Of a stretch of 64,000 nucleotides of DNA, positions 1-64,000 are shown piece after piece. Source of the DNA: Fusobacterium varium (GTDB taxonomy: Bacteria; Fusobacteriota; Fusobacteriia; Fusobacteriales; Fusobacteriaceae). Where the stretch lies: contig AP017968.1 of NCBI GenBank assembly GCA_002356455.1, forward strand, positions 1-64,000. Reading direction: 5' to 3'. The position numbers were made by a program, and so were the translations under genes. A model generated the notes under the pieces. That model was not told the DNA's origin. It saw only the letters and a program-made list of their open reading frames with translations, and made no database searches. Numbering within the stretch: the stretch's first letter is position 1; every line of letters begins with the position of its first letter.

Positions 1-370
1 TATACACATTAGAAAAACTAACATTTTCAATATGTTAAAAAAAATATTATTATCCATATACATTTTTAATCTTTATTTTATTTGAATTTTATGTTAAAAT
101 AAAATTCTGTTATTTATTATTGAGTATATACAAATGATAAAAACCTTGATTTTTAAGGGATTATAATAAAGTTAAAAAAATCTTCTTATTAAGAGTGTAT
201 GTTAAAATTCCTTTAAAATCAAGAGCTTATCTTTATACAAATTTGATATACTTATGATATAAAAAATATTATTGTGGATATACATAAAAAATGTTATATT
301 ATTGATTATATACATTTTATTTAGAGTATGACACTTTTACTTACATAAGATTTAGAGGGGAGATTAATTT
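1..370. other. Candidate origin / initiator-binding region with four 18-bp repeats
   Basis: This is an extremely AT-rich non-coding stretch in front of the Rep-like initiator gene. It holds four plus-strand copies of the pattern ATTATT-N4-ATATACAT: 46-63 (ATTATTATCCATATACAT), 116-135 (divergent, ending ATATACAAAT), 268-285 (ATTATTGTGGATATACAT) and 298-315 (ATTATTGATTATATACAT). A weaker relative lies near 223-240. A possible promoter is TTGATA (243-248), an 18-base spacer and TATTAT (267-272); its -10 element overlaps the third repeat, which would allow autoregulation. The gene start has a good Shine-Dalgarno sequence (GAGGGGAG). Repeats plus AT-rich DNA beside an initiator gene resemble an iteron origin. 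Origin function is inferred. The sequence upstream of the window is unknown. Confidence 0.5.
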
Positions 371-2161
371 ATGAAAAAAGATGACTCTACAGATAATAAT
401 TTTGAAATTTTAGATAGTTTCAAGATCTCACAAAGCGGATCATTAGTAGAAGACATAAGAAATATTGAAATAAAACTAAATACAGTTCCTGATATAGAAG
501 TGAGAGAAGTAGTTATCAAAGAGACAGGAAACTTTTTAAATCTTAAAGAGAATATAATAAATATTCCTGTAGAGATGATTGTATTTCCTTTTTTTACTCC
601 ACAAAAACAAAATAAAAGAGTGAACTTTCAATATTCATTTGAAGATTTGGGAGTTACTATGTATTGTACTCTTGTAGCAAAAGATAATGCCGATAAAGTT
701 TTTCAGCCTTCAACATTTGAGGAAAAAATATATACATATTTAATATCAATGTATGAGATAAAAAAAGAAATAGAAGATTCAGATGAATATATAGAATTTG
801 AAATTTCTGATTTTATAGTGAGTTTTCTTGGAAATAAGATGAATAGGACTTATTATTCAAAAGTGGAGCAGGCTTTGAAAAATCTAAAAAATACAGAGTA
901 CCAATTTATAGTGTCCAATCATACAAAATTGGGAAAATATAAATTTGAAGATGAAGAATTTAAACTGCTTACTTATCAAAAACTAAAAAAAGGGAAAAAA
1001 ATATATTACAGAGTTACTTTGAATAAAAATATAAGACAGAAGATAAAAGATAAGAGATATATAAAATATAATTCCAAATCTCTTTTAGAAATACTTACAA
1101 AAGATCCAATTGCAGGAAGAATATATAAGTACATAAGTAAAATAAGATATGAAAGTATGGATGGAAGAATAAATCTTAGAACTCTTGCAGCTATAATTCC
1201 TCTAAAAACAGAGCAGGTTACAGAGAGAGTAAATAAGAATGGGGAAATAAAACAGTATATATTATGCAGAGTTAAGCAAGTACTGAAAAGAATAGAAAAA
1301 GCTTTTGATGTACTTGTAGAAATGGGATATATTATTCAGTATAATTCAGATTATGTAAAAGAAGAGGACAATTATTATATCAATTATATTTTTAACAAGG
1401 AAAAAGATGGAGAATGCCATGTATCTTCATTCCTTGAAAATAAAACAGGAAGAGATATGGGAAGAAAAAGACCAGCAGCTCTTGCAGCTAAGAATAACAT
1501 GGAAATAGAAGATGCTGAAGTAGTGGAATACAGCTCAGGAGAAAAAATATCTAAACCTGAAACTAAGCATAAAGAACCAGCAATAGAGTTTCCAGAAGGA
1601 ATAATGGAAAAGATGCAAAAGGCTAAAAGGAATATTTATGTACAGAGAGCATGGGATAGAAGAACTGATAATAAAATAAAGAAAATATGCAGAGAAGAGG
1701 GAGAAACAACAGCAAAAGAAGTGCTTTCTATTTTGTATAAAAACCTTAATGGAAATATAAAGACAACTCTTGTGCAGTATATTAATGGTATTCTTAAAAA
1801 TATTTCTGCAGATGAAAGCAGCAGTAATAAACAGAATCTTACTCTTTTCAATAATATTGTAAAAGAAAAAGGGTTAAAAAGTAAAAAGAAAATCAATCAG
1901 GCTAGAAGAAGTGTAAAGAAACCTGTTATAAGCAGTATAAAAGATATAATAACTGATACTGATATACCTAAAGATTTAATGGCAGAATATAATAATTATG
2001 ATGAGTTTGAAAAATTAAAGATAGAGGAAAAGGCATTGAAAATATGTTCACAGGAAGAAGGGATAGATGTCAATTTTCTTCTGACTATGAAATCAAAATC
2101 TAAGAATATATACCTAAATACTATAAAAAGGTATATTGAAAGAGTTATAAAAGATGAATAA
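371..2161 (+). CDS. Plasmid-type replication initiator protein (RPA/Rep_3-like) at the dnaA position
   Basis: This 596-residue protein probably binds repeats and opens an origin. Residues 65-135 begin with a VFPFF block and resemble the N-terminus of 'replication initiator protein A' families. A second winged-helix-like segment follows at about 235-325 (GRIYKYISKIRYES, then RVKQVLKRIEKAFDVL). The C-terminal part is basic, helical and poorly recognisable. It contains two similar modules of about 45 residues (around 435-480 and 550-596), each with a KICxxEEG-like start and an NxxTxxxYIxxxxK-like end. There is no AAA+ Walker motif, so it is not DnaA. The gene is the first of a yaaA-recF-DUF721-remB-gyrB-gyrA series, where Firmicutes carry dnaA-dnaN. 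Assignment to an initiator superfamily is fairly secure; its role as the chromosomal initiator is inference. Confidence 0.7.
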   Translation: MKKDDSTDNNFEILDSFKISQSGSLVEDIRNIEIKLNTVPDIEVREVVIKETGNFLNLKENIINIPVEMIVFPFFTPQKQNKRVNFQYSFEDLGVTMYCTLVAKDNADKVFQPSTFEEKIYTYLISMYEIKKEIEDSDEYIEFEISDFIVSFLGNKMNRTYYSKVEQALKNLKNTEYQFIVSNHTKLGKYKFEDEEFKLLTYQKLKKGKKIYYRVTLNKNIRQKIKDKRYIKYNSKSLLEILTKDPIAGRIYKYISKIRYESMDGRINLRTLAAIIPLKTEQVTERVNKNGEIKQYILCRVKQVLKRIEKAFDVLVEMGYIIQYNSDYVKEEDNYYINYIFNKEKDGECHVSSFLENKTGRDMGRKRPAALAAKNNMEIEDAEVVEYSSGEKISKPETKHKEPAIEFPEGIMEKMQKAKRNIYVQRAWDRRTDNKIKKICREEGETTAKEVLSILYKNLNGNIKTTLVQYINGILKNISADESSSNKQNLTLFNNIVKEKGLKSKKKINQARRSVKKPVISSIKDIITDTDIPKDLMAEYNNYDEFEKLKIEEKALKICSQEEGIDVNFLLTMKSKSKNIYLNTIKRYIERVIKDE

Positions 2162-2168
2162 AAAAATT

Positions 2169-2214
2169 AGCTGATCAGAAAGTTTTAAAGGCAGATTCTT
2201 GATCGGCTTTTTTA
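2169..2214 (+). terminator. Rho-independent terminator after the Rep-like gene
   Basis: The arms AGCTGATCA (2169-2177) and TGATCGGCT (2200-2208) pair with one G-T and are followed by a T-rich run. The stem lies just after the stop codon at 2161, so the initiator gene is probably a separate transcription unit from yaaA-recF. Confidence 0.7.
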
Positions 2215-2231
2215 TTAAAAAAGATGTTTTT

Positions 2232-2249
2232 ATTATTATCCATATACAT
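2232..2249 (+). repeat. 18-bp origin-type repeat
   Basis: This copy, ATTATTATCCATATACAT, is identical to the one at 46-63. It sits in the gap between the Rep-like gene and yaaA, just upstream of the next gene's promoter region. Confidence 0.8.
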
Positions 2250-2345
2250 GTTTTTGAAATATTAAATCTATCAAAATATTAAAAATTATGGTATTATATA
2301 TAGTGGCATCGTATTGCTTGAGTATAAATTTTTTAAGGGGGAGAA

Positions 2346-2552
2346 ATGGAAGAGGTAAAAATATCTACTGAATTTATAAAGCTGGATCAATTTTTAAAAT
2401 GGACTGGGGTATGTGATACAGGAGTAGATGCTAAATTTTTTATAACTGAAGGAAATGTAAAAGTTAATGGAGAATTAGAGATAAGAAGAGGTAAAAAACT
2501 TTACCCTGGAGATAAAGTTGAAACTGAGGGAAAAGTTTTCATAGTTAAATAG
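2346..2552 (+). CDS. yaaA: S4-domain RNA-binding protein, YaaA/RlbA type
   Basis: This small 68-residue protein is almost entirely one S4 RNA-binding fold. The core reads LDQFLKWTGVCDTG, then FITEGNVKVNGE, then KLYPGDKV, which is the usual S4 signature. In Firmicutes the same small gene lies directly before recF near the origin, and the order is kept here. An upstream AAGGGGGAG gives a strong ribosome-binding site for the ATG at 2346. It probably binds rRNA or tRNA; its exact role is poorly defined in the family. Confidence 0.85.
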   Translation: MEEVKISTEFIKLDQFLKWTGVCDTGVDAKFFITEGNVKVNGELEIRRGKKLYPGDKVETEGKVFIVK

Positions 2553-2582
2553 AGAGATATTGATTGGCCTGAGGTGAAAGGG

Positions 2583-3710
2583 TTGGAAATACTAGAGATA
2601 AATTATGTGAATTTTAGAAATCTTCAAGATGGAAATGTAAAATTTTTTCCAAAACTTAATCTTTTTTATGGAAAAAATGGTCAAGGGAAGACAAGTCTGC
2701 TGGAAGCTTTGTATTTTAACTCTACAGGTAAAAGTTTCAGAACTACTAAAAGCAGTGAAATGATGAAATATGGGCATAAACGAACGGGGGTTTATGTAGT
2801 TTATAAAGATAACATAGGAGAAAAAACCCTTACTGTAAAATTTAATAATGAAGATAAAAAAGAATACAGCTACAATGGGAAGAGAGTACAGTATGATGAA
2901 TTTTATGGAAAACTCAATGTAGTTACATATATTCCTGAAGACATAGTACTGATAACAGGCTCTCCTTCTGTCAGAAGGAATTTTTTTGATGGAGAGATAG
3001 CCCAGACCAGCAGTGAATATTTTCAAGAGTTGAAAAATTTCAATAAAATTTTGAAAATAAGAAATAAATATCTTAAAGAAAAAAAGCATAAAGAACCAGA
3101 ATTTGCCATATATCAAGATGAGTTTGTAAAATATGGAGCAAAAGTAATAGAAAAAAGAATGGAATATGTAAAGAAAATATCTATTATACTTAATCTTAAT
3201 TACAGAAAACTTTTTGATGATAAGAAAGAACTGAGTCTTCAATATCAATGTCATCTTGGAAATACTAAAAAGATGAATCTAAAAGAAATAGAAGATGCTC
3301 TTAGGAAAAGAACAGAGGAAAGGCTGGGGCAGGAGTTAAGATATGGATTTTCACTTTCAGGACCACAGAAAGATGATTTTTTATTTTTTCTAAATTCTTA
3401 TGAAGCTAAGTCAACAGCTTCTCAGGGAGAGAAAAAATCAATTATTTTTTCACTGAAACTTTCAGAGATAGATATGGTATTGAGAGAAAAAAAAGAAAGT
3501 CCAATACTTATAATTGATGATATATCTTCTTATTTTGATTCTAATAGAAAAGATAGTATACTAAATTATCTGGAAAAGAGAAATATACAAGTGTTCATAA
3601 GTTCTACAGGTGAACTCGGAATAAATACTGAAGATTTCTATGTGGAAAAAGGTGAGATCAGTTATGATAGAGATAGAAAACATAGGGAGAATGATAGAAA
3701 GGGCAATTGA
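2583..3710 (+). CDS. recF: DNA replication and repair protein RecF
   Basis: RecF is an SMC-like ATPase that helps load RecA at gaps through RecOR. Visible motifs are the N-terminal NFRNLQ, a Walker A GKNGQGKTSLLEA near residue 33, an ABC-type signature ASQGEKKS near residue 280, and a Walker B ILIIDDISSYFD near residue 312. The length of about 375 is normal. I place the start at TTG 2583 (MEILEINYVNFRN), because GAGGTG at 2571-2576 is a well-spaced Shine-Dalgarno for it. The in-frame GTG at 2574 lies inside that motif and would add three residues. The 3' end overlaps the next gene by 47 bases. Confidence 0.93.
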   Translation: MEILEINYVNFRNLQDGNVKFFPKLNLFYGKNGQGKTSLLEALYFNSTGKSFRTTKSSEMMKYGHKRTGVYVVYKDNIGEKTLTVKFNNEDKKEYSYNGKRVQYDEFYGKLNVVTYIPEDIVLITGSPSVRRNFFDGEIAQTSSEYFQELKNFNKILKIRNKYLKEKKHKEPEFAIYQDEFVKYGAKVIEKRMEYVKKISIILNLNYRKLFDDKKELSLQYQCHLGNTKKMNLKEIEDALRKRTEERLGQELRYGFSLSGPQKDDFLFFLNSYEAKSTASQGEKKSIIFSLKLSEIDMVLREKKESPILIIDDISSYFDSNRKDSILNYLEKRNIQVFISSTGELGINTEDFYVEKGEISYDRDRKHRENDRKGN

Positions 3711-4206
3711 AAAAAGCAGAAGACTGAAAGAGGGGATTTTAAAAGCTCAATGGAAAGATGTAACAGAAAAGCTTTCTGAAAAAAGTCAAGTTCTCTACAT
3801 AAAAGAGGATGTACTTAATGTTGCTGTTGAAAACTCATCAATACTTCATTTTATGGAGCTGAATAAAAAAAAATATATAGCCAAAATTAATGAAATATTA
3901 AATGGAAATATAGTAAAGGATATATCATTTCGTATCTCTAAAATAAAAGAAAACGAGATATATAATGATGTGTATATGGATAATAATAATTTATCTGAAG
4001 ATGAAATTTCAGAAGATGAATATTTAGATATAGATTTTAATGAGATGAACATATTTCAAAGAATAGAGCATTTGAAAAAATCTGCTGAGAAAAAAGAACA
4101 GCGGTTATTAAAAGCTGGATATAAAAAATGTTCAGAGTGTGGGGCATATTTTAAAGGCAGTGAATACATGTGCAAGATATGTCGGGATAAAAAAGGCAGA
4201 GGATAA
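3664..4206 (+). CDS. DUF721/DciA-like protein with C-terminal zinc ribbon
   Basis: The first 90 residues match the DUF721 pattern (helical start, AQWKDV, then LNVAVENSSILHFMELN and a VKDISFRI strand). DciA of this family is the ancestral bacterial partner or loader of the replicative helicase DnaB. An acidic linker follows (about residues 105-130), then a C-terminal CSECG...CKIC zinc-ribbon-like knuckle, which is not part of the basic domain. I chose ATG 3664 because AAAGGTGAG lies seven bases upstream; a longer frame from 3640 has no such site. It overlaps recF and lies 3 bases before remB, so translation is probably coupled. A helicase-loading role is inferred from the family. Confidence 0.72.
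   Translation: MIEIENIGRMIERAIEKSRRLKEGILKAQWKDVTEKLSEKSQVLYIKEDVLNVAVENSSILHFMELNKKKYIAKINEILNGNIVKDISFRISKIKENEIYNDVYMDNNNLSEDEISEDEYLDIDFNEMNIFQRIEHLKKSAEKKEQRLLKAGYKKCSECGAYFKGSEYMCKICRDKKGRG
3970..3987 (-). repeat. 18-bp origin-type repeat, one mismatch
   Basis: The minus strand reads ATTATTATCCATATACAC, one base different from the copies at 46-63 and 2232-2249. It lies inside the DUF721 coding sequence. Confidence 0.65.
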
Positions 4207-4209
4207 AAT

Positions 4210-4479
4210 ATGTATACTTATTTAGAAAATGAACTTGTGATACCAGCAGAAAACATTATAATTATTATTGATTATATACATTTGAAAAATAACTGTAATA
4301 CTGAGTTTTATAATAATGAAGTAAAAAATAAAAAATTAATAAATTTAGCTCCAGAAGAGGAGAAAAGTGCAGTGATAACTAATAATGAAATATATTTTAC
4401 ATCATATGCATTATCAACTCTGATGAGCAGAGGGAATGAGTATCTTAGAATAAGCGGAGGTAGTAATAGTAATGAGTAG
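4210..4479 (+). CDS. remB: RemB-like DUF370 protein (YaaB)
   Basis: This 89-residue protein matches the extracellular-matrix-regulator RemB/YaaB family: a [12 protein letters not shown] start, an IIIIIDY strand, and the family-typical end [17 protein letters not shown]. In Bacillus the gene lies between recF and gyrB, exactly as here. RemA/RemB relatives are DNA-binding regulators; the role outside Bacillus is not established. The last eight bases overlap the gyrB start, so the two genes are translationally coupled. An 18-bp repeat is embedded in the codons for IIIIDYIH. Confidence 0.75.
4264..4281 (+). repeat. 18-bp origin-type repeat inside remB
   Basis: ATTATTGATTATATACAT is identical to the copies at 298-315 and 35979-35996, although here it must also encode protein. 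Confidence 0.75.
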
Positions 4480-6379
4480 TAATTATCAAGCGGAAAATAT
4501 TACGGTCCTTGAAGGACTGGAGGCTGTAAGAAAAAGGCCTGGAATGTATATAGGTACCACTTCTGAAAGAGGGCTTCATCATCTAGTATGGGAAATAGTA
4601 GATAATGCTGTAGACGAAGCTCTTGCAGGATATTGTGATAAAATTATAATAAATATACTTCCAGACAATATTATAGAAGTAATTGATAATGGAAGAGGAA
4701 TTCCAGTTGGTATCCATCCTAAGTACAATAAATCAGCTCTTGAAATAGTACTTACTGTACTTCATGCAGGAGGGAAATTTGAAAATGACAACTATAAAGT
4801 ATCTGGAGGTCTTCATGGAGTAGGGGTATCAGTAGTAAATGCTCTTTCATTATGGACAGATGTTACTGTAAAAACTGATGGAAAAATCTGGTACCAAAAA
4901 TATAACAGAGGTATACCAGAAGAAGATGTAAAAGAGATTGGCGTAACAACAGAACACGGAACAGCAGTAAGATTTAAGGCTGACCATGAAATATTTGAAA
5001 CACTTATTTATGATTATAATACTTTAAAAAATAGATTAAAAGAGCTTGCTTACTTAAATAAAGGCTTAGAAATCCATCTTAGTGACAGCAGAAAAGAGCC
5101 TTATAAAAAAGAAGAGTTTAAATTTGAAGGTGGTATAGTAGACTTTCTTAAAGAGATAACAGAAGAAACTGAAAAACTTATACCAGAACCAATATACATG
5201 TCTGGTGAAGTGGATAATGTAGCTGTAGATATTGCTTTTCTTTATACTGTGAATCAGGCAGAGGTTATATATTCTTTTGTAAATAATATTAACACTCATG
5301 AGGGAGGAACTCATGTAAGTGGATTCAGAACTGCTCTGACAAGAGTAATAAATGATGTAGGAAAAGCTCAAGGATATCTGAAAGAGAAGGATGGAAAACT
5401 TCAAGGGAATGATATTAGAGAGGGAGTTACTGCAATTGTTTCAGTGAAAGTGCCTCAGCCTCAGTTTGAGGGTCAGACTAAAACAAAACTTGGAAACTCT
5501 GAAGTTACAGGTATAGTATCAACTTTAGTTGGAACTAATCTGAAAATAGTATTAGAAGATAATCCTAATGATACAAAAATAATAATAGAAAAAATACTGA
5601 ATTCTAAAAAAGCCAGAGAAGCAGCTCAAAAAGCCAGAGAACTGGTACTTAGAAAGTCAGTTTTAGAAGTTGGTTCACTTCCTGGCAAACTTGCTGACTG
5701 TTCATCAAAAAATCCAGATGAATGCGAAATATATATAGTTGAGGGAGATTCAGCAGGAGGATCAGCAAAACAGGGAAGAGACAGATCACATCAGGCTATA
5801 CTTCCTTTGAGAGGTAAAATATTGAATGTTGAAAAAGCAGGACTTCATAAATCACTTGAAAATAATGAAGTAAGAGCGATGATAACAGCTTTTGGTACAA
5901 GTATTGGAGACAGCTTTAATATAGAAAAACTTAGATATGGAAAGATAATACTTATGACAGATGCCGATGTAGATGGTGCTCACATCAGAACATTGCTTCT
6001 TACTTTCATATATAGATTTATGGTAGATCTTATCTATAATGGAAATGTATATATCGCACAGCCGCCTCTATATAAAATAACTACTGGTAAGCAAATAAGA
6101 TATGCTTATACTGACAGAGAACTTAAAGAAATAACTGATGTTTTTGAAGGAGATGAAAAAAAATATACTCTTCAAAGATATAAAGGACTGGGAGAAATGA
6201 ATCCTGAACAGCTTTGGGATACAACTATGAACCCTGATACAAGAACACTTCTACAGGTAACTATAGATGATGCAAGGGCAGCAGATATGCTGTTTGATAA
6301 ATTGATGGGAGATAAAGTAGATCCTAGAAGAGAATTTATAGAAGAGAATGCAGTATATGTAAAAAATCTTGATATCTAA
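4472..6379 (+). CDS. gyrB: DNA gyrase subunit B
   Basis: This is the ATPase subunit of the A2B2 gyrase that introduces negative supercoils. The 635-residue length is standard. GHKL motifs are visible in order: [10 protein letters not shown] (about 40-50), DNGRGIPVG (about 74) and [15 protein letters not shown] (about 112). The TOPRIM domain has [15 protein letters not shown] (about 425) and [10 protein letters not shown] (about 500), which hold the acidic metal-binding residues. GyrA follows after a 112-base gap carrying an 18-bp repeat. Identification is certain. Confidence 0.98.
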
Positions 6380-6383
6380 TAAT

Positions 6384-6401
6384 ATGTATATGGATAATAA
6401 T
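6384..6401 (-). repeat. 18-bp origin-type repeat between gyrB and gyrA
   Basis: The minus strand reads ATTATTATCCATATACAT, identical to 46-63 and 2232-2249. The rest of the gyrB-gyrA gap (6380-6491) shows no clear terminator and ends in an AGGAGG-type ribosome-binding site for gyrA. Confidence 0.8.
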
Positions 6402-6491
6402 AAAATATTAACTGTGTGATAAAATTTCAGAATCAAAGATAAAATACGCATAGACTGCTTTAGAAGCTGAGAAATTTTAGGAGGATTAATA

Positions 6492-8999
6492 ATGTCAAAT
6501 GTTAATAATAGATATATAGAAGACGAGATGAAAGAATCATATCTCGACTATTCCATGAGTGTAATTGTCAGCAGAGCACTTCCAGATGTAAGAGATGGAA
6601 TGAAGCCGGTTCACAGAAGAATACTTTTTGCTATGAGTGAACTTGGAATGACTTATGATAAAGCATATAAAAAATCTGCCAGAATCGTTGGAGAAGTCTT
6701 AGGTAAGTATCACCCACATGGAGACTCAGCAGTATATGGAACAATGGTAAGAATGGCTCAGGATTTCAACTACAGATATTTACTTGTGGATGGACATGGA
6801 AACTTCGGTTCGATAGATGGAGATTCGGCAGCAGCCATGAGATATACAGAAGCAAGGATGGCAAAAATCAGTAATGAACTTATAGATGACATAGACAAGA
6901 ATACTATTGATTTCAGAAAGAACTTTGATGATTCGTTAGATGAACCAACAGTTCTTCCAGCAAAACTGCCAAATCTGCTTCTAAATGGAGCAACAGGGAT
7001 AGCAGTAGGGATGGCTACAAATATTCCTCCTCATAATCTCGGAGAACTTGTAGATGGAATACTTGCTCTTATAGAAAATCCAGAACTTACTCCTTTGGAC
7101 CTTATGGAATATATAAAAGGACCTGACTTTCCTACTGGAGGAATAATTGATGGTCAAAAAGGTATCAGAGATGCCTATATGACTGGAAGAGGTAAAGTAA
7201 GAGTAAGAGGTAAAGTAGAGATAGAAGAACATAAAAGTGGAAAAGCTTCCATTATTATCAAAGAAATTCCATATCAATTGAATAAAGCTACCCTTATTGA
7301 AAGAATAGCTGATCTTGTAAAAGATAAGAGAGTAACTGGAATAACAGATTTGAGAGATGAGTCTGACAGACATGGTATCAGAGTAGTTATAGAGGTTAAA
7401 AAAGGTGAAGAGCCAGAACTTATACTAAATAAACTATATAAATATACAGAACTTCAAAATACATTTGGTATAATAATGCTGGCTCTTGTAAATAATGCTC
7501 CAAGAGTACTTAACCTTAAAGAAATACTTCATGAATATTTAAAGCATAGATTTGAAGTAGTAACTAGAAGAACTAAATTTGATCTGGATAAAGCTGAAAA
7601 AAGGGCTCACATATTACAAGGTTATAAAATTGCTCTTGATAATATTGATAGAATAATTGAAATTATCAGAGGATCATCAGATGGAAACCAGGCAAGAGAA
7701 CTTTTAATAGAAAAATATGCTTTCTCTGATGTTCAAGCCAGAGCTATACTGGATATGAAACTGCAAAGGCTTACAGGTTTGGAAAGAGGAAAAATCGATG
7801 CTGAACATGCTGAAATTGAAAAATATATAGCCGAATTAAGAGAAATTCTTTCTCATGATTCTAAGATATATGAAATAATCAAAGAGGAACTTCTTTATTT
7901 AAAAGAGAAATATAATGATAACAGAAGAACTCTTATTGAAAATGAAAGAATGGAAATACTTCCAGAAGATCTGATAAAAGATGAAAATGTAATACTTACT
8001 CTTACAAATAAAGGATATGTAAAGAGAATGGAAGTAAGTAAGTATAAGGCCCAAAAAAGAGGTGGAAAAGGAGTAGCAAGTCAAAATACTATAGAAGACG
8101 ATTTTGTTGAAAGTATAGAGTCTGCTTCTAATTTAGATACTCTTATGATATTTACAAATCAGGGAAGAGTATTTAATATAAAAGTTTATGAAATTCCAGA
8201 AACTTCTAAACAGTCAAGAGGAAAACTTATGAGTAACATCATCAGAACGAGGGAAGATGAGAAAATAAGAGCTGTTATTAAAACAAGAGATTTCTCTAAG
8301 GATAATGAAGTGGTATTTGTTACTAAAGAAGGACTTATTAAGAAAACTAATCTAGATGAATTTAAAAATATTAATAATTCTGGATTAAAAGCTATCAAAT
8401 TGAAGGAAGATGATGATATAATATATGTAGGACTAATAGAGAAGATTGATCAGGAGCAAGTATTCATTGCAACAAAACAAGGATATTCTATTAGATTCAA
8501 TAGTGACAATGTAAGACCTACAGGAAGAGATACTATGGGAGTTAAATCTATAACTCTGAGACCTGGGGATTCAATTGTGTCAGCACTTCTGATTAAAGAT
8601 GAAGGCGGAAGTATTCTTACAGTAACAGAAAATGGATATGGTAAGAGAACAAGAATAGATGAATATCCATTACAAGCCAGATCTGGTAAAGGAGTAATAA
8701 ATATAAGATGCAATGCAAAAACTGGAGCAGTTGTATCAGTACTTCCTGTAACTGAAGGAGAAGAATTAATGGCCATTACATCTTCTGGTATAGTTATCAG
8801 AATGCCTCTTGATACTATTGCGCTTTATGGAAGGGCTACTCAGGGAGTAATTATAATGAAAGTTGATGGAGCTGAAAAAGTAGTATCAATAACTAGAGTA
8901 CAGTCTGAAGAGGAAGAGGATGAAACATCAGAATCTAGTTCTGTAGAAACAGAAGATAATATAGAAGAAGCAGAAATAGTGGAAACAAAGGAAGACTAA
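6492..8999 (+). CDS. gyrA: DNA gyrase subunit A
   Basis: This is the DNA breakage-reunion subunit. The catalytic tyrosine is Y118 in AAMRYTEAR. The quinolone-resistance region reads [10 protein letters not shown] (74-83), with S79 and G83 at the positions equivalent to E. coli S83 and D87. The C-terminal pinwheel starts with the GyrA box QKRGGKGV (about 517-524), which supports true gyrase rather than topoisomerase IV. A glutamate-rich acidic tail ends the 835-residue chain. It is followed closely by the USP-like gene. Confidence 0.98.
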
Positions 9000-9023
9000 T
9001 ATTTTAAAAATGGGGTGGTATAT

Positions 9024-9794
9024 ATGAGAAAAGCTTTACTATTATTTGGAAATGAAATGGAAAGAGATAATCTTATTGAAAGTGCAGTTTATTTACAAAA
9101 CAGTTTAGGCTTTAAAATCATGCCTCTTTACATCAAAGATATGTCTAGAGACAAAATAATAGCTGCTTCTACTGATGGAATGATGATGAGTGGAAGATCA
9201 CCTTTCATTATGCAAGGCTGGGCTGATATGGAGAAACAGGAGATAGAAGATATTGAAAAGATTCTAAAATCAAAAGGAATTAAAGCTGAACTTGAAGTAG
9301 ATATTGGACTTGTTCCTGAAATAGTAACTGACAGAATGAAGAGTTGTGATACCCTTCTTATTGGAAAAAACGAAGCTATTACTGAAAGAATAGTAAGTAT
9401 CTTAAAAGGAAATTATAAGTCTATAATATTTATAGGAGAAAAACCTTTAAAAGGAATGGAGAAGATAATTATTGCCAATGATGATGGAGTAAAAATCAAT
9501 AGAAGCTGTTATCAGTTTACTAATCTTTTCCCAGAAGTTAAAGAATTTACTTCATTTGTAATCAATAAGGAAATTGAAGAAAATCATTTGTTAGATTATC
9601 TTGAAGGAAAAGGAAAAGTTGTAAATCATGAAGTGCTTAACACAGCAGATTATGATGAAGTTCTAAAAAAAATAGATGAATATGATTTCTTTGTAATGGG
9701 AAATCTAAGCAGAAGTTATTTCTTTGAAAAGATAATTGGAAAAAATGGTATAAAGTTATTAGAAAAGAGTAAAACGCCTATATTCATAGGATAG
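9024..9794 (+). CDS. Universal-stress-protein-like protein, two tandem domains
   Basis: The protein has about 256 residues. Each half resembles a nucleotide-binding-like USP/Rossmann fold: an N-terminal LLLFGNE strand with CDTLLIGK near 115, then MEKIIIANDD near 147 and a closing FFVMGNLSRSYFFEKIIG...SKTPIFIG. The closing segment is the part most typical of UspA-type proteins. The classical GxxGxxxxG(S/T) ATP loop is weak, so it may not bind ATP. The start is ATG 9024, with GGGGTGG six bases upstream; an in-frame GTG at 9015 overlaps that motif. It shares direction with gyrA and yfcE. Function is unknown. Confidence 0.6.
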   Translation: MRKALLLFGNEMERDNLIESAVYLQNSLGFKIMPLYIKDMSRDKIIAASTDGMMMSGRSPFIMQGWADMEKQEIEDIEKILKSKGIKAELEVDIGLVPEIVTDRMKSCDTLLIGKNEAITERIVSILKGNYKSIIFIGEKPLKGMEKIIIANDDGVKINRSCYQFTNLFPEVKEFTSFVINKEIEENHLLDYLEGKGKVVNHEVLNTADYDEVLKKIDEYDFFVMGNLSRSYFFEKIIGKNGIKLLEKSKTPIFIG

Positions 9795-9814
9795 TTTTTA
9801 GATAGGAATAGATC

Positions 9815-10273
9815 ATGAAAATATTAGTTATATCAGATTCACATGGAAGACTGGAAAAATTAATTTCTATTTATGAAAAGGAAAAACCTGACATGGTAAT
9901 ATGTGCAGGAGATTTCAGTGATGATGCTGAAGAACTTTCATATGTCTTTCCAGAAAATACCTACCATATAGTTAAAGGTAATTGCGATTATTATGACATG
10001 CAGAGAAGTGATGAGATGGTTCTTGAGCTAGGAGAGCATAAAGTCTTCCTAGCTCATGGTCATCATTACAGAGTAAAACTGGAATATGAAACAATAGAAA
10101 AAAGAGGAAAAGAGCTGGGATGTGATGTAGTTATATTTGGTCATACACATAGACCATATCTTGAAAAAAAGAAAGGTATAACCCTTTTTAATCCAGGGGC
10201 TGTACTTGGAAATGATTATGGAATAATAAAAATAAATAAAGAAAGTATTGATTTTCTTCTAAAAAGAATTTAA
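9815..10273 (+). CDS. YfcE/MJ0936-family metallophosphoesterase
   Basis: This 152-residue calcineurin-like phosphodiesterase shows the full metal-ligand set: DSHG (8-11), GDFSDD (about 33), GNCDYY (about 55), HGHHY (about 76) and GHTHRP (about 108). Members hydrolyse phosphodiesters such as cyclic nucleotides or bis-pNPP with Mn or Zn. It lies 20 bases after the USP-like gene and 49 before pheS. The substrate cannot be read from sequence. Confidence 0.9.
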   Translation: MKILVISDSHGRLEKLISIYEKEKPDMVICAGDFSDDAEELSYVFPENTYHIVKGNCDYYDMQRSDEMVLELGEHKVFLAHGHHYRVKLEYETIEKRGKELGCDVVIFGHTHRPYLEKKKGITLFNPGAVLGNDYGIIKINKESIDFLLKRI

Positions 10274-10322
10274 AATAATTAGATATATAGAAGATTTTTA
10301 GCCTTTGACATAGGGAGGAAAA

Positions 10323-11339
10323 ATGAAGGAAAAGGTAGCACAATTAAAGGAACAAGCACAATCTAGCATAGAGAGCGCTGCTTCTTTACAGGAGCTGGAA
10401 GAAATAAGAGTCAGCCTGCTAGGTAAAAAAGGGGAATTTACAGAGATTTCTAAAGGAATGAAAAATCTTTCTCCAGAGGAAAGACCTATTATTGGTCAGC
10501 TAGTAAATGAAACTAGAGAATTTATCAGTTCAATACTGGATGAAAAGAATAACCAATTGAAAGAGAAAGAAAAAAGAGCAAGATTAGAACAGGAAATTAT
10601 TGATATCACACTCCCAGGTGAAGATATTGAACTGGGAACAAGTCATCCTATCACAGAAACAATGAATTTTATGAAAGATATATTTATTGAAATGGGATTT
10701 GACGTTGCTGATGGACCAGAAGTGGAAAAAGTTAAATATAACTTTGATGCTTTAAATATTCCTGAAACTCATCCATCAAGAGATATAACAGATACTTTCT
10801 ATATTTCTGATGATGTAGTACTTAGAACACAAACATCACCAGTACAGGTAAGATACATGCTTGAACATAAACCACCTTTCAGAATGATATGTCCTGGAAA
10901 AGTTTACAGACCTGACTATGATGTGTCTCATACACCAATGTTCCACCAAATGGAAGGATTGATGATAGGTGAAAATATTTCTTTTGCTAATCTGAAAGGA
11001 ATATTGACTCATTTTGTTAAAAAAGTTTTTGGTGAAACTGAAGTAAGATTTAGACCTCACTTCTTCCCATTCACAGAACCAAGTGCTGAAATGGATGTAC
11101 AATGTGCTGTATGTAAAGGTAAAGGATGCAGAGTATGTAAAGACAGTGGATGGCTGGAAATAATGGGATGCGGAATGGTAGACCCAGAGGTATTGAAAGC
11201 AGTAGGTTATGATCCTAATGAAGTGAGCGGATTTGCTTTTGGAGTAGGAATAGAGAGAGTAACTATGCTGAGACATGGAATAGATGATCTTAGAGCATTT
11301 TTTGAAAATGATATAAGATTCTTAAAACAATTTAAATAA
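10323..11339 (+). CDS. pheS: Phenylalanyl-tRNA synthetase alpha chain
   Basis: This is the catalytic subunit that charges tRNA-Phe (class II, alpha2beta2). Visible features are an N-terminal coiled coil (1-85), the motif 2 region FRMICPGKVYRPDYDVSH (about 185-203), FPFTEPSAEMDV (about 240) and the motif 3 glycine-rich FGVGIERVTMLRHG (about 315). The cysteine-rich insert CAVCKGKGCRVCK before GWLEIMGCGM is also found in Firmicute PheS. It forms an operon with pheT 15 bases downstream. No T-box leader is visible in the 49-base upstream gap. Confidence 0.97.
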   Translation: MKEKVAQLKEQAQSSIESAASLQELEEIRVSLLGKKGEFTEISKGMKNLSPEERPIIGQLVNETREFISSILDEKNNQLKEKEKRARLEQEIIDITLPGEDIELGTSHPITETMNFMKDIFIEMGFDVADGPEVEKVKYNFDALNIPETHPSRDITDTFYISDDVVLRTQTSPVQVRYMLEHKPPFRMICPGKVYRPDYDVSHTPMFHQMEGLMIGENISFANLKGILTHFVKKVFGETEVRFRPHFFPFTEPSAEMDVQCAVCKGKGCRVCKDSGWLEIMGCGMVDPEVLKAVGYDPNEVSGFAFGVGIERVTMLRHGIDDLRAFFENDIRFLKQFK

Positions 11340-11353
11340 TTCTGGAGGGAACA

Positions 11354-13741
11354 ATGTTAATTTCTTTAGACTGGTTGAAACAGTATGTAGATATAAAAGA
11401 AGATATAGATCAGCTTGAAAATGCACTGACTATGATAGGTCAGGAAGTAGAAGCTATAGATGTTCAAGGTAAAGACCTTAACAATGTAGTTATAGGGCAG
11501 ATTGTTGAATATGGAAAACATCCAAATTCAGATAAATTGACTCTTCTGAAAGTAGATATTGGAGAGGAAGAAAAACTGCAGATAATTTGTGGAGCTCCAA
11601 ATCATAAATTAGGAGATAAGGTTGTAGTGGCTAAGATAGGAGCTGTACTTCCTGGAGATTTTAAAATTAAAAAAAGTAAGATAAGAGATGTAGAATCTTG
11701 TGGTATGCTTTGTTCTCAAGTTGAGTTAGGAATAGGTGAGGATAAGGATGGAATAATAATTCTTCCTGAAGATGCTCCAATAGGTGAAGAGTATAGAACA
11801 TATGCAGGAATGGATGATGTTATATTTGAACTTGAAATTACTCCAAACAGACCTGATTGTCTTTCACATATAGGGATAGCTAGAGAAGTGGCAGCTTACT
11901 ATGGAAGAAAAGTAAAATATCCATCTTATGCTTTAAACGAAGTTATAGAATCTACTAATAATTATGCAAAAGTAAGAGTAGAAGATAAAGAAAGATGTAA
12001 AAGATACATGGGAAGAGTTATAAGAAATGTAACCATTGGAGAATCACCTGAATGGCTTAAAAAAAGAATAAGAGCAATGGGACTTAAACCAATTAACAAT
12101 ATAGTTGATATAACAAACTTTGTTATGTTTGAATATAATCAGCCTATGCATGCTTTTGATTTGGATAAATTAGAAAATAAAACTGTAGTGATAAGAGCTG
12201 CAGAAACAGGAGAAAAAATAACTACTCTGGATGGTGTAGACAGAGAGCTTAATAATGGAGAACTTGTAATAGCTGATGAAGTAAAACCAATAGCTATTGC
12301 TGGTATCATTGGTGGACAAACTACTCAAATTGAGTTTGAAACTAAAAATATATTCCTTGAAGTAGCATATTTTACTCCTGAAAATATTAGAAAAACAGCT
12401 AAAAAGCTTGGAATTGTAACTGATGCTGGTTATAGAAATGAAAGAGGACTTGACATTGAAAATATCAGTGAAGTGATAGACAGAGCAGCAGCTCTTATGG
12501 CAGAAGTTGCTTCTGGAGAAGTTTTAGATGAAGTGATAGATAAATATATAGAAAAACCTCAAAAGTTTGAAATTCCATTAAATATCAATAAGCTTAATAA
12601 TTTTATAGGTAAAAAATTGGAATTTGATCAAGTAGGAAAAATACTTACAAATCTTGGATTAGGAATAAAAACTTTATCCCAGGATACTTTAATAGTAACT
12701 CCACCTGCTTATAGACAGGACTTAACTAGATCAGAAGATCTATATGAAGAAGTAATAAGAATGTATGGATTTGAAAATATAGAAGCTGTAATGCCAGTGG
12801 AAGATATTGAATCTGGTTTAAAAGATGCAAAAATATCAGTTGCTGACAATTTAAAAGAAATATTGAAAGAGATAGGACTGCATGAAGTTATAAACTATAC
12901 ATTTATTCCAAAAGAAGCTTTGGACATTCTTAATATAAAAGATAAAGTGATTGAAATAAGTAATCCTTTAAGTGAGGATATGTCCATAGTAAGACCTACT
13001 TTAGTATATAGCCTTCTTGCAAATATCAGAGATAATATTAATAGAAATCAGTTTAATTTAAGATTCTATGAAGTATCAAAAGTGTTTGCACCAGCAGGAG
13101 AATTGGCAAATGAAGACTTGAGAATCTGTATAGCAATAGCAGGAAAACCTGAAAGAACTTTATGGAATCCAAAGCCTGAATCATATAACTTCTATACTAT
13201 AAAAGGGTATGTGGAAAAACTTCTTGAATATACTGGTATCAATAGATATAAACTTGAAAGAAGTACAAAAGAAACTTTCCATCCAGGAAGAAGTGCTGAT
13301 ATTAGAATAGGAAATGATATTATTGGAACTTTTGGAGAGATTCATCCAGATGTTCAGGAAGATATGGATATAAAGAGAGAAAGAGTATATGTCGCTGACA
13401 TAGATTTAACTAGAGCATTAAAATATATGAAAAATGCTGTAAAATATGAAAGAGTAGTAAAATACCCAGAAGTAACTAGAGATTTGGCCATCGTACTTGA
13501 TAAGAATGTGCTTGTAGGAAATATGATAGATGACCTGAAAAAAGTTTCTCTTTTAATAGAAAATATAGATATATTTGATATCTATGAAGGAGAAAAAATA
13601 GATGCAGATAAAAAATCAGTAGCTATCAGTATAGTACTTAGAGACAAGAAAAAAACTCTTACTGAGAAAGACATAAATAATGTTATTGAAAAAGTGTTAA
13701 ACACTATCTCAAAAAATTACAATGGAGAGATAAGACAATAA
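11354..13741 (+). CDS. pheT: Phenylalanyl-tRNA synthetase beta chain
   Basis: This 795-residue editing and tRNA-binding subunit starts with an EMAP-like tRNA-binding domain (about 40-150, IVEYGKHPNSDKLTLLKVDIG). B3/B4 editing and B5 domains follow (ITPNRPDCLSH near 160, PPAYRQDLTRSEDLYEEV near 455), then the catalytic-like core. The C-terminal ferredoxin-fold anticodon-binding domain contains KYPEVTRDLAIVLDK (about 700). Length and order are normal. Confidence 0.97.
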   Translation: MLISLDWLKQYVDIKEDIDQLENALTMIGQEVEAIDVQGKDLNNVVIGQIVEYGKHPNSDKLTLLKVDIGEEEKLQIICGAPNHKLGDKVVVAKIGAVLPGDFKIKKSKIRDVESCGMLCSQVELGIGEDKDGIIILPEDAPIGEEYRTYAGMDDVIFELEITPNRPDCLSHIGIAREVAAYYGRKVKYPSYALNEVIESTNNYAKVRVEDKERCKRYMGRVIRNVTIGESPEWLKKRIRAMGLKPINNIVDITNFVMFEYNQPMHAFDLDKLENKTVVIRAAETGEKITTLDGVDRELNNGELVIADEVKPIAIAGIIGGQTTQIEFETKNIFLEVAYFTPENIRKTAKKLGIVTDAGYRNERGLDIENISEVIDRAAALMAEVASGEVLDEVIDKYIEKPQKFEIPLNINKLNNFIGKKLEFDQVGKILTNLGLGIKTLSQDTLIVTPPAYRQDLTRSEDLYEEVIRMYGFENIEAVMPVEDIESGLKDAKISVADNLKEILKEIGLHEVINYTFIPKEALDILNIKDKVIEISNPLSEDMSIVRPTLVYSLLANIRDNINRNQFNLRFYEVSKVFAPAGELANEDLRICIAIAGKPERTLWNPKPESYNFYTIKGYVEKLLEYTGINRYKLERSTKETFHPGRSADIRIGNDIIGTFGEIHPDVQEDMDIKRERVYVADIDLTRALKYMKNAVKYERVVKYPEVTRDLAIVLDKNVLVGNMIDDLKKVSLLIENIDIFDIYEGEKIDADKKSVAISIVLRDKKKTLTEKDINNVIEKVLNTISKNYNGEIRQ

Positions 13742-13759
13742 ATATTTAGGAGGGTTAAG

Positions 13760-14968
13760 ATGGATTCCTTAAAAGAGTTATTCAAGATAGGAAATGGGCC
13801 TTCAAGCTCACATACAATAGGACCAGAAAGAGCAGCAAAAAAATTTAAAGAGAGGACACCTAATGCAGCAAGGTATATAGTAGAGCTGTATGGTTCTCTA
13901 GCTCTTACAGGAAAAGGTCACCTTACTGACTGGATAATAGTAGAAACTTTAAAACCAGTTGAAACTGAAATTGTATGGAAGCCGGAAGTAGTTTATGACT
14001 ATCACACTAATGGGATGAAATTTAAAGCTTTAGACAACACTGGAAATACAATAGATGAATGGATAGTCTTCTCAGTGGGGGGAGGAACTATCATGGAATT
14101 AGGGCAAGAAAGAAGAGGACCTTCAAAGATTTATCCATTTTCAAAGATGGATGACATCAAAAAATGGTGTGAAGAAGGAAAAAAAGAGTACTGGGAATAT
14201 GTTGTAGAACATGAGGGAGAGGAGATATTCACTTTCCTTAAGGAGATATGGGATGCAATGGAGGCAGCTGTAGAAAGAGGAATAGAAAAAACAGGTGTAC
14301 TTCCAGGAACTCTAAAATTATCTAGAAGAGCTCAAGGCTTCTATAGAAAAGCAAGAAATAATCATGGAAGAGGCGGGTTTCTGGGAAGAATATTTGCCTA
14401 TACTTTAGCAGTATCTGAAGAAAATGGGGCTGGAGGAAGAGTTGTGACTGCTCCTACATGTGGGGCTTCAGGAATTATTCCAGGACTTTTATACGCACTT
14501 AGAGAAGAATATGACATATCTGAAAAAGAACTTCTTAAAGGATTGGCAATAGCTGGTCTTATAGGAAATATAGTGAAGGAAAATGCTACTATATCTGGAG
14601 CTGAAGGCGGATGTCAGGCTGAAGTAGGAACAGCATGTGCAATGGCAGCAGGAATGGCATGTTTCCTTTTGGGAGGGTCACTTGATCAGATTGAATATGC
14701 TTCTGAAATGGCATTGGAACATCATCTTGGGCTTACTTGTGATCCAGTGGGAGGATATGTACAGATACCTTGTATAGAGAGAAATGCAGCAGCTTCAGCA
14801 AGAGCATTGGATTCCGCAGCATACAGCCTTTATACAGATGGTAAGCATACTATCTCTTTTGATCAGGTAGTTATAACTATGGGTGAAACTGGAAAAGATT
14901 TAAAGAGTGAATATAAGGAAACATCTTTGGGAGGACTTGCAAAATTTAGATTTAATGCAGAATGTTAA
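13760..14968 (+). CDS. sdaA: L-serine dehydratase (single-chain, iron-sulfur)
   Basis: The enzyme deaminates L-serine to pyruvate and ammonia, an important fermentation step in amino-acid-using anaerobes. The N-terminal beta-chain-like part begins with GNGPSSSHTIGPERAA. The alpha part carries cysteines suited to a 4Fe-4S cluster in TAPTCGASG (about 234), GAEGGCQAEVG (about 284) and LTCDPVGG (about 326). At 402 residues it is shorter than E. coli SdaA, mainly between the two parts, but the order is the single-chain one. It lies 18 bases after pheT and is followed by a strong terminator. Confidence 0.9.
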   Translation: MDSLKELFKIGNGPSSSHTIGPERAAKKFKERTPNAARYIVELYGSLALTGKGHLTDWIIVETLKPVETEIVWKPEVVYDYHTNGMKFKALDNTGNTIDEWIVFSVGGGTIMELGQERRGPSKIYPFSKMDDIKKWCEEGKKEYWEYVVEHEGEEIFTFLKEIWDAMEAAVERGIEKTGVLPGTLKLSRRAQGFYRKARNNHGRGGFLGRIFAYTLAVSEENGAGGRVVTAPTCGASGIIPGLLYALREEYDISEKELLKGLAIAGLIGNIVKENATISGAEGGCQAEVGTACAMAAGMACFLLGGSLDQIEYASEMALEHHLGLTCDPVGGYVQIPCIERNAAASARALDSAAYSLYTDGKHTISFDQVVITMGETGKDLKSEYKETSLGGLAKFRFNAEC

Positions 14969-14990
14969 AATAATTTTATAAGAATATATC

Positions 14991-15035
14991 AAGAGGCAGC
15001 CTCAAAAAATTAAAAAATTTTTTGAGCCGCCTCTT
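14991..15035. terminator. Long-stem bidirectional-type terminator
   Basis: An almost perfect inverted repeat of about 20 bases per arm starts AAGAGGC and ends GCCTCTT, with A/T tracts near the loop. It closes the gyrase-PheST-SdaA run before pth. Confidence 0.75.
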
Positions 15036-15100
15036 AAACTTTTTATAGAATATGGACTGAAAATACAGAATTTAAAAGCTGAAAAGAAAGGAATAAAGTT

Positions 15101-15661
15101 ATGAAATTAGTTGTAGGCCTTGGCAATCCAGGGGATAAATATGCTAAGACAAGACATAATATTGGGTTTGAAGTTATCAGTAGATTACAAAAAGACCTTA
15201 ATATAATAGGGGAAAAGGATAAATTTCAAGGATTTCTCAGTGAGAAAACTATAGATGGAGAGAAAGTTCTTTTTCTAAAACCTCAGACATTTATGAATCT
15301 CAGTGGAAATTCAATAGCTGCTGTAGTAAATTTTTATAAGATAGATGCCAAGAATGATATGATTGTGATTTATGATGACATGGATCTTCCAGTTGGAAAA
15401 TTGAGAGTAAAAGAGAAGGGAAGTTCTGGTGGTCACAATGGAATAAAATCTATCATTTCTCACCTAGGTGATGAGTTTTTACGTATTAAATGCGGTATAG
15501 GAAAGAGTAAAGATGATACTATAGATTTTGTATTAGGCCAGTTTGATAAAAGTGAACAAGAAATTGTTGATAAAATGATTGAGAATGCATCTGATTGTGC
15601 CTTAGATTTAATAAGAGATGTTGAATTAGGCAGAATAATGCAGAAATATAACAAAAAGTAA
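15101..15661 (+). CDS. pth: Peptidyl-tRNA hydrolase
   Basis: This enzyme recycles peptidyl-tRNA by cleaving the ester bond. The signature GLGNPGDKYAKTRHNIGF places the active residues N9 and H19. Further family blocks are KPQTFMNLSG (about 61), VIYDDMDLPVGKLRV (about 87) and GSSGGHNGIKSI (about 107). The 186-residue length is standard. It lies between a terminator and the rnf operon. Confidence 0.97.
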   Translation: MKLVVGLGNPGDKYAKTRHNIGFEVISRLQKDLNIIGEKDKFQGFLSEKTIDGEKVLFLKPQTFMNLSGNSIAAVVNFYKIDAKNDMIVIYDDMDLPVGKLRVKEKGSSGGHNGIKSIISHLGDEFLRIKCGIGKSKDDTIDFVLGQFDKSEQEIVDKMIENASDCALDLIRDVELGRIMQKYNKK

Positions 15662-15759
15662 TAACTTACGATGGAAAAAAATAACGAAAACATATTGTTA
15701 AATAGATATAAATGTGGTAAACTGATTAGTAGAAATTAACTTTATGAAAGGAGATTCAT

Positions 15760-17070
15760 ATGAGATTTTTTGGTTTCAGAGGTGGAGTGCATCCGCCTGA
15801 AAATAAACTACAGACAGAAAATATGCCAGTAGAAAAACTAGCAGCACCAAAAATGTTGTATATTTCTTTGTTACAACATATAGGATCACCACTAGATCCA
15901 ATCGTAGCTATTGGAGATAAAGTACTTAAAGGTCAGAAAATAGCTGACTCTCAAGCTTTCTTAACATCTCCTATACATTCGCCAGTAAGTGGTACAGTTA
16001 AAAAAATTGAAGAACATGTTTTTCCATTAATGGGAAGAATCAAAACTATCATGATTGAAAATGATGGGGAAGAAACTTGGGCAGAGTTACCTAAAATAGA
16101 AAATTGGGAAAAAGCTGACAAGAAAGATTTATTAGCAATGATTAGAGAAAAAGGAATTGTAGGTATTGGAGGGGCAAGTTTCCCTACTCATGTAAAACTT
16201 AATCCACCTGCTGATGTAAAGATTGATACTTTACTATTAAATGGAGCAGAGTGTGAGCCTTACCTTAATTCAGATAACAGACTTATGCTTGAACATCCAG
16301 AAACTATAATTGAAGGTATTAAAATCATTAAAAAAGTTTTAGGAGTAGAAACAGCTATCATAGGTATTGAAGAAAATAAACCTGAAGCAATAGCTTCTAT
16401 GAAGAAAGCTGCTGAAGGTACAGGAATAGAGATAGCTCCTCTAAAAACAAAATATCCTCAAGGAGGAGAAAAACAATTAATTAAAGCTGTTTTAGATAGA
16501 GAGGTTCCATCTGGAAAACTTCCATCAGCAGTAGGAGTAGTAGTTCAAAATACAGGAACAGCAGCTGCTATTTATGAAGGATTAGTAAATGGTACTCCTC
16601 TAATTGAAAAAGTTGTTACAGTTTCAGGAAAAGCAATAGCAAATCCTAAAAACATAAAAATAGCTATTGGAACACCATTCTCTTATATTCTTGATAATTG
16701 TGGTATAAACAGAGATGCAATGGATAAATTAGTAATGGGTGGACCAATGATGGGAATGGCTCAATTCTCAGAAGAGGCTCCAGTAATTAAAGGAACTTCT
16801 GGTTTATTGGCTCTTACTAAAGAGGAAACAAATCCTTATAAACCAAAAGCTTGTATAGGATGTGGAAAATGTATAGGAGCATGTCCAATGCTTCTTGAAC
16901 CAATCATGTTTGCAAGACTTGCTGCTTTTGAACAATGGGAAGAAATTGGAAAATACAACCTGATGGATTGTATTGAATGTGGATCATGTGCTTACATATG
17001 TCCAGCCAACAGACCATTAACTGAAGCTATAAAGATTGGAAAGTCAAAATTAAGAGCAATGAAAAAATAA
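15760..17070 (+). CDS. rnfC: Rnf complex subunit C (NADH-binding)
   Basis: This peripheral subunit exchanges electrons with NAD(H) in the ferredoxin:NAD+ oxidoreductase. It has an N-terminal barrel-sandwich-like region, the nucleotide/FMN segment GIGGASFPTHVKL (about 138), NGAECEPYLNSDNRLM (about 165), and two 4Fe-4S motifs, CIGCGKCIGACP (about 367) and CIECGSCAYICP (about 406). The protein is short (436) compared with proteobacterial RnfC, lacking the long C-terminal repeats, as in other anaerobes. The first gene of rnfCDGEAB has a good AAAGGAG site. Confidence 0.96.
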   Translation: MRFFGFRGGVHPPENKLQTENMPVEKLAAPKMLYISLLQHIGSPLDPIVAIGDKVLKGQKIADSQAFLTSPIHSPVSGTVKKIEEHVFPLMGRIKTIMIENDGEETWAELPKIENWEKADKKDLLAMIREKGIVGIGGASFPTHVKLNPPADVKIDTLLLNGAECEPYLNSDNRLMLEHPETIIEGIKIIKKVLGVETAIIGIEENKPEAIASMKKAAEGTGIEIAPLKTKYPQGGEKQLIKAVLDREVPSGKLPSAVGVVVQNTGTAAAIYEGLVNGTPLIEKVVTVSGKAIANPKNIKIAIGTPFSYILDNCGINRDAMDKLVMGGPMMGMAQFSEEAPVIKGTSGLLALTKEETNPYKPKACIGCGKCIGACPMLLEPIMFARLAAFEQWEEIGKYNLMDCIECGSCAYICPANRPLTEAIKIGKSKLRAMKK

Positions 17071-17107
17071 CATACAGTAAAGTTATTAAGTTATTAGGAG
17101 GGTACAA

Positions 17108-18052
17108 GTGACTAATATTTTGAAGATGGGGCCATCACCTCATATAAGAACATCAGAAACAGTTGAAAAAGTAATGTATGATGTAATAATATCTTTAATA
17201 CCAGCATTTTTAGTTGCTGTATATGTTTTTGGAATAAGAGCATTTATAGTTACTTCAGTTGCTATATTATCATGTATTGTTACAGAGTTTGTTTGTCAGA
17301 AAATAATGAATCAGGATATTTCTGTATTTGACGGAAGTGCAATTCTTACAGGTATTCTGTTTTCTTTTGTTATACCAGTAAATATGTCTCTTATTTATGT
17401 AATTATTGGGTCGATAGTTTCTATCGCTCTTGGTAAAATGGTATTTGGAGGACTTGGACATAATATATTCAACCCTGCATTAGTAGGTAGAGCATTTGTT
17501 CAGGCTTCATGGCCAGTAGCTATCACTACTTTTGCTCTAGATGGAAAAGCTGGAGCTACAGTATTGGATGCTATGAAAAGAGGACTTCCATTAGATGGAG
17601 CTTTGATAGAAGGTGGAAATCAATATGTTCAGGCTTTTGTAGGTAGAATGGGTGGATGCTTAGGAGAAACTTCAGCTCTGGCTCTTCTTATTGGAGGAAT
17701 CTATCTTATTTATAGAGGACAGATAGACTGGAAAATGCCAGCTTTAATAATAGGTACAGTATTTGTTCTTACTTGGGCAATGGGAGGAGATCCTGTAATG
17801 CATATCCTTTCAGGAGGATTATTCTTAGGAGCTTTCTACATGGCTACAGATATGGTAACAAGTCCATATACACCAAAAGGTAAAGTAATATTTGCATTGG
17901 GATTAGGACTACTTATATCTTTGATTAGAATGAAAGGTGGATATCCAGAAGGGGTTGCTTATTCTATCCTTATCATGAATGGAGTTGTTCCATTAATCAA
18001 TAGATATACTGCACCTAAAAAATTTGGTGAGGTGAAGTCTAATGAAAAATAG
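17108..18052 (+). CDS. rnfD: Rnf complex subunit D
   Basis: This integral membrane subunit carries a covalent FMN and is thought to take part in ion pumping. Many hydrophobic helices are visible across 314 residues, and the flavinylation block GGCLGETSALALLIGG (about 191-206) contains the acceptor threonine. The start is GTG 17108, six to seven bases after TAGGAGGG. It overlaps rnfG by eleven bases. Confidence 0.95.
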   Translation: MTNILKMGPSPHIRTSETVEKVMYDVIISLIPAFLVAVYVFGIRAFIVTSVAILSCIVTEFVCQKIMNQDISVFDGSAILTGILFSFVIPVNMSLIYVIIGSIVSIALGKMVFGGLGHNIFNPALVGRAFVQASWPVAITTFALDGKAGATVLDAMKRGLPLDGALIEGGNQYVQAFVGRMGGCLGETSALALLIGGIYLIYRGQIDWKMPALIIGTVFVLTWAMGGDPVMHILSGGLFLGAFYMATDMVTSPYTPKGKVIFALGLGLLISLIRMKGGYPEGVAYSILIMNGVVPLINRYTAPKKFGEVKSNEK

Positions 18053-18575
18053 ATTTGTACATTATGGAGCAGTACTTTTAATAATAGCTGCTGTGTCAGC
18101 TGGAATACTAGCTGTAGTAAATGAATTTACAAAAACAGTAATAAGAGATAATGAAATTGCAGCTGTAAATTTAGCAAGAAAAAATGTTCTTTCTTCTGCT
18201 GAAACTTTTAAAGAAGAAGAATCTGTAAAAGCTGATGGTTTAGAATTTATACCTGGATTTAATGCAGCTGGAGAGCTTACTGGATATGTTGTATCTGTTG
18301 CTCAAGGTGGATATGCTGCTGACATCAACTTTGTTTTAGGTATTGAAAAAGATGGTAAAATTGCAGGATTGGACATAATAGGAAGCCAAGAAACTCCAGG
18401 ACTTGGAGCTAAAGTTATGGATAAAGCATGGCAGGCTATCTGGGTAGGAAGAGATTCATCTTATGTCTTCAATAAATCTACAGATGCATTTGCTGGTGCT
18501 ACTATATCTCCAACAGCAGTTTATACTGGAATGATGAGAGCTTTGACAGTCTATGACAAAGAGGTGAGAAAATAG
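18042..18575 (+). CDS. rnfG: Rnf complex subunit G
   Basis: This membrane-anchored subunit has one N-terminal helix (8-30) and an external FMN-binding domain. The flavin-attachment motif is GATISP at about 153-158, preceded by the family block GSQETPGLGAKV (about 114). The 177-residue length is typical. It overlaps rnfD and shares one base with rnfE, so translation is coupled. Confidence 0.95.
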   Translation: MKNRFVHYGAVLLIIAAVSAGILAVVNEFTKTVIRDNEIAAVNLARKNVLSSAETFKEEESVKADGLEFIPGFNAAGELTGYVVSVAQGGYAADINFVLGIEKDGKIAGLDIIGSQETPGLGAKVMDKAWQAIWVGRDSSYVFNKSTDAFAGATISPTAVYTGMMRALTVYDKEVRK

Positions 18576-19186
18576 TGGAGAAAAATAACTACGGAAAAAT
18601 ATTATTTGAAGGGATATTCACAGGAAACCCTGTATTTATTCTTCTGTTAGGATTATGTCCTACACTTGGAGTTACAAGTTCAGCAATAAATGGTATGTCA
18701 ATGGGATTGGCCGTTGTAGCTGTTCTTGCTTGTTCAAATGTTTTAATTTCTGCATTTAAAAAATTAATTCCTGATCAGGTAAGAATTCCTGCATTTATAA
18801 TGATTATAGCATCATTGGTTACAATAGTTGAAATGGTTATGAAAGCATATACTCCTGATCTTTATAAAGTATTGGGATTATTTATTCCTCTTATAGTTGT
18901 TAACTGTATAGTATTGGGAAGAGCAGAAAGCTTTGCATCAAAAAATGGTGTGTTTGCTTCTTTAATTGATGGAATAGGATCAGGACTTGGATTTACTTTA
19001 TCTCTTACTGTATTAGGTGCTATTAGAGAGGCTCTTGGTAATGGATCTGTGTTTAATATCAATTTTGCACCTGCAAACTTCACTCCTGCACTTATATTCA
19101 TACTTGCACCTGGAGGTTTCCTTACAATTGGATGTATCATAGCAACTCTTAATTATCTTAAGATGAAAAAGAGTAAGGAGGGATAG
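18575..19186 (+). CDS. rnfE: Rnf complex subunit E
   Basis: This is a six-helix membrane subunit of 203 residues. Conserved cysteines lie in LLGLCPTLG (about 28) and VNCIVLGRAES (about 109); in known Rnf/Nqr structures the paired A/E subunits hold an intramembrane iron-sulfur centre with these residues. The GTG start at 18575 overlaps the rnfG stop. Confidence 0.95.
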   Translation: MEKNNYGKILFEGIFTGNPVFILLLGLCPTLGVTSSAINGMSMGLAVVAVLACSNVLISAFKKLIPDQVRIPAFIMIIASLVTIVEMVMKAYTPDLYKVLGLFIPLIVVNCIVLGRAESFASKNGVFASLIDGIGSGLGFTLSLTVLGAIREALGNGSVFNINFAPANFTPALIFILAPGGFLTIGCIIATLNYLKMKKSKEG

Positions 19187-19189
19187 AAA

Positions 19190-19774
19190 GTGACTTTTGG
19201 AAGTATTTTTAGTATCATAGTAGGTTCTATATTTATAAATAACGTTATCTTTGCTAAATTCTTAGGTTGTTGTCCTTTCATGGGAGTATCTAAAAAGATA
19301 GATGCTTCATTGGGAATGGGAATGGCAGTAACTTTCGTTATAACTCTAGCTTCAGGGATAACTTGGCTTGTATATCATTTTTTACTTGCTCCATTTGGAT
19401 TAGACTATTTGCAGACTATAGCTTTTATATTAATCATAGCAGCATTAGTTCAATTCGTTGAAATGGCTATTGCTAAGACTTCACCAAGTCTTTATAAAGC
19501 TCTTGGAGTATTTCTTCCTCTTATTACAACTAACTGTGCGGTACTAGGGGTAGCAATCATCAATATACAAGAAGGTTTCAATTTTATTGAAACATTAGTA
19601 AATGGATTTTCTGTTGCAGTAGGATTCTCACTAGCATTAGTATTACTTGCTGGTATCAGAGAAAGAATAGAATACTCAGCTATTCCAGCACCATTTAAAG
19701 GAGTACCAATTGCATTTATATCAGCTGGTCTTCTTGCTATGGCGTTTATGGGATTTAGTGGAATGCAAATATAA
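19190..19774 (+). CDS. rnfA: Rnf complex subunit A
   Basis: This six-helix membrane partner of RnfE has 194 residues. The matching cysteines are in AKFLGCCPFMG (about 27) and TTNCAVLGVA (about 112). The GTG start at 19190 follows AGGAGGG at a normal distance. It lies three bases after rnfE. Confidence 0.95.
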   Translation: MTFGSIFSIIVGSIFINNVIFAKFLGCCPFMGVSKKIDASLGMGMAVTFVITLASGITWLVYHFLLAPFGLDYLQTIAFILIIAALVQFVEMAIAKTSPSLYKALGVFLPLITTNCAVLGVAIINIQEGFNFIETLVNGFSVAVGFSLALVLLAGIRERIEYSAIPAPFKGVPIAFISAGLLAMAFMGFSGMQI

Positions 19775-19791
19775 ATATTTTGGAGGTTAAT

Positions 19792-20793
19792 ATGAACGCA
19801 GTAATAATGCCTGTGTTGGTTTTAGGACTAACAGGTCTTGCTATGGGGTTGTTCTTGGCCTTTGCTTCAAAGAAATTTGAAGTTGAAGTGGACCCAAAAA
19901 TAGAACAAATAATGGGTATTCTTCCTGGTGCAAACTGTGGAGGATGTGGATTCCCTGGATGTGCTGGATATGCAGCAGCAGTTGTAAATGAAGGTGCAGG
20001 AATGTCACTATGTGCCCCTGGAGGAGCTAGTGTAGCTGAAGGAATAGGGCAGATTATGGGAGCTACAGTAGAAGTATCTGATGAAAAAATAGTTGCTAAA
20101 GTATTATGCCAAGGAGATAATACAAGAACTACTAAAATATATGAATTTGATGGAGAACTTCAAACTTGTGCTGCAATGATGCTTTATGCAGGTGGAGATA
20201 AATCATGTGTTTATTCATGTTTAGGACATGGAGACTGTGAAAGAGTATGTCCAGTAAATGCAATTAAAGTAAATGATAAAGGAATTGCTGAAGTAAATGA
20301 AGATAAATGTATCTCTTGTGGATTATGTCAAAAAGCATGTCCAAAGAAAGTTATCTCAATGCTTCCTCAAAATAAAAAAGTTACAGTACTTTGTTCTTCT
20401 AAAGAGAAAGGTGCTACAGCGAGAAAAGCTTGTTCAACTGCTTGTATAGGATGCGGACTATGTAAAAAAGCATGTCCAGTGGATGCTATTACAGTTGAAA
20501 ATAATCTTGCTAAAATTGATCCTGAAAAATGTATCCAATGTGGTCTATGTGCTGCTAAATGTCCTACAAACGCGATAAAAAGCGAAATAAAGGAAGTTAA
20601 AAAAGCTGAAATTATAGAAGAAAAATGTGTAGGATGTACTCTATGTGCTAAAGTTTGTCCAGTAGGAGCTGTAGAAGGAGAACTTAAAGCTAAACATAAA
20701 ATAGATCAAGAAAAATGTATAGGATGCGGATTATGTTTTGATAAATGTAAGTTAAAAGCTATCAAAATGAATGTAATTGAAAGAAGAGATTAA
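19792..20793 (+). CDS. rnfB: Rnf complex subunit B, multi-cluster
   Basis: This is the ferredoxin-accepting subunit. It has one N-terminal membrane helix, then a Fes-type domain CGGCGFPGCAG (about 45). Six ferredoxin-like motifs follow: CLGHGDCERVCP, CISCGLCQKACP, CIGCGLCKKACP, CIQCGLCAAKCP, CVGCTLCAKVCP and CIGCGLCFDKCK. Proteobacterial RnfB has only two, whereas several anaerobes carry more. The start is ATG 19792; the TTG at 19780 is part of the ribosome-binding site TTGGAGG. It is the last gene of the operon and is followed by a terminator. Confidence 0.95.
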   Translation: MNAVIMPVLVLGLTGLAMGLFLAFASKKFEVEVDPKIEQIMGILPGANCGGCGFPGCAGYAAAVVNEGAGMSLCAPGGASVAEGIGQIMGATVEVSDEKIVAKVLCQGDNTRTTKIYEFDGELQTCAAMMLYAGGDKSCVYSCLGHGDCERVCPVNAIKVNDKGIAEVNEDKCISCGLCQKACPKKVISMLPQNKKVTVLCSSKEKGATARKACSTACIGCGLCKKACPVDAITVENNLAKIDPEKCIQCGLCAAKCPTNAIKSEIKEVKKAEIIEEKCVGCTLCAKVCPVGAVEGELKAKHKIDQEKCIGCGLCFDKCKLKAIKMNVIERRD

Positions 20794-20812
20794 TTGTATA
20801 TAAGCAATAATA

Positions 20813-20847
20813 AAAGGCACTCATAATTAGTTGGGTGTCTTTTTTTA
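20813..20847 (+). terminator. Terminator of the rnf operon
   Basis: AAAGGCACTCA (20813-20823) pairs with TGGGTGTCTTT (20832-20842) with two G-T pairs, followed by a T run. It lies 20 bases after rnfB. Confidence 0.85.
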
Positions 20848-20921
20848 TTGCAGAATTTTTTATCATAGCTTATTCATGTTTACTAGCTCTTCATCTTCAT
20901 TGACAAAATATTTATAATAAA

Positions 20922-21305
20922 GTGAAATTTAAGAGTATACATTATGAAAATAGGGAAAAAAGATGTACAAGAGTCTCAAGAATAGGAAAAGTAGAGGAAG
21001 AAAAAATAATAGGGGGAACAAAAGTAAAAACTTTTATATATGATGATACAGATATTTTATATAATGATGAAAAATATGAATTGAGAATTGAAATACAAAA
21101 TGAAGTAGAATATGTAGTGAATATAAGAGATGTTTCTCTTTATACAGGAAAGGTTTTTATTAATATATTTGATGAAGATGCAATGAAAATAGTAAAAGAG
21201 GAACAGGAATATATTGAAGGATTATCTCAGAGAATATGGAAAATATATTCTCAAAATGGAGATATTTTAAGAGAAGAAATATACCAAAAAGGTATAAAGG
21301 TATAA
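20922..21305 (+). CDS. Hypothetical 127-residue protein
   Basis: I do not recognise this protein. It is soluble, charged and rich in beta-type sequence (EEKIIGGTKVKTFIYDDTDILYND, then KVFINIFDED), with no signal peptide or membrane helix. The only workable start is GTG 20922, which has no clear Shine-Dalgarno sequence, and no internal ATG occurs before the last third. Lysine and AGA-arginine use match the neighbours. It stands alone after the rnf terminator. It could be a genuine orphan or the tail of a decayed gene. Confidence 0.5.
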   Translation: MKFKSIHYENREKRCTRVSRIGKVEEEKIIGGTKVKTFIYDDTDILYNDEKYELRIEIQNEVEYVVNIRDVSLYTGKVFINIFDEDAMKIVKEEQEYIEGLSQRIWKIYSQNGDILREEIYQKGIKV

Positions 21306-21681
21306 CAATATGATATGTATATAATCAAAAATAAAAAACTATAAAGTATAACTATAGAATAGAAAAATACTATATAAAGATGTATTTAAAATTTTTTAAT
21401 TAAATTTTATTGTAAATATAAAATAATTTTTTATCAAAAATAGAATTATATTATAGATTTAAAGATAATAATATGTTTTTTTCTTTTGAAAGAGCGAACT
21501 TTCCAATATATTTTTTAATTTTTCTTTCAGCATAAATGCAGAACTATTTGATATTTTTAAACTCTATAAATAAAAAATGAAACTAAAGATTAAAAAGTAA
21601 ATACTATTTTAATAATTTTCTTAATAAAGAAATTTTAAGATTTTATTTGCTCTTTATATTAGTTTCATTTTTTTATTATAA
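21306..21681. repeat. Gene-free gap with an 18-bp repeat and a long inverted repeat
   Basis: No gene is seen. At 21315-21332 the minus strand carries ATTTTTGATTATATACAT, one base off the repeat at 298-315. The arms TAAAAAATGAAACTAA (21571-21586) and TTAGTTTCATTTTTTTA (21659-21675) form an inverted repeat with partly complementary DNA inside. Because it lies just beyond the stop of the minus-strand MerR gene, it may serve as a transcription end or be a small mobile-repeat remnant. Confidence 0.5.
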
Positions 21682-22476
21682 CTATTCAATCAATACTTTA
21701 ATTTCATATGGTACATCTTTTTTAGATTTTACGCTTATTCCCTCTGGATTAAAAATAATATTGGCATATTCTCCTATTATTTTAAAATTATTGTCTTTTA
21801 TCCAACTAAAGAGTTTTGAAATGACTGTCCCATCTTCAAACTCTCCTTTTCCAAGAATAGAAGCATATCTTCCTTTTTTAAAAATGACTGTATTATTTAA
21901 TTCAGGATTATCAGTAGTTATATATCCATTTTCTAAAGAATTTTCTTTATCTAAATCTTCTATTTTTTTTCTTATTATGTGAGATAAGATTTTATAACCT
22001 TTTTCTTCATGCTTTATTACATTTTTAATCATATTAAGCATATTTTCTTCTTTATCTACAGTTATTTCTTTCAGAATCCAGATTCCTTTTTTTTCTTCTG
22101 CTTCATCTATAAATGGTACTCTGAGTTTTCTCGATTCCATGCTTTTATTTAAATCTGTTACTAATTCCTTTTCTATGGACTTAAGTTTTTTTATCTCTTC
22201 CTGAACTCTTACTAAAACATTTTTTATTAAACTTGAATCTTTTTCCTCATTTTTTTCATTTCCAAAAAATTCTTTGATTTCTTTTAAAGTGAAACCTAAA
22301 TTTCTTAATGTAACAATTTTTTTTATAAGTATCAGCTGCTCACTTGAATAATATCTATATCTGCTTTCTTTCTTTAATTTTGGTGAAAGTAATCCTTCCT
22401 TGTCATAAAATCTTAATTTTGAAGTTGGAACATTTGTAATTTTAGAAACTTCACCAATGGAAAGATATTTTTTCAT
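21682..22476 (-). CDS. MerR-family regulator with effector-binding tail (BmrR-like)
   Basis: The N-terminal 70 residues are a MerR helix-turn-helix: SIGEVSKITNVPTSKLRFYDKEGLLSP, then RYRYYSSEQLILIKKI and LGFTLKEIKEFF. A dimerisation coil follows at about 85-115. The C-terminal 140 residues resemble a GyrI/BmrR-type ligand domain (GYITTDNPEL, FKKGRYASILGKGEFED, GEYANIIFNPEG). The gene is transcribed away from the tolC-RND operon and shares its control region, where a MerR-type operator is visible. It is probably the drug-responsive activator of that efflux operon. Confidence 0.85.
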   Translation of the reverse strand: MKKYLSIGEVSKITNVPTSKLRFYDKEGLLSPKLKKESRYRYYSSEQLILIKKIVTLRNLGFTLKEIKEFFGNEKNEEKDSSLIKNVLVRVQEEIKKLKSIEKELVTDLNKSMESRKLRVPFIDEAEEKKGIWILKEITVDKEENMLNMIKNVIKHEEKGYKILSHIIRKKIEDLDKENSLENGYITTDNPELNNTVIFKKGRYASILGKGEFEDGTVISKLFSWIKDNNFKIIGEYANIIFNPEGISVKSKKDVPYEIKVLIE

Positions 22477-22525
22477 ATCATGCCCTCCAAGTATATTTAT
22501 TTACGAAAAATAGTTTTAAAAAACC

Positions 22526-22556
22526 TTGACTTTAAAGTTCCTTTAAAGTTTATAAT
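22526..22556 (+). promoter_or_regulatory. MerR-type promoter and operator for the efflux operon
   Basis: TTGACT (22526-22531) and TATAAT (22551-22556) are separated by 19 bases, the overlong spacing that MerR regulators correct by twisting DNA. Inside lies a perfect dyad, ACTTTAAAG (22529-22537) and CTTTAAAGT (22541-22549), around TTC. The gene downstream on the plus strand is tolC-like; the MerR gene is divergent. Confidence 0.85.
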
Positions 22557-22677
22557 AACCTTTGTGAACAAAAAAATAAAATCATTAAAAATGATATATC
22601 TTATATAATAGCAACTTTGAGAATAATTTGCCATTGATTTTTTACAATATTTAAGAATAGATATTCAGGAGGTAACA

Positions 22678-23949
22678 ATGAAAAAGATATTAGGATTACT
22701 TTTAATATTAAGTAGTTCAGTGTTTGCTAGAGAGATTACTCTAGATCAGGCTATACAAATGTCACTAGAAAACAGTAAGGAAATCAAAGTTTCAGAGAAA
22801 GATGTTGAAGTATCAAAAATAAAAGTGGGAATCGCATTTAAAGATGCTCTGCCAAGTGTTGTATACAATGGAACATACACAAGAAGTGAATATGAGAGAG
22901 AAGTATATCGGCATACTGGGGATAGAGCAACAGACAGAAAAGGGGGATATACTCAGACAATATCAATATCACAGCCATTATTTCAAGGGGGAGCAGTTTT
23001 AGGTGGAATAAAAGGTGCCAAAGCATATAAGAGTATAGCTAGCTTATTGTATTTAGGTGAAAGAAGAGATACAAGACTTAGAACTATTCAAAATTATTCC
23101 AACATAGTTAAATACCAAAAAGATTTAGATGCTTTAGAAGCTTCTAAAAAAGAACTTCAGGCTAGATATAATAAACAGAAAGCTCAGTTAGACTTAAGAC
23201 TTATAACTAAAACAGATTTATTAAAAACTGAGTATTCTCTTTTAGAAGTTGAGTCACAAATCATTGGAACTCAAAATGGAATAACTATTGAAAAGGAAAA
23301 TCTTAAGATAAAAACAGGAATTCCTAAAAATGAAGATGTAACAGTTGTAGAATTTGAAGTTCCTATGTATTTGAGCAGAAATATAAATTTCAAAGCTGAT
23401 TTAGATCAGGCTATGAATGAGAGTATAAATGCTTTAGTAGCTAAAAATTATGTAGAGGCAGCAGAGGCTTCTAAAATAGTGTCGAGAGCAGATATGCTTC
23501 CTAAAGTAAATGCTTTTGCAAGTTATGGAACATCAGAAAGAACAAAATACAATCCAACAATAGATGAAGCTGAATGGAGAGGCGGAGTGGAAGTAACATG
23601 GAATGTATTTGAGTTTGGAAAGAATTATGATAACTACAGAGTAGCTGCAATAGGAAAAGAGCAGGAAATGCTGAGAGAAAAGATATCTAAGGATAGTATT
23701 GATATAAATGTAACTGATGCTTATTTAGAATTGATAAGAATGGAAAAAGAGAGAGATTCTAAAGAAAGAGCAATGGAAGCAGCAGTAGAAAACTTTAGAA
23801 TGGATCAGGAAAGATATGATGCAGGATTGATTTCAACAGTAGACTATTTATTATCTGAATCACAGGTGAGAGAAGCAACAGTGGCATATAATCAGATAGT
23901 GATAGATTATTTGTATGCATTTGAAAAATACAGATCACTGCTTATTTAA
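22678..23949 (+). CDS. TolC-family outer-membrane efflux protein
   Basis: This outer-membrane channel partner of the RND pump has a signal peptide (1-17, ending SVFA before REITLDQAI) and a 423-residue mature-type layout with two repeated OEP halves. Long helical stretches alternate with strands; EVTWNVFEFGKNYDNYRVA (about 305) and AGLISTVDYLLSESQVREATVAYNQ (about 382) are typical. It is the first gene of the operon, 120 bases after the MerR-type promoter. An imperfect terminator follows. Confidence 0.92.
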   Translation: MKKILGLLLILSSSVFAREITLDQAIQMSLENSKEIKVSEKDVEVSKIKVGIAFKDALPSVVYNGTYTRSEYEREVYRHTGDRATDRKGGYTQTISISQPLFQGGAVLGGIKGAKAYKSIASLLYLGERRDTRLRTIQNYSNIVKYQKDLDALEASKKELQARYNKQKAQLDLRLITKTDLLKTEYSLLEVESQIIGTQNGITIEKENLKIKTGIPKNEDVTVVEFEVPMYLSRNINFKADLDQAMNESINALVAKNYVEAAEASKIVSRADMLPKVNAFASYGTSERTKYNPTIDEAEWRGGVEVTWNVFEFGKNYDNYRVAAIGKEQEMLREKISKDSIDINVTDAYLELIRMEKERDSKERAMEAAVENFRMDQERYDAGLISTVDYLLSESQVREATVAYNQIVIDYLYAFEKYRSLLI

Positions 23950-23996
23950 TATATTACATAATAAATTATCTGCTTGAATAATTACTTATAATTTCG

Positions 23997-24040
23997 AAAA
24001 AGTTTTATAAGGTAATTTAGTATCTTTTAAAACTTTTTTA
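23997..24040 (+). terminator. Possible attenuating terminator between tolC and the fusion protein gene
   Basis: AAAAAGTTTTA (23997-24007) pairs with TAAAACTTTTT (24028-24038). It lies in the 154-base gap inside the efflux operon and may lower expression of the downstream genes relative to the outer-membrane channel. Confidence 0.5.
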
Positions 24041-24103
24041 AATTTATTCATATTGATAAATCAAATTTGAAATTAATTATCAGGGATTTTAGGAGGAATA
24101 GAA

Positions 24104-25174
24104 ATGAAGAAAACAGGTTATTTGATACTGCTTTTAATATTAGTTATGGCAGGTTGTGGAAAGAAAGAAGAAGAGGTTATAGAAAAGAAAGTTAAGTATG
24201 TTATTACAGAACCTGCAGCAACAAGAAAAATGAATCAGGTATTCAAATCAGATGCTGTATTGGAACCTAGAAACAAGGTTAACCATAAAACTGAAAAAGG
24301 TGGAACAATAGAGAAAATATTAAAAAGAAATGGAGATACTGTAAAAAAAGGAGAGCTGGTAATGGAGCTTTCAGATGCTGCGACAGAATCAAGTTATTTT
24401 ACAGCAAAAGCAAATTATACATCTGCGCTGTCTTCACTTAATATTGCAAAGAGCAACTATGATAAGTTTAAGAATCTTTATCAGAAAGAGCTGGTATCTT
24501 ATCTGGAATATGTAGGATATGAAAATACTTATGTAGGAGCTAAAGGAAATTATGAGGCAGCGAAGGCATCTTATGAGAATGCAAAAAGTGATTACAATAA
24601 ATTATTCAGAAAAGCTGAAATAGATGGTGTTATTGGAAATCTTTTTGGAAAAGAAGGAAATGAAATAGCTGCAAGTGATATTATTTTTACAGTAGTAAAT
24701 GATAGTTCTATGGAAACTTATGTAGGATTCCCAGCAGAATGGCTTACTCAGATAAAAGTTGGACAGGAATTAGAAGTGGAAGTAGGAGCATTAGGGAAGA
24801 AATTTACTGGAAAGATAACAGAGATAAACCCAATTGCAGATTCATCAACTAAAAAGTTTATGGTAAAGGTTGCAGTAGATAATCCTGAAAAAGCTATAAA
24901 AGATGGAATGTATTCCTATGTAACTATTCCAGTGGGAGAAATAAATGTATTATCAGTTTCAGATGAGGCAATATTTGTAAGAAACCTGTTAAGCTATGTA
25001 TTTAAAGTGGAAGATGGAGTAGCAAAAAGAGTAGAGGTAAAAACAGGAGCTACAAATCTTCCATATACTGAAATTTCTTCTGACAGTGTAAAAGAAGGAG
25101 ACAGAATAGTAGTTAAAGGTATATTCGGACTGGAAGAAGGAAATGAAGTAGAAGAAAACACAGAAGCAAAATAA
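24104..25174 (+). CDS. RND efflux membrane-fusion lipoprotein (HlyD/AcrA type)
   Basis: This periplasmic adaptor has a lipoprotein signal, LVMAGCGKKE, with the lipobox cysteine near residue 18. A lipoyl-like segment (NHKTEKGGTIEKILKRNGDTVKKGELV, about 59-86), a helical hairpin (95-165), a beta-barrel part and the C-terminal membrane-proximal region (about 280-345) follow. The 356-residue length is normal. It lies between the tolC-like and pump genes, with AGGAGGAA before ATG. Confidence 0.92.
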   Translation: MKKTGYLILLLILVMAGCGKKEEEVIEKKVKYVITEPAATRKMNQVFKSDAVLEPRNKVNHKTEKGGTIEKILKRNGDTVKKGELVMELSDAATESSYFTAKANYTSALSSLNIAKSNYDKFKNLYQKELVSYLEYVGYENTYVGAKGNYEAAKASYENAKSDYNKLFRKAEIDGVIGNLFGKEGNEIAASDIIFTVVNDSSMETYVGFPAEWLTQIKVGQELEVEVGALGKKFTGKITEINPIADSSTKKFMVKVAVDNPEKAIKDGMYSYVTIPVGEINVLSVSDEAIFVRNLLSYVFKVEDGVAKRVEVKTGATNLPYTEISSDSVKEGDRIVVKGIFGLEEGNEVEENTEAK

Positions 25175-25224
25175 GAACAAAACTAAAATAATATGTGAAA
25201 GAAAATAATGAGGTGAATAAATAA

Positions 25225-28200
25225 ATGACTTTAGCAGGTTTATCAATACGTAGACCAGTTGCTACAACAATGCTTATGGTATCAGTTATGTTTATTGGAT
25301 TAATGGCAATGTTTTCCATGAAATCAGAACTTTTACCAAATATGAATATTCCAGTTGTTACAGTGAGAACAACATGGCAGGGAGCAGTAGCAGAGGATGT
25401 AGAAACACAGGTTACTAAAAAAATAGAAGAGATACTTCCTAATGTTGAGGGAATAGATAAAATAGAATCAACATCAACTTATGGACAGTCTACTATAGCG
25501 GTAAAATTTGATTATGGAATAGATGCAGATGATAAAGTAACAGAGATACAAAGGGAATTGTCAAAAATAACAAATGATCTGCCTAGTGATGCAGAAACTC
25601 CAGTAGCAAAGAAAGTTGAGGTAGGAGCAGGAAATCTGACTCTGGTAATAATGCTGAGTGCTCCAAATAAGACAGAGTTAAGTAGTTTTGTTGAAGAATA
25701 TTTAAAACCTAAATTTGAAAGTCTGCCTGGTATTGGAGAGGTAAATGTGTATGGAAATCCTGATAAACAGGTACAGATACAAATAGACAGTGACAAACTC
25801 GCAGCTTATGATCTTTCTCCAATGGAACTTTATGAGATGATAAGAGTATCAAGCCTAAATGTACCATTGGGGACTATCAGTACAGGGACTAAAGATGTAA
25901 TAGTAAGATTTATGGGAGAATTAAACTATATAGATACTTTTGAAGATATGATTATTAAGAGTAACGGAAATACTTTAAGAGTTAAAGATGTAGCCGATGT
26001 AGTATTTACTACTGAAGATCCTGAAGATATTTCTTATCTTTCAGGAAAGGAATCAATAGCAGTAGTAGTGGAAAAATCATCAGATGGAAGTACAATAGAT
26101 CTTAATAAAAAAGCGTTAGAGGCTTTAAATGTACTAAAAACAATTATGCCACCTGAAACTGAATACAGCATACTTTTAGATACTTCAGAAGATATCAATA
26201 AATCTATATCAAATGTAAGCAGTACAGCAGTACAGGGACTTATATTGGCAACAATAGTTCTGTATCTGTTTTTGAAAAATATGAGAGCAACACTTCTGGT
26301 ATCAGCAGCACTTCCAGTAGCAGTAATATTTACATTTGCATTTCTTGCGCTGAATGGAACATCACTTAACCTTATCTCATTGATGGGATTATCGATAGGG
26401 GTGGGAATGCTAACAGATAACTCCGTGGTCGTTGTGGATAATATTTACCGGCATATGACGGAATTGAAATCACCAGTAATGGAGGCTTCAGATAATGGTA
26501 CTACAGAAGTTACTATGTCAGTTATAGCATCAGCTCTTACAACAATGGTTGTATTTATCCCTATATTATTTATTCCAGGAATAGCAAGAGAGATAAACAG
26601 AGATTTGGCATATTCAATAATATTTTCAAACCTTGCAGCAATAATAGTTTCTCTTACATTAATACCAATGCTTGCAAGCAGATTCCTTACAAATAAGGCA
26701 GATATTACAAAGGAAGGAAAAATATTTGGAACAGTAAAAAGTAATTATTTAAAATTGATAAACTGGGCTGTAGACCATAGATGGAAAACAGTTGGAGTAA
26801 CAGTATTTATATTCATATTTACAGTAATAACAGCTCCAAGATTTTTAAAGATGGAATTTATGCCTAAACAGGACCAAGGTAGATATTCAATAGTTGCAGA
26901 GTTAGGAAAAGGACTTGATTTGGAAAAGTCAAAAGCAATAGCTAAGGAAATAGAAGAAATAATTATCAATGAACCTAATACTCAAAGTTATTTTACCATT
27001 GTTCAAAATGATAATTTTTCTATCAATGTTGATATAGGTAAAAAGGATACCAGAAAGACTTCTGTATTTGATATTATTGCTAAATTAAGGCCAATTGTTG
27101 AAAAGATACCAGATACAAGAACAAATCTGTCAGAGGATTTTGCAATGGGATCACAGCAGAGAGATGTTCAGTTTGATATAGTTGGTGCCAACTTGGAAGA
27201 AATCAGAGAAGTAGGATCAAAAGTTCTGGAAGAAATTAAGAAATATCCAGGAGCAGTTGATATAAAATCAACATTGGATCCGGGAAATATTGAAGCAAGA
27301 GTAGTTCTTGACAGAGATAAAATAAAAAGTTATGGAATCAATCCTTCAGTAATTGCTCAAACATTGAGTTATTCAGTATTAGGAGGAGACAGAGGAGATA
27401 CAGTAACTGTTAAAACTGGTATTGAAGAGATAGATGTTATGGTAAGACTGCCTAAAAATAAAAGAAATGATATTAATGCTTTAAAAAATCTTAACATAAA
27501 AATAGACAGCGGAAAATTTATAAAATTGTCAGATGTTGCAGATATAGTAATGGCTGAAGGATCATCAGAGATAAATAAAACAGACAGAATATATAGTGTA
27601 ACAGTATCTGCAAATGATGGTGGGGTTGGAATGAAAGCTATTCAGGACAAACTTGTAGAGGCATATAAGAATATTAATCCACCACAGTCCATTAGTTACA
27701 GATGGGGTGGAGATTCTGAGAATCTGGGTGATACAGTAAGTCAGTTGGGGCTTGCGTTAGGAATAGCAATATTTCTGATATATGCACTGTTAGCTTCACA
27801 ATTTGAAAACTTTGTGCTTCCAGTGATAATTATAGGATCAATACCACTTGCATTGATAGGAGTTTTATGGGGGCTTTTAGTTACTAATCAGCCTGTAAAC
27901 ATAATGGTTATGATAGGAGTTATACTTCTGGCAGGGGTGGTTGTAAATAATGCCATAGTATTGATAGACTTTATTAAGATGACCAGAGAAAGAGGAAGTG
28001 AGAGGCAGGAAGCAGTAATAGAGTCATGCAGAACAAGACTAAGACCTATTCTAATGACAACAATGACAACAGTACTGGGAATGCTTCCATTGTCACTGGG
28101 AATAGGAGAAGGGTCGGAGATATACAGAGGAATGGCCATAACAGTTATGTTTGGATTGACATTCTCAACACTTCTGACATTGATTGTAATTCCAATCCTT

Positions 28201-28305
28201 TATACAATGGTAGAAGATATGAACAATGCTATCTTGAGATTTATTAAGAAAACAATTATCAGAATCATAAAGCTTTTACCTAAAAAATTAACTAAAGTAA
28301 AATAA
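25225..28305 (+). CDS. RND multidrug efflux transporter (HAE1 family)
   Basis: This 1026-residue inner-membrane proton-driven pump has one N-terminal helix (about 10-30), two large periplasmic loops, and helices around 335-540 and 860-1010. The transport segment reads GVGMLTDNSVVVVDNIYRH, where proton-relay pumps usually have two adjacent aspartates; here there is one followed by asparagine, as in several non-proteobacterial members. The C-terminal half repeats the fold (GVILLAGVVVNNAIVLIDF near 910). Substrate range is unknown. Confidence 0.95.
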   Translation: MTLAGLSIRRPVATTMLMVSVMFIGLMAMFSMKSELLPNMNIPVVTVRTTWQGAVAEDVETQVTKKIEEILPNVEGIDKIESTSTYGQSTIAVKFDYGIDADDKVTEIQRELSKITNDLPSDAETPVAKKVEVGAGNLTLVIMLSAPNKTELSSFVEEYLKPKFESLPGIGEVNVYGNPDKQVQIQIDSDKLAAYDLSPMELYEMIRVSSLNVPLGTISTGTKDVIVRFMGELNYIDTFEDMIIKSNGNTLRVKDVADVVFTTEDPEDISYLSGKESIAVVVEKSSDGSTIDLNKKALEALNVLKTIMPPETEYSILLDTSEDINKSISNVSSTAVQGLILATIVLYLFLKNMRATLLVSAALPVAVIFTFAFLALNGTSLNLISLMGLSIGVGMLTDNSVVVVDNIYRHMTELKSPVMEASDNGTTEVTMSVIASALTTMVVFIPILFIPGIAREINRDLAYSIIFSNLAAIIVSLTLIPMLASRFLTNKADITKEGKIFGTVKSNYLKLINWAVDHRWKTVGVTVFIFIFTVITAPRFLKMEFMPKQDQGRYSIVAELGKGLDLEKSKAIAKEIEEIIINEPNTQSYFTIVQNDNFSINVDIGKKDTRKTSVFDIIAKLRPIVEKIPDTRTNLSEDFAMGSQQRDVQFDIVGANLEEIREVGSKVLEEIKKYPGAVDIKSTLDPGNIEARVVLDRDKIKSYGINPSVIAQTLSYSVLGGDRGDTVTVKTGIEEIDVMVRLPKNKRNDINALKNLNIKIDSGKFIKLSDVADIVMAEGSSEINKTDRIYSVTVSANDGGVGMKAIQDKLVEAYKNINPPQSISYRWGGDSENLGDTVSQLGLALGIAIFLIYALLASQFENFVLPVIIIGSIPLALIGVLWGLLVTNQPVNIMVMIGVILLAGVVVNNAIVLIDFIKMTRERGSERQEAVIESCRTRLRPILMTTMTTVLGMLPLSLGIGEGSEIYRGMAITVMFGLTFSTLLTLIVIPILYTMVEDMNNAILRFIKKTIIRIIKLLPKKLTKVK

Positions 28306-28318
28306 GGGGGAATTTGCA

Positions 28319-28708
28319 ATGACAGATGGACATTACAATTATAAAATGATATTTGTGAATATAAATGAATCACAAAAAAGAAGGATTGAAGATTTTTTTG
28401 ATGAAATAAAATTCTATTATTATACAGTACAGAAAAAGGTGGAAAGTGTATGGGATGCTAAGGTAAAACATAAAGATACATTTACATGGCCAGGAACAGA
28501 CTGTACATTTATATTGACTGTTCCAGAGAAGAATCTGGATAAAATGCTGAAGAATTTGAAGACTTTCAGAATGTCACTTCCTCAAGGAGTGGTAATGACA
28601 GCAGGAATACTTCCAATGGACAGAATTATAATAGATTTTTTAAATGAGGATATAGTTCCTGATGAAGAACTTTTAGAAAGGTTAAAAGAAAAACATAAAG
28701 TAAAATAG
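28319..28708 (+). CDS. Small RND-associated protein (PG0541-like)
   Basis: This 129-residue soluble protein lies 13 bases after the pump gene with a GGGGGAA site. It has alternating strand and helix (KMIFVNINESQKRRIEDFF, CTFILTVPEKNLDKMLKNLKTF), a layout like small ferredoxin-fold proteins. A small protein of this sort is found behind RND pump genes in Bacteroidetes and relatives, annotated PG0541-type transporter-associated; my match is by size, layout and context only. Its function is unknown. Confidence 0.6.
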   Translation: MTDGHYNYKMIFVNINESQKRRIEDFFDEIKFYYYTVQKKVESVWDAKVKHKDTFTWPGTDCTFILTVPEKNLDKMLKNLKTFRMSLPQGVVMTAGILPMDRIIIDFLNEDIVPDEELLERLKEKHKVK

Positions 28709-28731
28709 GTATTCTATAAAAAGGAGGAGTG

Positions 28732-29511
28732 ATGAAAGAATATTACTTGATAAATGAAGTTTCAAAAATAACAGAGATTCCAGTTTCTACTTTGAGATAT
28801 TATAGTACTGAAAATTTGATTACTCCAGCTTTTAAAGATAAAAATAACAATTACAATTACTATTCTTTAGAGCAGATTTTTAATTTAAAGCTGATAAATT
28901 ATATAAGAAATCTGGGAATTTCATTAGAACAGATAAGGGAATATGTTTTAAATAAAGGAGAAGATAATTTAGAAAAAATATTAAAAGAGATAATTTCAGA
29001 GATTCAAAATAAAATTATAAATTTAAAAATGCAGAAAAAAATAATAGAAAAGCATTTGATAAATTATAAAGTAAGTAAGAATGTTGAATTAAATATTCCT
29101 TTTATAAAAGAATTTGAAGATATAAAAGGAATAGAAATTTCTTCTGATAAGAAAGTTTTTCAGAAATTTTCACTTAAATTTGATTATAAATATTTTGGAC
29201 TTAAGTTTTCTAAAAATGATTCACAGGAAGATATAATAGGATCACATCTATATATCTCTTTTAAAAATAAAGATAATAAAGCTATTATTGCGAACAATGG
29301 AAATTATGTCTGCATACAGAGTGAGAGTTTTTTTAGAAGAGATGATATATTAGAGAATATAAGGAAAGTTCAAAAATGGAGTGAATCACAGAAAATTTTA
29401 ATTTCTGAAGATGCCTTTGTTTTTTTTGAAGAGGAATATACTTTATTTAAGGAAAATTCTAAAGCAAAATATATAATTATGCTTCCAATCAATAAAGAAA
29501 GAGATAATTAA
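28732..29511 (+). CDS. Second MerR-family regulator
   Basis: The N-terminal domain is MerR type: LINEVSKITEIPVSTLRYYSTENLITPAF, YNYYSLEQIFNLKLINYIRNLGISLEQI. A coil follows and the C-terminal half is a divergent ligand-binding-like domain. It is distantly similar to the MerR at 21682-22476, so the efflux operon has a regulator at each end. The start is ATG 28732 behind AAGGAGGAG. It ends at a bidirectional terminator. Confidence 0.82.
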   Translation: MKEYYLINEVSKITEIPVSTLRYYSTENLITPAFKDKNNNYNYYSLEQIFNLKLINYIRNLGISLEQIREYVLNKGEDNLEKILKEIISEIQNKIINLKMQKKIIEKHLINYKVSKNVELNIPFIKEFEDIKGIEISSDKKVFQKFSLKFDYKYFGLKFSKNDSQEDIIGSHLYISFKNKDNKAIIANNGNYVCIQSESFFRRDDILENIRKVQKWSESQKILISEDAFVFFEEEYTLFKENSKAKYIIMLPINKERDN

Positions 29512-29518
29512 AATTAAA

Positions 29519-29557
29519 AAATAACCCAGCTCCTAAATTATGGAACTGGGTTATTTT
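29519..29557. terminator. Bidirectional terminator between convergent genes
   Basis: AATAACCCAG (29520-29529) pairs perfectly with CTGGGTTATT (29546-29555), with T or A runs outside both arms. It serves the MerR gene on the plus strand and abuts the stop codon of the minus-strand RpiR gene. Confidence 0.85.
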
Positions 29558-30422
29558 AATATGTAGAAGAAGGATCTTCATCTTCATAGAGAAAACTCTG
29601 GTCCTTTTCATTTTGTTTGAAGTATTGAAAATATCTATTTCTATCCCCTTCAAAAAGTTTTAAAAGAATAACATTACATACTTCAGCATGAAGTATGAAA
29701 GAATTGAAGAAACTTGTATTGTCTGTTTCAACTGGGATAAATATTGAAGCATAAGATGCAATTTTAGTAAAAATATTATTTGTTATAACAACAGAAGGAA
29801 CTTTTTTAGCGTGAAGAAGCTCCATCATCTGTACTTCATCTTTTAGATATTTTGGTACACTGAAAAATATTACACAGTCATCTTTTGTTACATGGGCTAT
29901 TTTCTCAAATAGACCATATCCTCCCTCAGATATAGTTACAGCTTCAAGTCCGAGAACCATGCAATGCCATCCAAGCATTTCAGCAACAGCTCTGCTGCTT
30001 CCTACACCAATGACAAATATTTTTTTTGATGTCTGCATAAGTTTTACTACATTATCTATTTCTTCTAAATCAAGATCCATATAGAGTTTCTGCATATTCT
30101 TTATATCAGCATTTATCATTTTTTTTACACTGTTATTGTCCTCTCTGTCATTGTTCCAATTATCCAGCATTTTATCAATGACACTTTTTCTCGCTTCCAG
30201 TTCTTCTGCAAGATATTCTTTAAGTTCATTATATTTAGAAAATCCTATTTTTTTAGAAAATCTCAATACAGTTGCATCACTGACATTAAGTTCTTTTCCT
30301 AGTTCCAATGAAGTCATCATAATAACTTTTTTAGAGTTTTCACATATGTATTCTGCTATCTGTTTTTCAGCTTTAGTAAGATTATTATAATTCTTTCTAT
30401 ATAGCTTTGCAATTCCGGTCAT
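29556..30422 (-). CDS. RpiR/MurR-family transcriptional regulator
   Basis: The N-terminal HTH_6 domain reads LTKAEKQIAEYICENSKKVIMMTSLELGKELNVSDATVLRFSKKIGF. The C-terminal SIS sugar-phosphate-binding domain contains FVIGVGSSRAVAEMLGWHCMVLG (about 135-157) and DCVIFFSVPKYLKDE. Members sense phosphorylated sugars or amino sugars. The start at 30422 has GAGGT eight bases upstream; a frame reaching 30479 lacks such a site. As the last gene of the minus-strand nhaC-amidohydrolase-DMT series, it probably controls that series. Confidence 0.85.
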   Translation of the reverse strand: MTGIAKLYRKNYNNLTKAEKQIAEYICENSKKVIMMTSLELGKELNVSDATVLRFSKKIGFSKYNELKEYLAEELEARKSVIDKMLDNWNNDREDNNSVKKMINADIKNMQKLYMDLDLEEIDNVVKLMQTSKKIFVIGVGSSRAVAEMLGWHCMVLGLEAVTISEGGYGLFEKIAHVTKDDCVIFFSVPKYLKDEVQMMELLHAKKVPSVVITNNIFTKIASYASIFIPVETDNTSFFNSFILHAEVCNVILLKLFEGDRNRYFQYFKQNEKDQSFLYEDEDPSSTY

Positions 30423-30488
30423 AGATAATACCTCGCATTTCTTTTCTTTTATCATAAAATAATTTAAAGATAAAAGCAAGGAATATTT

Positions 30489-31331
30489 CTAGACATTCAT
30501 GCATATAAGAGCTGAAATGATGATACCTGTTCCTATATATTGACGCATTGTGAGCTTTTCTTTAAAGAAAAGAAAATTCACAAAATTAACTAAAAGTATG
30601 ACTGAAATACTGTATGCTGGGAATACCAGATAAGCAGGAAGTACAGCAACGGCTTTTAATTGTGCCAATGTAGTAATCTGATTAGGTATTCCTATAAAAA
30701 ATCCAATAAGTATTTCCTTCAGGCTGAGTTTTTTTATACTTTTTATACTTAATATAAGACTGAATATGAAAGAAAAAATAAATGTATAAAAAATAAAATG
30801 TCCCTGAAGATTTGAACTGCCGAAGTGGCCATATATTTTTGCCAGAGTGTCTACCATACCTCCAGCTAAAAATAAAGCTATAAGAAGAAAGGGAGAAACG
30901 CTGCTGCTGTTATCTTTTTTATCTCTTTTGTTGATGTAGTATATAGAAAAAATGGCCAGAATACATCCTATTATCTGCATTTGATTAGGGTACTCCTTAA
31001 AAAGTACAACAGATACAAGAATGGGGATAAGAAGCCCCAGTCTATTGTATGTAGTAGTGAGAGGGGCTCCATTTTTTTTCATATTTACTTGCATAAGATA
31101 GAGGCAGGCAATATATAATACAGCATTTACCACAGCAAGAAGAAGTGTATATATATAATCTCCATCAAAAGAGAATATGCTTTCCTTTCGAATGACAAAA
31201 TATGCTAATATACCACCAAAAAGATAATTAAAGGTATTTACATTGAAACGGTTGCTTTTTTCTTTTTCTGACAATCTTATGATGAAAGTCATAAATGTAT
31301 TTGATAAAACTGCTATGATTAAATACAGCAT
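30489..31331 (-). CDS. DMT-superfamily (EamA-like) transporter
   Basis: The 280-residue protein has ten predicted hydrophobic helices and two half-repeats, each ending in a conserved helix (VVLFKEYPNQMQIIGCILAIFSIYYI and NFLFFKEKLTMRQYIGTGIIISALI). This is typical of small drug/metabolite exporters or importers. It is 21 bases downstream of the amidohydrolase gene. The substrate is unknown and is probably linked to the amidohydrolase product. Confidence 0.8.
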   Translation of the reverse strand: MLYLIIAVLSNTFMTFIIRLSEKEKSNRFNVNTFNYLFGGILAYFVIRKESIFSFDGDYIYTLLLAVVNAVLYIACLYLMQVNMKKNGAPLTTTYNRLGLLIPILVSVVLFKEYPNQMQIIGCILAIFSIYYINKRDKKDNSSSVSPFLLIALFLAGGMVDTLAKIYGHFGSSNLQGHFIFYTFIFSFIFSLILSIKSIKKLSLKEILIGFFIGIPNQITTLAQLKAVAVLPAYLVFPAYSISVILLVNFVNFLFFKEKLTMRQYIGTGIIISALICMNV

Positions 31332-31352
31332 TCATTCACTTCCTCGACTTCT

Positions 31353-33023
31353 CTATCTTTGATAGATGATTTTTCCATCAAGCATAGTGAAATCAACTTT
31401 GATATTTTTTATCTCTTCATCTGGTACTTGAGAAAGATCTCTGTCTATAATTACAAGGTCTGCTAATTTATCAGCTTCTATACTTCCTTTGAATTTCTCT
31501 TCTCCATTAAGTACAGCACCATTATATGTCATCATTCTGAGAGCTTCTGCCTTAGTTATTTTTTCTTCATCTCCAAGAGAATATCCCCTAGAACCCTTTC
31601 TAGTTACAGCTGCATACATATTTATAAATGGATTCAGATTTGAACAAGGCATATCAGTAGTTAAAGAAACTATTATTCCATTATCTTTATAAGTCTTTAA
31701 TGGAGTAAATGATGTTTGCTTATCTCTAGGGAGCAGAGAATCATATCCATCTGCTTCTACATAGATGAAGCTGGCTTGTGCAGCTACCATTATTCCTACT
31801 TCGCTCATTTTTTTAAGAGTTTCCTCACTTGGATAATAGGCATGTATTATAGAGTGCTGATGTTTTCTAGGATTAGCTTTTACAGCTTTGTAGATAGCAT
31901 CTACAGCTTTATCTATGGCAACATCTCCCATTACATGGATACCAATATCCCAGCCAGAATCATGAGCCGATTTTATATATTCATCAAGTTTAGTGATATC
32001 AAGTCTTAATGGGAATTCTCTCAACGAATCTTCACCTTTGTAATTCCAAGATTTTAAAGCTGTCATTGATGTAAGTCCACCATCTATTGCCATTTTTAAT
32101 GAAGAATAACGTATCCAGTTATTTCCATAACCAGAAGAGAAATTATAATCTTCAAGAAGCTGGTCAAGTTCTTTTTCATTTTGCTGCAATGTAAATCCAT
32201 GCCAGTTAGGCATGAGATTTATTCTGCATTTAAGTTCATTTTTCTTTAATAAATCATGGTAGGCTTTACATACTCCAGAACTTACTCCTGGTTCTGTAAT
32301 ACTTGTAATTCCATATTTATTATATTCATTTATTGCAAGAGATATAGACTTTTCTAATACAGGAATAGAAGGCTCTCCTTCTCCTGCTCCAAAATCATCG
32401 CTTCCAAAAGGACCAGGCATAACTTTTCTAACTAAAAGAACAGCATTTCCATGAAGAACACCAGTAGGTTCTCCATTTTCATCTTTTTCTATATGTCCTT
32501 TTGGAGGATCAACAGTATCTTTAGTGATTCCAGCTAATTTTAACGCTTTAGAATTTACAGAGCAAGCTCCAAATATTCTTTCCAATACAACAGCATTATC
32601 AGGAGATGCAACATCTAAATCATAACGATTAGGGGCTCTGTTCTCCTCAAATTGAGATTCTATCCAGCTGCCTCCTTGTATCCATGTTCCCTCAGGAACT
32701 TCTTTTATTCTTTCTATAATCTTTTCCTGAAGCATTTTCATACTGTCAATACCAAAAAGGACAATTCCCTCAAGCATTAAACCAGTTTCCCAAGCATGAT
32801 TATGAGCATCATTGATACCAGGGATAAGGCTTCTTCCTTTTAAGTCTATCAGTACAGTATTTTCAGCTTTCATTGACAGTATTTCATCATTGCTTCCAAC
32901 TGCTGCTATTTTATTACCAGATACAGCTGCAGCTTCATAAACACTGTCTTTTTCATCTACTGTATGAACACTCCCGTTATAGAAGATATAATCTGGAAAA
33001 TATATTTTTGATTTATTCATCAT
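31353..33023 (-). CDS. Amidohydrolase, YtcJ-like (Amidohydro_3)
   Basis: This 556-residue metal-dependent hydrolase has an N-terminal barrel strand FYNGSVHTVDEKDSVYEAAAV, the metal site GINDAHNHAWETG (about 72), a later histidine in DIGIHVMGDVAID (about 363), SIIHAYYPS (about 391), and the closing TTDMPCSNLNPF (about 463). YtcJ-like enzymes cleave amide bonds such as N-substituted formamides. It overlaps the nhaC-type gene by four bases (ATGA), so the two are co-translated and the transporter may supply its substrate. Confidence 0.88.
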   Translation of the reverse strand: MMNKSKIYFPDYIFYNGSVHTVDEKDSVYEAAAVSGNKIAAVGSNDEILSMKAENTVLIDLKGRSLIPGINDAHNHAWETGLMLEGIVLFGIDSMKMLQEKIIERIKEVPEGTWIQGGSWIESQFEENRAPNRYDLDVASPDNAVVLERIFGACSVNSKALKLAGITKDTVDPPKGHIEKDENGEPTGVLHGNAVLLVRKVMPGPFGSDDFGAGEGEPSIPVLEKSISLAINEYNKYGITSITEPGVSSGVCKAYHDLLKKNELKCRINLMPNWHGFTLQQNEKELDQLLEDYNFSSGYGNNWIRYSSLKMAIDGGLTSMTALKSWNYKGEDSLREFPLRLDITKLDEYIKSAHDSGWDIGIHVMGDVAIDKAVDAIYKAVKANPRKHQHSIIHAYYPSEETLKKMSEVGIMVAAQASFIYVEADGYDSLLPRDKQTSFTPLKTYKDNGIIVSLTTDMPCSNLNPFINMYAAVTRKGSRGYSLGDEEKITKAEALRMMTYNGAVLNGEEKFKGSIEADKLADLVIIDRDLSQVPDEEIKNIKVDFTMLDGKIIYQR

Positions 33024-34567
33024 TGTATTCCTCCTAAAATTTTACCATTTCTTTTTTCAGCTATTTTAGAAAATATGAAAAGAGCTGCTACTATTAATAT
33101 TGCTGTAACTATAAGTCCTAGTATTGGAGAAATAAGTCCACCTACAAGGAAACCTACAATTGAAGATATTCCAACAGTCATACTGTAAGGAAGCTGTGTT
33201 TTTACATGTTCCACATGGTCAGAACCAGCTGCTGTAGATGCAAGAATAGTAGTGTCAGATATAGGAGAACAGTGATCTCCAAATACTCCCCCGCTTAAAG
33301 AAGCCCCTATCATAAGTTCCATTGGTACTCCAAATGTGTGAGCTATTGGCAGAGATATTGGCATGATTATAGCCCATACACCCCAAGAACTTCCAGTAGA
33401 GAAACCAACAAAAGCACCAACTACAAACAGGAATGCAGGCATAAGACCAGCAGCTATATTGTAATGTGCAACTATATTTATTAAATATCCTTTAAGGTCC
33501 ATAACCCCTGTCAATGAACCAATAGACCATGCTAATACCAATATGATTGGAATGTCAGAATTTAAAGCTACTCCTTTACAGAACATAGGAACAATGTCAG
33601 CATATTTAAATATTTTAGCCTTTGCACCCATTATTCCAGCAGCTATTGAAGCAACTAAAAATCCAGTAGTGATAGAAAGAGATATATTAGAATTAACAAA
33701 AGCTCCTCCTATACCATTTTCTCCAGCTTTTCCAGTCCACAATATCATAGCTATCAATGTAGCAAATAGTGCAAGAAGCGGGATAATAAAACTAGCCAGT
33801 GTTATGTTTGAATCTTTAAATAAAGTTTCTTCATCCAAATCATATTTTCCCATTGGATTATCCTTTTCACCTATAAGTTCACCAGTTTCAATTGCTCTTT
33901 TTTCAGCTTTATACATAGGCCCAATATCCAGATTAAATATGATGACAAAGAATAGAGCAAGCATACCGAACATTGCATAGAAATTATATGGTATAGCTTT
34001 CAAATACGTAGTCCAAGGATTGTCTGTTATACCCAGCAAAGCAAATTGTGTAGCTATAAGCCCGATTGCATAAGTGCTGTAACTTGTGATAGGAGAAAGA
34101 GTTGCAAAAGGACATCCCATAACATCACAAATATAAGCAAGTTTAACTCTAGATATTCTAAGTCTTTCAGTTATTGGTCTCATGATAGCACCAAGTGTAA
34201 GAGTAGGTTCTGTGAAAATGAAGGCAAATGCTGCAAAGTAAGCTGTAAGCTGGGCACCTTTTCTTGTTTTTACTCTCTTAGAAGCATAATCACCAAATGC
34301 TTTTGCTGCTCCAGAAACTTTTATCAAATATACAAATCCTCCACAAGACACAATAAGCATTATCATTCCTGCATTCCAAGTATTCCCAATAAGCGGAATG
34401 AAGAAATCTGAAATCATTTTTGGAAATCCGATAATTGGGTTCCAATCAGAGATAATGGTAGTTCCAATCCAAAGACCTAAAAAAAGTGAAAAAACCGTTT
34501 GTTTTGTCACCAGAGCCAGTATAATAGCTACCAGCGGTGGAATGACAGATAAAATTCCATACTCCAT
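33020..34567 (-). CDS. NhaC-family Na+/H+ antiporter-type transporter
   Basis: The 515-residue protein has about eleven to twelve hydrophobic helices. Family blocks are FTEPTLTLGAIMRPITERLRISRVKLAY (about 115) and GFSTGSSWGVWAIIMPISLPIAH (about 390), followed by GGVFGDHCSPISDTTILAS. NhaC-like proteins include Na+/H+ antiporters and Na+-linked malate/lactate or amino-acid exchangers. It is the first gene of the minus-strand operon and has an AGGAGGG ribosome site. Coupling to the amidohydrolase suggests an organic substrate. Confidence 0.87.
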   Translation of the reverse strand: MEYGILSVIPPLVAIILALVTKQTVFSLFLGLWIGTTIISDWNPIIGFPKMISDFFIPLIGNTWNAGMIMLIVSCGGFVYLIKVSGAAKAFGDYASKRVKTRKGAQLTAYFAAFAFIFTEPTLTLGAIMRPITERLRISRVKLAYICDVMGCPFATLSPITSYSTYAIGLIATQFALLGITDNPWTTYLKAIPYNFYAMFGMLALFFVIIFNLDIGPMYKAEKRAIETGELIGEKDNPMGKYDLDEETLFKDSNITLASFIIPLLALFATLIAMILWTGKAGENGIGGAFVNSNISLSITTGFLVASIAAGIMGAKAKIFKYADIVPMFCKGVALNSDIPIILVLAWSIGSLTGVMDLKGYLINIVAHYNIAAGLMPAFLFVVGAFVGFSTGSSWGVWAIIMPISLPIAHTFGVPMELMIGASLSGGVFGDHCSPISDTTILASTAAGSDHVEHVKTQLPYSMTVGISSIVGFLVGGLISPILGLIVTAILIVAALFIFSKIAEKRNGKILGGIQ

Positions 34568-34776
34568 AATTTTGCCCTCCTTGATTTAAGATAAAAGTTA
34601 TTAAATTCAACCCCATGTAGTCATTACTATATTTATAATTTAAAAATGTAGTAAAGTCAAGATAAATTTTTTTAAAACTTTGTAAAAAAAACATTTTAGA
34701 GAAATATAAGTTCTAAAAAAATAGAAGGAAAGAATATTTATAATATAAATGACAAGCAGAAATAATATATAAAAAA

Positions 34777-34805
34777 TTGAAAATATTTTATTAATCTGCT
34801 ACAAT
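34777..34805 (+). promoter_or_regulatory. Sigma70-type promoter for the leader ORF and GNAT gene
   Basis: TTGAAA (34777-34782) and TACAAT (34800-34805) have a 17-base spacer, 41 bases before the leader ATG. The rest of 34568-34845 is AT-rich and shows no gene. Confidence 0.6.
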
Positions 34806-34845
34806 TTAATAAAATAAAAAGTCGTAGAAAAAAGGGGGAGTTTTT

Positions 34846-34926
34846 ATGAAAATAAAAAAATTAAGAATAGAATTATATATATTTTTAGAAGAAACAGCAT
34901 TTTGTCAGGAGGAATTGAATGAATGA
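34846..34926 (+). CDS. 26-codon leader ORF ahead of the acetyltransferase
   Basis: The ATG follows a very strong AAAGGGGGAG site. The ORF encodes MKIKKLRIELYIFLEE and ten more residues, then stops at 34924-34926, overlapping the GNAT start by eight bases. The downstream ribosome site AGGAGG lies inside it. This geometry fits translational coupling or a regulatory leader peptide. It has no run of rare or single amino acids that would suggest attenuation. Confidence 0.45.
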   Translation: MKIKKLRIELYIFLEETAFCQEELNE

Positions 34927-35371
34927 ACAGTTAATCTGTTTAAAAGAAGTTAATGAAGAGAATTATGATGAATGTATAGCATTAGATATCAATGAGGAAC
35001 AGAGAGCTTTTGTTGCTCCAAATATCTATTCAATGGCCCAGGCATATATTTATAGAGATACAGTTAAATTATTTTGTATATATGCTGCTGATACTCTTGT
35101 AGGGTTCACGATGTTTAATCTGGAAAAAGAAAAAGATGAGTATTGGATATGCCGTTTTATGATGGATAAAAATTATCAGAGAATGGGGTATGGAAAGAAA
35201 GCTATGAAAGAAATAGTAGAATTTTTAAAAAAAGAGGGAATAAGAAATATAAAAATATCTTTTGAACCAGAAAATATACTGGCTATGAGATTATATTCTG
35301 CCTGTGGTTTTAGAGAAACAGGAGAAGTGGATGCAGATGGAGAAATTGTTATGGAATTTAAAATAAGGTAA
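34919..35371 (+). CDS. GNAT acetyltransferase, BltD/SpeG-like
   Basis: This 150-residue N-acetyltransferase carries the acetyl-CoA loop RMGYGKKAMKEIV (about 97) and a conserved ISFEPENILAMRLYSACGFRETG (about 119-141). The opening LKEVNEENYDECIAL and FVAPNIYSMAQAY resemble spermine/spermidine acetyltransferases such as BltD. Polyamine specificity is a guess from similarity. It is followed by a terminator. Confidence 0.8.
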   Translation: MNEQLICLKEVNEENYDECIALDINEEQRAFVAPNIYSMAQAYIYRDTVKLFCIYAADTLVGFTMFNLEKEKDEYWICRFMMDKNYQRMGYGKKAMKEIVEFLKKEGIRNIKISFEPENILAMRLYSACGFRETGEVDADGEIVMEFKIR

Positions 35372-35375
35372 TATG

Positions 35376-35420
35376 AAAAAGCTGGTATAAAAGATTTTTT
35401 CTTTATATCAGCTTTTTTTA
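35376..35420 (+). terminator. Rho-independent terminator
   Basis: AAAAAGCTG (35376-35384) pairs with CAGCTTTTT (35409-35417), with an inner TATAAA/TTTATA pairing. It separates the plus-strand GNAT gene from the convergent one and may act in both directions. Confidence 0.75.
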
Positions 35421-35425
35421 TGCAT

Positions 35426-35944
35426 TTATTTGTGCTTAGTTATTAGTTTTGGTAAATCTTTCCATATAAATACTGTTGACATAGCAGAAGTGTTATCAAA
35501 GTAATTTATAAAATCATTCAAGTATACAGCACCTAAATATTGATATATCTTTTCAGCTTTGTTGTTTCCTCTGAGAATAGATATAGTCATACTGTCATAA
35601 CCATTTTCCAGAGCAAATTCAGTAGTTTTTATAATAAGTGATTTTCCAACTCCTTTATTTTGAAATTCAGGTGATACATGAAGTGAATCTAAATAGAGGC
35701 ATTTTTTAATATGTTTATAGGGTTTGCTTGCAGCAAGAGATGTAATAGTTCCTGTGTCATCTAAATGAATAAAAATAACATTATTATTATTTTCTAGATA
35801 TTCAGTCCATTTTTTCTCTGCTTGTGCATATGTTAGAGAATTGAGATAATCACTTGGAAGAATATTTTTATATGTTCTTCTGCGGCTGTCTATATAGATT
35901 TTAGAAATAGTTACTATATCATTTTTATTAGCTTTTCTAATCAT
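35426..35944 (-). CDS. GNAT acetyltransferase (RimI-like)
   Basis: The protein has about 172 residues. It starts MIRKANKNDIVTISKIYIDSRR, has the acetyl-CoA motif VSPEFQNKGVGKSLIIK (about 92-108) and ends with SILRGNNKAEKIYQYLGAVY. ATG 35944 has AAAAGGAG close upstream; an upstream in-frame extension lacks one. The target is unknown. Confidence 0.82.
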   Translation of the reverse strand: MIRKANKNDIVTISKIYIDSRRRTYKNILPSDYLNSLTYAQAEKKWTEYLENNNNVIFIHLDDTGTITSLAASKPYKHIKKCLYLDSLHVSPEFQNKGVGKSLIIKTTEFALENGYDSMTISILRGNNKAEKIYQYLGAVYLNDFINYFDNTSAMSTVFIWKDLPKLITKHK

Positions 35945-35978
35945 TTCAACTCCTTTTTGGGTACATACCAACAAAATT

Positions 35979-35996
35979 ATTATTGATTATATACAT
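35979..35996 (+). repeat. 18-bp origin-type repeat far from the initiator gene
   Basis: ATTATTGATTATATACAT is identical to 298-315 and 4264-4281. It lies between the two minus-strand GNAT genes. Confidence 0.75.
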
Positions 35997-36010
35997 ATTA
36001 AAACAATATG

Positions 36011-36487
36011 TTATTTTAATATATATTTTTCCATGACATAGTTTGTAAGAAAAATTCCTTTTTTTTCTACCTGCTGTTCTTTTATTAATGAGTATCCTAT
36101 TTTTTCAAAGAAAGGTTTGGCAGTAGTTGAAGCTTCTGTTATTATTGTGCGTATACATATTTTCTCTGCATAGTTTTCAAGTTCTTTGACTATAGAAGAA
36201 GCAATTCCTCTAGACTGGTAATTTTTATGCACAAATAATCTATTGAGGTAGCCATTTTTTTCTATATCTCCAAAACCAACAATATCTCCATTTTTTTCAG
36301 CTATAACAGTAAAATTTTCAGAAAGAGATTTTTGCCATGTATTATATTTTTCTTCAATATAATTGTCAGGTGCCCATACAGAAAGCTGCTCATCATTATA
36401 GTCTTTTTTATTTACAGTTCTTACAGTATCATAGAAAAGTTTTAATAATTTAAGGCAGTCATCAGATTTATATTTTCTTAATATCAT
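36011..36487 (-). CDS. GNAT acetyltransferase (YafP-like)
   Basis: This 158-residue protein has MILRKYKSDDCLKLLKLFYDTVR, SVWAPDNY, GFGDIEKNGYLNRLFVHKNYQSRGIASSIVKELE (acetyl-CoA loop at about 95-105) and ASTTAKPFFEKIGY. This layout is close to the E. coli YafP type. The start has AAGGGGTG upstream. The roughly 250 bases beyond its 5' end (36488-36738) contain no gene I can support. Confidence 0.8.
   Translation of the reverse strand: MILRKYKSDDCLKLLKLFYDTVRTVNKKDYNDEQLSVWAPDNYIEEKYNTWQKSLSENFTVIAEKNGDIVGFGDIEKNGYLNRLFVHKNYQSRGIASSIVKELENYAEKICIRTIITEASTTAKPFFEKIGYSLIKEQQVEKKGIFLTNYVMEKYILK
36141..36158 (+). repeat. 18-bp origin-type repeat variant
   Basis: ATTATTGTGCGTATACAT keeps both conserved ends and differs from the copy at 268-285 at two central bases. 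It lies inside the YafP-like gene, 162 bases from the copy at 35979. Confidence 0.5.
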
Positions 36488-36738
36488 AACGTCACCCCTT
36501 ATAAAATATTATATAGCTAAATCTGAAAGAAAACAATAAAATAAAAGATATATATTTTTTAAAGAGCAGCAGAGAAAAAATATGGAGTATAGTTTAAAAT
36601 ATAGAAATTTAATAAACTTGCTTTATAAAAAGCTATATATATTTTAAAGTATATTGAATGTTATATATAAATTAACTTTTTATATTGAAAATACTATAAA
36701 TAAGAACAAGAGAGTGAAATAATCATCTTCTTTTTATG

Positions 36739-37839
36739 TTAATCTGTTTTTATATCATCTTCTTTTATCTTTTCTCTAAAAACCTCTATTGATGAAAGAT
36801 CATTCTTATTGTATGTTATCTTCATTGAAATATCTTTTCCATCACATACAGTTGATTCTCCATCTTTTAAAGAATATATTTTAATAAGAAATTTTAAATT
36901 AGATGGATACTGACTTTCTTTTTGTGCTATCTTCATTACTTCCATATGAAGTTCAAAAAGTGTCTTAAATTTCTTTTTAACAGTAAGATAAGCTTTTTTT
37001 ACAGGAGTATTTTTTAATAAAAGCTGTTCTAAATAGATATCAAAACTTCCTGTAAAATTCTTCAAAGCATAATCAGCATTGGTTCTGACATATTCTTCTC
37101 CATGTTCAGCTAAAGCTTTTAATACAATGGAGTATATCTCAGAGAAATTTTTTACCTCTTTTCCTATCTTTATCATAATATCATTTATTATAGCTGTATT
37201 GCTATTTTCAACTATCTGTTTTTCAAGAGTTATACCTAATATTTTTGCACTTTTATAATCACCGCTTTTATTTTTAGTATATAAAAGCGGAAGCTGTCCA
37301 TTATCTTCGAGATCTTTCAATACTGGCATAAGCAGATTTTTTTCAATATCATAATATCTCTTATATGAGTCTTTTATTTCAAGAAGATGTCTTAAAGTTT
37401 CTATAGTAATGTATACACTGCTTTCAGGAGATTTTTTTACATACTGATAAAGACGATATGAGAATTTTTCTTTAAATGTAAGCACTTTATTAATTCCAAG
37501 TTTTTCATAATTAGTTCCTTTTTTAAAAGAACTTGCTATTTCGTCAGAAAATATCAAAGTGATGTCATTATCAGATATATAAAAAGATTGAAGTATACTT
37601 AAATAAGACAGATACTTAGAGCTGTCTGAGGAAAGAATGATGTATTTATTCATAAAAGAATTAAGAAATTTTATTCCCTCTTCTTGAGTTCCAAAATCAA
37701 GATATTTTAAAAATTCTTTAAAGAGAAGAGTTACATTTTTATTTTTTACTGATAAAGTTTTGATGAGATTTCTCTCTTTTTTATTGAGATGTTTTGAAAA
37801 TTCTACTTGAATATCTTTTTGAAGTATATCAAAATTCAT
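36739..37839 (-). CDS. Second Rep_3-like replication-initiator-type protein
   Basis: This 366-residue protein is not a known enzyme. Residues about 115-185 (VLTFKEKFSYRLYQYVKK, then YITIETLRHLLEI, KRYYDIEKNLLMPVLKDLED) match the second winged helix of Rep_3 plasmid initiators, where the RLY, LR-LL and F-KRNVL-PA blocks are typical. The N-terminal 110 residues are less clear, and the C-terminal part is helical and basic. The start has AAGGAGA. It could be a relic of an integrated plasmid, a phage-type initiator or a chromosomal regulator of replication. No par, mob or relaxase gene is nearby. Confidence 0.55.
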   Translation of the reverse strand: MNFDILQKDIQVEFSKHLNKKERNLIKTLSVKNKNVTLLFKEFLKYLDFGTQEEGIKFLNSFMNKYIILSSDSSKYLSYLSILQSFYISDNDITLIFSDEIASSFKKGTNYEKLGINKVLTFKEKFSYRLYQYVKKSPESSVYITIETLRHLLEIKDSYKRYYDIEKNLLMPVLKDLEDNGQLPLLYTKNKSGDYKSAKILGITLEKQIVENSNTAIINDIMIKIGKEVKNFSEIYSIVLKALAEHGEEYVRTNADYALKNFTGSFDIYLEQLLLKNTPVKKAYLTVKKKFKTLFELHMEVMKIAQKESQYPSNLKFLIKIYSLKDGESTVCDGKDISMKITYNKNDLSSIEVFREKIKEDDIKTD

Positions 37840-37895
37840 AAAAATCTCCTTATTAAAAAATTTTTTTATATTTTTGAATATTTTTTTTCTGAAAG

Positions 37896-37956
37896 TTAAA
37901 CGAAATAAAATAAAGATATTTTCGTTATATCTACCAAATCATACCATATACCATAT
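37896..37956. promoter_or_regulatory. Dyad and tandem repeats upstream of the second Rep-like gene
   Basis: AACGAAA (37899-37905) and TTTCGTT (37920-37926) form a dyad. Two head-to-tail ATACCAT units occupy 37941-37954. Their position suggests control sites for the minus-strand gene or a small replication site. Confidence 0.35.
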
Positions 37957-38003
37957 TTTATTTCAAGAATAATAATTAAATTAGAACTTTAAAAACGATA
38001 TGC

Positions 38004-38061
38004 GGTCATAAAAATGCGAATTTTGACATTTTATTTTACTAGTGCTAATATAGGTATGACC
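38004..38061 (+). promoter_or_regulatory. Promoter of the PTS operon flanked by an inverted repeat
   Basis: TTGACA (38023-38028) and TAATAT (38046-38051) have a 17-base spacer. GGTCATA (38004-38010) and TATGACC (38055-38061) flank the promoter as a widely spaced dyad, a likely operator. No regulator gene lies in the operon itself. Confidence 0.6.
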
Positions 38062-38095
38062 TTAAAAAATCAAAAATATCAAGGAGGTAATGAAC

Positions 38096-38416
38096 ATGGA
38101 TTTAGATTTAGAAGAAGTGGCAATGACAATAGTAGGTAACGCTGGTGAAGCAAGAAGTTTAGCTTATGAAGCATTAAGAGAAGCAAAAACTGGAAATTTT
38201 GATAAAGCAGAGGAACTTTTAAAAGAATCAAGAGAAAAATCTCTTGTAGCTCATGGGATGCAGACAGAACTTATATGTAATGAAGCAGATGGGAATGGAA
38301 TAGCTATGAATCTTTTGATGGTCCATGCTCAAGACCATCTTATGAACTCGATTCTGGCTAGAGAATTAGTTGAAGAACTAATAGATGTATATAGAAGAAT
38401 AGGAGTGGAAAAATAA
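38096..38416 (+). CDS. PTS EIIA component, lactose/cellobiose family
   Basis: This 106-residue helical phosphocarrier has the phosphorylated histidine in LLMVHAQDHLMNS (H77 by this start). The N-terminal EEVAMTIVGNAGEARSLAYEALREAK and the EADGNG loop are typical. ATG 38096 is preferred over 38090, because the latter lies only two bases from AAGGAGG. It is the first gene of a five-gene operon and its stop overlaps the next start. Confidence 0.93.
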   Translation: MDLDLEEVAMTIVGNAGEARSLAYEALREAKTGNFDKAEELLKESREKSLVAHGMQTELICNEADGNGIAMNLLMVHAQDHLMNSILARELVEELIDVYRRIGVEK

Positions 38417-39381
38417 TGAAGAAATGGGCTATGATTGCTACTTGGAGAATGGCTGTTGAAGGGGTTACTCTGGGAGCTGATATATTAAAAAATGGTGGAA
38501 AATGTCAGGATGCTGTAGAGAGAGCAATAATGGAAGTTGAGGACTATCCATTTTATAAGTCAGTAGGATATGGCGGACTTCCAAATGAAGTATGTGAAGT
38601 TGAACTGGATGCTGCTTTTATGGATGGAAGAACACTTTCTATTGGTGCAGTAGCTGGAATAAAAGATTATAAAAATCCTGTATGTATAGCGAGAAAACTT
38701 AGTGCAGACAGATTTAATATATTCCTTGTGGGAGAAGGAGCAGAAGCTTATGCTCACAAGAATGGTTTCATAAGACAGAATATGCTTACTGAAAGAGCAA
38801 AAAAGACTTGGGAATTAAGAATGAAAGAGATAACTGAAAAAAATCTTTCACCTTATGATGGACATGATACAGTATGCATGATAGGAATAGATTCAGAAAA
38901 AGATATGGCAGCAGCAACTTCTACAAGTGGTCTTTTTATGAAGAAAAGAGGAAGAGTAGGAGATTCACCTGTATCTGGTTCAGGATTCTATGTGGATAAT
39001 GAAGCTGGTGGAGCAGCAGCTACTGGACTTGGAGAGGATATAATGAAAGGCTGCCTTTCTTATGAAACAGTTCAAAGAATGAAGAGAGGAATGTCACCTT
39101 CAGAAGCAGCACAATCGGCAGTTGCAGACTTTTCTGAACAGTTGAAAAGAAGAAGAGGTCATGCAGGAGCTATATCAGTTATAGCAATGAATAATAAAGG
39201 AGAATGGGGAATTGGAACTAATGTAGAGTTTTCATTTGTTGCAGCTGATCCAGATAATGAACCTAAAGTATATCTTGCATATCCTGTAGAAGGAAGTAAT
39301 GAAGTAAAAATTGAAATAGCTTCAAAAGAATATATGGAAGCTTACAAAAAAAACATACAAAAACCATTAGAAGAAATATAA
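38416..39381 (+). CDS. N4-(beta-N-acetylglucosaminyl)-asparaginase-family Ntn hydrolase
   Basis: This 321-residue cytoplasmic amidase would self-cleave before T152 in DGHDTVCMIG, making the threonine the N-terminal nucleophile. Supporting blocks are GYGGLPNEVCEVELDAAFMDG, TSTSGLFMKKRGRVGDSPVSGSG and EAGGAAATGLGEDIMKG, all typical of aspartylglucosaminidase and isoaspartyl peptidase relatives. Location between PTS genes suggests it cleaves the imported compound, perhaps a (phospho)sugar-asparagine amide. The exact substrate is not known. Confidence 0.85.
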   Translation: MKKWAMIATWRMAVEGVTLGADILKNGGKCQDAVERAIMEVEDYPFYKSVGYGGLPNEVCEVELDAAFMDGRTLSIGAVAGIKDYKNPVCIARKLSADRFNIFLVGEGAEAYAHKNGFIRQNMLTERAKKTWELRMKEITEKNLSPYDGHDTVCMIGIDSEKDMAAATSTSGLFMKKRGRVGDSPVSGSGFYVDNEAGGAAATGLGEDIMKGCLSYETVQRMKRGMSPSEAAQSAVADFSEQLKRRRGHAGAISVIAMNNKGEWGIGTNVEFSFVAADPDNEPKVYLAYPVEGSNEVKIEIASKEYMEAYKKNIQKPLEEI

Positions 39382-39394
39382 AAAGGAGACGATG

Positions 39395-40705
39395 ATGAGC
39401 AAAGTTATAACTATACTAGAAGACAAACTTGTTCCTGTAGCTGCATGGATAGCACAGAACAAATATATCAATGGAATAAGAAGAGCATTTATAATGATGA
39501 TGCCTTTACTAATGATTGGATCTATATTTTTGATGATTTCAGCTTTTCCTTTACCAGCATACCAAAGAGGTATGATTAGCTTATTTGGCGAAGGATGGAA
39601 AGATGTTCTTGATATTCCTGTAAGTGCAACATTTTCACTTATAGCTTTATATGTAGCTTTTTTAGTAGCTCAGCAGCTTGCTAAACAGTTTGAGCTTGAC
39701 AGTATTGCAGTAGGGCTTCTATCTTTAGCTTCTTTCTTAATTCTTACTCCATTGGGACATTCTACTGAGCATGGAGCAGTCATCACATTTGACTGGCTTG
39801 GAAGTAAAGGAATGTTTGTGGCAATGGTTATTGGAGTAGTAACAGTAAAGATATTTCAATTCTTCGTTAATAGAAATATTCTTGTAAAAATGCCTGATGG
39901 TGTACCGCCAGAAGTTATAAAATCATTTGAAGCTTTAATACCTGGAACAGTTATTTTAGGAGCAGCCCTTCTATTAAGACTTCTTATGATGCAGACAGAG
40001 TATGGAACAATACATGATTTTGTATATAGAATGCTGGCTCTTCCATTAAAATCTCTTGGAACTTCATATATAGGTTCAATACTTACAGTTTTTGCTATAT
40101 CAATACTTTGGTCTGTGGGAATAAACAGTGGTTCTATGGTTAATGGATTTGTAAGACCTTTCTGGCTGGAAAATCAAGTAGAGAATATAGCTGCATTACA
40201 AGCAGGGCAGCCACTTCCTCATGTAATAACAGAGCAGTTTTTTGATATGGTATGGATGGGAGGAGCAGGAGTTACACTTTCTCTTCTTATAGCTATACTT
40301 ATCTTTGCAAAAAGTAAACATATAAGAAGTGTTGGAGCTATTGGGACTATTCCGGGAATATTTAATATAAATGAACCAATTCTTTTTGGACTTCCAATAA
40401 TTCTTAATCCAATTATGCTTATACCATTTAATCTGGTAGCTATGGTAATGGTAACTACACAATATATAACAATGAATCTAGGTATTGTATCAAAACCATT
40501 AGGAATAGCTTTCCCATGGCCTACACCGGCAATAATCAGTGGATTTATCACAGTAGGTGATATTTCAGGTGCACTTATTCAGATAGTAAATCTTATCATT
40601 GGAGCAATGATTTATCTTCCATTCCTTAGAATAATAGATAAGGCAAGTAAAAAAGAGGAAGATGAAATGGAAAGATTAGAAAAATTAGAAAATGAAGGAA
40701 AATAA
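39395..40705 (+). CDS. PTS EIIC permease, lactose/cellobiose family
   Basis: This 436-residue membrane permease moves and presents sugar for phosphorylation. It has about ten hydrophobic helices, the opening LVPVAAWIAQNKYINGIRRAFIMMMP, and the sugar-site-like GTIPGIFNINEPILFGLPIILNPIMLIPF (about 312-340), characteristic of the cellobiose EIIC family. ATG 39395 gives better spacing to AAAAGGAG than the ATG three bases earlier. It lies between the amidase and EIIB. Confidence 0.93.
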   Translation: MSKVITILEDKLVPVAAWIAQNKYINGIRRAFIMMMPLLMIGSIFLMISAFPLPAYQRGMISLFGEGWKDVLDIPVSATFSLIALYVAFLVAQQLAKQFELDSIAVGLLSLASFLILTPLGHSTEHGAVITFDWLGSKGMFVAMVIGVVTVKIFQFFVNRNILVKMPDGVPPEVIKSFEALIPGTVILGAALLLRLLMMQTEYGTIHDFVYRMLALPLKSLGTSYIGSILTVFAISILWSVGINSGSMVNGFVRPFWLENQVENIAALQAGQPLPHVITEQFFDMVWMGGAGVTLSLLIAILIFAKSKHIRSVGAIGTIPGIFNINEPILFGLPIILNPIMLIPFNLVAMVMVTTQYITMNLGIVSKPLGIAFPWPTPAIISGFITVGDISGALIQIVNLIIGAMIYLPFLRIIDKASKKEEDEMERLEKLENEGK

Positions 40706-40741
40706 TTAAAATTTAAAATAAGTAATCAGGAGGAAAAAACT

Positions 40742-41047
40742 ATGAAAAGAATATTATTATTATGTGATGCGGGAATGTCAACAAGTCTTATGGTTAAAAA
40801 AATGAAGGAAGCTGCTGTAAAAAAAGGAATAGAAACTGAAATAAATGCTTTAAGTATAGCAAAATTTCAAGAAAACCTTGATAACTATGATGTATTTTTA
40901 TTAGGACCACAAGTAAAATATAAAAAAGCTGAATTAGCAGCAGTAGCAGAAACTGTTGGAAAAAAAGTAGAAATCATCAATACTATGGATTATGGTATGA
41001 TGAAAGGAGATAAAGTTTTAGAACTCGCTCTTTCATTGATTGACTAA
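40742..41047 (+). CDS. PTS EIIB component, lactose/cellobiose family
   Basis: This 101-residue phosphotransfer domain starts MKRILLLCDAGMSTSLMV, where C8 is the phosphorylated cysteine. The end DYGMMKGDKVLELAL is typical of cellobiose EIIB. EIIA, EIIC and EIIB are all present, so the phosphotransferase is complete apart from the general EI and HPr. Confidence 0.94.
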   Translation: MKRILLLCDAGMSTSLMVKKMKEAAVKKGIETEINALSIAKFQENLDNYDVFLLGPQVKYKKAELAAVAETVGKKVEIINTMDYGMMKGDKVLELALSLID

Positions 41048-41067
41048 TTTCATTACAGGAGAAAATT

Positions 41068-42465
41068 ATGGATATAAAAAAATATATCGATATACATTTT
41101 GATGATGCTTTAAAAAGTATCATTGAAGTTATAAGAATAAAAACTGTAAAAGCAGAGAAAACAGGGGATGCTCCTTATGGAGCAGAGCTTAAAAGAGGTT
41201 TGAACAAAGTACTGGAAATAGCTCAAAGCCTTGGATTTAAAGTGAAAAATCTAGATAATTATATTGGATATGCTGAGTATGGAGCGGGAGAAGAATATAT
41301 AGCTGTTTTAGGACATATAGATGTAGTCCCTGAAGGGGATGAAGCCAGCTGGAGTGTACCGCCTTATGAAGGATGTATAGTAAATAATCAGCTTATAGCA
41401 AGAGGAGCTATTGACAATAAAGCTCCTATCATATCAGCTCTGTATTCTCTGAAAGCAGTAGTGGATACACATCCAGAATTCAATAAAAGAGTGAGGGTAA
41501 TATTTGGAACTAATGAAGAGAGCGGAGATGAAGATATCAAATATTATCTGGCAAGAGAAAAAGAGCCAAAATATGCTTTTACTCCAGATGGAAGATTTCC
41601 AGTAATATTTTCTGAAAAGGGGATATATACATTTTCATTTAGAAAAAAGATAAACTGGAAAAATTCAAAACTGATAGAGATAAAGGCAGGAACAAGATCA
41701 AATATAGTACCTGAAAAATGTATAGCTAAAGTGAGAAATATACCTAAAGAGAATATAAAGAAAGCTCTCAGTGAAATAAAAATATCAACTAAAGCAGGAT
41801 ATACAGTAAGTTATGAAGAAGATACAGCAGAAATAATCTGTACTGGAATATCAGCTCATGCAAGTTCACCTCATAAGGGAGTGAATGCACTTTTAGGAAT
41901 GTATAGATTCCTTGATCTGATCATTGGGAAAGAAGATGCAGCAAAAGGATTTATATCATTTATTTCAGGTTATATTGGTGAAAGTTCAGATGGAGAGAAA
42001 CTGGGTATAAAAACTGTCAATGAAGAAGTAGGAAATCTGACAATAAGCGCAGGTATAACAAATATTAAAGATGATGAGATATTTGTAAAATTTAATATAA
42101 GATATCCTGCTTCCATAGATGAAAAAACTCTTGATTTGAGATTGAATGCAGCAGGAGAAAAGGAAGATGTTATATTTTTTAAAGAGAATCATAATGCACC
42201 TCTTTATTTTGAAAAAAGTCATCCTTTAGTAAAAGAATTACAAGATATATATATAAGTGTAACAGGAAGAAAAGAGGACCCTGCTGCATTAGGTGGAGGA
42301 ACTTATGCTAAATTAATGCCGAATACAGTGGCTTTTGGTCCTAATTTTAAAGAATATAATGGTAAACCTCACAGTTTTGATGAGTGTATGGATCTTGATA
42401 TGTTGAAACAGGGAATGGAAATATATGCAAGGGCTATATTAAGACTTGGAGCATTAATCAAATAA
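41068..42465 (+). CDS. M20 dipeptidase, PepV-like
   Basis: This 465-residue zinc peptidase has metal ligands in VLGHIDVVPEGDEASW (about 81), ARGAIDNKAPIIS (about 111) and FGTNEESGDEDI (about 147), and the C-terminal GGGTYAKLMPN and FGPNFKEYNGKPHSFDE. PepV enzymes split dipeptides, including beta-alanyl types. As last gene of the PTS-amidase operon, it may finish breakdown of a peptide-linked substrate or of the released amino-acid part. Confidence 0.9.
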   Translation: MDIKKYIDIHFDDALKSIIEVIRIKTVKAEKTGDAPYGAELKRGLNKVLEIAQSLGFKVKNLDNYIGYAEYGAGEEYIAVLGHIDVVPEGDEASWSVPPYEGCIVNNQLIARGAIDNKAPIISALYSLKAVVDTHPEFNKRVRVIFGTNEESGDEDIKYYLAREKEPKYAFTPDGRFPVIFSEKGIYTFSFRKKINWKNSKLIEIKAGTRSNIVPEKCIAKVRNIPKENIKKALSEIKISTKAGYTVSYEEDTAEIICTGISAHASSPHKGVNALLGMYRFLDLIIGKEDAAKGFISFISGYIGESSDGEKLGIKTVNEEVGNLTISAGITNIKDDEIFVKFNIRYPASIDEKTLDLRLNAAGEKEDVIFFKENHNAPLYFEKSHPLVKELQDIYISVTGRKEDPAALGGGTYAKLMPNTVAFGPNFKEYNGKPHSFDECMDLDMLKQGMEIYARAILRLGALIK

Positions 42466-42480
42466 AAACAGCAGTGTTTG

Positions 42481-42514
42481 TGGTTGAAAGAAATTAAGTT
42501 CTTTCAACCATTTC
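42481..42514. terminator. Terminator between convergent operons
   Basis: TGGTTGAAAGAA (42481-42492) pairs perfectly with TTCTTTCAACCA (42499-42510) around a six-base loop. It lies just after the PepV-like stop and before the 3' end of the minus-strand LytTR gene. Confidence 0.85.
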
Positions 42515-42537
42515 TTATATATTTATAATATTGTTTA

Positions 42538-43206
42538 TTATAAATATAGTCTACTTTTAATAAGGTTTATATCTTCTTCTATTTTTTTTAATTTTATTTT
42601 ACTTACATATAATATTGAAAAATCTCTAAAAATTATGGTTTCCTCTTTATAGTCTATATATCTGATTAAATCTATATTTACTATAGTTCCTCTTTCAATT
42701 TTATAAAAATTGTCTATTGTTTCTAATTTTTCTTCAATAATAGAAAAGTTTTCCTTTAAAGTAAAGACTTCCTTATTTGTCAGATGAAATTGAACTCTAC
42801 GTGTTGTTCGGCAATAACTGATATATGTTACTTCTGAAAAATCAATGATTCCTTTTTTCTGATTATCATTCAGGAAGAATTGAGTATATTTTTGTTTGGA
42901 ATGAATCAATTTTTCAATAGATTTTTCAATTTCATATATCTCATGTCTTAAAATACAATCTGCAACATAATTTGATAAAAACAAAGTTCTCATTTCCCTG
43001 ATATTATTTTTTCCTAAAACGACTATAACAGGAATTCCTCTCTTAAAATTTGCTTTTATTTTATCTGTAACATTTTCTGAATCAATATCTATTATAAACA
43101 TTTCAAAACTATTATTCTCACGTTTAGTATTTATAAATTCATAATCCAACATTTCTTTTAAAAGAATAAGAAGTTTGTCATCTATATCCACTCCTATTTT
43201 AATCAT
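42538..43206 (-). CDS. LytTR-family regulator with degenerate receiver
   Basis: The C-terminal 95 residues are a LytTR DNA-binding domain: VTYISYCRTTRRVQFHLTNKEVFTLKENFSIIEEKL, then FYKIERGTIVNIDLIRYID. The N-terminal 110 residues resemble a receiver fold (MIKIGVDIDDKLL, EMFIIDID, PVIVVLGK) but lack the usual acidic pair and clear lysine context, so normal phosphorylation is doubtful. ATG 43206 overlaps the 3' end of the membrane-sensor gene by eight bases, so the two proteins are probably made together. Confidence 0.75.
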   Translation of the reverse strand: MIKIGVDIDDKLLILLKEMLDYEFINTKRENNSFEMFIIDIDSENVTDKIKANFKRGIPVIVVLGKNNIREMRTLFLSNYVADCILRHEIYEIEKSIEKLIHSKQKYTQFFLNDNQKKGIIDFSEVTYISYCRTTRRVQFHLTNKEVFTLKENFSIIEEKLETIDNFYKIERGTIVNIDLIRYIDYKEETIIFRDFSILYVSKIKLKKIEEDINLIKSRLYL

Positions 43207-44758
43207 CAAAACTCAACTCCTTATAAATGGAATTAAGCCTTATATTATTGGCTATACCAGCGACTTTTTCGGATATTCCTGCCAGATACTTTATATTTTC
43301 AATATCCATTTCATATTCATATTCTTCAATAAATATTGCACCAACATAGGGATTCCCATTAAAAGCCAATCTTATTCCAGTTGAATAAATTTCTTTCTTT
43401 ATATTTTCTTTTTCTATAAATAGGTTATTTTCATAAAAATTTTTATCAATCAAATATTCAGAAATTTCTTTTTCATCAATAAAGATTTTAACCAGAACTG
43501 ATCTGACTTGCAGATTTTTTTTAAGTTCTTTTTCAAGTTCTTTTTCAAATTCTCTTCTATTCTGTACCAAACATAATTTTGTATAGGACTTTTCAAGTAC
43601 TTCATTTTTTACAAGAAGTATTTTTTCAAATGTCATTGTATAAAAATCCAGAATAAATATAGTTATCAAAATAATAGCAGGCTCTAATAGAGTTTTAAAA
43701 TAAAATAAAGTCATATAAGCAATTGTAAAACCCAAAAGATATCGAACAACTCTGCTTATATTTTTTGTGTATATTTTTAAACTTACAAATACCAATCCCC
43801 AGTATATACACATATATTCTATTAATTTAATAAAAGAATAGAGATTAAGAAATTTAGGAAAAGCAATGTAAAAAAGTTCCATAAATAAATATAAGAATAT
43901 TACTGAAAAGTAATAAAATTTTTGTGGTGAAACTGTAAATCTTTTATTTGTTAATAGATTAAAGATAATAATAAATAAAATAATTCTTCTTAAATTGATA
44001 ATCTGATATGTCTTTCTTAAAAAAGTTAAAAAAGCTTCATGAGTGCTCAATATATAAGTATAAATTTGAGGAGATAATAAGTTGATTGCTATAAGTGCAT
44101 AATAAATAAAAGAAAGTGCAGACAATACATAGATAAAGTATCTTATTTTCTTATGCTTTCTATTCATGCGGTTATTTAAAATATAAAAGATTATTAAAAA
44201 ACCTAATGTTGTGGATATGAAAAATTCCAGAAACTTTATAAAATCTACTTGAAAATTTCCTCTGAAGCTAAGAATCATTTTTAGAATTAATATAAAAAAG
44301 GATAAATTGAGTATTTTATCTTTTTTTATTTCTTTTTTTATCTTAGTATAAATAAAAATATTTAAAATTATAAGGGTTAAAGTTATTATATTTAATGCTA
44401 TTTCCTGTTTTTTAGAGAAAATATCTCCTTGCAGAGGAATTATTATTTTTTTCCAATTATCATCTTTTCTAAAAGGTACATACTTTTCCTGTTCATCATA
44501 GCTTATTTTTAATGTGTAATCTCCATTAGGGACATTGAAAAAGATTTTTCCATTAAGGAAATTCCTCATTTCAAAATTTGTACTTTTTCCATCAGAAAAA
44601 AGAATAGAGTATTCGCCTATATTTCTATCTAAAACTTCAATATATTTTATTTTAGGCACTACATATATAAAATCCTTTTCATTGTGAGCTATAAATTTTA
44701 AAAATGTACCTAAAGAAACAACTGAAATAATTATAAATATCAATATTTTTTTATACAT
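43199..44758 (-). CDS. Membrane sensor-like protein without a kinase domain
   Basis: I do not recognise a specific family. The 519 residues start with one helix (1-20), then an outside segment of about 90 residues. About eight hydrophobic helices follow (around 118-375), then a charged coiled coil (about 385-425) and a C-terminal GAF-like domain (KIFIDEKEISEYLI, GIRLAFNGNPYVGAIFIEE). The overall plan resembles 7TM signalling receptors (7TMR-DISM type), but there is no histidine-kinase, GGDEF or phosphatase output. Coupling to the LytTR gene suggests it controls that regulator directly. Confidence 0.6.
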   Translation of the reverse strand: MYKKILIFIIISVVSLGTFLKFIAHNEKDFIYVVPKIKYIEVLDRNIGEYSILFSDGKSTNFEMRNFLNGKIFFNVPNGDYTLKISYDEQEKYVPFRKDDNWKKIIIPLQGDIFSKKQEIALNIITLTLIILNIFIYTKIKKEIKKDKILNLSFFILILKMILSFRGNFQVDFIKFLEFFISTTLGFLIIFYILNNRMNRKHKKIRYFIYVLSALSFIYYALIAINLLSPQIYTYILSTHEAFLTFLRKTYQIINLRRIILFIIIFNLLTNKRFTVSPQKFYYFSVIFLYLFMELFYIAFPKFLNLYSFIKLIEYMCIYWGLVFVSLKIYTKNISRVVRYLLGFTIAYMTLFYFKTLLEPAIILITIFILDFYTMTFEKILLVKNEVLEKSYTKLCLVQNRREFEKELEKELKKNLQVRSVLVKIFIDEKEISEYLIDKNFYENNLFIEKENIKKEIYSTGIRLAFNGNPYVGAIFIEEYEYEMDIENIKYLAGISEKVAGIANNIRLNSIYKELSFDD

Positions 44759-45167
44759 ATTATTCTCCTTTTATATAGAGTAATCAATAATCTCAATTAG
44801 TTATATCAACTTATTTAAAATAAGTAAAGTTTTTTCATAAATATTAATTTTATAATCTTGAAAAGTATTTAATAATTGTAATTTAAAGGCGAATATGAAA
44901 TTTTTAAATAAACTTATATTTTTGACATAGTATATTTTTGCGTAGGAAAATAATGAGTTTGTGTATTGAAAGAAAAATATGCTTAATATTGAGGTATAAT
45001 TCAAAAAAGATTTAAAAAATGTCTGACTGTTGATTTTAAGAAGAACTTTTATTAAATGTATATTTTTTAGTATTTATTCCCAAATATCATTTTTAAAGAA
45101 AATAATATTATTTTGGAAATCACATATAAAAATAAAATATTAAATTAATCTTTAAGGAGGAAAAAAG
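44759..45167. other. Divergent AT-rich control region
   Basis: This 409-base gap separates the minus-strand sensor from the outer-membrane gene. It contains isolated promoter-like words (a TTGACA near 44934 and a TATAAT near 44994) but no well-spaced pair I can defend. No gene or RNA was recognised. Confidence 0.4.
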
Positions 45168-45842
45168 ATGAAAATCAGTAAGACTTTATTAGGGTTGGCA
45201 GGAATTATATTAATAAACAATCAGGCTTTTGCAGAAAAAGATACTAATGTATATTTAAGATTAGGAGGAAGTGTATATGAAAAATATAAGACTTATAATA
45301 GTAAAGGATATCAGATAGGAGATAAAAATGCTGAAGCTGCTGTAGTAAGTTTCACAGTAGAAGCAACAAGAGAAATTACAGAAGAATTTGAAGCAGGAAT
45401 AGGAATAGGAGTATAATATTTTGATAAATCACTGACAGATACAAAACGTTATTCTGAAAATAAAGTATCCGTAGAACAGCGAATGCCAGATTATAAATCA
45501 GTACCAGTTTACTTAGTTACAAAATATAATTTTGATAGAATTGGAAACTGGAGACCATATTTAAAATGGAATATTGGATATTCCTTCAATAAATTTAAAG
45601 ATGATTTCAAGGGAAAAATAACAGATATCAATACAGGGAAAAAAATGGACTATTCACATAAAGTAAAAGCAGATAATGGAGTTTATTTAGGAATGGGAGG
45701 AGGAATAGAATATAAAAATTTCCTAATAGATTTAATGTATGAAATAAACAGATTTAAGATAAAGATAGATGATGAATCAGATAAAAGAGATTATGATTCA
45801 CAAAGAGTAACATTATCAGTGGGTTATAGATTTAATTTCTAA
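45168..45842 (+). pseudogene. Outer-membrane beta-barrel protein broken by one in-frame stop
   Basis: The frame starts with a signal peptide (MKISKTLLGLAGIILINNQAFA) and continues with barrel strands. TAA at 45414-45416 interrupts it after GAGIGIGV, and then the same frame runs on (YFDKSLTDTKRYSENKV) to a typical barrel end with a terminal aromatic, RVTLSVGYRFNF. The full chain would be 224 residues, like small OmpW/OmpX/opacity-type barrels. Codon use after the stop is normal, so the nonsense change is recent, a strain-specific defect, or a sequencing error. Ribosome site and start are intact. Confidence 0.8.
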
Positions 45843-45855
45843 ATTTTATAAATAG

Positions 45856-46821
45856 ATGGAGGAAAAATTGCAGTTTAATTCTACTATGCAAATATTACAA
45901 TTATATTTTAAAGTTATAAAAAAAGGAAAAGGGAAAGGTCAGATAAATACATTAAAAAAGCAGATAAAATTTATTTTTAGGACAATAGTTTATTTACCTT
46001 TCTCTTTACAGGTAGGAGAGTTCATATTAAAACACGAAAAATTGAAAAAAAGTATTTTTAATTATCCAGTGCTTATCAGTAAAGTACACCGTCCTTATCT
46101 AATCAAGGATTTAAAAACAAATGAAAAAGTAAAGAGTATTATAGAAAGTTATAGTTTTGTAGATATTTTTTTTCCTGCTGAATTGAGTGATGAGTTATAT
46201 AGAAAAGGAAAAATTTTATTAAGCAGTTTTCCTGTCAAAGATGGATCTTTTTATAAAATTTATCTTTGTATATATACTAATTTTGATAAAGAGGGAGAAA
46301 TTAATCTAAAATTAACCAATTCATGTGAAAATATAATAGGAACCCTGACTTTTGGAATTATAAATCAGAAGGATAAAAAAACAATACTGATTGGGGGGTT
46401 ACAAGGAGCTTCGAAAGACTTAAATGAAGAATATATAAAAAACTGTACTAAGAATATGTATGGTTTATTTCCTAAGAAACTTTTATTTGAAGCTCTTTGT
46501 TTTTTAGAAAAAGCAACAAAAACTAATTTTGTAAAAGCAGCAACAGGTAATTTTACACATATATATACATCAGAAAGATATACTTCAAGAAGGACAATTC
46601 ACTCTGATTATGACTCATTTTGGAAATCTTTAAATGCTTTTCAATTAGAAAATAAATTATGGTACTTTCCTAAATCCATAAAAAGAAAATCTTTAGAGGA
46701 GGTACCAAGCAAGAAAAGAAGCCAATACCAAAAAAGATACAATCTTCTTGATAACATTGAAGAAGATATTTTAAATAAATTTAAAGGAGAAAACCATGAA
46801 AATATTAGTAGTACGTTTTAA
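45856..46821 (+). CDS. VirK/YbjX-family protein (DUF535)
   Basis: The 321-residue protein shows the DUF535 pattern in order: KVHRPYLIKDLKTNEKVKSIIESY (about 76), LSSFPVKDGSFYKIYLCIYTNFDKEGEINLKL, ILIGGLQGASKD (about 175), KNMYGLFPKKLLFEAL (about 198) and IHSDYDSFWKSL (about 250). Proteobacterial members (VirK, YbjX) affect outer-membrane or virulence traits, with no known enzymatic activity. ATG 45856 is one choice, but TTG 45868 is better placed behind TGGAGG. It overlaps the GT9 gene by 26 bases. Confidence 0.8.
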   Translation: MEEKLQFNSTMQILQLYFKVIKKGKGKGQINTLKKQIKFIFRTIVYLPFSLQVGEFILKHEKLKKSIFNYPVLISKVHRPYLIKDLKTNEKVKSIIESYSFVDIFFPAELSDELYRKGKILLSSFPVKDGSFYKIYLCIYTNFDKEGEINLKLTNSCENIIGTLTFGIINQKDKKTILIGGLQGASKDLNEEYIKNCTKNMYGLFPKKLLFEALCFLEKATKTNFVKAATGNFTHIYTSERYTSRRTIHSDYDSFWKSLNAFQLENKLWYFPKSIKRKSLEEVPSKKRSQYQKRYNLLDNIEEDILNKFKGENHENISSTF

Positions 46822-47830
46822 ACAAATAGGAGATGCTGTTTTAAGCTCAGCTATATGCAATACTCTTAAAAAAAGTTTCCCTGAATCTGAAATTGATTAT
46901 GTAGTATATGAGCATATTGCTCCTTTATTTAAAAACCATCCATATATTGACAATATTATATCATTAACTAAAGAAGAACAGAAGAACCCTCTTAAGTATA
47001 TAGCTAAAGTATGGAAAGTAACAAGAAAAAAATATGATATAGTAATAGATATAATGTCTACTCCCAAAAGTGAAATGTTTACTTTATTTTCTTTGGGAAG
47101 CAAATATAGAATAGGAAGAAAGAAAAAATATAGAGGATTTACATATACTCATAAGATTTCTGAACCTGCTGATTCAAAGGATAAAGTTGATAAGTTTTTA
47201 AAAATGCTGGCTCCATTGGAAGAAAAATATAAAATACTGTATGACAACAGTTATATCACTCATATAAATGAAAAAGAAAAAGAAAATATGAAAAGAAAAA
47301 TGAAAGAAGCAGGAATAGATTTTTCAAAGCCTGTATTTATATGTGCTGTAAATTCAAGGCGTCCAGAGAAAATTTATCCACTCAATAAAATGGAATGTGT
47401 TATCAAAAAAGTAATAGAAGAAATGAATCCACAGATTATACTATTTTATTCTCCAGCAGAAAAAGAATTTGTTAAAAATTTTCATTCTGGATTAAATAAC
47501 AGTAAAAATATTTTTTCAAATATAGAAACAACTTCAATAAGAGAGTTGGCAGCACTTATTTCAAATTGTGATATGTTTTTTGGAAATGAGGGAGGACCAA
47601 GGCATATAGCTCAAAGTTTAGATATTCCAAGCTTTGCTATTTTCAGTCCTAAGAGCAGAAAAAAAGAGTGGCTGGCTAACCCAAGTAAAAAACATCAAGG
47701 TGTAGAACCCAGAGATATTTATCCTGAGTGCAGTTCTCTCAGTTATAAAGATTGTTATTCATTAATTCAGCCAGACTATGTTGTTGATAAAATTAAAGAA
47801 CTATATTTACAATACTGTGGAGATATATAA
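46796..47830 (+). CDS. Glycosyltransferase family 9 (heptosyltransferase-like)
   Basis: This 344-residue lipopolysaccharide-type enzyme starts MKILVVRFKQIGDAVLSSAICNTLKKSFP, the GT9 opening with the RxxxxGDxxL block. It has the donor-site region SNCDMFFGNEGGPRHIAQSLDIPSFAIFSP (about 257-286), with the family's G-GPxH motif. It probably adds heptose or a related sugar to the lipid A-core. The AAAGGAG site lies inside the VirK-like gene, so the pair is co-expressed. Confidence 0.9.
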   Translation: MKILVVRFKQIGDAVLSSAICNTLKKSFPESEIDYVVYEHIAPLFKNHPYIDNIISLTKEEQKNPLKYIAKVWKVTRKKYDIVIDIMSTPKSEMFTLFSLGSKYRIGRKKKYRGFTYTHKISEPADSKDKVDKFLKMLAPLEEKYKILYDNSYITHINEKEKENMKRKMKEAGIDFSKPVFICAVNSRRPEKIYPLNKMECVIKKVIEEMNPQIILFYSPAEKEFVKNFHSGLNNSKNIFSNIETTSIRELAALISNCDMFFGNEGGPRHIAQSLDIPSFAIFSPKSRKKEWLANPSKKHQGVEPRDIYPECSSLSYKDCYSLIQPDYVVDKIKELYLQYCGDI

Positions 47831-48042
47831 TAAAAAATGAAACTATATTTAGAAATAATTTCAATTTTTTAAATATATGTAGAAAATTTTCTCTTTATAA
47901 AGTTTTTTTATTAATTAAATAACATATTATTTTTTAATAATTTTGATTTTTATTACTATAATTAAGACATAAAATTTGAAATCAAAGAATAAAAATGTTA
48001 TTATGCAGATAAAGAATAGAAAAGCTTTATACAGGAGAAAAA

Positions 48043-48828
48043 ATGAGTGAAATATGGAATCCATGGCATGGCTGTCATAAAAAAAGTGAAGGCTGCATAA
48101 ATTGTTATATGTACTATTTGGATGCACAAAGAGGGCAGAGAAGCGATATAGTATACAAAGTAAAAAATAATTTTAACCTTCCTTTAAAAAAAGATAGAAA
48201 AGGGAATTATAAAATAAAAAAAGGGACTATTCTTTATACTTGTATGACTTCAGATTTCTTTCTGGAAGAAGCAGATGAATGGAGAGAAGAAATATGGGAT
48301 ATAATACGAATCAGAACTGATATTATTTTCTGGATACTAACAAAAAGACCAGAGAGAATAAAAGAAGTACTTCCTTTTGATTGGAATAATGGCTGGGATA
48401 ATGTTTGGATTAATATAACAGCTGAGAATCAAAAGAGAGCAGATGAAAGAATACCTATTCTTTTAGAATTGCCATTTAAGTTTAAGGGAGTAGTGGCAGC
48501 TCCTCTTTTGGAGGAAATAAATATAGAAAAGTATCTGAAAAGTGGAATAATAAATGATATAAGTGCCAGCGGGGAAAATTATGCTGGAGCCAGACCTTGC
48601 AATTATGATTGGATAAAAAGTCTTTATGAGCAATGCAGGAAATATGATATAACTTTTAATTTTTTTGAAACAGGAGAGTATTTTATAAAAGATGGAAAAA
48701 AATACCATATTCCTAAAAAATTACAAAGGGAACAGGCAGAAAAATCAGGGTTAAATTATAAAGGAAAGAATGCTTCAATAATACTTAAAGAAATAGCTGA
48801 AGATGAACAGATGAAATTATTTGATTAA
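48043..48828 (+). CDS. DUF5131 / phage Gp37-Gp68-like protein
   Basis: The start MSEIWNPWHGCHKKSEGCINCYMY is the family hallmark (W-NP-x-GC...GC-NCY), with three cysteines that could hold a metal or cluster. Further blocks are TCMTSDFFLEEADEWR (about 67), FWILTKRPERI (about 96) and NVWINITAENQKRADERIPILL (about 123). The family is often phage-encoded and predicted to be radical-SAM-like; its function is unsettled. Here it stands alone, with no phage genes visible beside it. Confidence 0.8.
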   Translation: MSEIWNPWHGCHKKSEGCINCYMYYLDAQRGQRSDIVYKVKNNFNLPLKKDRKGNYKIKKGTILYTCMTSDFFLEEADEWREEIWDIIRIRTDIIFWILTKRPERIKEVLPFDWNNGWDNVWINITAENQKRADERIPILLELPFKFKGVVAAPLLEEINIEKYLKSGIINDISASGENYAGARPCNYDWIKSLYEQCRKYDITFNFFETGEYFIKDGKKYHIPKKLQREQAEKSGLNYKGKNASIILKEIAEDEQMKLFD

Positions 48829-48841
48829 AAAATATTTTTAT

Positions 48842-48888
48842 AAAAAGCCTCCTTGTTAGACATAGTCTGATAGAGAGGCTTTATTTTA
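48842..48888. terminator. Rho-independent terminator
   Basis: AAAGCCTC (48844-48851) pairs with GAGGCTTT (48875-48882), with a second small stem inside. It lies between the convergent DUF5131 and 64-residue genes. Confidence 0.75.
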
Positions 48889-48894
48889 ATTTAA

Positions 48895-49089
48895 TTATCT
48901 TAATTTTTCAATAATTATATTATTTTCAATATTTATTCTAGGTTCTGAATGACCTAGTTTTTTTACTATTCTCATTCGGTAACGTGCTATAGCTTTTTCT
49001 AAAGCCTGCTTATCAGTATCTGCATTTACTATCATAAAAAACTTGCTAAAGTAAATATCGTTTATTATGTTTATTTTGTAATTATTCAT
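48895..49089 (-). CDS. Hypothetical 64-residue protein
   Basis: This small protein (MNNYKINIINDIYFSKFFMIVNA start) has a helical middle, TDKQALEKAIARYRMRIVKK, and no signal peptide. A proper GAGGTG ribosome site lies before ATG, and it is isolated by terminators, which supports real coding. Not recognised. Confidence 0.55.
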   Translation of the reverse strand: MNNYKINIINDIYFSKFFMIVNADTDKQALEKAIARYRMRIVKKLGHSEPRINIENNIIIEKLR

Positions 49090-49267
49090 TACTTCACCTC
49101 TTGAGTTTTTTTATTGATATTACAAATAGTATTTATAAGAGTTCTATTTAAAATATTATATCATGTTAATAGTAAAAAAATAAGTATTTATAAATAGATA
49201 CTTAATTATCTATTCCATTATTTGAAAAGTTTTTTTATACACAAATATAGAGAAATCTAAAAAAAGA

Positions 49268-49296
49268 TTGGATTATAAAAATATTTGTATTATAAT
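49268..49296 (+). promoter_or_regulatory. Promoter of hutX
   Basis: TTGGAT (49268-49273) and TATAAT (49291-49296) have a 17-base spacer and lie 36 bases before the ATG at 49332. No Fur-box-like 19-mer was identified with confidence. Confidence 0.65.
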
Positions 49297-49331
49297 ATAT
49301 TTTTACAATCAAATAATAACAGGAGGATTTT

Positions 49332-49802
49332 ATGAAGGAAAAGATTGAGAAAATATTAAGGAGTGAAGAAGGAGTATCTTTGTCAAAAGTATCTAAAGAT
49401 TTGGGGATATCATTTATAGAAGTATTAAGACATGCGCCAACGGTGAGAAAATATGATATAGCAAAATTAGATGAACTTTTTGATATATTAAGAAGCTGGG
49501 AAAAAGTATTTTTACTTGTTGTTACACCTAGTTTTGTTTTAGAGATAAAAGATAAATTTCCAAAAGGATTCTATTCACATGGATTTTTAAATTTTCATGA
49601 TGAGACATCTTCAATAGGAGGGCATTTATCAGCTTCTAAAATAAAGGAAATATTTATTGTAGAAGATGTAATGTATGGAAGAAAAAGTTGCTCTATAAAA
49701 TTCTTTGGAGAAGATGAAAAAGAAATATTTGCTGTTTATGTTCCAAGAGATGAAAAGAAAGAACTTATAAAAGAATGCTTAGAAAGTTTCGATAACTTAT
49801 AA
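49332..49802 (+). CDS. hutX: Haem-utilisation carrier protein, HutX/ChuX type
   Basis: This 156-residue cytoplasmic haem-binding protein opens with a helix-turn-helix-like segment (GVSLSKVSKDLGISFIEVLRHAP). It continues with the HutX core: VTPSFVLEIKDKFPKGFYSHGFLNF (about 63), SSIGGHLSASKIKEIFIVEDVMYGRKSCSIKFF (about 92-124) and VPRDEKKELIKECLESF. Relatives move haem to HutZ/ChuS-type degradation. No other haem genes lie in the window. Its 3' end and terminator recur 4 kb downstream. Confidence 0.88.
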   Translation: MKEKIEKILRSEEGVSLSKVSKDLGISFIEVLRHAPTVRKYDIAKLDELFDILRSWEKVFLLVVTPSFVLEIKDKFPKGFYSHGFLNFHDETSSIGGHLSASKIKEIFIVEDVMYGRKSCSIKFFGEDEKEIFAVYVPRDEKKELIKECLESFDNL

Positions 49803-50149
49803 TAAAAGATTATTTCCCTTATGGCAGACTCTGCTGTAGGGGATTTTTTTTGAAGTGAAATAAAATACAAAGCTATAAGTTTTTTATTATAAAATGTATG
49901 AAAATTAATACCTATATATTAGAAAATATATGTGATTAAAAACAAAAATAAAACACTAAAATTAAAAATATTATATAGTTGAATATTAAATAAAAATCTG
50001 ATAAAATCTATATATTAAAATACCAAATAATATCTTTAAGACAAAAAAATAAAGGAAATTTTTAAAATATTACCTCTTTGAAAAAAATACATAATTATAA
50101 ATTAAAAAAAATTAAAGTTAGAAAAAATTATAAAAATTAGAGGTGTACT
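49803..50149. other. Gap with the hutX terminator and promoter of the GGDEF/EAL gene
   Basis: A hairpin with TCCC/GGGA arms and a T run (about 49813-49852) ends hutX. TTGAAT (49979-49984), a 17-base spacer and TAAAAT (50002-50007) form a plausible promoter for the large signalling gene. The rest is A/T-rich, with no gene seen. Confidence 0.55.
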
Positions 50150-53100
50150 ATGAATAATGAACAAGCTAAAAACTATCTTTCAGTAGATAATTTTTACACT
50201 AAAGTCAAAGAAGATATTGAAAAAAATATTAATAGTGATTTTAATTTAGCTATTATGACAATAGATTTAGACCATTTTAACTATATAAATGATTTATTTG
50301 GTTATGAGGTAGGAGATTTAATTCTACAGACATTAACAAATTATTTTTTAATAACTCTCAATGAAAATAGTATTTTTTCAAGAATTCATGCTGATATTTT
50401 TGCATTTTATATAAGATTTAAAGAATATCCTGAAATAGCTCAGACTTTTATTAAACTTACTAATTGGAAGGCTGCATTAAAAGATATTTTACCTCCACAC
50501 TATAACCTGACAGCCAGTGGGGGAATCGTTATGATACAAGAAATAGCATCAATTTCTTCTTTAGTTGATAAAGCAAATTATGCTCGAAAGAAGGCTAAGG
50601 AATGCTTAGGGAATAGCTTTAGATTTTATGATGAAAAAATGGATGTCGAATTACAATGGAAGAAAATTGTAACATTATCTATGGAATCAGCATTAATAAA
50701 TCATGAATTTGAAATGTATTTACAACCTAAAGTACTTATTAAAAATAGTCAAATTATAGGTGCAGAAGCTTTAGCCAGATGGAAAAATCCAAAATATGGT
50801 TTAATTTATCCAGATAATTTTATTAGCATTTTAGAACAAAATGGATTTATCAAACAGTTAGATTTTTTTATGTTAGAAGAAGCTTGTCAATTTTTAAAGG
50901 AAAGTTTAATAAAAGGAATACCACAATTACCAATATCCATTAATTTTTCAAAAATTCATCTTTCATCTGAATATTTAGTAGATCATATTTTTCAAACTGT
51001 GAAACAATTTAATATTGATACTAAACTTATTGAGATTGAATTTACTGAAAGTTTATCGATAGTAGACTTTGAACGTTTAATTGAAGTAGCAAGCGGCTTA
51101 AAACTACTTGGATTTAGAGTTTCATTAGATGATTTTGGAAGTGCCTATTCTTCCTTAAGCTGTCTTAAAGAATTACCAATTGATATTATAAAACTAGATA
51201 AAGCTTTTTTGAATTCATCTACTGATACAGAAAAAGGAAAAATGATTATTACAAAAGTTATTGAACTGATTAAGTCATTGAGAATGACCCCTGTTATGGA
51301 AGGTATAGAAACTGAAGAACAAGCAGATTTTTTAAAAAAATTAAGTTGTGATTTAGGACAGGGATACTTTTATGCAAAACCAATGACTGTTACTGACTAC
51401 ATAGAGTACTTGAAGAAAGGAGATATTGCATTTGATATTCAAGAATACTTTTCATCTGAAAAAGGCAATAAAAAGTCTCATTCACAAGTAGTTCCTGAAG
51501 AGTTTCTAATGGATAATTGGGAACTATATACATTAGGAAAAAATATTGATATGGGCTTAATGAAAGGTTATTTAGATGGAGAAGGTACAGTTCAATATGT
51601 TAATGATCGTGCATTGGAATATTTAGGTTATACTCGACAGGAATTTAGAGAAATTTTCCATAATAGTATTACTGCTTTTACACATCCAGATGATGTACCA
51701 ATTGTTAAAAAAAATATTGAACAGTTAATAAAAACTGGCAAATCATTAAAGTTTCAAACACGTGCTATCAAGAAAGATGGAAAAGTAATTATTTTACAGG
51801 GAAATTCCTCTTGTATAATAGATGAACATGGAAGACCTATAGGTCTTTATGCTTTTCAGGATATAACAGAAGAACTAGAACATACAGAATTATTGCAGCA
51901 ATCATTAGAAGAAAAAATAAAAGAGTTAGAAAATCTTGTCTTAAAAGAAAAAAAGGCAAAGGAAACATTATATTTTTCAGAGGAGCGTTATAGAGCAATT
52001 GTAGAACAAAGTGATGATATTATGTTTGATTGGGATTTTATAACTGATACCATTTTTATATCTAGCAAATATGTAGAGATATTTGGAGAAGTACCTATTA
52101 TAGAAAAATTAACCACAAACTCAGGAATAAGATCAAGAATTCATCCAAGTGATTTAGAAATATTTGAACAATGGATATCTAATACTTATAAAAAAAATAT
52201 ATGCTCAATATCTGAATTTAGAATAAAGGCTGCTAATGGAGAGTATATTTGGATAAAGAGCCGTTCTACTGCAATTTGTGATGAAAATGGCAATCCATTA
52301 CGGGCTGTAGGGTTATTTTTAAATATAAATTCACAAAAAAATGAATTTGACATATTGACTTTTAAATCTCAGCGTGATCCATTGACTAAATTGTTAAATA
52401 AAGAAGAAACACGTATTCAAATAGAAAAAATTCTTGAAATTTTTCCAAATGAAGTGGGTTCTTTTTTCATTATTGATATTGATAATTTTAAAGAATTAAA
52501 TGATAATTTAGGTCACCAATTAGGAGATACTGTTCTAATAGAATTTACTCATAAAATTAGAGATTTTTTTCCTAGCAATAGTATTGTTGGTAGAATAGGA
52601 GGAGATGAAATTGCAGCATATATGCCATATATATCTTTAGATAATACTGCTTCTAAAGCTGAACAATTATTACAAGCTCTACGAATGAATTATTATGGAT
52701 CTGCATCAAAGTATAATATTCATGGCAGTGTTGGAATTGCAGCTTATCCTATGCATGGGAAAACATTTGATGAACTTTATCATTTAGCTGATATTGCTTT
52801 ATATGAATCTAAACGCCGAGGAAAAGATTGTTATACAATTTATAAATCTCATATGACAGGATCACTTCAGGATAATCGTACACCAGTGGAATGGTCAGAA
52901 AGTTTTTTAAATACTTATTTTCAAGGAGATTTTTCTTTTAAAATTTTTGAAATCTTATATGAAACAAAGGATATAAATGCTAGTATACAAATGGTTTTAG
53001 AACTTTTAGGTAAGCGCTTTAAGGTAGAGCGCGTTTATATTTTTCAAAATGATTCAGAAGGAAAATCAGCAAGAAAGATTTATGAATGGTGTACTTCATC

Positions 53101-53755
53101 GATAGAAAAGGGGCAATTTCAAAATATTGTTTATAAAGAATTAGGAATGTATCTGTCACAATATACTAAAGAAGGTATATTTTGCTGTCCAGATGTAAGA
53201 TATTCAAATCGTGAAGTTTATGAAATTTGTAGAGCACAAAATATAAAATCTTTACTTCATTGTGCAATTTATAATGAGAAAATTATGACAGGATTTATAG
53301 GTTTTGATATGTGTACAAAATATCATAATTGGTCAGGTGAAGAAATAGCAATTTTAGGTTACATATCTAGAATTCTTTCAGTATTTATGGTAAAGTTTAA
53401 TACTACATTAAAATTAGAGACTAGCTATCAAAATTATGTAGAAATGTTAGAAAATTTAAATGGATATGTATATGTGGTAGATCTTAAAACTTACAAAATA
53501 CTTTATGTCAATAACTCAATAAAAAAATTAGGACTTGATTATAGTCAAACTTGTTATAAAATGACTTTTAATATAGATACTCCATGTAAGAAATGTCCAA
53601 TAGATAAACTTAGTGATAAAGTTCCTTATGCAACAGAAGAAATTTATTCAGAGGCTTTACATGGTTGGGTAAATTCAGCAGCTTCCAAATTAAAATGGGA
53701 ACAGAATAGAGATGCAGTATTAATTTGTTGTACTGATATCTCAAAATATAAGTAA
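50150..53755 (+). CDS. Multidomain c-di-GMP signalling protein (EAL-PAS-PAS-GGDEF-GAF-PAS)
   Basis: The protein has 1201 residues. Residues 1-165 are a degenerate GGDEF fold (SRIHADIFAFYI in place of the signature). EAL follows (175-425) with AEALARW, INFSKIH, EFTES, LDDFGSAYSSL, IKLDKAF and GQGYFYAKPM, so the phosphodiesterase looks intact. PAS folds lie around 455-570 and 610-725. An intact GGDEF (740-905) has RDPLTKLLNK and GRIGGDEIAAYM, with no obvious RxxD inhibitory site. A GAF-like segment (930-1090) and a final PAS-like segment with CKKCPI complete it. No membrane helix is present. Arginine is often CGN, unlike neighbours, which suggests transfer. Confidence 0.88.
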   Translation: MNNEQAKNYLSVDNFYTKVKEDIEKNINSDFNLAIMTIDLDHFNYINDLFGYEVGDLILQTLTNYFLITLNENSIFSRIHADIFAFYIRFKEYPEIAQTFIKLTNWKAALKDILPPHYNLTASGGIVMIQEIASISSLVDKANYARKKAKECLGNSFRFYDEKMDVELQWKKIVTLSMESALINHEFEMYLQPKVLIKNSQIIGAEALARWKNPKYGLIYPDNFISILEQNGFIKQLDFFMLEEACQFLKESLIKGIPQLPISINFSKIHLSSEYLVDHIFQTVKQFNIDTKLIEIEFTESLSIVDFERLIEVASGLKLLGFRVSLDDFGSAYSSLSCLKELPIDIIKLDKAFLNSSTDTEKGKMIITKVIELIKSLRMTPVMEGIETEEQADFLKKLSCDLGQGYFYAKPMTVTDYIEYLKKGDIAFDIQEYFSSEKGNKKSHSQVVPEEFLMDNWELYTLGKNIDMGLMKGYLDGEGTVQYVNDRALEYLGYTRQEFREIFHNSITAFTHPDDVPIVKKNIEQLIKTGKSLKFQTRAIKKDGKVIILQGNSSCIIDEHGRPIGLYAFQDITEELEHTELLQQSLEEKIKELENLVLKEKKAKETLYFSEERYRAIVEQSDDIMFDWDFITDTIFISSKYVEIFGEVPIIEKLTTNSGIRSRIHPSDLEIFEQWISNTYKKNICSISEFRIKAANGEYIWIKSRSTAICDENGNPLRAVGLFLNINSQKNEFDILTFKSQRDPLTKLLNKEETRIQIEKILEIFPNEVGSFFIIDIDNFKELNDNLGHQLGDTVLIEFTHKIRDFFPSNSIVGRIGGDEIAAYMPYISLDNTASKAEQLLQALRMNYYGSASKYNIHGSVGIAAYPMHGKTFDELYHLADIALYESKRRGKDCYTIYKSHMTGSLQDNRTPVEWSESFLNTYFQGDFSFKIFEILYETKDINASIQMVLELLGKRFKVERVYIFQNDSEGKSARKIYEWCTSSIEKGQFQNIVYKELGMYLSQYTKEGIFCCPDVRYSNREVYEICRAQNIKSLLHCAIYNEKIMTGFIGFDMCTKYHNWSGEEIAILGYISRILSVFMVKFNTTLKLETSYQNYVEMLENLNGYVYVVDLKTYKILYVNNSIKKLGLDYSQTCYKMTFNIDTPCKKCPIDKLSDKVPYATEEIYSEALHGWVNSAASKLKWEQNRDAVLICCTDISKYK

Positions 53756-53872
53756 ATACTACCTGTAGAATAAAAATTACAATATGGAATGTTGGAAACA
53801 ATGGAATATATAACCTAATTAAAATAAATTAATTATGATGAATTTGAGATCTTCTATAAAATTTTTTATAGA

Positions 53873-53968
53873 AAAAGAATTTATAAAAGAATATTTAGAA
53901 AGTTTCAATAACTTGTAATAAAAAATGATTTCCCTTATGGCAGATTTTGCTGTAGGGGATTTTTTTTG
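53873..53968 (+). pseudogene. Second copy of the hutX 3' end and terminator
   Basis: This stretch repeats 49757-49851 at roughly nine bases in ten. It encodes the hutX tail (KEFIKEYLESFNNL, against KELIKECLESFDNL) followed by the same stop and the same terminator. No upstream hutX coding is left. The two copies bracket the c-di-GMP gene. The flanking 53756-53872 has no gene. Confidence 0.75.
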
Positions 53969-54063
53969 TTTAATAAATAGATTTTTTCAATGAAAAATAC
54001 TTAATTTCATCATTTTTTTTAATGAAAAAACTAAAAAATAACTAAATTTTTTAAAATAAAACC

Positions 54064-54138
54064 TTGACTTTAAAAGAAAAAAGTCATATAATCACTTTAA
54101 AAAATGTATACATTTTTTTGAAATAAATGTATACATTT
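54064..54138 (+). promoter_or_regulatory. Promoter with two GTATAC operators
   Basis: TTGACT (54064-54069), a 17-base spacer and TATAAT (54087-54092) form a near-perfect promoter. Downstream lie two palindromes, AAAATGTATACATTTT (54101-54116) and AAATGTATACATTT (54125-54138), 23 bases centre to centre. Palindromes with a central GTATAC are typical of GntR/FCD repressors, and such a gene lies at 56878. Bound protein would block transcription just after its start. Confidence 0.75.
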
Positions 54139-54161
54139 TAAAAACATATGGAGGGGTTTGA

Positions 54162-55499
54162 ATGGCACAAGAAGCAGTAAATTTAAAAAAAGTTTTAACA
54201 AGAACAGATTTAATGTCACATGCAATAGGTTCAGTTATAGGAGCTGGAATTTTTTCAACTTTGCCTATAGCAATAGGAATGACTGGGAGATCAGCAGCTT
54301 TAGCATTTATTTTAGCAGCAGTAATAATAATAATATCTCTGGTTCCAAGAATTTTAGTTAATGGAAGTGTGAGATTAAACGGGGGAACTTATGCACATCT
54401 TGGGTTATTTGGTTATAAAAGATTGGCAGGAGCTTTTATAATAATAAGTATAATAGCAAATATTTCAATCAGCTGGTATGCAATTACTTTTGCTCAATAT
54501 TTTAGTTCATTAGTTCCTGGAATGAGTATTAAATTTATTGCTGGAGCATGTTTAACATTGTTTACAATTACAAATTTGATAGGAATTAAAGAAGCTTCAA
54601 GACTTCAAAATTTAATGGTTCTTATATTAGCAATTTCTTTATCAATGTTTTGTTTTTTTGGTGTTTTTCACATTCAACCTGGTTTTTTTGAACCACAATC
54701 TTTTATAACAAATGGACCGATGGGAGTTCTTACAGCAGCAGGGATGTTAACTTTTGCCTGCAGTGGGGCTGATGGAATAATTCCATTATCACCAGAAGCG
54801 AAAAATCCAACTAAAGATATTCCATGGTGTATTATTGTTTCAACTTTAGCAGTAGCCGTTTTATATGCAGTCATGGCAGTAGTTGCCTCAGGCGTATTTC
54901 CTTTAGCAGAAGTGATAAATCAACCATTAAGTTTGGTTGCTTCTAAAATTTTACCAGGACCTTTATATATATTTTTTATTGTGGGAGGAGCATGTTTTGC
55001 TTTAGTAACAAGTTTAAATTCACAAATAGGGTGGGTAACAAAGCCTATATTAAAAGCATGTAATGATGGATGGTTTCCTAAATTTTTTGGTCATGTTAAT
55101 GAAAAATTTAAAACACCACATAATTTAATAATAGCTTTGTACATTTTGGGAATGCTTCCAATAGTAACAGGAGTAGACCTTGATTTTATAGCAGGAACAA
55201 GTGTATTTACAAATAGATTTACAGATTTTATGATAGCCACAACAATAATTTCAATTCCAAAAGTAATACCAGAAGAATGGAAAATAAGCAGATATCATAT
55301 ATCAGAGTTAAAATTAAAAGCTTTTGCAGTTTTAGCAATTATAACATCATTGTTTGCATCATATTTAACATTGAGAGGTTTATCAAGAAATGCAGTAATA
55401 ATAAACTTGGGAATGCTTGCATGTGCACTGTTATTTGGAGTTTTAAGAATGAAAAGTGGAAAAATACATATGGATATTTTATATGAAAAAGCTGAATAA
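54162..55499 (+). CDS. APC-family amino-acid permease, copy 1
   Basis: This 445-residue permease has about twelve hydrophobic helices. It opens with LTRTDLMSHAIGSVIGAGIFSTLP, the APC helix-1 motif (GSxxGAGIF), and has GADGIIPLSPEAKNPTKDIPW near 204. It shares most of its sequence with the permease at 57538-58869, and the 3' third is almost identical at DNA level. It is followed by an M20 amidohydrolase, suggesting import of an acylated or conjugated amino acid. The substrate is unknown. Confidence 0.88.
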   Translation: MAQEAVNLKKVLTRTDLMSHAIGSVIGAGIFSTLPIAIGMTGRSAALAFILAAVIIIISLVPRILVNGSVRLNGGTYAHLGLFGYKRLAGAFIIISIIANISISWYAITFAQYFSSLVPGMSIKFIAGACLTLFTITNLIGIKEASRLQNLMVLILAISLSMFCFFGVFHIQPGFFEPQSFITNGPMGVLTAAGMLTFACSGADGIIPLSPEAKNPTKDIPWCIIVSTLAVAVLYAVMAVVASGVFPLAEVINQPLSLVASKILPGPLYIFFIVGGACFALVTSLNSQIGWVTKPILKACNDGWFPKFFGHVNEKFKTPHNLIIALYILGMLPIVTGVDLDFIAGTSVFTNRFTDFMIATTIISIPKVIPEEWKISRYHISELKLKAFAVLAIITSLFASYLTLRGLSRNAVIINLGMLACALLFGVLRMKSGKIHMDILYEKAE

Positions 55500-55532
55500 A
55501 TAGCTGATGTTCATTGAGTTATGGGAGGAAAT

Positions 55533-56714
55533 ATGGAAAAATATGATGAAATTAAAAGGGCTGCAAAGGCCATTGAAAACGAAATAATTGAAAATAGAAG
55601 ATATATTCATGAATACCCTGAAATAGGTCTTGAATTAGCTAGAACATCTGCATTTGTTAAACAAAAACTTTTTGAAATGGGGTATGAAATAGAAGAGATT
55701 TGTAAATGTGGAGTTCTTGCTAAAATAGGAAAGTTAGGAAAAACTTTATTGATAAGGGCAGATATGGATGCACTTCCAATGGCAGAAATTAATGATTTGC
55801 CTTTTAAATCTAAAAATGACTATGGACATACTTGTGGACATGATACTCATATTGCTATGTTATTGGGAGCAGCAAAATTATTAAAACAATATGGAAATGA
55901 ATTAGAAGGAACTGTATTGCTATTATTTCAGCCAGGTGAAGAAACTTTAGAAGGAGCTCAAGCAGTAATTGAGGGGGGATTATTAAAAAAATATAAAATA
56001 GATGCTGCTATAGCTATGCATATTGAAACTGTTGATGTTCAAACTGGGCATTTGATTTATAAAAAAGGAAATCTGTATGCTTCTTCTGATAATTTTAATA
56101 TTCAGGTTGAAGGAAAAGGATGTCATGGAGCTTATCCAAACGAAGGGATAGATCCAATTAATATTTTGACAAATATTTATTTATCTTTGCAAAGTATAAC
56201 AACTAGAGAAATATCTCCAATGCAGCCATTTGTTTTAAGTATAGGATCTTTTCATGGTGGAACAGTGAGAAATGTTATACCAGATACTGCTAGGATGGAA
56301 GGAACATTCAGAACATATTCAAATGAATTAAGAGAGTTTGTAAAGTTAAGAATAAATGAAATTGCAACTAAAACTGCAGAAAAGTATGGGGGAAAATGTA
56401 TTGTTGAGTTTCTCCCTGGTATTCCTCCATTAGTTACTAATAGTGAGGTTACAGAAGAAATGTTAACTTATGCTTCAGAAATAGTAGGAAGAGAAAATAC
56501 AAGAGAAACTCATCAATCAATGGGGTCAGAAGATTTTTCAGTGTATGCTGATGAAATTCCAAGTACATATTTTGGATTAGGAGCAGGGTCTAAAGAAGAA
56601 GGATATTTATATGGAGGACATAATCCTAAAGTTCAATTTAATGAAAAAGCTTTTTATTTAGGAAGTGCTATTTTTACTAATTGTGCTTTAAAATGGTTAA
56701 AAAATAATAAATAG
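55533..56714 (+). CDS. M20 family amidohydrolase (N-acyl-amino-acid hydrolase)
   Basis: This 393-residue zinc enzyme of the HipO/IAA-amino-acid hydrolase type has RRYIHEYPEIGLELARTSAFV (about 20), LIRADMDALPMAE (about 71), the metal site HTCGHDTHIAMLLGAAK (about 95), LLFQPGEETLEGAQAVI (about 130) and a dimerisation domain around 185-295. ATG 55533 is preferred, because the upstream in-frame ATG 55521 overlaps the GGGAGG ribosome site. It probably acts on the permease's substrate. Confidence 0.9.
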   Translation: MEKYDEIKRAAKAIENEIIENRRYIHEYPEIGLELARTSAFVKQKLFEMGYEIEEICKCGVLAKIGKLGKTLLIRADMDALPMAEINDLPFKSKNDYGHTCGHDTHIAMLLGAAKLLKQYGNELEGTVLLLFQPGEETLEGAQAVIEGGLLKKYKIDAAIAMHIETVDVQTGHLIYKKGNLYASSDNFNIQVEGKGCHGAYPNEGIDPINILTNIYLSLQSITTREISPMQPFVLSIGSFHGGTVRNVIPDTARMEGTFRTYSNELREFVKLRINEIATKTAEKYGGKCIVEFLPGIPPLVTNSEVTEEMLTYASEIVGRENTRETHQSMGSEDFSVYADEIPSTYFGLGAGSKEEGYLYGGHNPKVQFNEKAFYLGSAIFTNCALKWLKNNK

Positions 56715-56737
56715 TATAATTGATTTATAAATAAAAG

Positions 56738-56774
56738 AGATCAGCTAGAAAGTATATTTTCTGACTGATCTTTT
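56738..56774 (+). terminator. Terminator of the permease-amidohydrolase unit
   Basis: AGATCAG (56738-56744) pairs with CTGATCT (56765-56771), with an inner AGAAA/TTTCT pairing and a T run. Confidence 0.8.
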
Positions 56775-56811
56775 GAAGTATAAAAATTAATTTTAACCTT
56801 GAATAATCCTG

Positions 56812-56840
56812 TTGATTATTTCTAGATGCTAGATTATAAT
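56812..56840 (+). promoter_or_regulatory. Promoter of the GntR-type regulator
   Basis: TTGATT (56812-56817) and TATAAT (56835-56840) have a 17-base spacer and lie 37 bases before the start at 56878. No GTATAC palindrome is seen here, so autoregulation through that site is not evident. Confidence 0.65.
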
Positions 56841-56877
56841 TTATACTATATAAACCTTTTTAGAAGGAGATGTAAAA

Positions 56878-57501
56878 ATGGAACCCAAAATAGATACTAT
56901 AAGAGAAAGAGTAGCTAAAGAAATTCGACATTTAATTTTAATGGGAAAGTTTAAACCAGGAAAAAAAATGTTAGAAACTACTATTGCTCAAGAATTAAAT
57001 GTCAGTAGAAATCCTGTTAGAGAAGCTTTAAGACAATTGGAGCAAGAAGGAATAGTGGAATATATTCCACAAAAAGGATGTTTTCTACGTGAAATAAATT
57101 TAGAAGAATTGGAAGAAATTTTTAGATTAAGGGCAAATTTAGAAATAATTTCTTTAGAGTATTGCAATTTTAAAATAGCTGATGAAACTATAAAAAAGTT
57201 AGAGAGTATAATAGTAGAATTAAGTAATATAAAGAAAAGTAAAAATTTTGATGACATGTTTATATTGGGGTTAAAGTTTCATGAGCTTATAGTTCAAGAG
57301 TGTGGGAAGAATATAATTTATAAAACTTGGAAAAACTTTGGTGGATATAATTATTCTATTTTTTTAAATATTTATAATTCTGATATTGATTCTTTAAAGC
57401 GAAATGTATTAACTCATAAAAAATTACTTGAAAAATTAAGAACAGGAAAAGAAACCCTGATCAAAAAAGCAATACTACAACATTATTTAGAAGAATTGTA
57501 A
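56878..57501 (+). CDS. GntR-family regulator, FCD subfamily
   Basis: This 207-residue repressor-type protein has a winged helix: IRERVAKEIRHLILMGKFKPGKKMLETTIAQELNVSRNPVREALRQLEQEGIVEYIPQKGCFL (about 8-70). An FCD helical ligand domain follows (EEIFRLRANLEIISLEYC, FHELIVQECGKNIIYK). It lies between the two permease genes, with a start-to-stop gap of 36 bases to the second. It probably binds the GTATAC palindromes at 54101-54138. Confidence 0.88.
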   Translation: MEPKIDTIRERVAKEIRHLILMGKFKPGKKMLETTIAQELNVSRNPVREALRQLEQEGIVEYIPQKGCFLREINLEELEEIFRLRANLEIISLEYCNFKIADETIKKLESIIVELSNIKKSKNFDDMFILGLKFHELIVQECGKNIIYKTWKNFGGYNYSIFLNIYNSDIDSLKRNVLTHKKLLEKLRTGKETLIKKAILQHYLEEL

Positions 57502-57537
57502 GATGTTTTAATAGTGGTATTAAAGGAGAAAGTAATT

Positions 57538-58869
57538 ATGAAAAGTGAGGTAAATCTTAAGAGGGTGTTAACAAGGACAGATCTATTATGTCATGCAATT
57601 GGAACAGTAACAGGAGCTGGAATTTTTTCAACTTTGCCTATAGCAATAGGAATGACTGGGAGATCAGCAGCTTTAGCATTTATTTTAGCAGCAGCAATAA
57701 TAATAGTATCATTAGTTCCAAAAATTTTAGTTAATGGGAGTGTAAGATTAAATGGAGGAACTTATGCTCATTTAGGTATGTTTGGATATAAAAAATTAGC
57801 AGGAACTTTTATAATAATAAGTATAATAGCAAATATTTCAATCAGTTGGTATGCATTATCATTTGCTCAATATTTTAGTTCTTTGATACCTGGAATAAAT
57901 TTAAAAGTAGCTGCTGGTGTATGTTTGACAATATTTACGATTACAAATTTGGTAGGAATTAAAGAAGCTTCCAAAGTTCAAAATCTAATGGTACTAACTT
58001 TAGGAATATCTATGTCATTGTTTTGTTTCTTTGGTTTTTTTCATATAGATAGTAACTTTTTTAATCCTAAGGAATTTATGACAAATGGGCCAATGGGAGT
58101 TCTCACAGCAGCAGGAATATTAACTTTTGCCTGCAGTGGAGCTGATGGAATTTCAGCTTTAGCAATAGAAGCAAAAAATCCAACTAAAGACATCCCATGG
58201 TGTATTATTGTTTCAACTTTAATTGTAGCATTTTTTTATGCAGTTATGGCTATTATAGCTTCTGGAGTATTTCCTGTTAAAGAGGTAGCCAATCAGCCAT
58301 TAAGTTTAGTTGCTTCTAAAATTTTACCAGGACCTTTATATATATTTTTTATTGTGGGAGGAGCATGTTTTGCTTTAGTAACAAGTTTAAATTCACAAAT
58401 AGGGTGGGTAACAAAGCCTATATTAAAAGCATGTAATGATGGATGGTTTCCTAAATTTTTTGGTCATGTTAATGAAAAATTTAAAACACCGCATAATTTA
58501 ATAATAGCTTTGTACATTTTGGGAATGCTTCCAATAGTAACAGGAGTAGACCTTGATTTTATAGCAGGAACAAGTGTATTTACAAATAGATTTACAGATT
58601 TTATGATAGCCACAACAATAATTTCAATTCCAAAAGTAATACCAGAAGAATGGAAAATAAGCAGATATCATATATCAGAGTTAAAATTAAAAGCTTTTGC
58701 AGTTTTAGCAATTATAACATCATTGTTTGCATCATATTTAACATTGAGAGGTTTATCAAGAAATGCAGTAATAATAAACTTGGGAATGCTTGTATGTGCG
58801 CTGTTATTTGGAGTTTTAAGAATGAAAAGTGGAAAAGTACATATGGGGATTTTGTATGAGGAAAAATAA
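57538..58869 (+). CDS. APC-family amino-acid permease, copy 2
   Basis: This 443-residue paralogue of the permease at 54162 has the same twelve-helix plan (LLCHAIGTVTGAGIFSTLP at the start). The stretch 58309-58792 equals 54936-55419 with a single base change, whereas the first two thirds mix identical blocks and diverged blocks. ATG 57538 is chosen because AAAGGAG lies ten bases upstream; the in-frame GTG 57514 has none. It is cotranscribed with the GntR gene. Confidence 0.88.
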   Translation: MKSEVNLKRVLTRTDLLCHAIGTVTGAGIFSTLPIAIGMTGRSAALAFILAAAIIIVSLVPKILVNGSVRLNGGTYAHLGMFGYKKLAGTFIIISIIANISISWYALSFAQYFSSLIPGINLKVAAGVCLTIFTITNLVGIKEASKVQNLMVLTLGISMSLFCFFGFFHIDSNFFNPKEFMTNGPMGVLTAAGILTFACSGADGISALAIEAKNPTKDIPWCIIVSTLIVAFFYAVMAIIASGVFPVKEVANQPLSLVASKILPGPLYIFFIVGGACFALVTSLNSQIGWVTKPILKACNDGWFPKFFGHVNEKFKTPHNLIIALYILGMLPIVTGVDLDFIAGTSVFTNRFTDFMIATTIISIPKVIPEEWKISRYHISELKLKAFAVLAIITSLFASYLTLRGLSRNAVIINLGMLVCALLFGVLRMKSGKVHMGILYEEK

Positions 58870-59225
58870 TTAAATATTTTTTAACAACTCTAGCTAAAAA
58901 TCATTTTAATGAATTTAAAATAGAATTTTTAAATAAACAGAGATATAAAAATATCAATAATTATTCAAAAAATAAAGAAAGCAGTTAATTAAAAACCGCT
59001 TTCTTTATTTTTATATATAAAACATCTTGGGGAAAGATTTGTTTTGTTATGTATTAAATATACTATTCTTTTGTGGCATTTATATTACAAACATAAGAAC
59101 TTTAAAAACATTTTTTATAACAGGATATTTAAAATAAATTTTGTAAATTAATTTTGAATTACAAATATATTGACTATACAAGCAAAATATCTTATAATAT
59201 TCTAAAACACCTAGGAGGTAGCAGA
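58870..59225. other. Gap with terminator and the next promoter
   Basis: AATAAAGAAAGC (58971-58982) pairs perfectly with GCTTTCTTTATT (58998-59009), a strong terminator for the second permease. A consensus-like promoter, TTGACT (59170-59175), 17 bases, TATAAT (59193-59198), drives the small gene at 59226. Nothing else was recognised. Confidence 0.75.
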
Positions 59226-59618
59226 ATGAGAAAAAGTTTATTGATGCTTGCATTAGTGAGTAGCATTGTTTCATATGGTGCAGAATTTAGAAATGGTCTT
59301 TATAGAGGAGTATTTGTATCAGGTCAGGAAACACAAGTTGAAGTGCAGTTTAATCTAAAAGATGATGTTGTAAGTAATCCTAAATATAGAACACTTGCAT
59401 ATAAAGGAACTGACTATCTTAAAGAAAAATCTGTAGCTGATCAAAAAGAAAGATATGAAGCTATTTTAAAATTTACTGATGGAAAAAAACTTAAAGATGT
59501 TTTAGAAAAACTTTATAAGCCGGAGAAAATAGAGGTGGCTGGGGCCTCTGTTAGGGGAACAAAAATAAGAGCTGCAATGCAGAATGCTGTAAATAGTGGA
59601 GTATATAAGCCTGACTAA
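59226..59618 (+). CDS. Small secreted FMN-binding-domain-like protein
   Basis: This 130-residue protein has a signal peptide (MRKSLLMLALVSSIVSYGA). The body, FRNGLYRGVFVSGQETQVEVQFNLKDDVV, and the end, VAGASVRGTKIRAAMQNAVNSGVY, resemble the FMN-bind fold. The normal flavin-acceptor block SGAT(T/S) is replaced by AGASV, so covalent FMN binding is doubtful. ATG 59226 has TAGGAGGT upstream; a longer frame from 59154 lacks a site. It is a single-gene unit with its own promoter and terminator. Confidence 0.7.
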   Translation: MRKSLLMLALVSSIVSYGAEFRNGLYRGVFVSGQETQVEVQFNLKDDVVSNPKYRTLAYKGTDYLKEKSVADQKERYEAILKFTDGKKLKDVLEKLYKPEKIEVAGASVRGTKIRAAMQNAVNSGVYKPD

Positions 59619-60613
59619 AATAAATTAATTACAATGAACCTGAATTATTGGATAAAATGCAATAGGACAGGTTCATTTTTTTATTGCCATTTTATTGTTG
59701 TGAAGGTTTTTTAGTTCTTTTAACCTCTCTTTAAATAATGGTTTGAGAGAAATTCAGCTACTACTCCCATTCAAGAAATACAAATATATGGGAATGTATT
59801 TGATATATTTTTGCAGGGAAATATTTCGTAAGTATATTAATATTTTACATAATATTTTGGGTAGTTCAATTTTTTAGTATCAAAATAGCATCACAAAAAC
59901 TTTGGAAAGGCAAGGTTTCTTTGTCACATCATTGTAGGTTTATCTGAAATATGATATAATTTAGACAATGCTTATTATAAGCAGGATCAAAGATTATTAT
60001 TGCAAGTAATACTGAATACTTAAAAAGTGATTTTATACTGGAGTACAGGTATAGAGAAGAACAAGGAACTGAATGAATACTATAAATAGAGTATTTTCTT
60101 TAATAGCAATTCATTTAGGGTGGCTTGGACTACCATACGAATTGTATTAAATAGACTAGAAAAGGATGAGTATATAAAAACAGAAAAATGGAAAGTTTCC
60201 AGGGTTATTTATTAAGGAATGGAAGAGCTGTTTCGAGAAAATATTATAAAGTATTTTGTCCTGTACAGAGATGAAATTCTAGATATTTAGTTTAATGGTA
60301 ACCTAATATTTTTGTCAATGGGAGAAAAGGGTCTGCAAAATTTAAGGATGGAGGTAAAGAATCATACTGGTGTGAGAAAGATTCAGAAGTATTTGTCAAC
60401 CTTTGGTAATCATTTGTTGAGAATATACTGAATTCCTTCTGCAAAGAATTTCCTCTGCGGAATGCTTTACAAAAAATTTTGCTGAAAATAAAATGGAAGA
60501 TTACTAGATAAATGTACTTTATACTGTTTACTTTACTATATTAGATGGGCTAAAGAAATATGATAAAGTGTTAACTAAATTAACGAAACATTCCGTGGGA
60601 AGGGGGTAAAGTT
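59619..60613. other. Gene-poor kilobase with terminator and decayed coding
   Basis: ATGAACCTG (59634-59642) pairs with CAGGTTCAT (59668-59676) plus a T run and ends the small secreted gene. Beyond that, all frames carry frequent stops. Fragments of coding-like sequence remain (see 60129-60274, and around 60335-60480), which suggests old gene debris at the border of the next, compositionally different segment. No intact gene or RNA was recognised. Confidence 0.55.
60129..60274 (+). pseudogene. Remnant of a MarR-like winged-helix regulator
   Basis: One frame reads TTIRIVLNRLEKDEYIKTEK and continues WKVSRVIY to a stop at 60213. A +2 frame carries on RNGRAVSRKYYKVF. Read together this resembles the MarR recognition helix and wing (TxxVxRLEKxGYI...RVIYLTxxGRA). 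The shift and missing N-terminus mark it as decayed. Similarity is short, so this is tentative. Confidence 0.35.
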
Positions 60614-62719
60614 ATGAAAAGGCGAAGCAAGAACTGGATGATCATTTTTATGATAGCAACATTAGTTTTTTTATCGCTTGCAGTTTCCATCTATGTGAAA
60701 CAACTTACTCAAACCACTGATACTTCCGTTGTAGCTTCAATGCAAGAATTGTCCAGACACGATATGCAAAACATTCAAAGTGAGTTAGAAAGTTCATGGG
60801 ATTCTCTGTCTGCAGTTTACACCAGAGTACAGGTAAATAAATGTGACAATATACAAGAAGTTTGCAGGCGCTTGAATTTAGAGCAAAGTTCAAATATCTT
60901 TAATACAATTTATTTAGTGGATTCCAATGGGAATACATACTCAAGTGCAAATGTGGTCAAAAATGAGAGGACACAGTCATATGTGCTGCCACTACTTTCA
61001 AGCCAAGAGAAATTTGTTATTCGTTATGATGCTTTAAATGTGCTGGAGGCAATTTCAGAAAGTCTTGTCTACGGTGTTCAGTGCAAGCCGTTTAAGGTGG
61101 ATGGAATTCAATTTATTGGGATTATTGGCTTTTCAAAAATCAGTCTGATGGCGGAGCGGCTGAAAATCGACAGTTTTGATGGGCGAGGTTACACTGGAAT
61201 CATCGATATTGATGGAAATTTTGTCGTTAATCGAAATCGTAGTGCAGGAATTGGGAAAATAGACAATTACTTTGAACAACTGCAAGAGCGCGCAGGTCTG
61301 TCGGAAAAGGAAATTTCAGACATTATCGCTCGGATAGGTCGGAAGGAAGCGTTCCTGCAGCGCTTTAATTACATAGATCAGGGAGCGCAGGTAGTTTCTT
61401 TCATTCCAATGCCTGGCACAACATGGAGTATTGTACTGACCGTTCCTCAAGAAGTATTCAATGAACAGACACAGCAGTTTGTATTTATGACAGTTATCAT
61501 GCTTGTGGTTGTTGTAATTGTTTTGTGTCTGATGATGCTTCTGATTATTCGCATCTCCCTGACCTCAGCGACAGCAAAGGCAGAAGCAAAATCCCGCGGA
61601 GAGTTCCTTTCGAGTATGAGTCATGAGATTCGTACACCCCTTAATGGAATCATCGGTCTGAACCATCTGATGCAACAGAACATGCAGGACACTGAAAAGC
61701 TGGCAAAATATCTCAAAAAGTCTGATTTAACTGCAAAATATCTCCTCTCTCTTGTCAACGATATTCTGGATATGTCAAAGCTGCAATCCAACAAGATGCT
61801 GCTGGTGCTAAAGCCATTTTCCGTAAATGAACTGATTTCTACCACTGAGTCACTGATGCGTAACCGAATGGAAGATAAGGGAATCAACTTCCAGGTTGAA
61901 ACCAATATTATTTGTTCCGAACTTATTGGAGATGATGTGAGGATTGAACAGATTCTAGTCAACATTTTGGGAAATGCAGTCAAATTTACGCCAGAAGGTG
62001 GCCGCATTACCCTGCGGGTATTCCAGTCAGCTGAAGGTAATGACATTTTGACGACCTATCAGGTAGAGGATACTGGCTGTGGCATCAGCAAGGAGTTTCA
62101 GCAGAAGATATTTGATCCATTCAGCCAGGAACACAGTGGCAATGCCAAGAGCAGACAGGGAACTGGGCTTGGCATGTCCATCAGTTCCTTGCTGGCAAAA
62201 GAAATGGGGGGCACATTGGCTGTGACGAGCCAGCTGGGCGAGGGAAGCTGCTTTACCTTTTCTGTGGCAATGGAGATTGCCCAGAAAGAATTAGACAAGG
62301 TTACTGTTGAAGACAACATTCTTCAAGACTGCAACAGCAGAAAAAGGCTGCATATTCTGGTGGCCGAAGACAATGAGTTAAATGCGGAAATTCTTATAGA
62401 AATTTTAAATGCGGCTGGCTTTACTACAGTTCGCGCGGCGGATGGTGGTGAAGTTGTCGAATTGTTTGAAAAATCAGCACTATATGAGTTCGATGTTATC
62501 CTAATGGATGTGCAAATGCCAATTCGAAACGGCTTTGAAGCGACAAAACTGATCCGCAAACTGAATCGCCCTGATGTGAAAACGGTTATCATTTATGCCT
62601 GTACAGCTAATACATTTAGAGAGGATCAGGACAAGGCTCAGGAAGTCGGAATGAATGGGTTTATTGCAAAACCAATTGATGTAAACAAGCTGATGAAGAT
62701 GCTTGGAATGGAAAAGTAG
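60614..62719 (+). CDS. Hybrid sensor histidine kinase with C-terminal receiver
   Basis: The protein has 701 residues: membrane helix 1 (about 9-28), a periplasmic Cache-like sensor (about 30-290), membrane helix 2 (about 294-317), then HisKA with the phospho-histidine in SMSHEIRTPLNG (about 336). HATPase follows with NILGNAVKFTPEGG, VEDTGCGIS and GTGLGMSIS. The receiver at about 578-700 has VAEDNELNAE and the phospho-aspartate in VILMDVQMP, but no HPt or DNA-binding domain. G+C and CGN/CTG codons are clearly higher than in the window's core, a sign of transfer. It lies 12 bases before a sugar-binding lipoprotein gene. Confidence 0.92.
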   Translation: MKRRSKNWMIIFMIATLVFLSLAVSIYVKQLTQTTDTSVVASMQELSRHDMQNIQSELESSWDSLSAVYTRVQVNKCDNIQEVCRRLNLEQSSNIFNTIYLVDSNGNTYSSANVVKNERTQSYVLPLLSSQEKFVIRYDALNVLEAISESLVYGVQCKPFKVDGIQFIGIIGFSKISLMAERLKIDSFDGRGYTGIIDIDGNFVVNRNRSAGIGKIDNYFEQLQERAGLSEKEISDIIARIGRKEAFLQRFNYIDQGAQVVSFIPMPGTTWSIVLTVPQEVFNEQTQQFVFMTVIMLVVVVIVLCLMMLLIIRISLTSATAKAEAKSRGEFLSSMSHEIRTPLNGIIGLNHLMQQNMQDTEKLAKYLKKSDLTAKYLLSLVNDILDMSKLQSNKMLLVLKPFSVNELISTTESLMRNRMEDKGINFQVETNIICSELIGDDVRIEQILVNILGNAVKFTPEGGRITLRVFQSAEGNDILTTYQVEDTGCGISKEFQQKIFDPFSQEHSGNAKSRQGTGLGMSISSLLAKEMGGTLAVTSQLGEGSCFTFSVAMEIAQKELDKVTVEDNILQDCNSRKRLHILVAEDNELNAEILIEILNAAGFTTVRAADGGEVVELFEKSALYEFDVILMDVQMPIRNGFEATKLIRKLNRPDVKTVIIYACTANTFREDQDKAQEVGMNGFIAKPIDVNKLMKMLGMEK

Positions 62720-62731
62720 AGGAGAATAAAA

Positions 62732-64000
62732 ATGAAACGTTGGAGAAAGATTCTTGTGGGAGGGATCTCCCTTATCATGTTCTTAGGAGCGCTGACCAGC
62801 TGTGCAACCCAAAAAACTGAAAAAAAACAGATCACACTTAGAATAAAACTACCTCCATTGACGGTAGCCAATGCCAACACAGGCATTACCGATTTCTATG
62901 ATGTATTGACTCAGGCAGGTAAGGAATTTGCTGCACAGCATGAGGATTATGATGTCACAGTCGAGGTTGTGAAATTCAACTACACAGAGGAAGACGACTA
63001 TATCACAGGCTGTTTTGATACAGACAACGCTGTGGACATTTTATTTGAAGGGTATTTCAACATGGCAGGATATATTCATACAGGCCGTGTGGTGCCGCTG
63101 GACGACATTATTACAGCTGAAATGCGTTCCGACGTTGATGGAACATTATGGAGAATGAGCCAAATGGATGGCAAGACCTATATGCTGCCATATTACAGTC
63201 TTCAAAATACACTGATCTATAACAAGGACCTGTTCCGCCAGTGTGGGCTGGCGCAATATATTGGAGAAGATGAAACGATCCAGAGCTGGACACCAGAAGA
63301 GTGGCAATACATTCTATCTACACTGGCGAAAAATCTGCCTGAGATGACCTATCCCATGCTGATGTATGCCAAGAACGACCAGGGTGATACCCATATTATG
63401 ACTCTGCTGCGCAGCAAGGGCAGCTCTTTTTTTGATGGGAATGGCCGATTTAACCTCAATACAGAGGAGGGGGTTGCTGCTCTGCAATGGCTCGTAGATT
63501 CCTACCAGGCTGGATATTTTCCAGCAGGCTGTGAGAATATGGAGATTATTGACTGCAGTGCACTGTTTGAAAATAATCAGCTTGCCATTTATATGGCGAA
63601 CAGAGCTATGATGCTCAATATGAATACGACTTCGACAGGGGCTGTCAATTTTCCTAGTCTGGACGGGAAAGGATATAATACATCATTTGTCACTGGTTTT
63701 GAGGTTTTTGACAATGGGAACCCAGATAAAGTACAAGTCGCTAAGGATTTTTTGCGATATTTTATGTCCAAAGAGGAGTTTATGAATTATGCTCAGATTG
63801 GTATCCCTGCAAGCAACACTACAGCGGAGCGTGTGAGCAAATATATTTTTATGCAGGAAGCCTATACTGCCAATGCAGCTAATACTGTGGATTTTACGGC
63901 CAACAATCCCAACTGGCGTGGTGTGCGTGATGTGTTTTATCCGCATATACATGAGTTACTTGCTGGAACTAAAACACCACAGGAGGTCGCCAAGGAGCTT
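62732..64000 (+). CDS. Extracellular solute-binding lipoprotein (family 1), cut by window end
   Basis: The open frame runs 423 codons to the last base without a stop. It starts MKRWRKILVGGISLIMFLGA with the lipobox LTSC (cysteine 24). The body has solute-binding-protein features: AVDILFEGYFNMAGYIHTGRV with PLDD, YMLPYYSLQNTLIYNKDLFRQ, ALFENNQLAIYMANRAMM and a C-terminal VAKDFLRYFMSKEEF. This fits a sugar- or oligosaccharide-type ABC binding protein. Pairing with a hybrid kinase suggests it may feed signal to the kinase as well as, or instead of, transport. Composition matches the kinase gene. Confidence 0.85.
   Translation, partial: MKRWRKILVGGISLIMFLGALTSCATQKTEKKQITLRIKLPPLTVANANTGITDFYDVLTQAGKEFAAQHEDYDVTVEVVKFNYTEEDDYITGCFDTDNAVDILFEGYFNMAGYIHTGRVVPLDDIITAEMRSDVDGTLWRMSQMDGKTYMLPYYSLQNTLIYNKDLFRQCGLAQYIGEDETIQSWTPEEWQYILSTLAKNLPEMTYPMLMYAKNDQGDTHIMTLLRSKGSSFFDGNGRFNLNTEEGVAALQWLVDSYQAGYFPAGCENMEIIDCSALFENNQLAIYMANRAMMLNMNTTSTGAVNFPSLDGKGYNTSFVTGFEVFDNGNPDKVQVAKDFLRYFMSKEEFMNYAQIGIPASNTTAERVSKYIFMQEAYTANAANTVDFTANNPNWRGVRDVFYPHIHELLAGTKTPQEVAKEL

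What the first reader, a model, noticed from the sequence alone, without database searches (positions are those of the whole stretch)
371..2161. Plasmid-type initiator sits where dnaA-dnaN normally lie
The order yaaA-recF-DUF721-remB-gyrB-gyrA is a conserved origin neighbourhood, but the gene ahead of it encodes an RPA/Rep_3-like protein with no AAA+ motif, and dnaN is missing too. This raises the possibility that a captured plasmid-type initiator starts, or helps start, chromosome replication in this lineage. The gene order is seen directly; the role is inferred.
Basis: partly seen in the sequence, partly recalled or inferred. Interest (0 to 1): 0.85.

Follow-up and report, generated by a model that had tools for sequence, protein, structure and literature searches.

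The report
Plasmid-type initiator replaces DnaA, Fusobacteriaceae
In a whole family of bacteria (Fusobacterium and its relatives) the near-universal protein that starts chromosome copying, DnaA, is missing, and a protein of the kind plasmids use to copy themselves sits in its exact place with its own binding sites, so this family very probably copies its main chromosome the way a plasmid is copied.

Summary
ORF 371-2161 (596 aa) is a tandem winged-helix, plasmid-type initiator (Pfam RPA; best solved folds RepE, RctB, Pi). It occupies dnaA's slot: rpmH<- [gap] ->rep-yaaA-recF-dciA-remB-gyrB-gyrA; sister families have rpmH<- ->dnaA-yaaA-recF. DnaA is absent from all 61 genomes of the window's family (no DnaA domain IV in any) and present in 36 of 37 other genomes of the phylum. 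Rep is found in 59 of the 61. GC skew changes sign within about 2 kb of rep in four genomes of three genera. The rpmH-rep gap lacks TTATCCACA DnaA boxes and carries conserved 19-bp boxes (TATTATTG-N3-ATATACAT), which also cluster within about 60 kb of the origin. Helicase DnaB and its loader DciA are present. Homologues sit on plasmids of relatives, including DnaA-bearing Haliovirga abyssi. Best reading: an ancestral plasmid initiator replaced DnaA in place and now starts the main chromosome. dnaN's absence is not part of this: dnaN also lies elsewhere in DnaA-bearing sister families. No open-access paper found here reports it; a 2007 genome paper called the gene a putative dnaA. Binding, unwinding and essentiality are untested.

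The parts
371..2161 (+). rep: plasmid-type chromosome initiator, 596 aa; tandem winged helices at about residues 109-350, helical C-terminal part at about 405-596
   Evidence: dN/dS 0.02-0.04
1..370 (.). window part of the 847-bp, 18% G+C rpmH-rep gap = predicted origin; the other 477 bp lie at the end of contig C1
45..63 (+). Rep box TATTATTATCCATATACAT (1 mismatch to TATTATTGNNNATATACAT)
115..133 (+). Rep box TATTATTGAGTATATACAA (1 mismatch)
267..285 (+). Rep box TATTATTGTGGATATACAT (exact)
297..315 (+). Rep box TATTATTGATTATATACAT (exact), next to the rep start
2231..2249 (+). Rep box between rep and yaaA; same place in several other species
3970..3988 (-). Rep box (2 mismatches) inside dciA, same place in G026 and L136
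4263..4281 (+). Rep box (exact) inside the RemA-like gene, kept in G026, L136 and L137
6384..6402 (-). Rep box between gyrB and gyrA, inverted; kept in several genera
20794..20812 (-). distal Rep box (1 mismatch)
21315..21333 (-). distal Rep box (1 mismatch)
35978..35996 (+). distal Rep box (exact); G026 has a pair at about the same distance
36140..36158 (+). distal Rep box (exact to TATTATTGNNNRTATACAT)
2346..2552 (+). yaaA (S4_2), the gene that follows dnaA in sister families
2574..3710 (+). recF
3640..4206 (+). dciA (PF05258), helicase operator/loader, presumed partner of Rep in loading DnaB
   Evidence: role from PMC5109545
4210..4479 (+). RemA-like gene (remB)
4472..6379 (+). gyrB
6492..8999 (+). 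gyrA

Best explanation
In the ancestor of Fusobacteriaceae a plasmid initiator gene took dnaA's place between rpmH and yaaA, and its binding boxes took the place of the DnaA boxes. Rep is proposed to bind the 19-bp boxes in the rpmH-rep gap, one winged helix per half-site (TATTATTG and ATATACAT lie about one helical turn apart), to open the roughly 18% G+C DNA of the gap, and to hand it to DnaB with the help of DciA, giving one bidirectional origin on the main chromosome. The box 55 bp before the rep start suggests self-repression, and the boxes clustered within about 60 kb of the origin suggest titration or handcuffing control, as with RctB or datA. Shown: absence of DnaA, gene swap, skew switch, fold, conserved boxes and their clustering, plasmid homologues. 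Inferred: Rep-box binding, unwinding, helicase loading, control by distal boxes.
For: DnaA: domain IV in 0 of 61 family genomes and 36 of 37 others; full-length DnaA likewise. Rep in 59 of 61 family genomes, mostly 53-97% identity over the main copies. Gene order rpmH-rep-yaaA-recF against rpmH-dnaA-yaaA-recF. Skew switch at rep in G000, G026, G016, G038. Boxes: 8 forward and 0 reverse in the own gap against a shuffle mean of 1.24, enriched in nearly every genus; box core 78-99% identical between species against 42-84% for the rest of the gap, the seven positions mostly in register; 190 boxes against 4 for the reversed pattern over 20 loci; away from the gap, 12 of 22 within 100 kb of the origin, p about 1e-10. 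TTATCCACA: 14 in 8 sister-family gaps, 0 in 39 family gaps. Fold: the best 27 rows are RepE, RctB or Pi entries (RepE co-crystals included), Z 7.8-10.9. Plasmid homologues and 35 chromosomal copies as one clade, 100/97. DnaB intact. dN/dS 0.02-0.04.
Against: No marker-frequency, binding or depletion data. One genome, G039 (draft, 93% complete), shows neither DnaA nor Rep, and G045 only a weak partial hit. A few loci have only one or two good boxes (L149, L153), and in Ilyobacter-type loci (L039, L042) the excess of boxes is small and rpmH was not seen within 1.5 kb. The AlphaFold model is of middling confidence (mean pLDDT 58) and Foldseek's own E-values were not significant. Boxes are spaced by 30-231 bp, not tandem at about 22 bp as in classic iteron arrays. 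The box consensus was taken from these gaps. Skew was sampled over about a tenth of the chromosome.
Confidence: 0.88

Rival explanations
1. The origin is at this place, but it is fired by another, unknown or RNA-primed DnaA-independent mechanism; Rep is a domesticated plasmid gene that only regulates transcription or origin firing.
For: DnaA-independent replication with unknown initiator exists in cyanobacteria (PMC7198777). Boxes between genes (2231, 6384) could be operators. No biochemical data.
Against: Rep is family-wide, under strong purifying selection, in dnaA's exact slot, with boxes replacing DnaA boxes in the same gap, and its relatives lie at the record starts of plasmids in relatives.
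Confidence: 0.08
2. A true DnaA exists but is too divergent or unassembled to be found.
For: [quoted passage not shown] Weak DnaA-profile hits of 30-65 bits exist in the family.
Against: DnaA domain IV is missing from all 61 genomes, several of one contig and at least 99% complete, with the control genomes ringing. The weak hits are mostly ~260-280-aa ATPases lacking domain IV, patchy between species. The protein here folds as tandem winged helices, not AAA+.
Confidence: 0.03
3. A recently integrated plasmid, or an assembly artefact, in this strain.
For: The window begins at base 1 of a contig, where artefacts are possible.
Against: Rep occurs in all 14 genera of the family and rpmH lies beside it in most of those read, on single contigs; chromosomal copies form one clade.
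Confidence: 0.01

Closest known systems
RctB / ori2 of Vibrio chromosome 2
   Same: Tandem winged-helix core of plasmid type (Z 10.7), similar size (658 aa), drives a chromosome-sized replicon, has distal binding sites in a 74-kb stretch that titrate it (PMC6090056).
   Different: RctB runs a secondary chromosome beside a DnaA-driven one; here the main chromosome has it and DnaA is gone. No sequence similarity was shown.
RepE (F), Pi (R6K), TrfA (RK2) iteron-plasmid initiators
   Same: Same two-winged-helix fold (RepE, Pi); short directly repeated boxes by the gene; weak TrfA profile hits in 5 of 46 relatives.
   Different: Extra C-terminal helical part of about 190 aa; boxes spaced, not tandem; those plasmids usually also use DnaA (PMC4980987), which does not exist here. 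Pfam Rep3_N in the own genome finds the small contigs C2 and C3, not this gene.
Replication initiator protein A (RPA, PF10134) plasmid proteins
   Same: Nearest sequence family: 34 of 46 relatives match; own gene at the cut-off.
   Different: Known as plasmid proteins; the match covers only residues 70-258.
Cyanobacteria without dnaA, and S. elongatus delta-dnaA with an integrated plasmid
   Same: Free-living bacteria that do without DnaA; in the laboratory strain the origin shifted to that of an integrated plasmid (PMC7198777).
   Different: No replacement initiator came to light in the passages read for the dnaA-negative cyanobacteria, and most cyanobacterial genomes have irregular skews; here the replacement sits in dnaA's own slot with a sharp skew switch.

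Membership tests
DnaA | AAA+ ATPase domain (full-length TIGR00362) | tested here: not met
   No AAA+ match in the protein; family genomes at most 65 bits to other ATPases
DnaA | Domain IV DNA-binding domain (PF08299) | tested here: not met
   0 of 61 family genomes
DnaA | DnaA boxes TTATCCACA at the origin | tested here: not met
   0 in 39 family gaps, 14 in 8 sister-family gaps
RPA plasmid initiators (PF10134) | Score over the Pfam cut-off of 27 bits | tested here: inconclusive
   24.4 bits by hmmscan, 27.2 in the genome search; 28 of 61 genomes over the cut-off
RPA plasmid initiators (PF10134) | Homologues found on plasmids | tested here: met
   Haliovirga abyssi 297-kb plasmid, Ilyobacter 962-kb and 124-kb plasmids
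Iteron-type initiators (RepE/Pi/RctB fold) | Two tandem winged-helix domains | tested here: met
   Residues 107-350 align to RctB, RepE and Pi at Z 9.7-10.9, rmsd 4.3-5.4; best unrelated row 7.6; model confidence moderate
Iteron-type initiators (RepE/Pi/RctB fold) | Directly repeated ~19-22-bp binding sites by the gene | tested here: met
   7 boxes at up to 3 mismatches, all in one orientation, in the gap; spacing 30-231 bp, not tandem
Iteron-type initiators (RepE/Pi/RctB fold) | Initiator binds the repeats and opens the origin | not testable with these tools
   needs EMSA, footprinting, KMnO4
Rep_3 sequence family (PF01051) | Match to Rep3_N | tested here: not met
   Own-genome search finds C2, C3 and a broken copy, not C1:371-2158
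Chromosomal initiator | Located at the GC-skew switch | tested here: met
   Four genomes, three genera
Chromosomal initiator | Essential for origin firing | not testable with these tools
   no depletion data; no Tn-seq paper found

The most novel reading that the evidence does not exclude
A whole family of free-living bacteria lost DnaA and runs its main chromosome from an in-place, plasmid-derived initiator without an AAA+ domain, with its own box array and distal titration sites; that is, the DnaA-oriC system was replaced, not bypassed.
Probability: 0.85. Interest if true: 0.95.

Novelty: new variant of a known kind. Interest (0 to 1): 0.9.

Why it matters
DnaA is treated as the defining mark of a bacterial main chromosome: a 2026 survey states that the largest replicon almost invariably has a DnaA-dependent origin and that dnaA may be absent in some intracellular symbionts (PMC13342612), and a 2020 paper states that outside cyanobacteria no free-living species without dnaA had been reported (PMC7198777). 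A family that includes human oral and gut bacteria would contradict both and supply a natural, old example of initiator replacement. It would make testable how initiation is timed without DnaA's ATP/ADP switch, and whether plasmid-style titration or handcuffing can control a main chromosome. Tools that find origins or chromosomes by dnaA misjudge this family, and DnaA-directed inhibitors should not act on it.

Tried and rejected
Missing dnaN as part of the swap: rejected, dnaN is away from dnaA in sister families as well. Weak DnaA-profile hits as a hidden DnaA: rejected, short ATPases without domain IV. Sequence search of solved structures: only weak hits to unrelated winged-helix proteins. 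Foldseek on the full model: nothing significant; the VIA-align second look was informative. Fold search of the C-terminal part (residues 400-596, pLDDT 72): nothing over Z 5.5, so its role is open. Phage relatives: none; viral contigs: one partial. NCBIfam and PHROGs: nothing decisive. The Rep3_C-type gene at 36739-37839 as initiator: rejected, patchy and not at the skew switch.

Full report
What was checked. The window is the first 64 kb of a 3.965-Mb contig of a 4.12-Mb, three-contig genome. By its nearest relatives in named collections it belongs to Fusobacteriaceae.

DnaA is gone from the family. The full-length DnaA profile finds true DnaA (336-556 bits) in 36 of the 37 genomes of the phylum outside the window's family, the exception being an 82%-complete draft, and nothing over 65 bits in the 61 genomes of the family. 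The domain IV profile separates the two groups completely: 0 of 61 against 36 of 37. Several family genomes are single contigs at 99-100% completeness.

Rep is in dnaA's place. In sister-family loci that reach far enough the order is rpmH<- ->dnaA-yaaA, usually followed by recF; in the family it is rpmH<- ->rep, followed in many genomes by yaaA-recF-dciA-(remB)-gyrB. In the own genome rpmH, rnpA, yidD, yidC and jag are at the far end of the contig, 847 bp from the rep start if the contig is closed into a circle; in G026 and others the same arrangement is contiguous. In some Fusobacterium and Cetobacterium genomes the yaaA-recF block is not within the stretch read, but rpmH-rep is kept; in Ilyobacter-type loci rpmH was not within the 1.5 kb read. 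Rep matches 59 of 61 family genomes and all 14 genera; five poorly covered genomes were searched again with a profile, and only G039 stayed without a hit.

It is at the origin. GC skew changes from negative to positive within about 2 kb of the rep start in G000, G026, G016 and G038, three genera. In G000 the sampled skew stays mostly of one sign for about 1.8-1.95 Mb on either side, as expected for one bidirectional origin.

What the protein is. Pfam RPA is the nearest sequence family: 34 of 46 relatives match, best E 9e-8, and TrfA matches 5. The own protein scores 24.4 or 27.2 bits against a cut-off of 27, depending on the search. AlphaFold gave moderate confidence for residues about 115-345, and the structural second look put RepE, RctB and Pi entries on top at Z 9.7-10.9 over residues 107-350, with unrelated chains at 7.6 and below. 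The C-terminal part has no convincing solved relative. dN/dS against close relatives is 0.02-0.03, and 0.04 against G025.

The boxes. The gap is 18% G+C. It holds a 19-bp element, TATTATTG-N3-ATATACAT, in one orientation: 8 sites at up to 4 mismatches forward, none reverse, against 1.24 in shuffles; most genera show the same excess. Between Fusobacterium species the box cores are 78-99% identical, the 3-bp spacers 33-90% and the rest 42-84%; in each pairwise comparison the core exceeds the rest by 15-39 points. Sister-family gaps have no such boxes at up to 2 mismatches but carry 14 TTATCCACA DnaA boxes in 8 gaps; 39 family gap sequences (two genomes entered twice) have none of the latter and 1-10 of the former. 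Genome-wide, at most one mismatch, G000 has 27 sites and G026 28, with 3 and 2 for the reversed pattern; the DnaA-bearing sister-family genome G068 has none. In G000 17 of 27 lie within 50 kb of the origin; leaving out the first kilobase on each side, 12 of 22 lie within 100 kb (p about 1e-10); G026 has 20 of 28 within 50 kb. Some distal boxes keep their place between species: after rep, inside remB, and inverted between gyrB and gyrA. The loci of the extrachromosomal homologues carry almost none of these boxes (1 in 11 loci) and some have different repeats of their own.

Where it came from. The only plasmid records with homologues are from Fusobacteriota: a 297-kb plasmid of Haliovirga abyssi, two Ilyobacter polytropus plasmids (962 and 124 kb), two plasmids of strain ZRK30, and one F. 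vincentii record that by its length is a chromosome. The 35 chromosomal copies form one clade (100/97); the Haliovirga copy and one extra copy of G040 are the next branches under midpoint rooting, but these branches are long and the root is not established. The small contigs of G000 carry Rep_3 initiators instead.

Mechanism. Proposed: Rep binds the gap boxes, opens the AT-rich DNA, and DnaB (present) is loaded with DciA, which is encoded in the same cluster and is a known helicase operator (PMC5109545). A plasmid Rep that loads a host helicase itself is known for TrfA-44 in Pseudomonas (PMC4980987). The distal boxes recall RctB's titrating sites (PMC6090056). Binding, opening, loading and titration are all inferred.

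What is known. In 2007 the F. nucleatum subsp. [quoted passage not shown] Searches of the open-access library found no report that the family lacks dnaA or uses a plasmid-type initiator. That library lacks most subscription papers and preprints, so earlier notice cannot be excluded. As a kind of protein it is known; as the sole initiator of a main chromosome across a family it appears not to have been described.

Limits. All evidence is comparative. Skew was sampled, the structure model is moderate, the box consensus was derived from the gaps it was then counted in (hence the reversed-pattern, sister-family and distal-site controls), and genomes G039 and G045 are unexplained, probably by missing sequence.

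Noticed in passing
window 36739-37839 (-): A second, unrelated plasmid-type gene with a Rep_3 WH2 domain (Rep3_C, 32.5 bits) lies 37 kb from the origin, next to two Rep boxes; close copies in G026-G028, patchy elsewhere.
   Followed up: partly
G000 C1:2204885-2205964 and 3019132-3020244: Most family genomes carry two dnaN paralogues, most sister-family genomes one.
   Followed up: no
G000 C1:197838-198170: A Rep_3 remnant with two in-frame stops on the chromosome, probably a decayed integrated plasmid.
   Followed up: no
L158-L166 (several on large contigs of 0.12-1.15 Mb): Ilyobacter- and g14-type genomes carry diverged Rep paralogues (32-35% identity) on large second replicons, with different repeats (about TATAATTTANAAGGGATGATAA), so one initiator family seems to run both main and second replicons with separate box codes.
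   Followed up: partly
G039 and G045: Two family drafts show neither DnaA nor a full Rep; probably missing sequence, not proven.
   Followed up: partly
G002, G003, G014, G035 (e.g. G002:C9:314-913): Further RPA-profile proteins with open frames of about 590-690 aa on other contigs, scoring better than the chromosomal Rep, probably other RPA plasmids in relatives.
   Followed up: no
window 29556-37839: A run of mostly minus-strand genes with reversed or weak skew (regulator, transporters, amidohydrolase-like, acetyltransferases), probably an insertion or inversion.
   Followed up: no

Follow-up and report, generated by a model that had tools for sequence, protein, structure and literature searches.

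The closest described relatives of the locus analysed here are the LytTR Regulatory Systems. According to Zou et al. 2018 (PMC6193735), the gene for a regulator without receiver precedes that for a membrane inhibitor in these systems, and a repeat stands ahead of the promoter that drives the two; DUF3021 or DUF2154 is given for four of the five membrane proteins of S. mutans. The same paper describes LRS-like operons of Bacteroides, in which the membrane gene lies upstream of the LytTR gene, the membrane protein is NfeD-like with DUF2154, and the regulator carries transmembrane segments. In enterobacteria, VirK/YbjX genes are controlled by PhoPQ and linked to outer-membrane integrity, according to two reports (PMC12562796, PMC13109725).

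The gene pair studied here lies in a 64,000-nucleotide stretch of the Fusobacterium varium genome (AP017968.1, positions 1 to 64,000), hereafter called the window. In common with HdrRM and BrsRM, it has a single operon that encodes both a LytTR regulator and a membrane protein without a kinase, and it also shares with the LytTR Regulatory Systems direct repeats with a 12-bp spacer near the -35 region (PMC6193735). By the same source, it differs in having the membrane gene rather than the regulator gene first, a receiver fold with an Asp where those regulators have no receiver or phospho-Asp, a beta domain and a GAF domain in place of small DUF3021/DUF2154 types, and a repeat at a divergent target promoter instead of the pair's own promoter, although one branch described below (group B) resembles the known systems in this last respect. 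Because several defining features fail, we did not file the pair as a member of that class; by analogy, it appears to work like one, as a variant that departs from it in the order of the genes, the receiver fold and the family of the membrane protein. With the Bacteroides operons it shares gene order but neither the type of membrane protein nor the transmembrane segments of the regulator.

The two-component systems LytS/LytT and ComD/ComE also have a regulator made of receiver and LytTR domain and a multi-helix sensor with GAF. Unlike them, the present pair has no kinase partner and a degenerate receiver active site, which keeps the Asp and a basic residue, loses the Thr and retains the acidic pair in part. 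PhoPQ, as covered in the two reports on VirK/YbjX, resembles the pair as an envelope-sensing system placed over a DUF535/VirK-family gene, but is a true two-component system with an unrelated type of regulator. Our literature search found no title or abstract opening that describes the pair, or that places Fusobacterium surface genes under a LytTR regulator.

Results

A membrane protein without a kinase domain overlaps a LytTR regulator

The initial annotation had proposed two overlapping genes, a membrane receptor without a kinase and a LytTR regulator, that signal to each other by direct contact instead of phosphorylation. Both reading frames were found where it had placed them, on the minus strand and with an overlap of 11 bp (Table 1), and conservation across 98 genomes together with Pfam searches bore out the pairing. 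The stretch 38090-42465, oriented toward the pair, holds PTS genes as well as genes for a glycosylasparaginase-like protein and an M20 peptidase.

Table 1. Coordinates of the gene pair, its domains and the predicted control region and targets within the window.
Feature	Position	Strand	Description	Evidence
Membrane sensor gene, first of pair	43199..44758	-	519 aa, kinase domain absent	ORF list, Pfam, AlphaFold2, homologues
Extracytoplasmic beta domain	44435..44671	-	residues 30-108; weak Ig/CarboxypepD-like similarities	AlphaFold2
Transmembrane helices, about nine	43610..44413	-	residues 116-383	AlphaFold2; hydropathy, 9 peaks in all
Cytoplasmic GAF domain	43211..43606	-	residues 385-516, C-terminal end of protein	VIA-align
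LytTR regulator gene with degenerate receiver	42538..43209	-	223 aa	ORF list, Pfam, AlphaFold2, Foldseek
Degenerate receiver domain	42892..43206	-	residues 1-105; Asp40 kept, Thr position = Leu64, Lys position = Arg87, no helix alpha2
LytTR DNA-binding domain	42574..42849	-		Pfam PF04397 E 4.8e-9; AgrA/ComE LytTR folds
Likely promoter of pair	44800..44828	-	TTTACT-17-TATAAC; kept in two relatives	alignment, by eye
Candidate LytTR half-site 1	44936..44944	+	TTTTGCGTA	divergent intergenic alignment, motif search
Candidate LytTR half-site 2	44957..44965	+	GTTTGTGTA; 21 bp after half-site 1
-10 element of divergent target promoter	44995..45000	+	TATAAT; 29 bp past repeat; no good -35
Probable target gene 1, small outer-membrane beta-barrel	45168..45842	+	one in-frame stop, 82 + 119 aa
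Probable target gene 2, DUF535 (VirK/YbjX family)	45856..46821	+	321 aa	Pfam E 1.8e-74
Probable target gene 3, GT9 glycosyltransferase (heptosyltransferase family)	46796..47830	+	344 aa	Pfam E 2e-21

The AlphaFold2 model of the sensor, built from a six-row alignment of the window and related loci and with a mean pLDDT of only 73, consists of an N-terminal helix, a seven-stranded beta domain, about nine further long helices and the GAF domain. It agrees with the extracytoplasmic domain and GAF-like tail that had been suggested for this protein, but not with the suggested number of about eight helices. The best VIA-align match of the tail was the GAF domain of PDE6 (Z 12.8, rmsd 3.6, 135 aligned), with the GAF domain of E. 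coli KdpD at Z 12.3; when the whole sensor model was used, 50 of 50 among the matches listed overlapped the tail, and these gave no named fold for the helices or the beta domain. The sensor stops at the GAF domain; by eye, the LytS kinase of the same genome has its kinase module beyond the corresponding point.

Pfam returned zero matches for the 519-aa sensor and detected a kinase domain in none of the 44 membrane partners identified across the phylum (see below), as expected from the earlier description of the sensor as kinase-less. A kinase hidden inside the membrane protein was rejected on this result. The 44 members were also without Pfam matches to 7TMR-DISM domains, DUF3021 or DUF2154; the overall layout of the sensor is similar to that of 7TMR-DISM receptors. 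Weak Pfam matches to EMC7, CarboxypepD and HGTP_anticodon, each in a single member, were set aside. An NCBIfam search gave nothing useful, and a scan for close relatives with a single membrane protein as query found nothing.

The receiver is degenerate but retains its aspartate

The LytTR domain assigned to the regulator by the initial annotation was confirmed by Pfam (Table 1), and the best Foldseek match of the regulator was full-length ComE (E 7.7e-11). Its AlphaFold2 model was likewise based on six rows from the window and related loci (mean pLDDT 81). The N-terminus adopts a receiver fold, with the receiver of PmrA as its best VIA-align match (Z 14.3, rmsd 2.2, 104 aligned), and is modelled without helix alpha2. 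Pfam Response_reg was undetected in all 49 regulator relatives.

We assessed the active site at the positions of the phosphorylation-site Asp, the Thr/Ser, the Lys and the acidic pair. Among the 44 regulators that have a membrane partner, Asp40 is present in 40 (the others have Glu in three cases and Pro in one), position 87 is always basic (Arg in 32, Lys in 12) and position 9 is Asp or Glu in 35, so that the acidic pair is partial; Thr or Ser at position 64 is found in eight and has been lost in 36. The degeneracy claimed for this receiver therefore holds for the lost Thr and the undetected Response_reg, but not for Asp40 and the basic residue. From these residues, the site appears degenerate, yet not clearly dead.

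The retained residues (40 of 44 for Asp40, 44 of 44 for the basic position) would be superfluous in a pure contact domain. Together with the acidic residue at position 9, they favour an orphan response regulator whose Asp40 receives its phosphate from an unlinked kinase or acetyl phosphate, a step that the membrane protein only modulates. The genome has 22 HATPase_c matches; compared by eye with the receiver matches, 17 lie within about 3 kb of one and five do not, one of these five lying in an 802-aa frame. Phosphorylation by a small phosphodonor or a kinase encoded elsewhere is therefore possible. A genome search with PF14501 gave 11 matches, five of them over the cut-off, which overlapped the HATPase_c places. 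Against this explanation, the Thr/Ser is missing from most paired regulators, helix alpha2 is absent and Response_reg goes undetected throughout. In addition, the genome has only two LytS-type kinases, each beside its own receiver, and Pfam found no histidine kinase adjoining the window pair. We thus regard an orphan response regulator as unlikely. Signalling by contact rather than phosphorylation seems likely from the sequences, and only likely because the receiver, though degenerate, has kept its Asp.

The pair is conserved together in Fusobacteriota

Profile searches of 98 Fusobacteriota genomes matched the regulator in 34 and the sensor in 26, and 42 of the 43 sensor places adjoined a regulator, the exception being a fragment at a contig start. 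The pair is thus conserved together, the point on which the initial annotation had proposed to check its reading. The membrane gene lies upstream of the regulator gene in 44 of 44 partner-bearing loci, and in 43 of these the gap between the two is -74 to +15 bp. The partners match the sensor profile in 42 of 44 cases (L103 and L108 do not), 13 of the 42 having helped to build that profile. The 44 include fragments at contig ends (L037, L078, L081 and L089) and two broken copies (L027 and L036); regulator fragments of less than 150 aa (L100 and L102) were dropped before pairs were counted, and the count of membrane partners leaves aside the flavodoxin-like genes beside the regulators of L083 and L084. 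Named relatives of the window genome are Fusobacterium mortiferum and Cetobacterium.

The window genome (4.12 Mb) contains a second pair (L023), with 55% and 62% identity to the window pair, and a third, more distant one. Since the pair is both duplicated within a genome and conserved across the phylum, its association is more than chance. The second pair (L023, 87-5523) lies downstream of a large autotransporter gene, a gene for a small exported FadA/OmpH-like protein and an HU-like gene. The third (L024, 3591-5830; also L104-L107) is again kinase-less with a GAF-like tail, precedes genes for a PLP lyase, an MFS transporter and an ABC transporter, and retains the acidic pair, Asp and Ser in its receiver.

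Five regulator loci lack a membrane partner. In L083, L084 and L093, receiver-LytTR regulators lie beside exbB/exbD/tonB-like, flavodoxin-like or TonB-receptor-like genes; position 40 is Lys and Ser in L083 and L084 and Asp in L093. Because L083 and L084 have a receiver but no partner, the receiver does not always depend on one. A SnoaL-like domain was detected by Pfam in two members, by sequence the LytTR regulators of L092 (4569-5363) and L094 (4820-5422), which have it in place of the receiver and adjoin fimbrial chaperone/usher-like genes. In two further loci, L036 (5214-6766) and L027 (6478-8036), the sensor gene is broken while the regulator and the repeat are kept, making them natural sensor knock-outs; the L027 regulator is 14 aa shorter.

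Names of neighbouring genes come from visual inspection of their sequences unless a Pfam match is given. Loci of the window type adjoin barrel/DUF535/GT9 genes or face an autotransporter-like gene of about 1000 aa with a lipoprotein-like start. Group B, the Cetobacterium branch (eight loci: L085-L091 and L038), has 2-oxoacid oxidoreductase-like genes on one side and an amino-acid ABC transporter on the other, and group C lies upstream of PLP lyase and MFS transporter genes.

A direct repeat with 21-bp spacing marks the divergent promoter

The divergent promoter of the barrel/DUF535(VirK)/GT9 genes contains a candidate direct repeat of LytTR type, TTTTGCGTA-12 bp-GTTTGTGTA. In the aligned divergent intergenic regions, the paired 9-mers 21 bp apart are the same in the window and L027, and in L026 they read TTTTGTGCG/GTTTGTGTG, the last base being altered in both half-sites relative to the window. 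TATAAT follows 28-29 bp later in all three. The search of the alignment and with the motif found no such repeat upstream of the window pair's own promoter, which was rejected as its carrier.

The composite TTNRNGTA-N13-TTNRNGTA-N29-TATAAT has one perfect match in the 4.12-Mb genome, at 44937-45000, and no one-mismatch copies; at up to two mismatches it has ten matches, against 17 for a reversed control. Autotransporter loci have the same layout at their divergent promoter, with half-sites that vary by locus and a constant 21-bp spacing. In 42 loci (430 kb) outside those used to derive the motif, 11 matches with up to two mismatches were found at lag 21, where about 2.1 were expected, as against zero to four at each of twelve other lags. 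These 11 precede lipoprotein, hydrolase-like, DUF535, small exported-protein, TonB-receptor-like and fimbrial genes; several of the loci are close relatives, and the independent events are therefore fewer. Scores of single loci at lag 21 are mostly near those of shuffled sequence, so that the weight lies in the recurrence across loci. A strong version with lag 22 precedes the lipoprotein gene in L076, L077 and L079. Similar repeats stand before the fimbrial genes in L092 and before the receptor-like gene in L084.

In group B, three TGT half-sites at exact 21-bp steps precede the sensor gene in 7/7 loci examined, compared with 0/7 for each of the remaining lags between 12 and 35 and 0.01 expected; an eighth locus is without that stretch. 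Since these half-sites stand before the pair's own sensor gene, the group B pair probably controls itself. Nothing convincing was found in the paralogous pair (L023, L028 and L029), in group C or in L102, a DUF535-divergent locus without the 21-bp layout.

These differences would fit a repeat that serves another regulator while the pair controls something else, given that other sites, or none that could be detected, are seen in groups B and C and in the paralogous pair. Every perfect motif match among the loci examined, however, adjoins such a pair, and all further LytTR regulators encoded in the genome sit at three distant loci. We consider this explanation very improbable.

The pair's own neighbours were named as targets worth examining in the initial annotation, and the single perfect match in the genome and the conservation of the site in related species support them as likely ones. 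The barrel gene is interrupted in the window, but L026 has a 225-aa ORF that belongs to its cluster; the promoter of L027 lies directly before DUF535. Across the 98 genomes, DUF535 lies within 6 kb of a regulator in 9 of 22 places, in five genera, compared with 0.107 expected. Judging from the sequence, it is most likely that the pair activates the adjacent barrel/DUF535/GT9 outer-membrane genes. What this adds to the earlier description is a specific, probable target promoter.

Discussion

We consider it rather probable that the pair is a dedicated envelope-sensing switch, signalled by contact, that activates the barrel/DUF535/GT9 genes through the repeat. The membrane protein would sense a stimulus through its extracytoplasmic beta domain and helices and relay its state to its own cytoplasmic GAF domain. 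The GAF domain may then touch the degenerate receiver of the co-translated regulator, freeing or reshaping it without phosphotransfer. With a good -10 element and a poor -35, the divergent promoter has the conserved 21-bp-spaced repeat just upstream, which the regulator would bind and so activate the operon. Besides the conserved Asp40 and basic residue, the partner-less receivers of L083 and L084, the undetected motif in L023 and group C and the missing 21-bp layout in L102 speak against such a switch.

As a special case of the contact switch, the membrane protein may be a pure inhibitor, as in the LytTR Regulatory Systems, which holds the regulator inactive at the membrane, so that loss of the sensor would turn the target on. 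The two-part logic is shared with HdrRM and BrsRM, as these are described in PMC6193735, and in L036 the regulator, the repeat and the autotransporter ORF remain beside a broken membrane gene. On the other hand, gene order, receiver fold and membrane family are unlike those of HdrRM and BrsRM, and the broken sensor of one genome says nothing on the sign of control. Pure inhibition is possible, but we hold it to be doubtful.

Anatomically, the pair is a two-component system minus its kinase module, and we infer descent from one. More broadly, and with somewhat less than even confidence, we suggest that the Fusobacteriota pairs are phylum-wide two-component descendants in which the kinase was lost at the GAF boundary and the receiver became a contact domain read by the GAF domain. 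A 21-bp-spaced repeat of its own would connect each pair to a single surface or transport operon, in the case of the window pair a VirK-family outer-membrane operon with one site in the genome. The pair offers a link from phosphorelay systems to LytTR systems of the contact type, which have been little studied, and with a defined promoter the mechanism is directly testable. For Fusobacteriota, it would supply a predicted circuit that controls VirK-family, autotransporter and outer-membrane genes.
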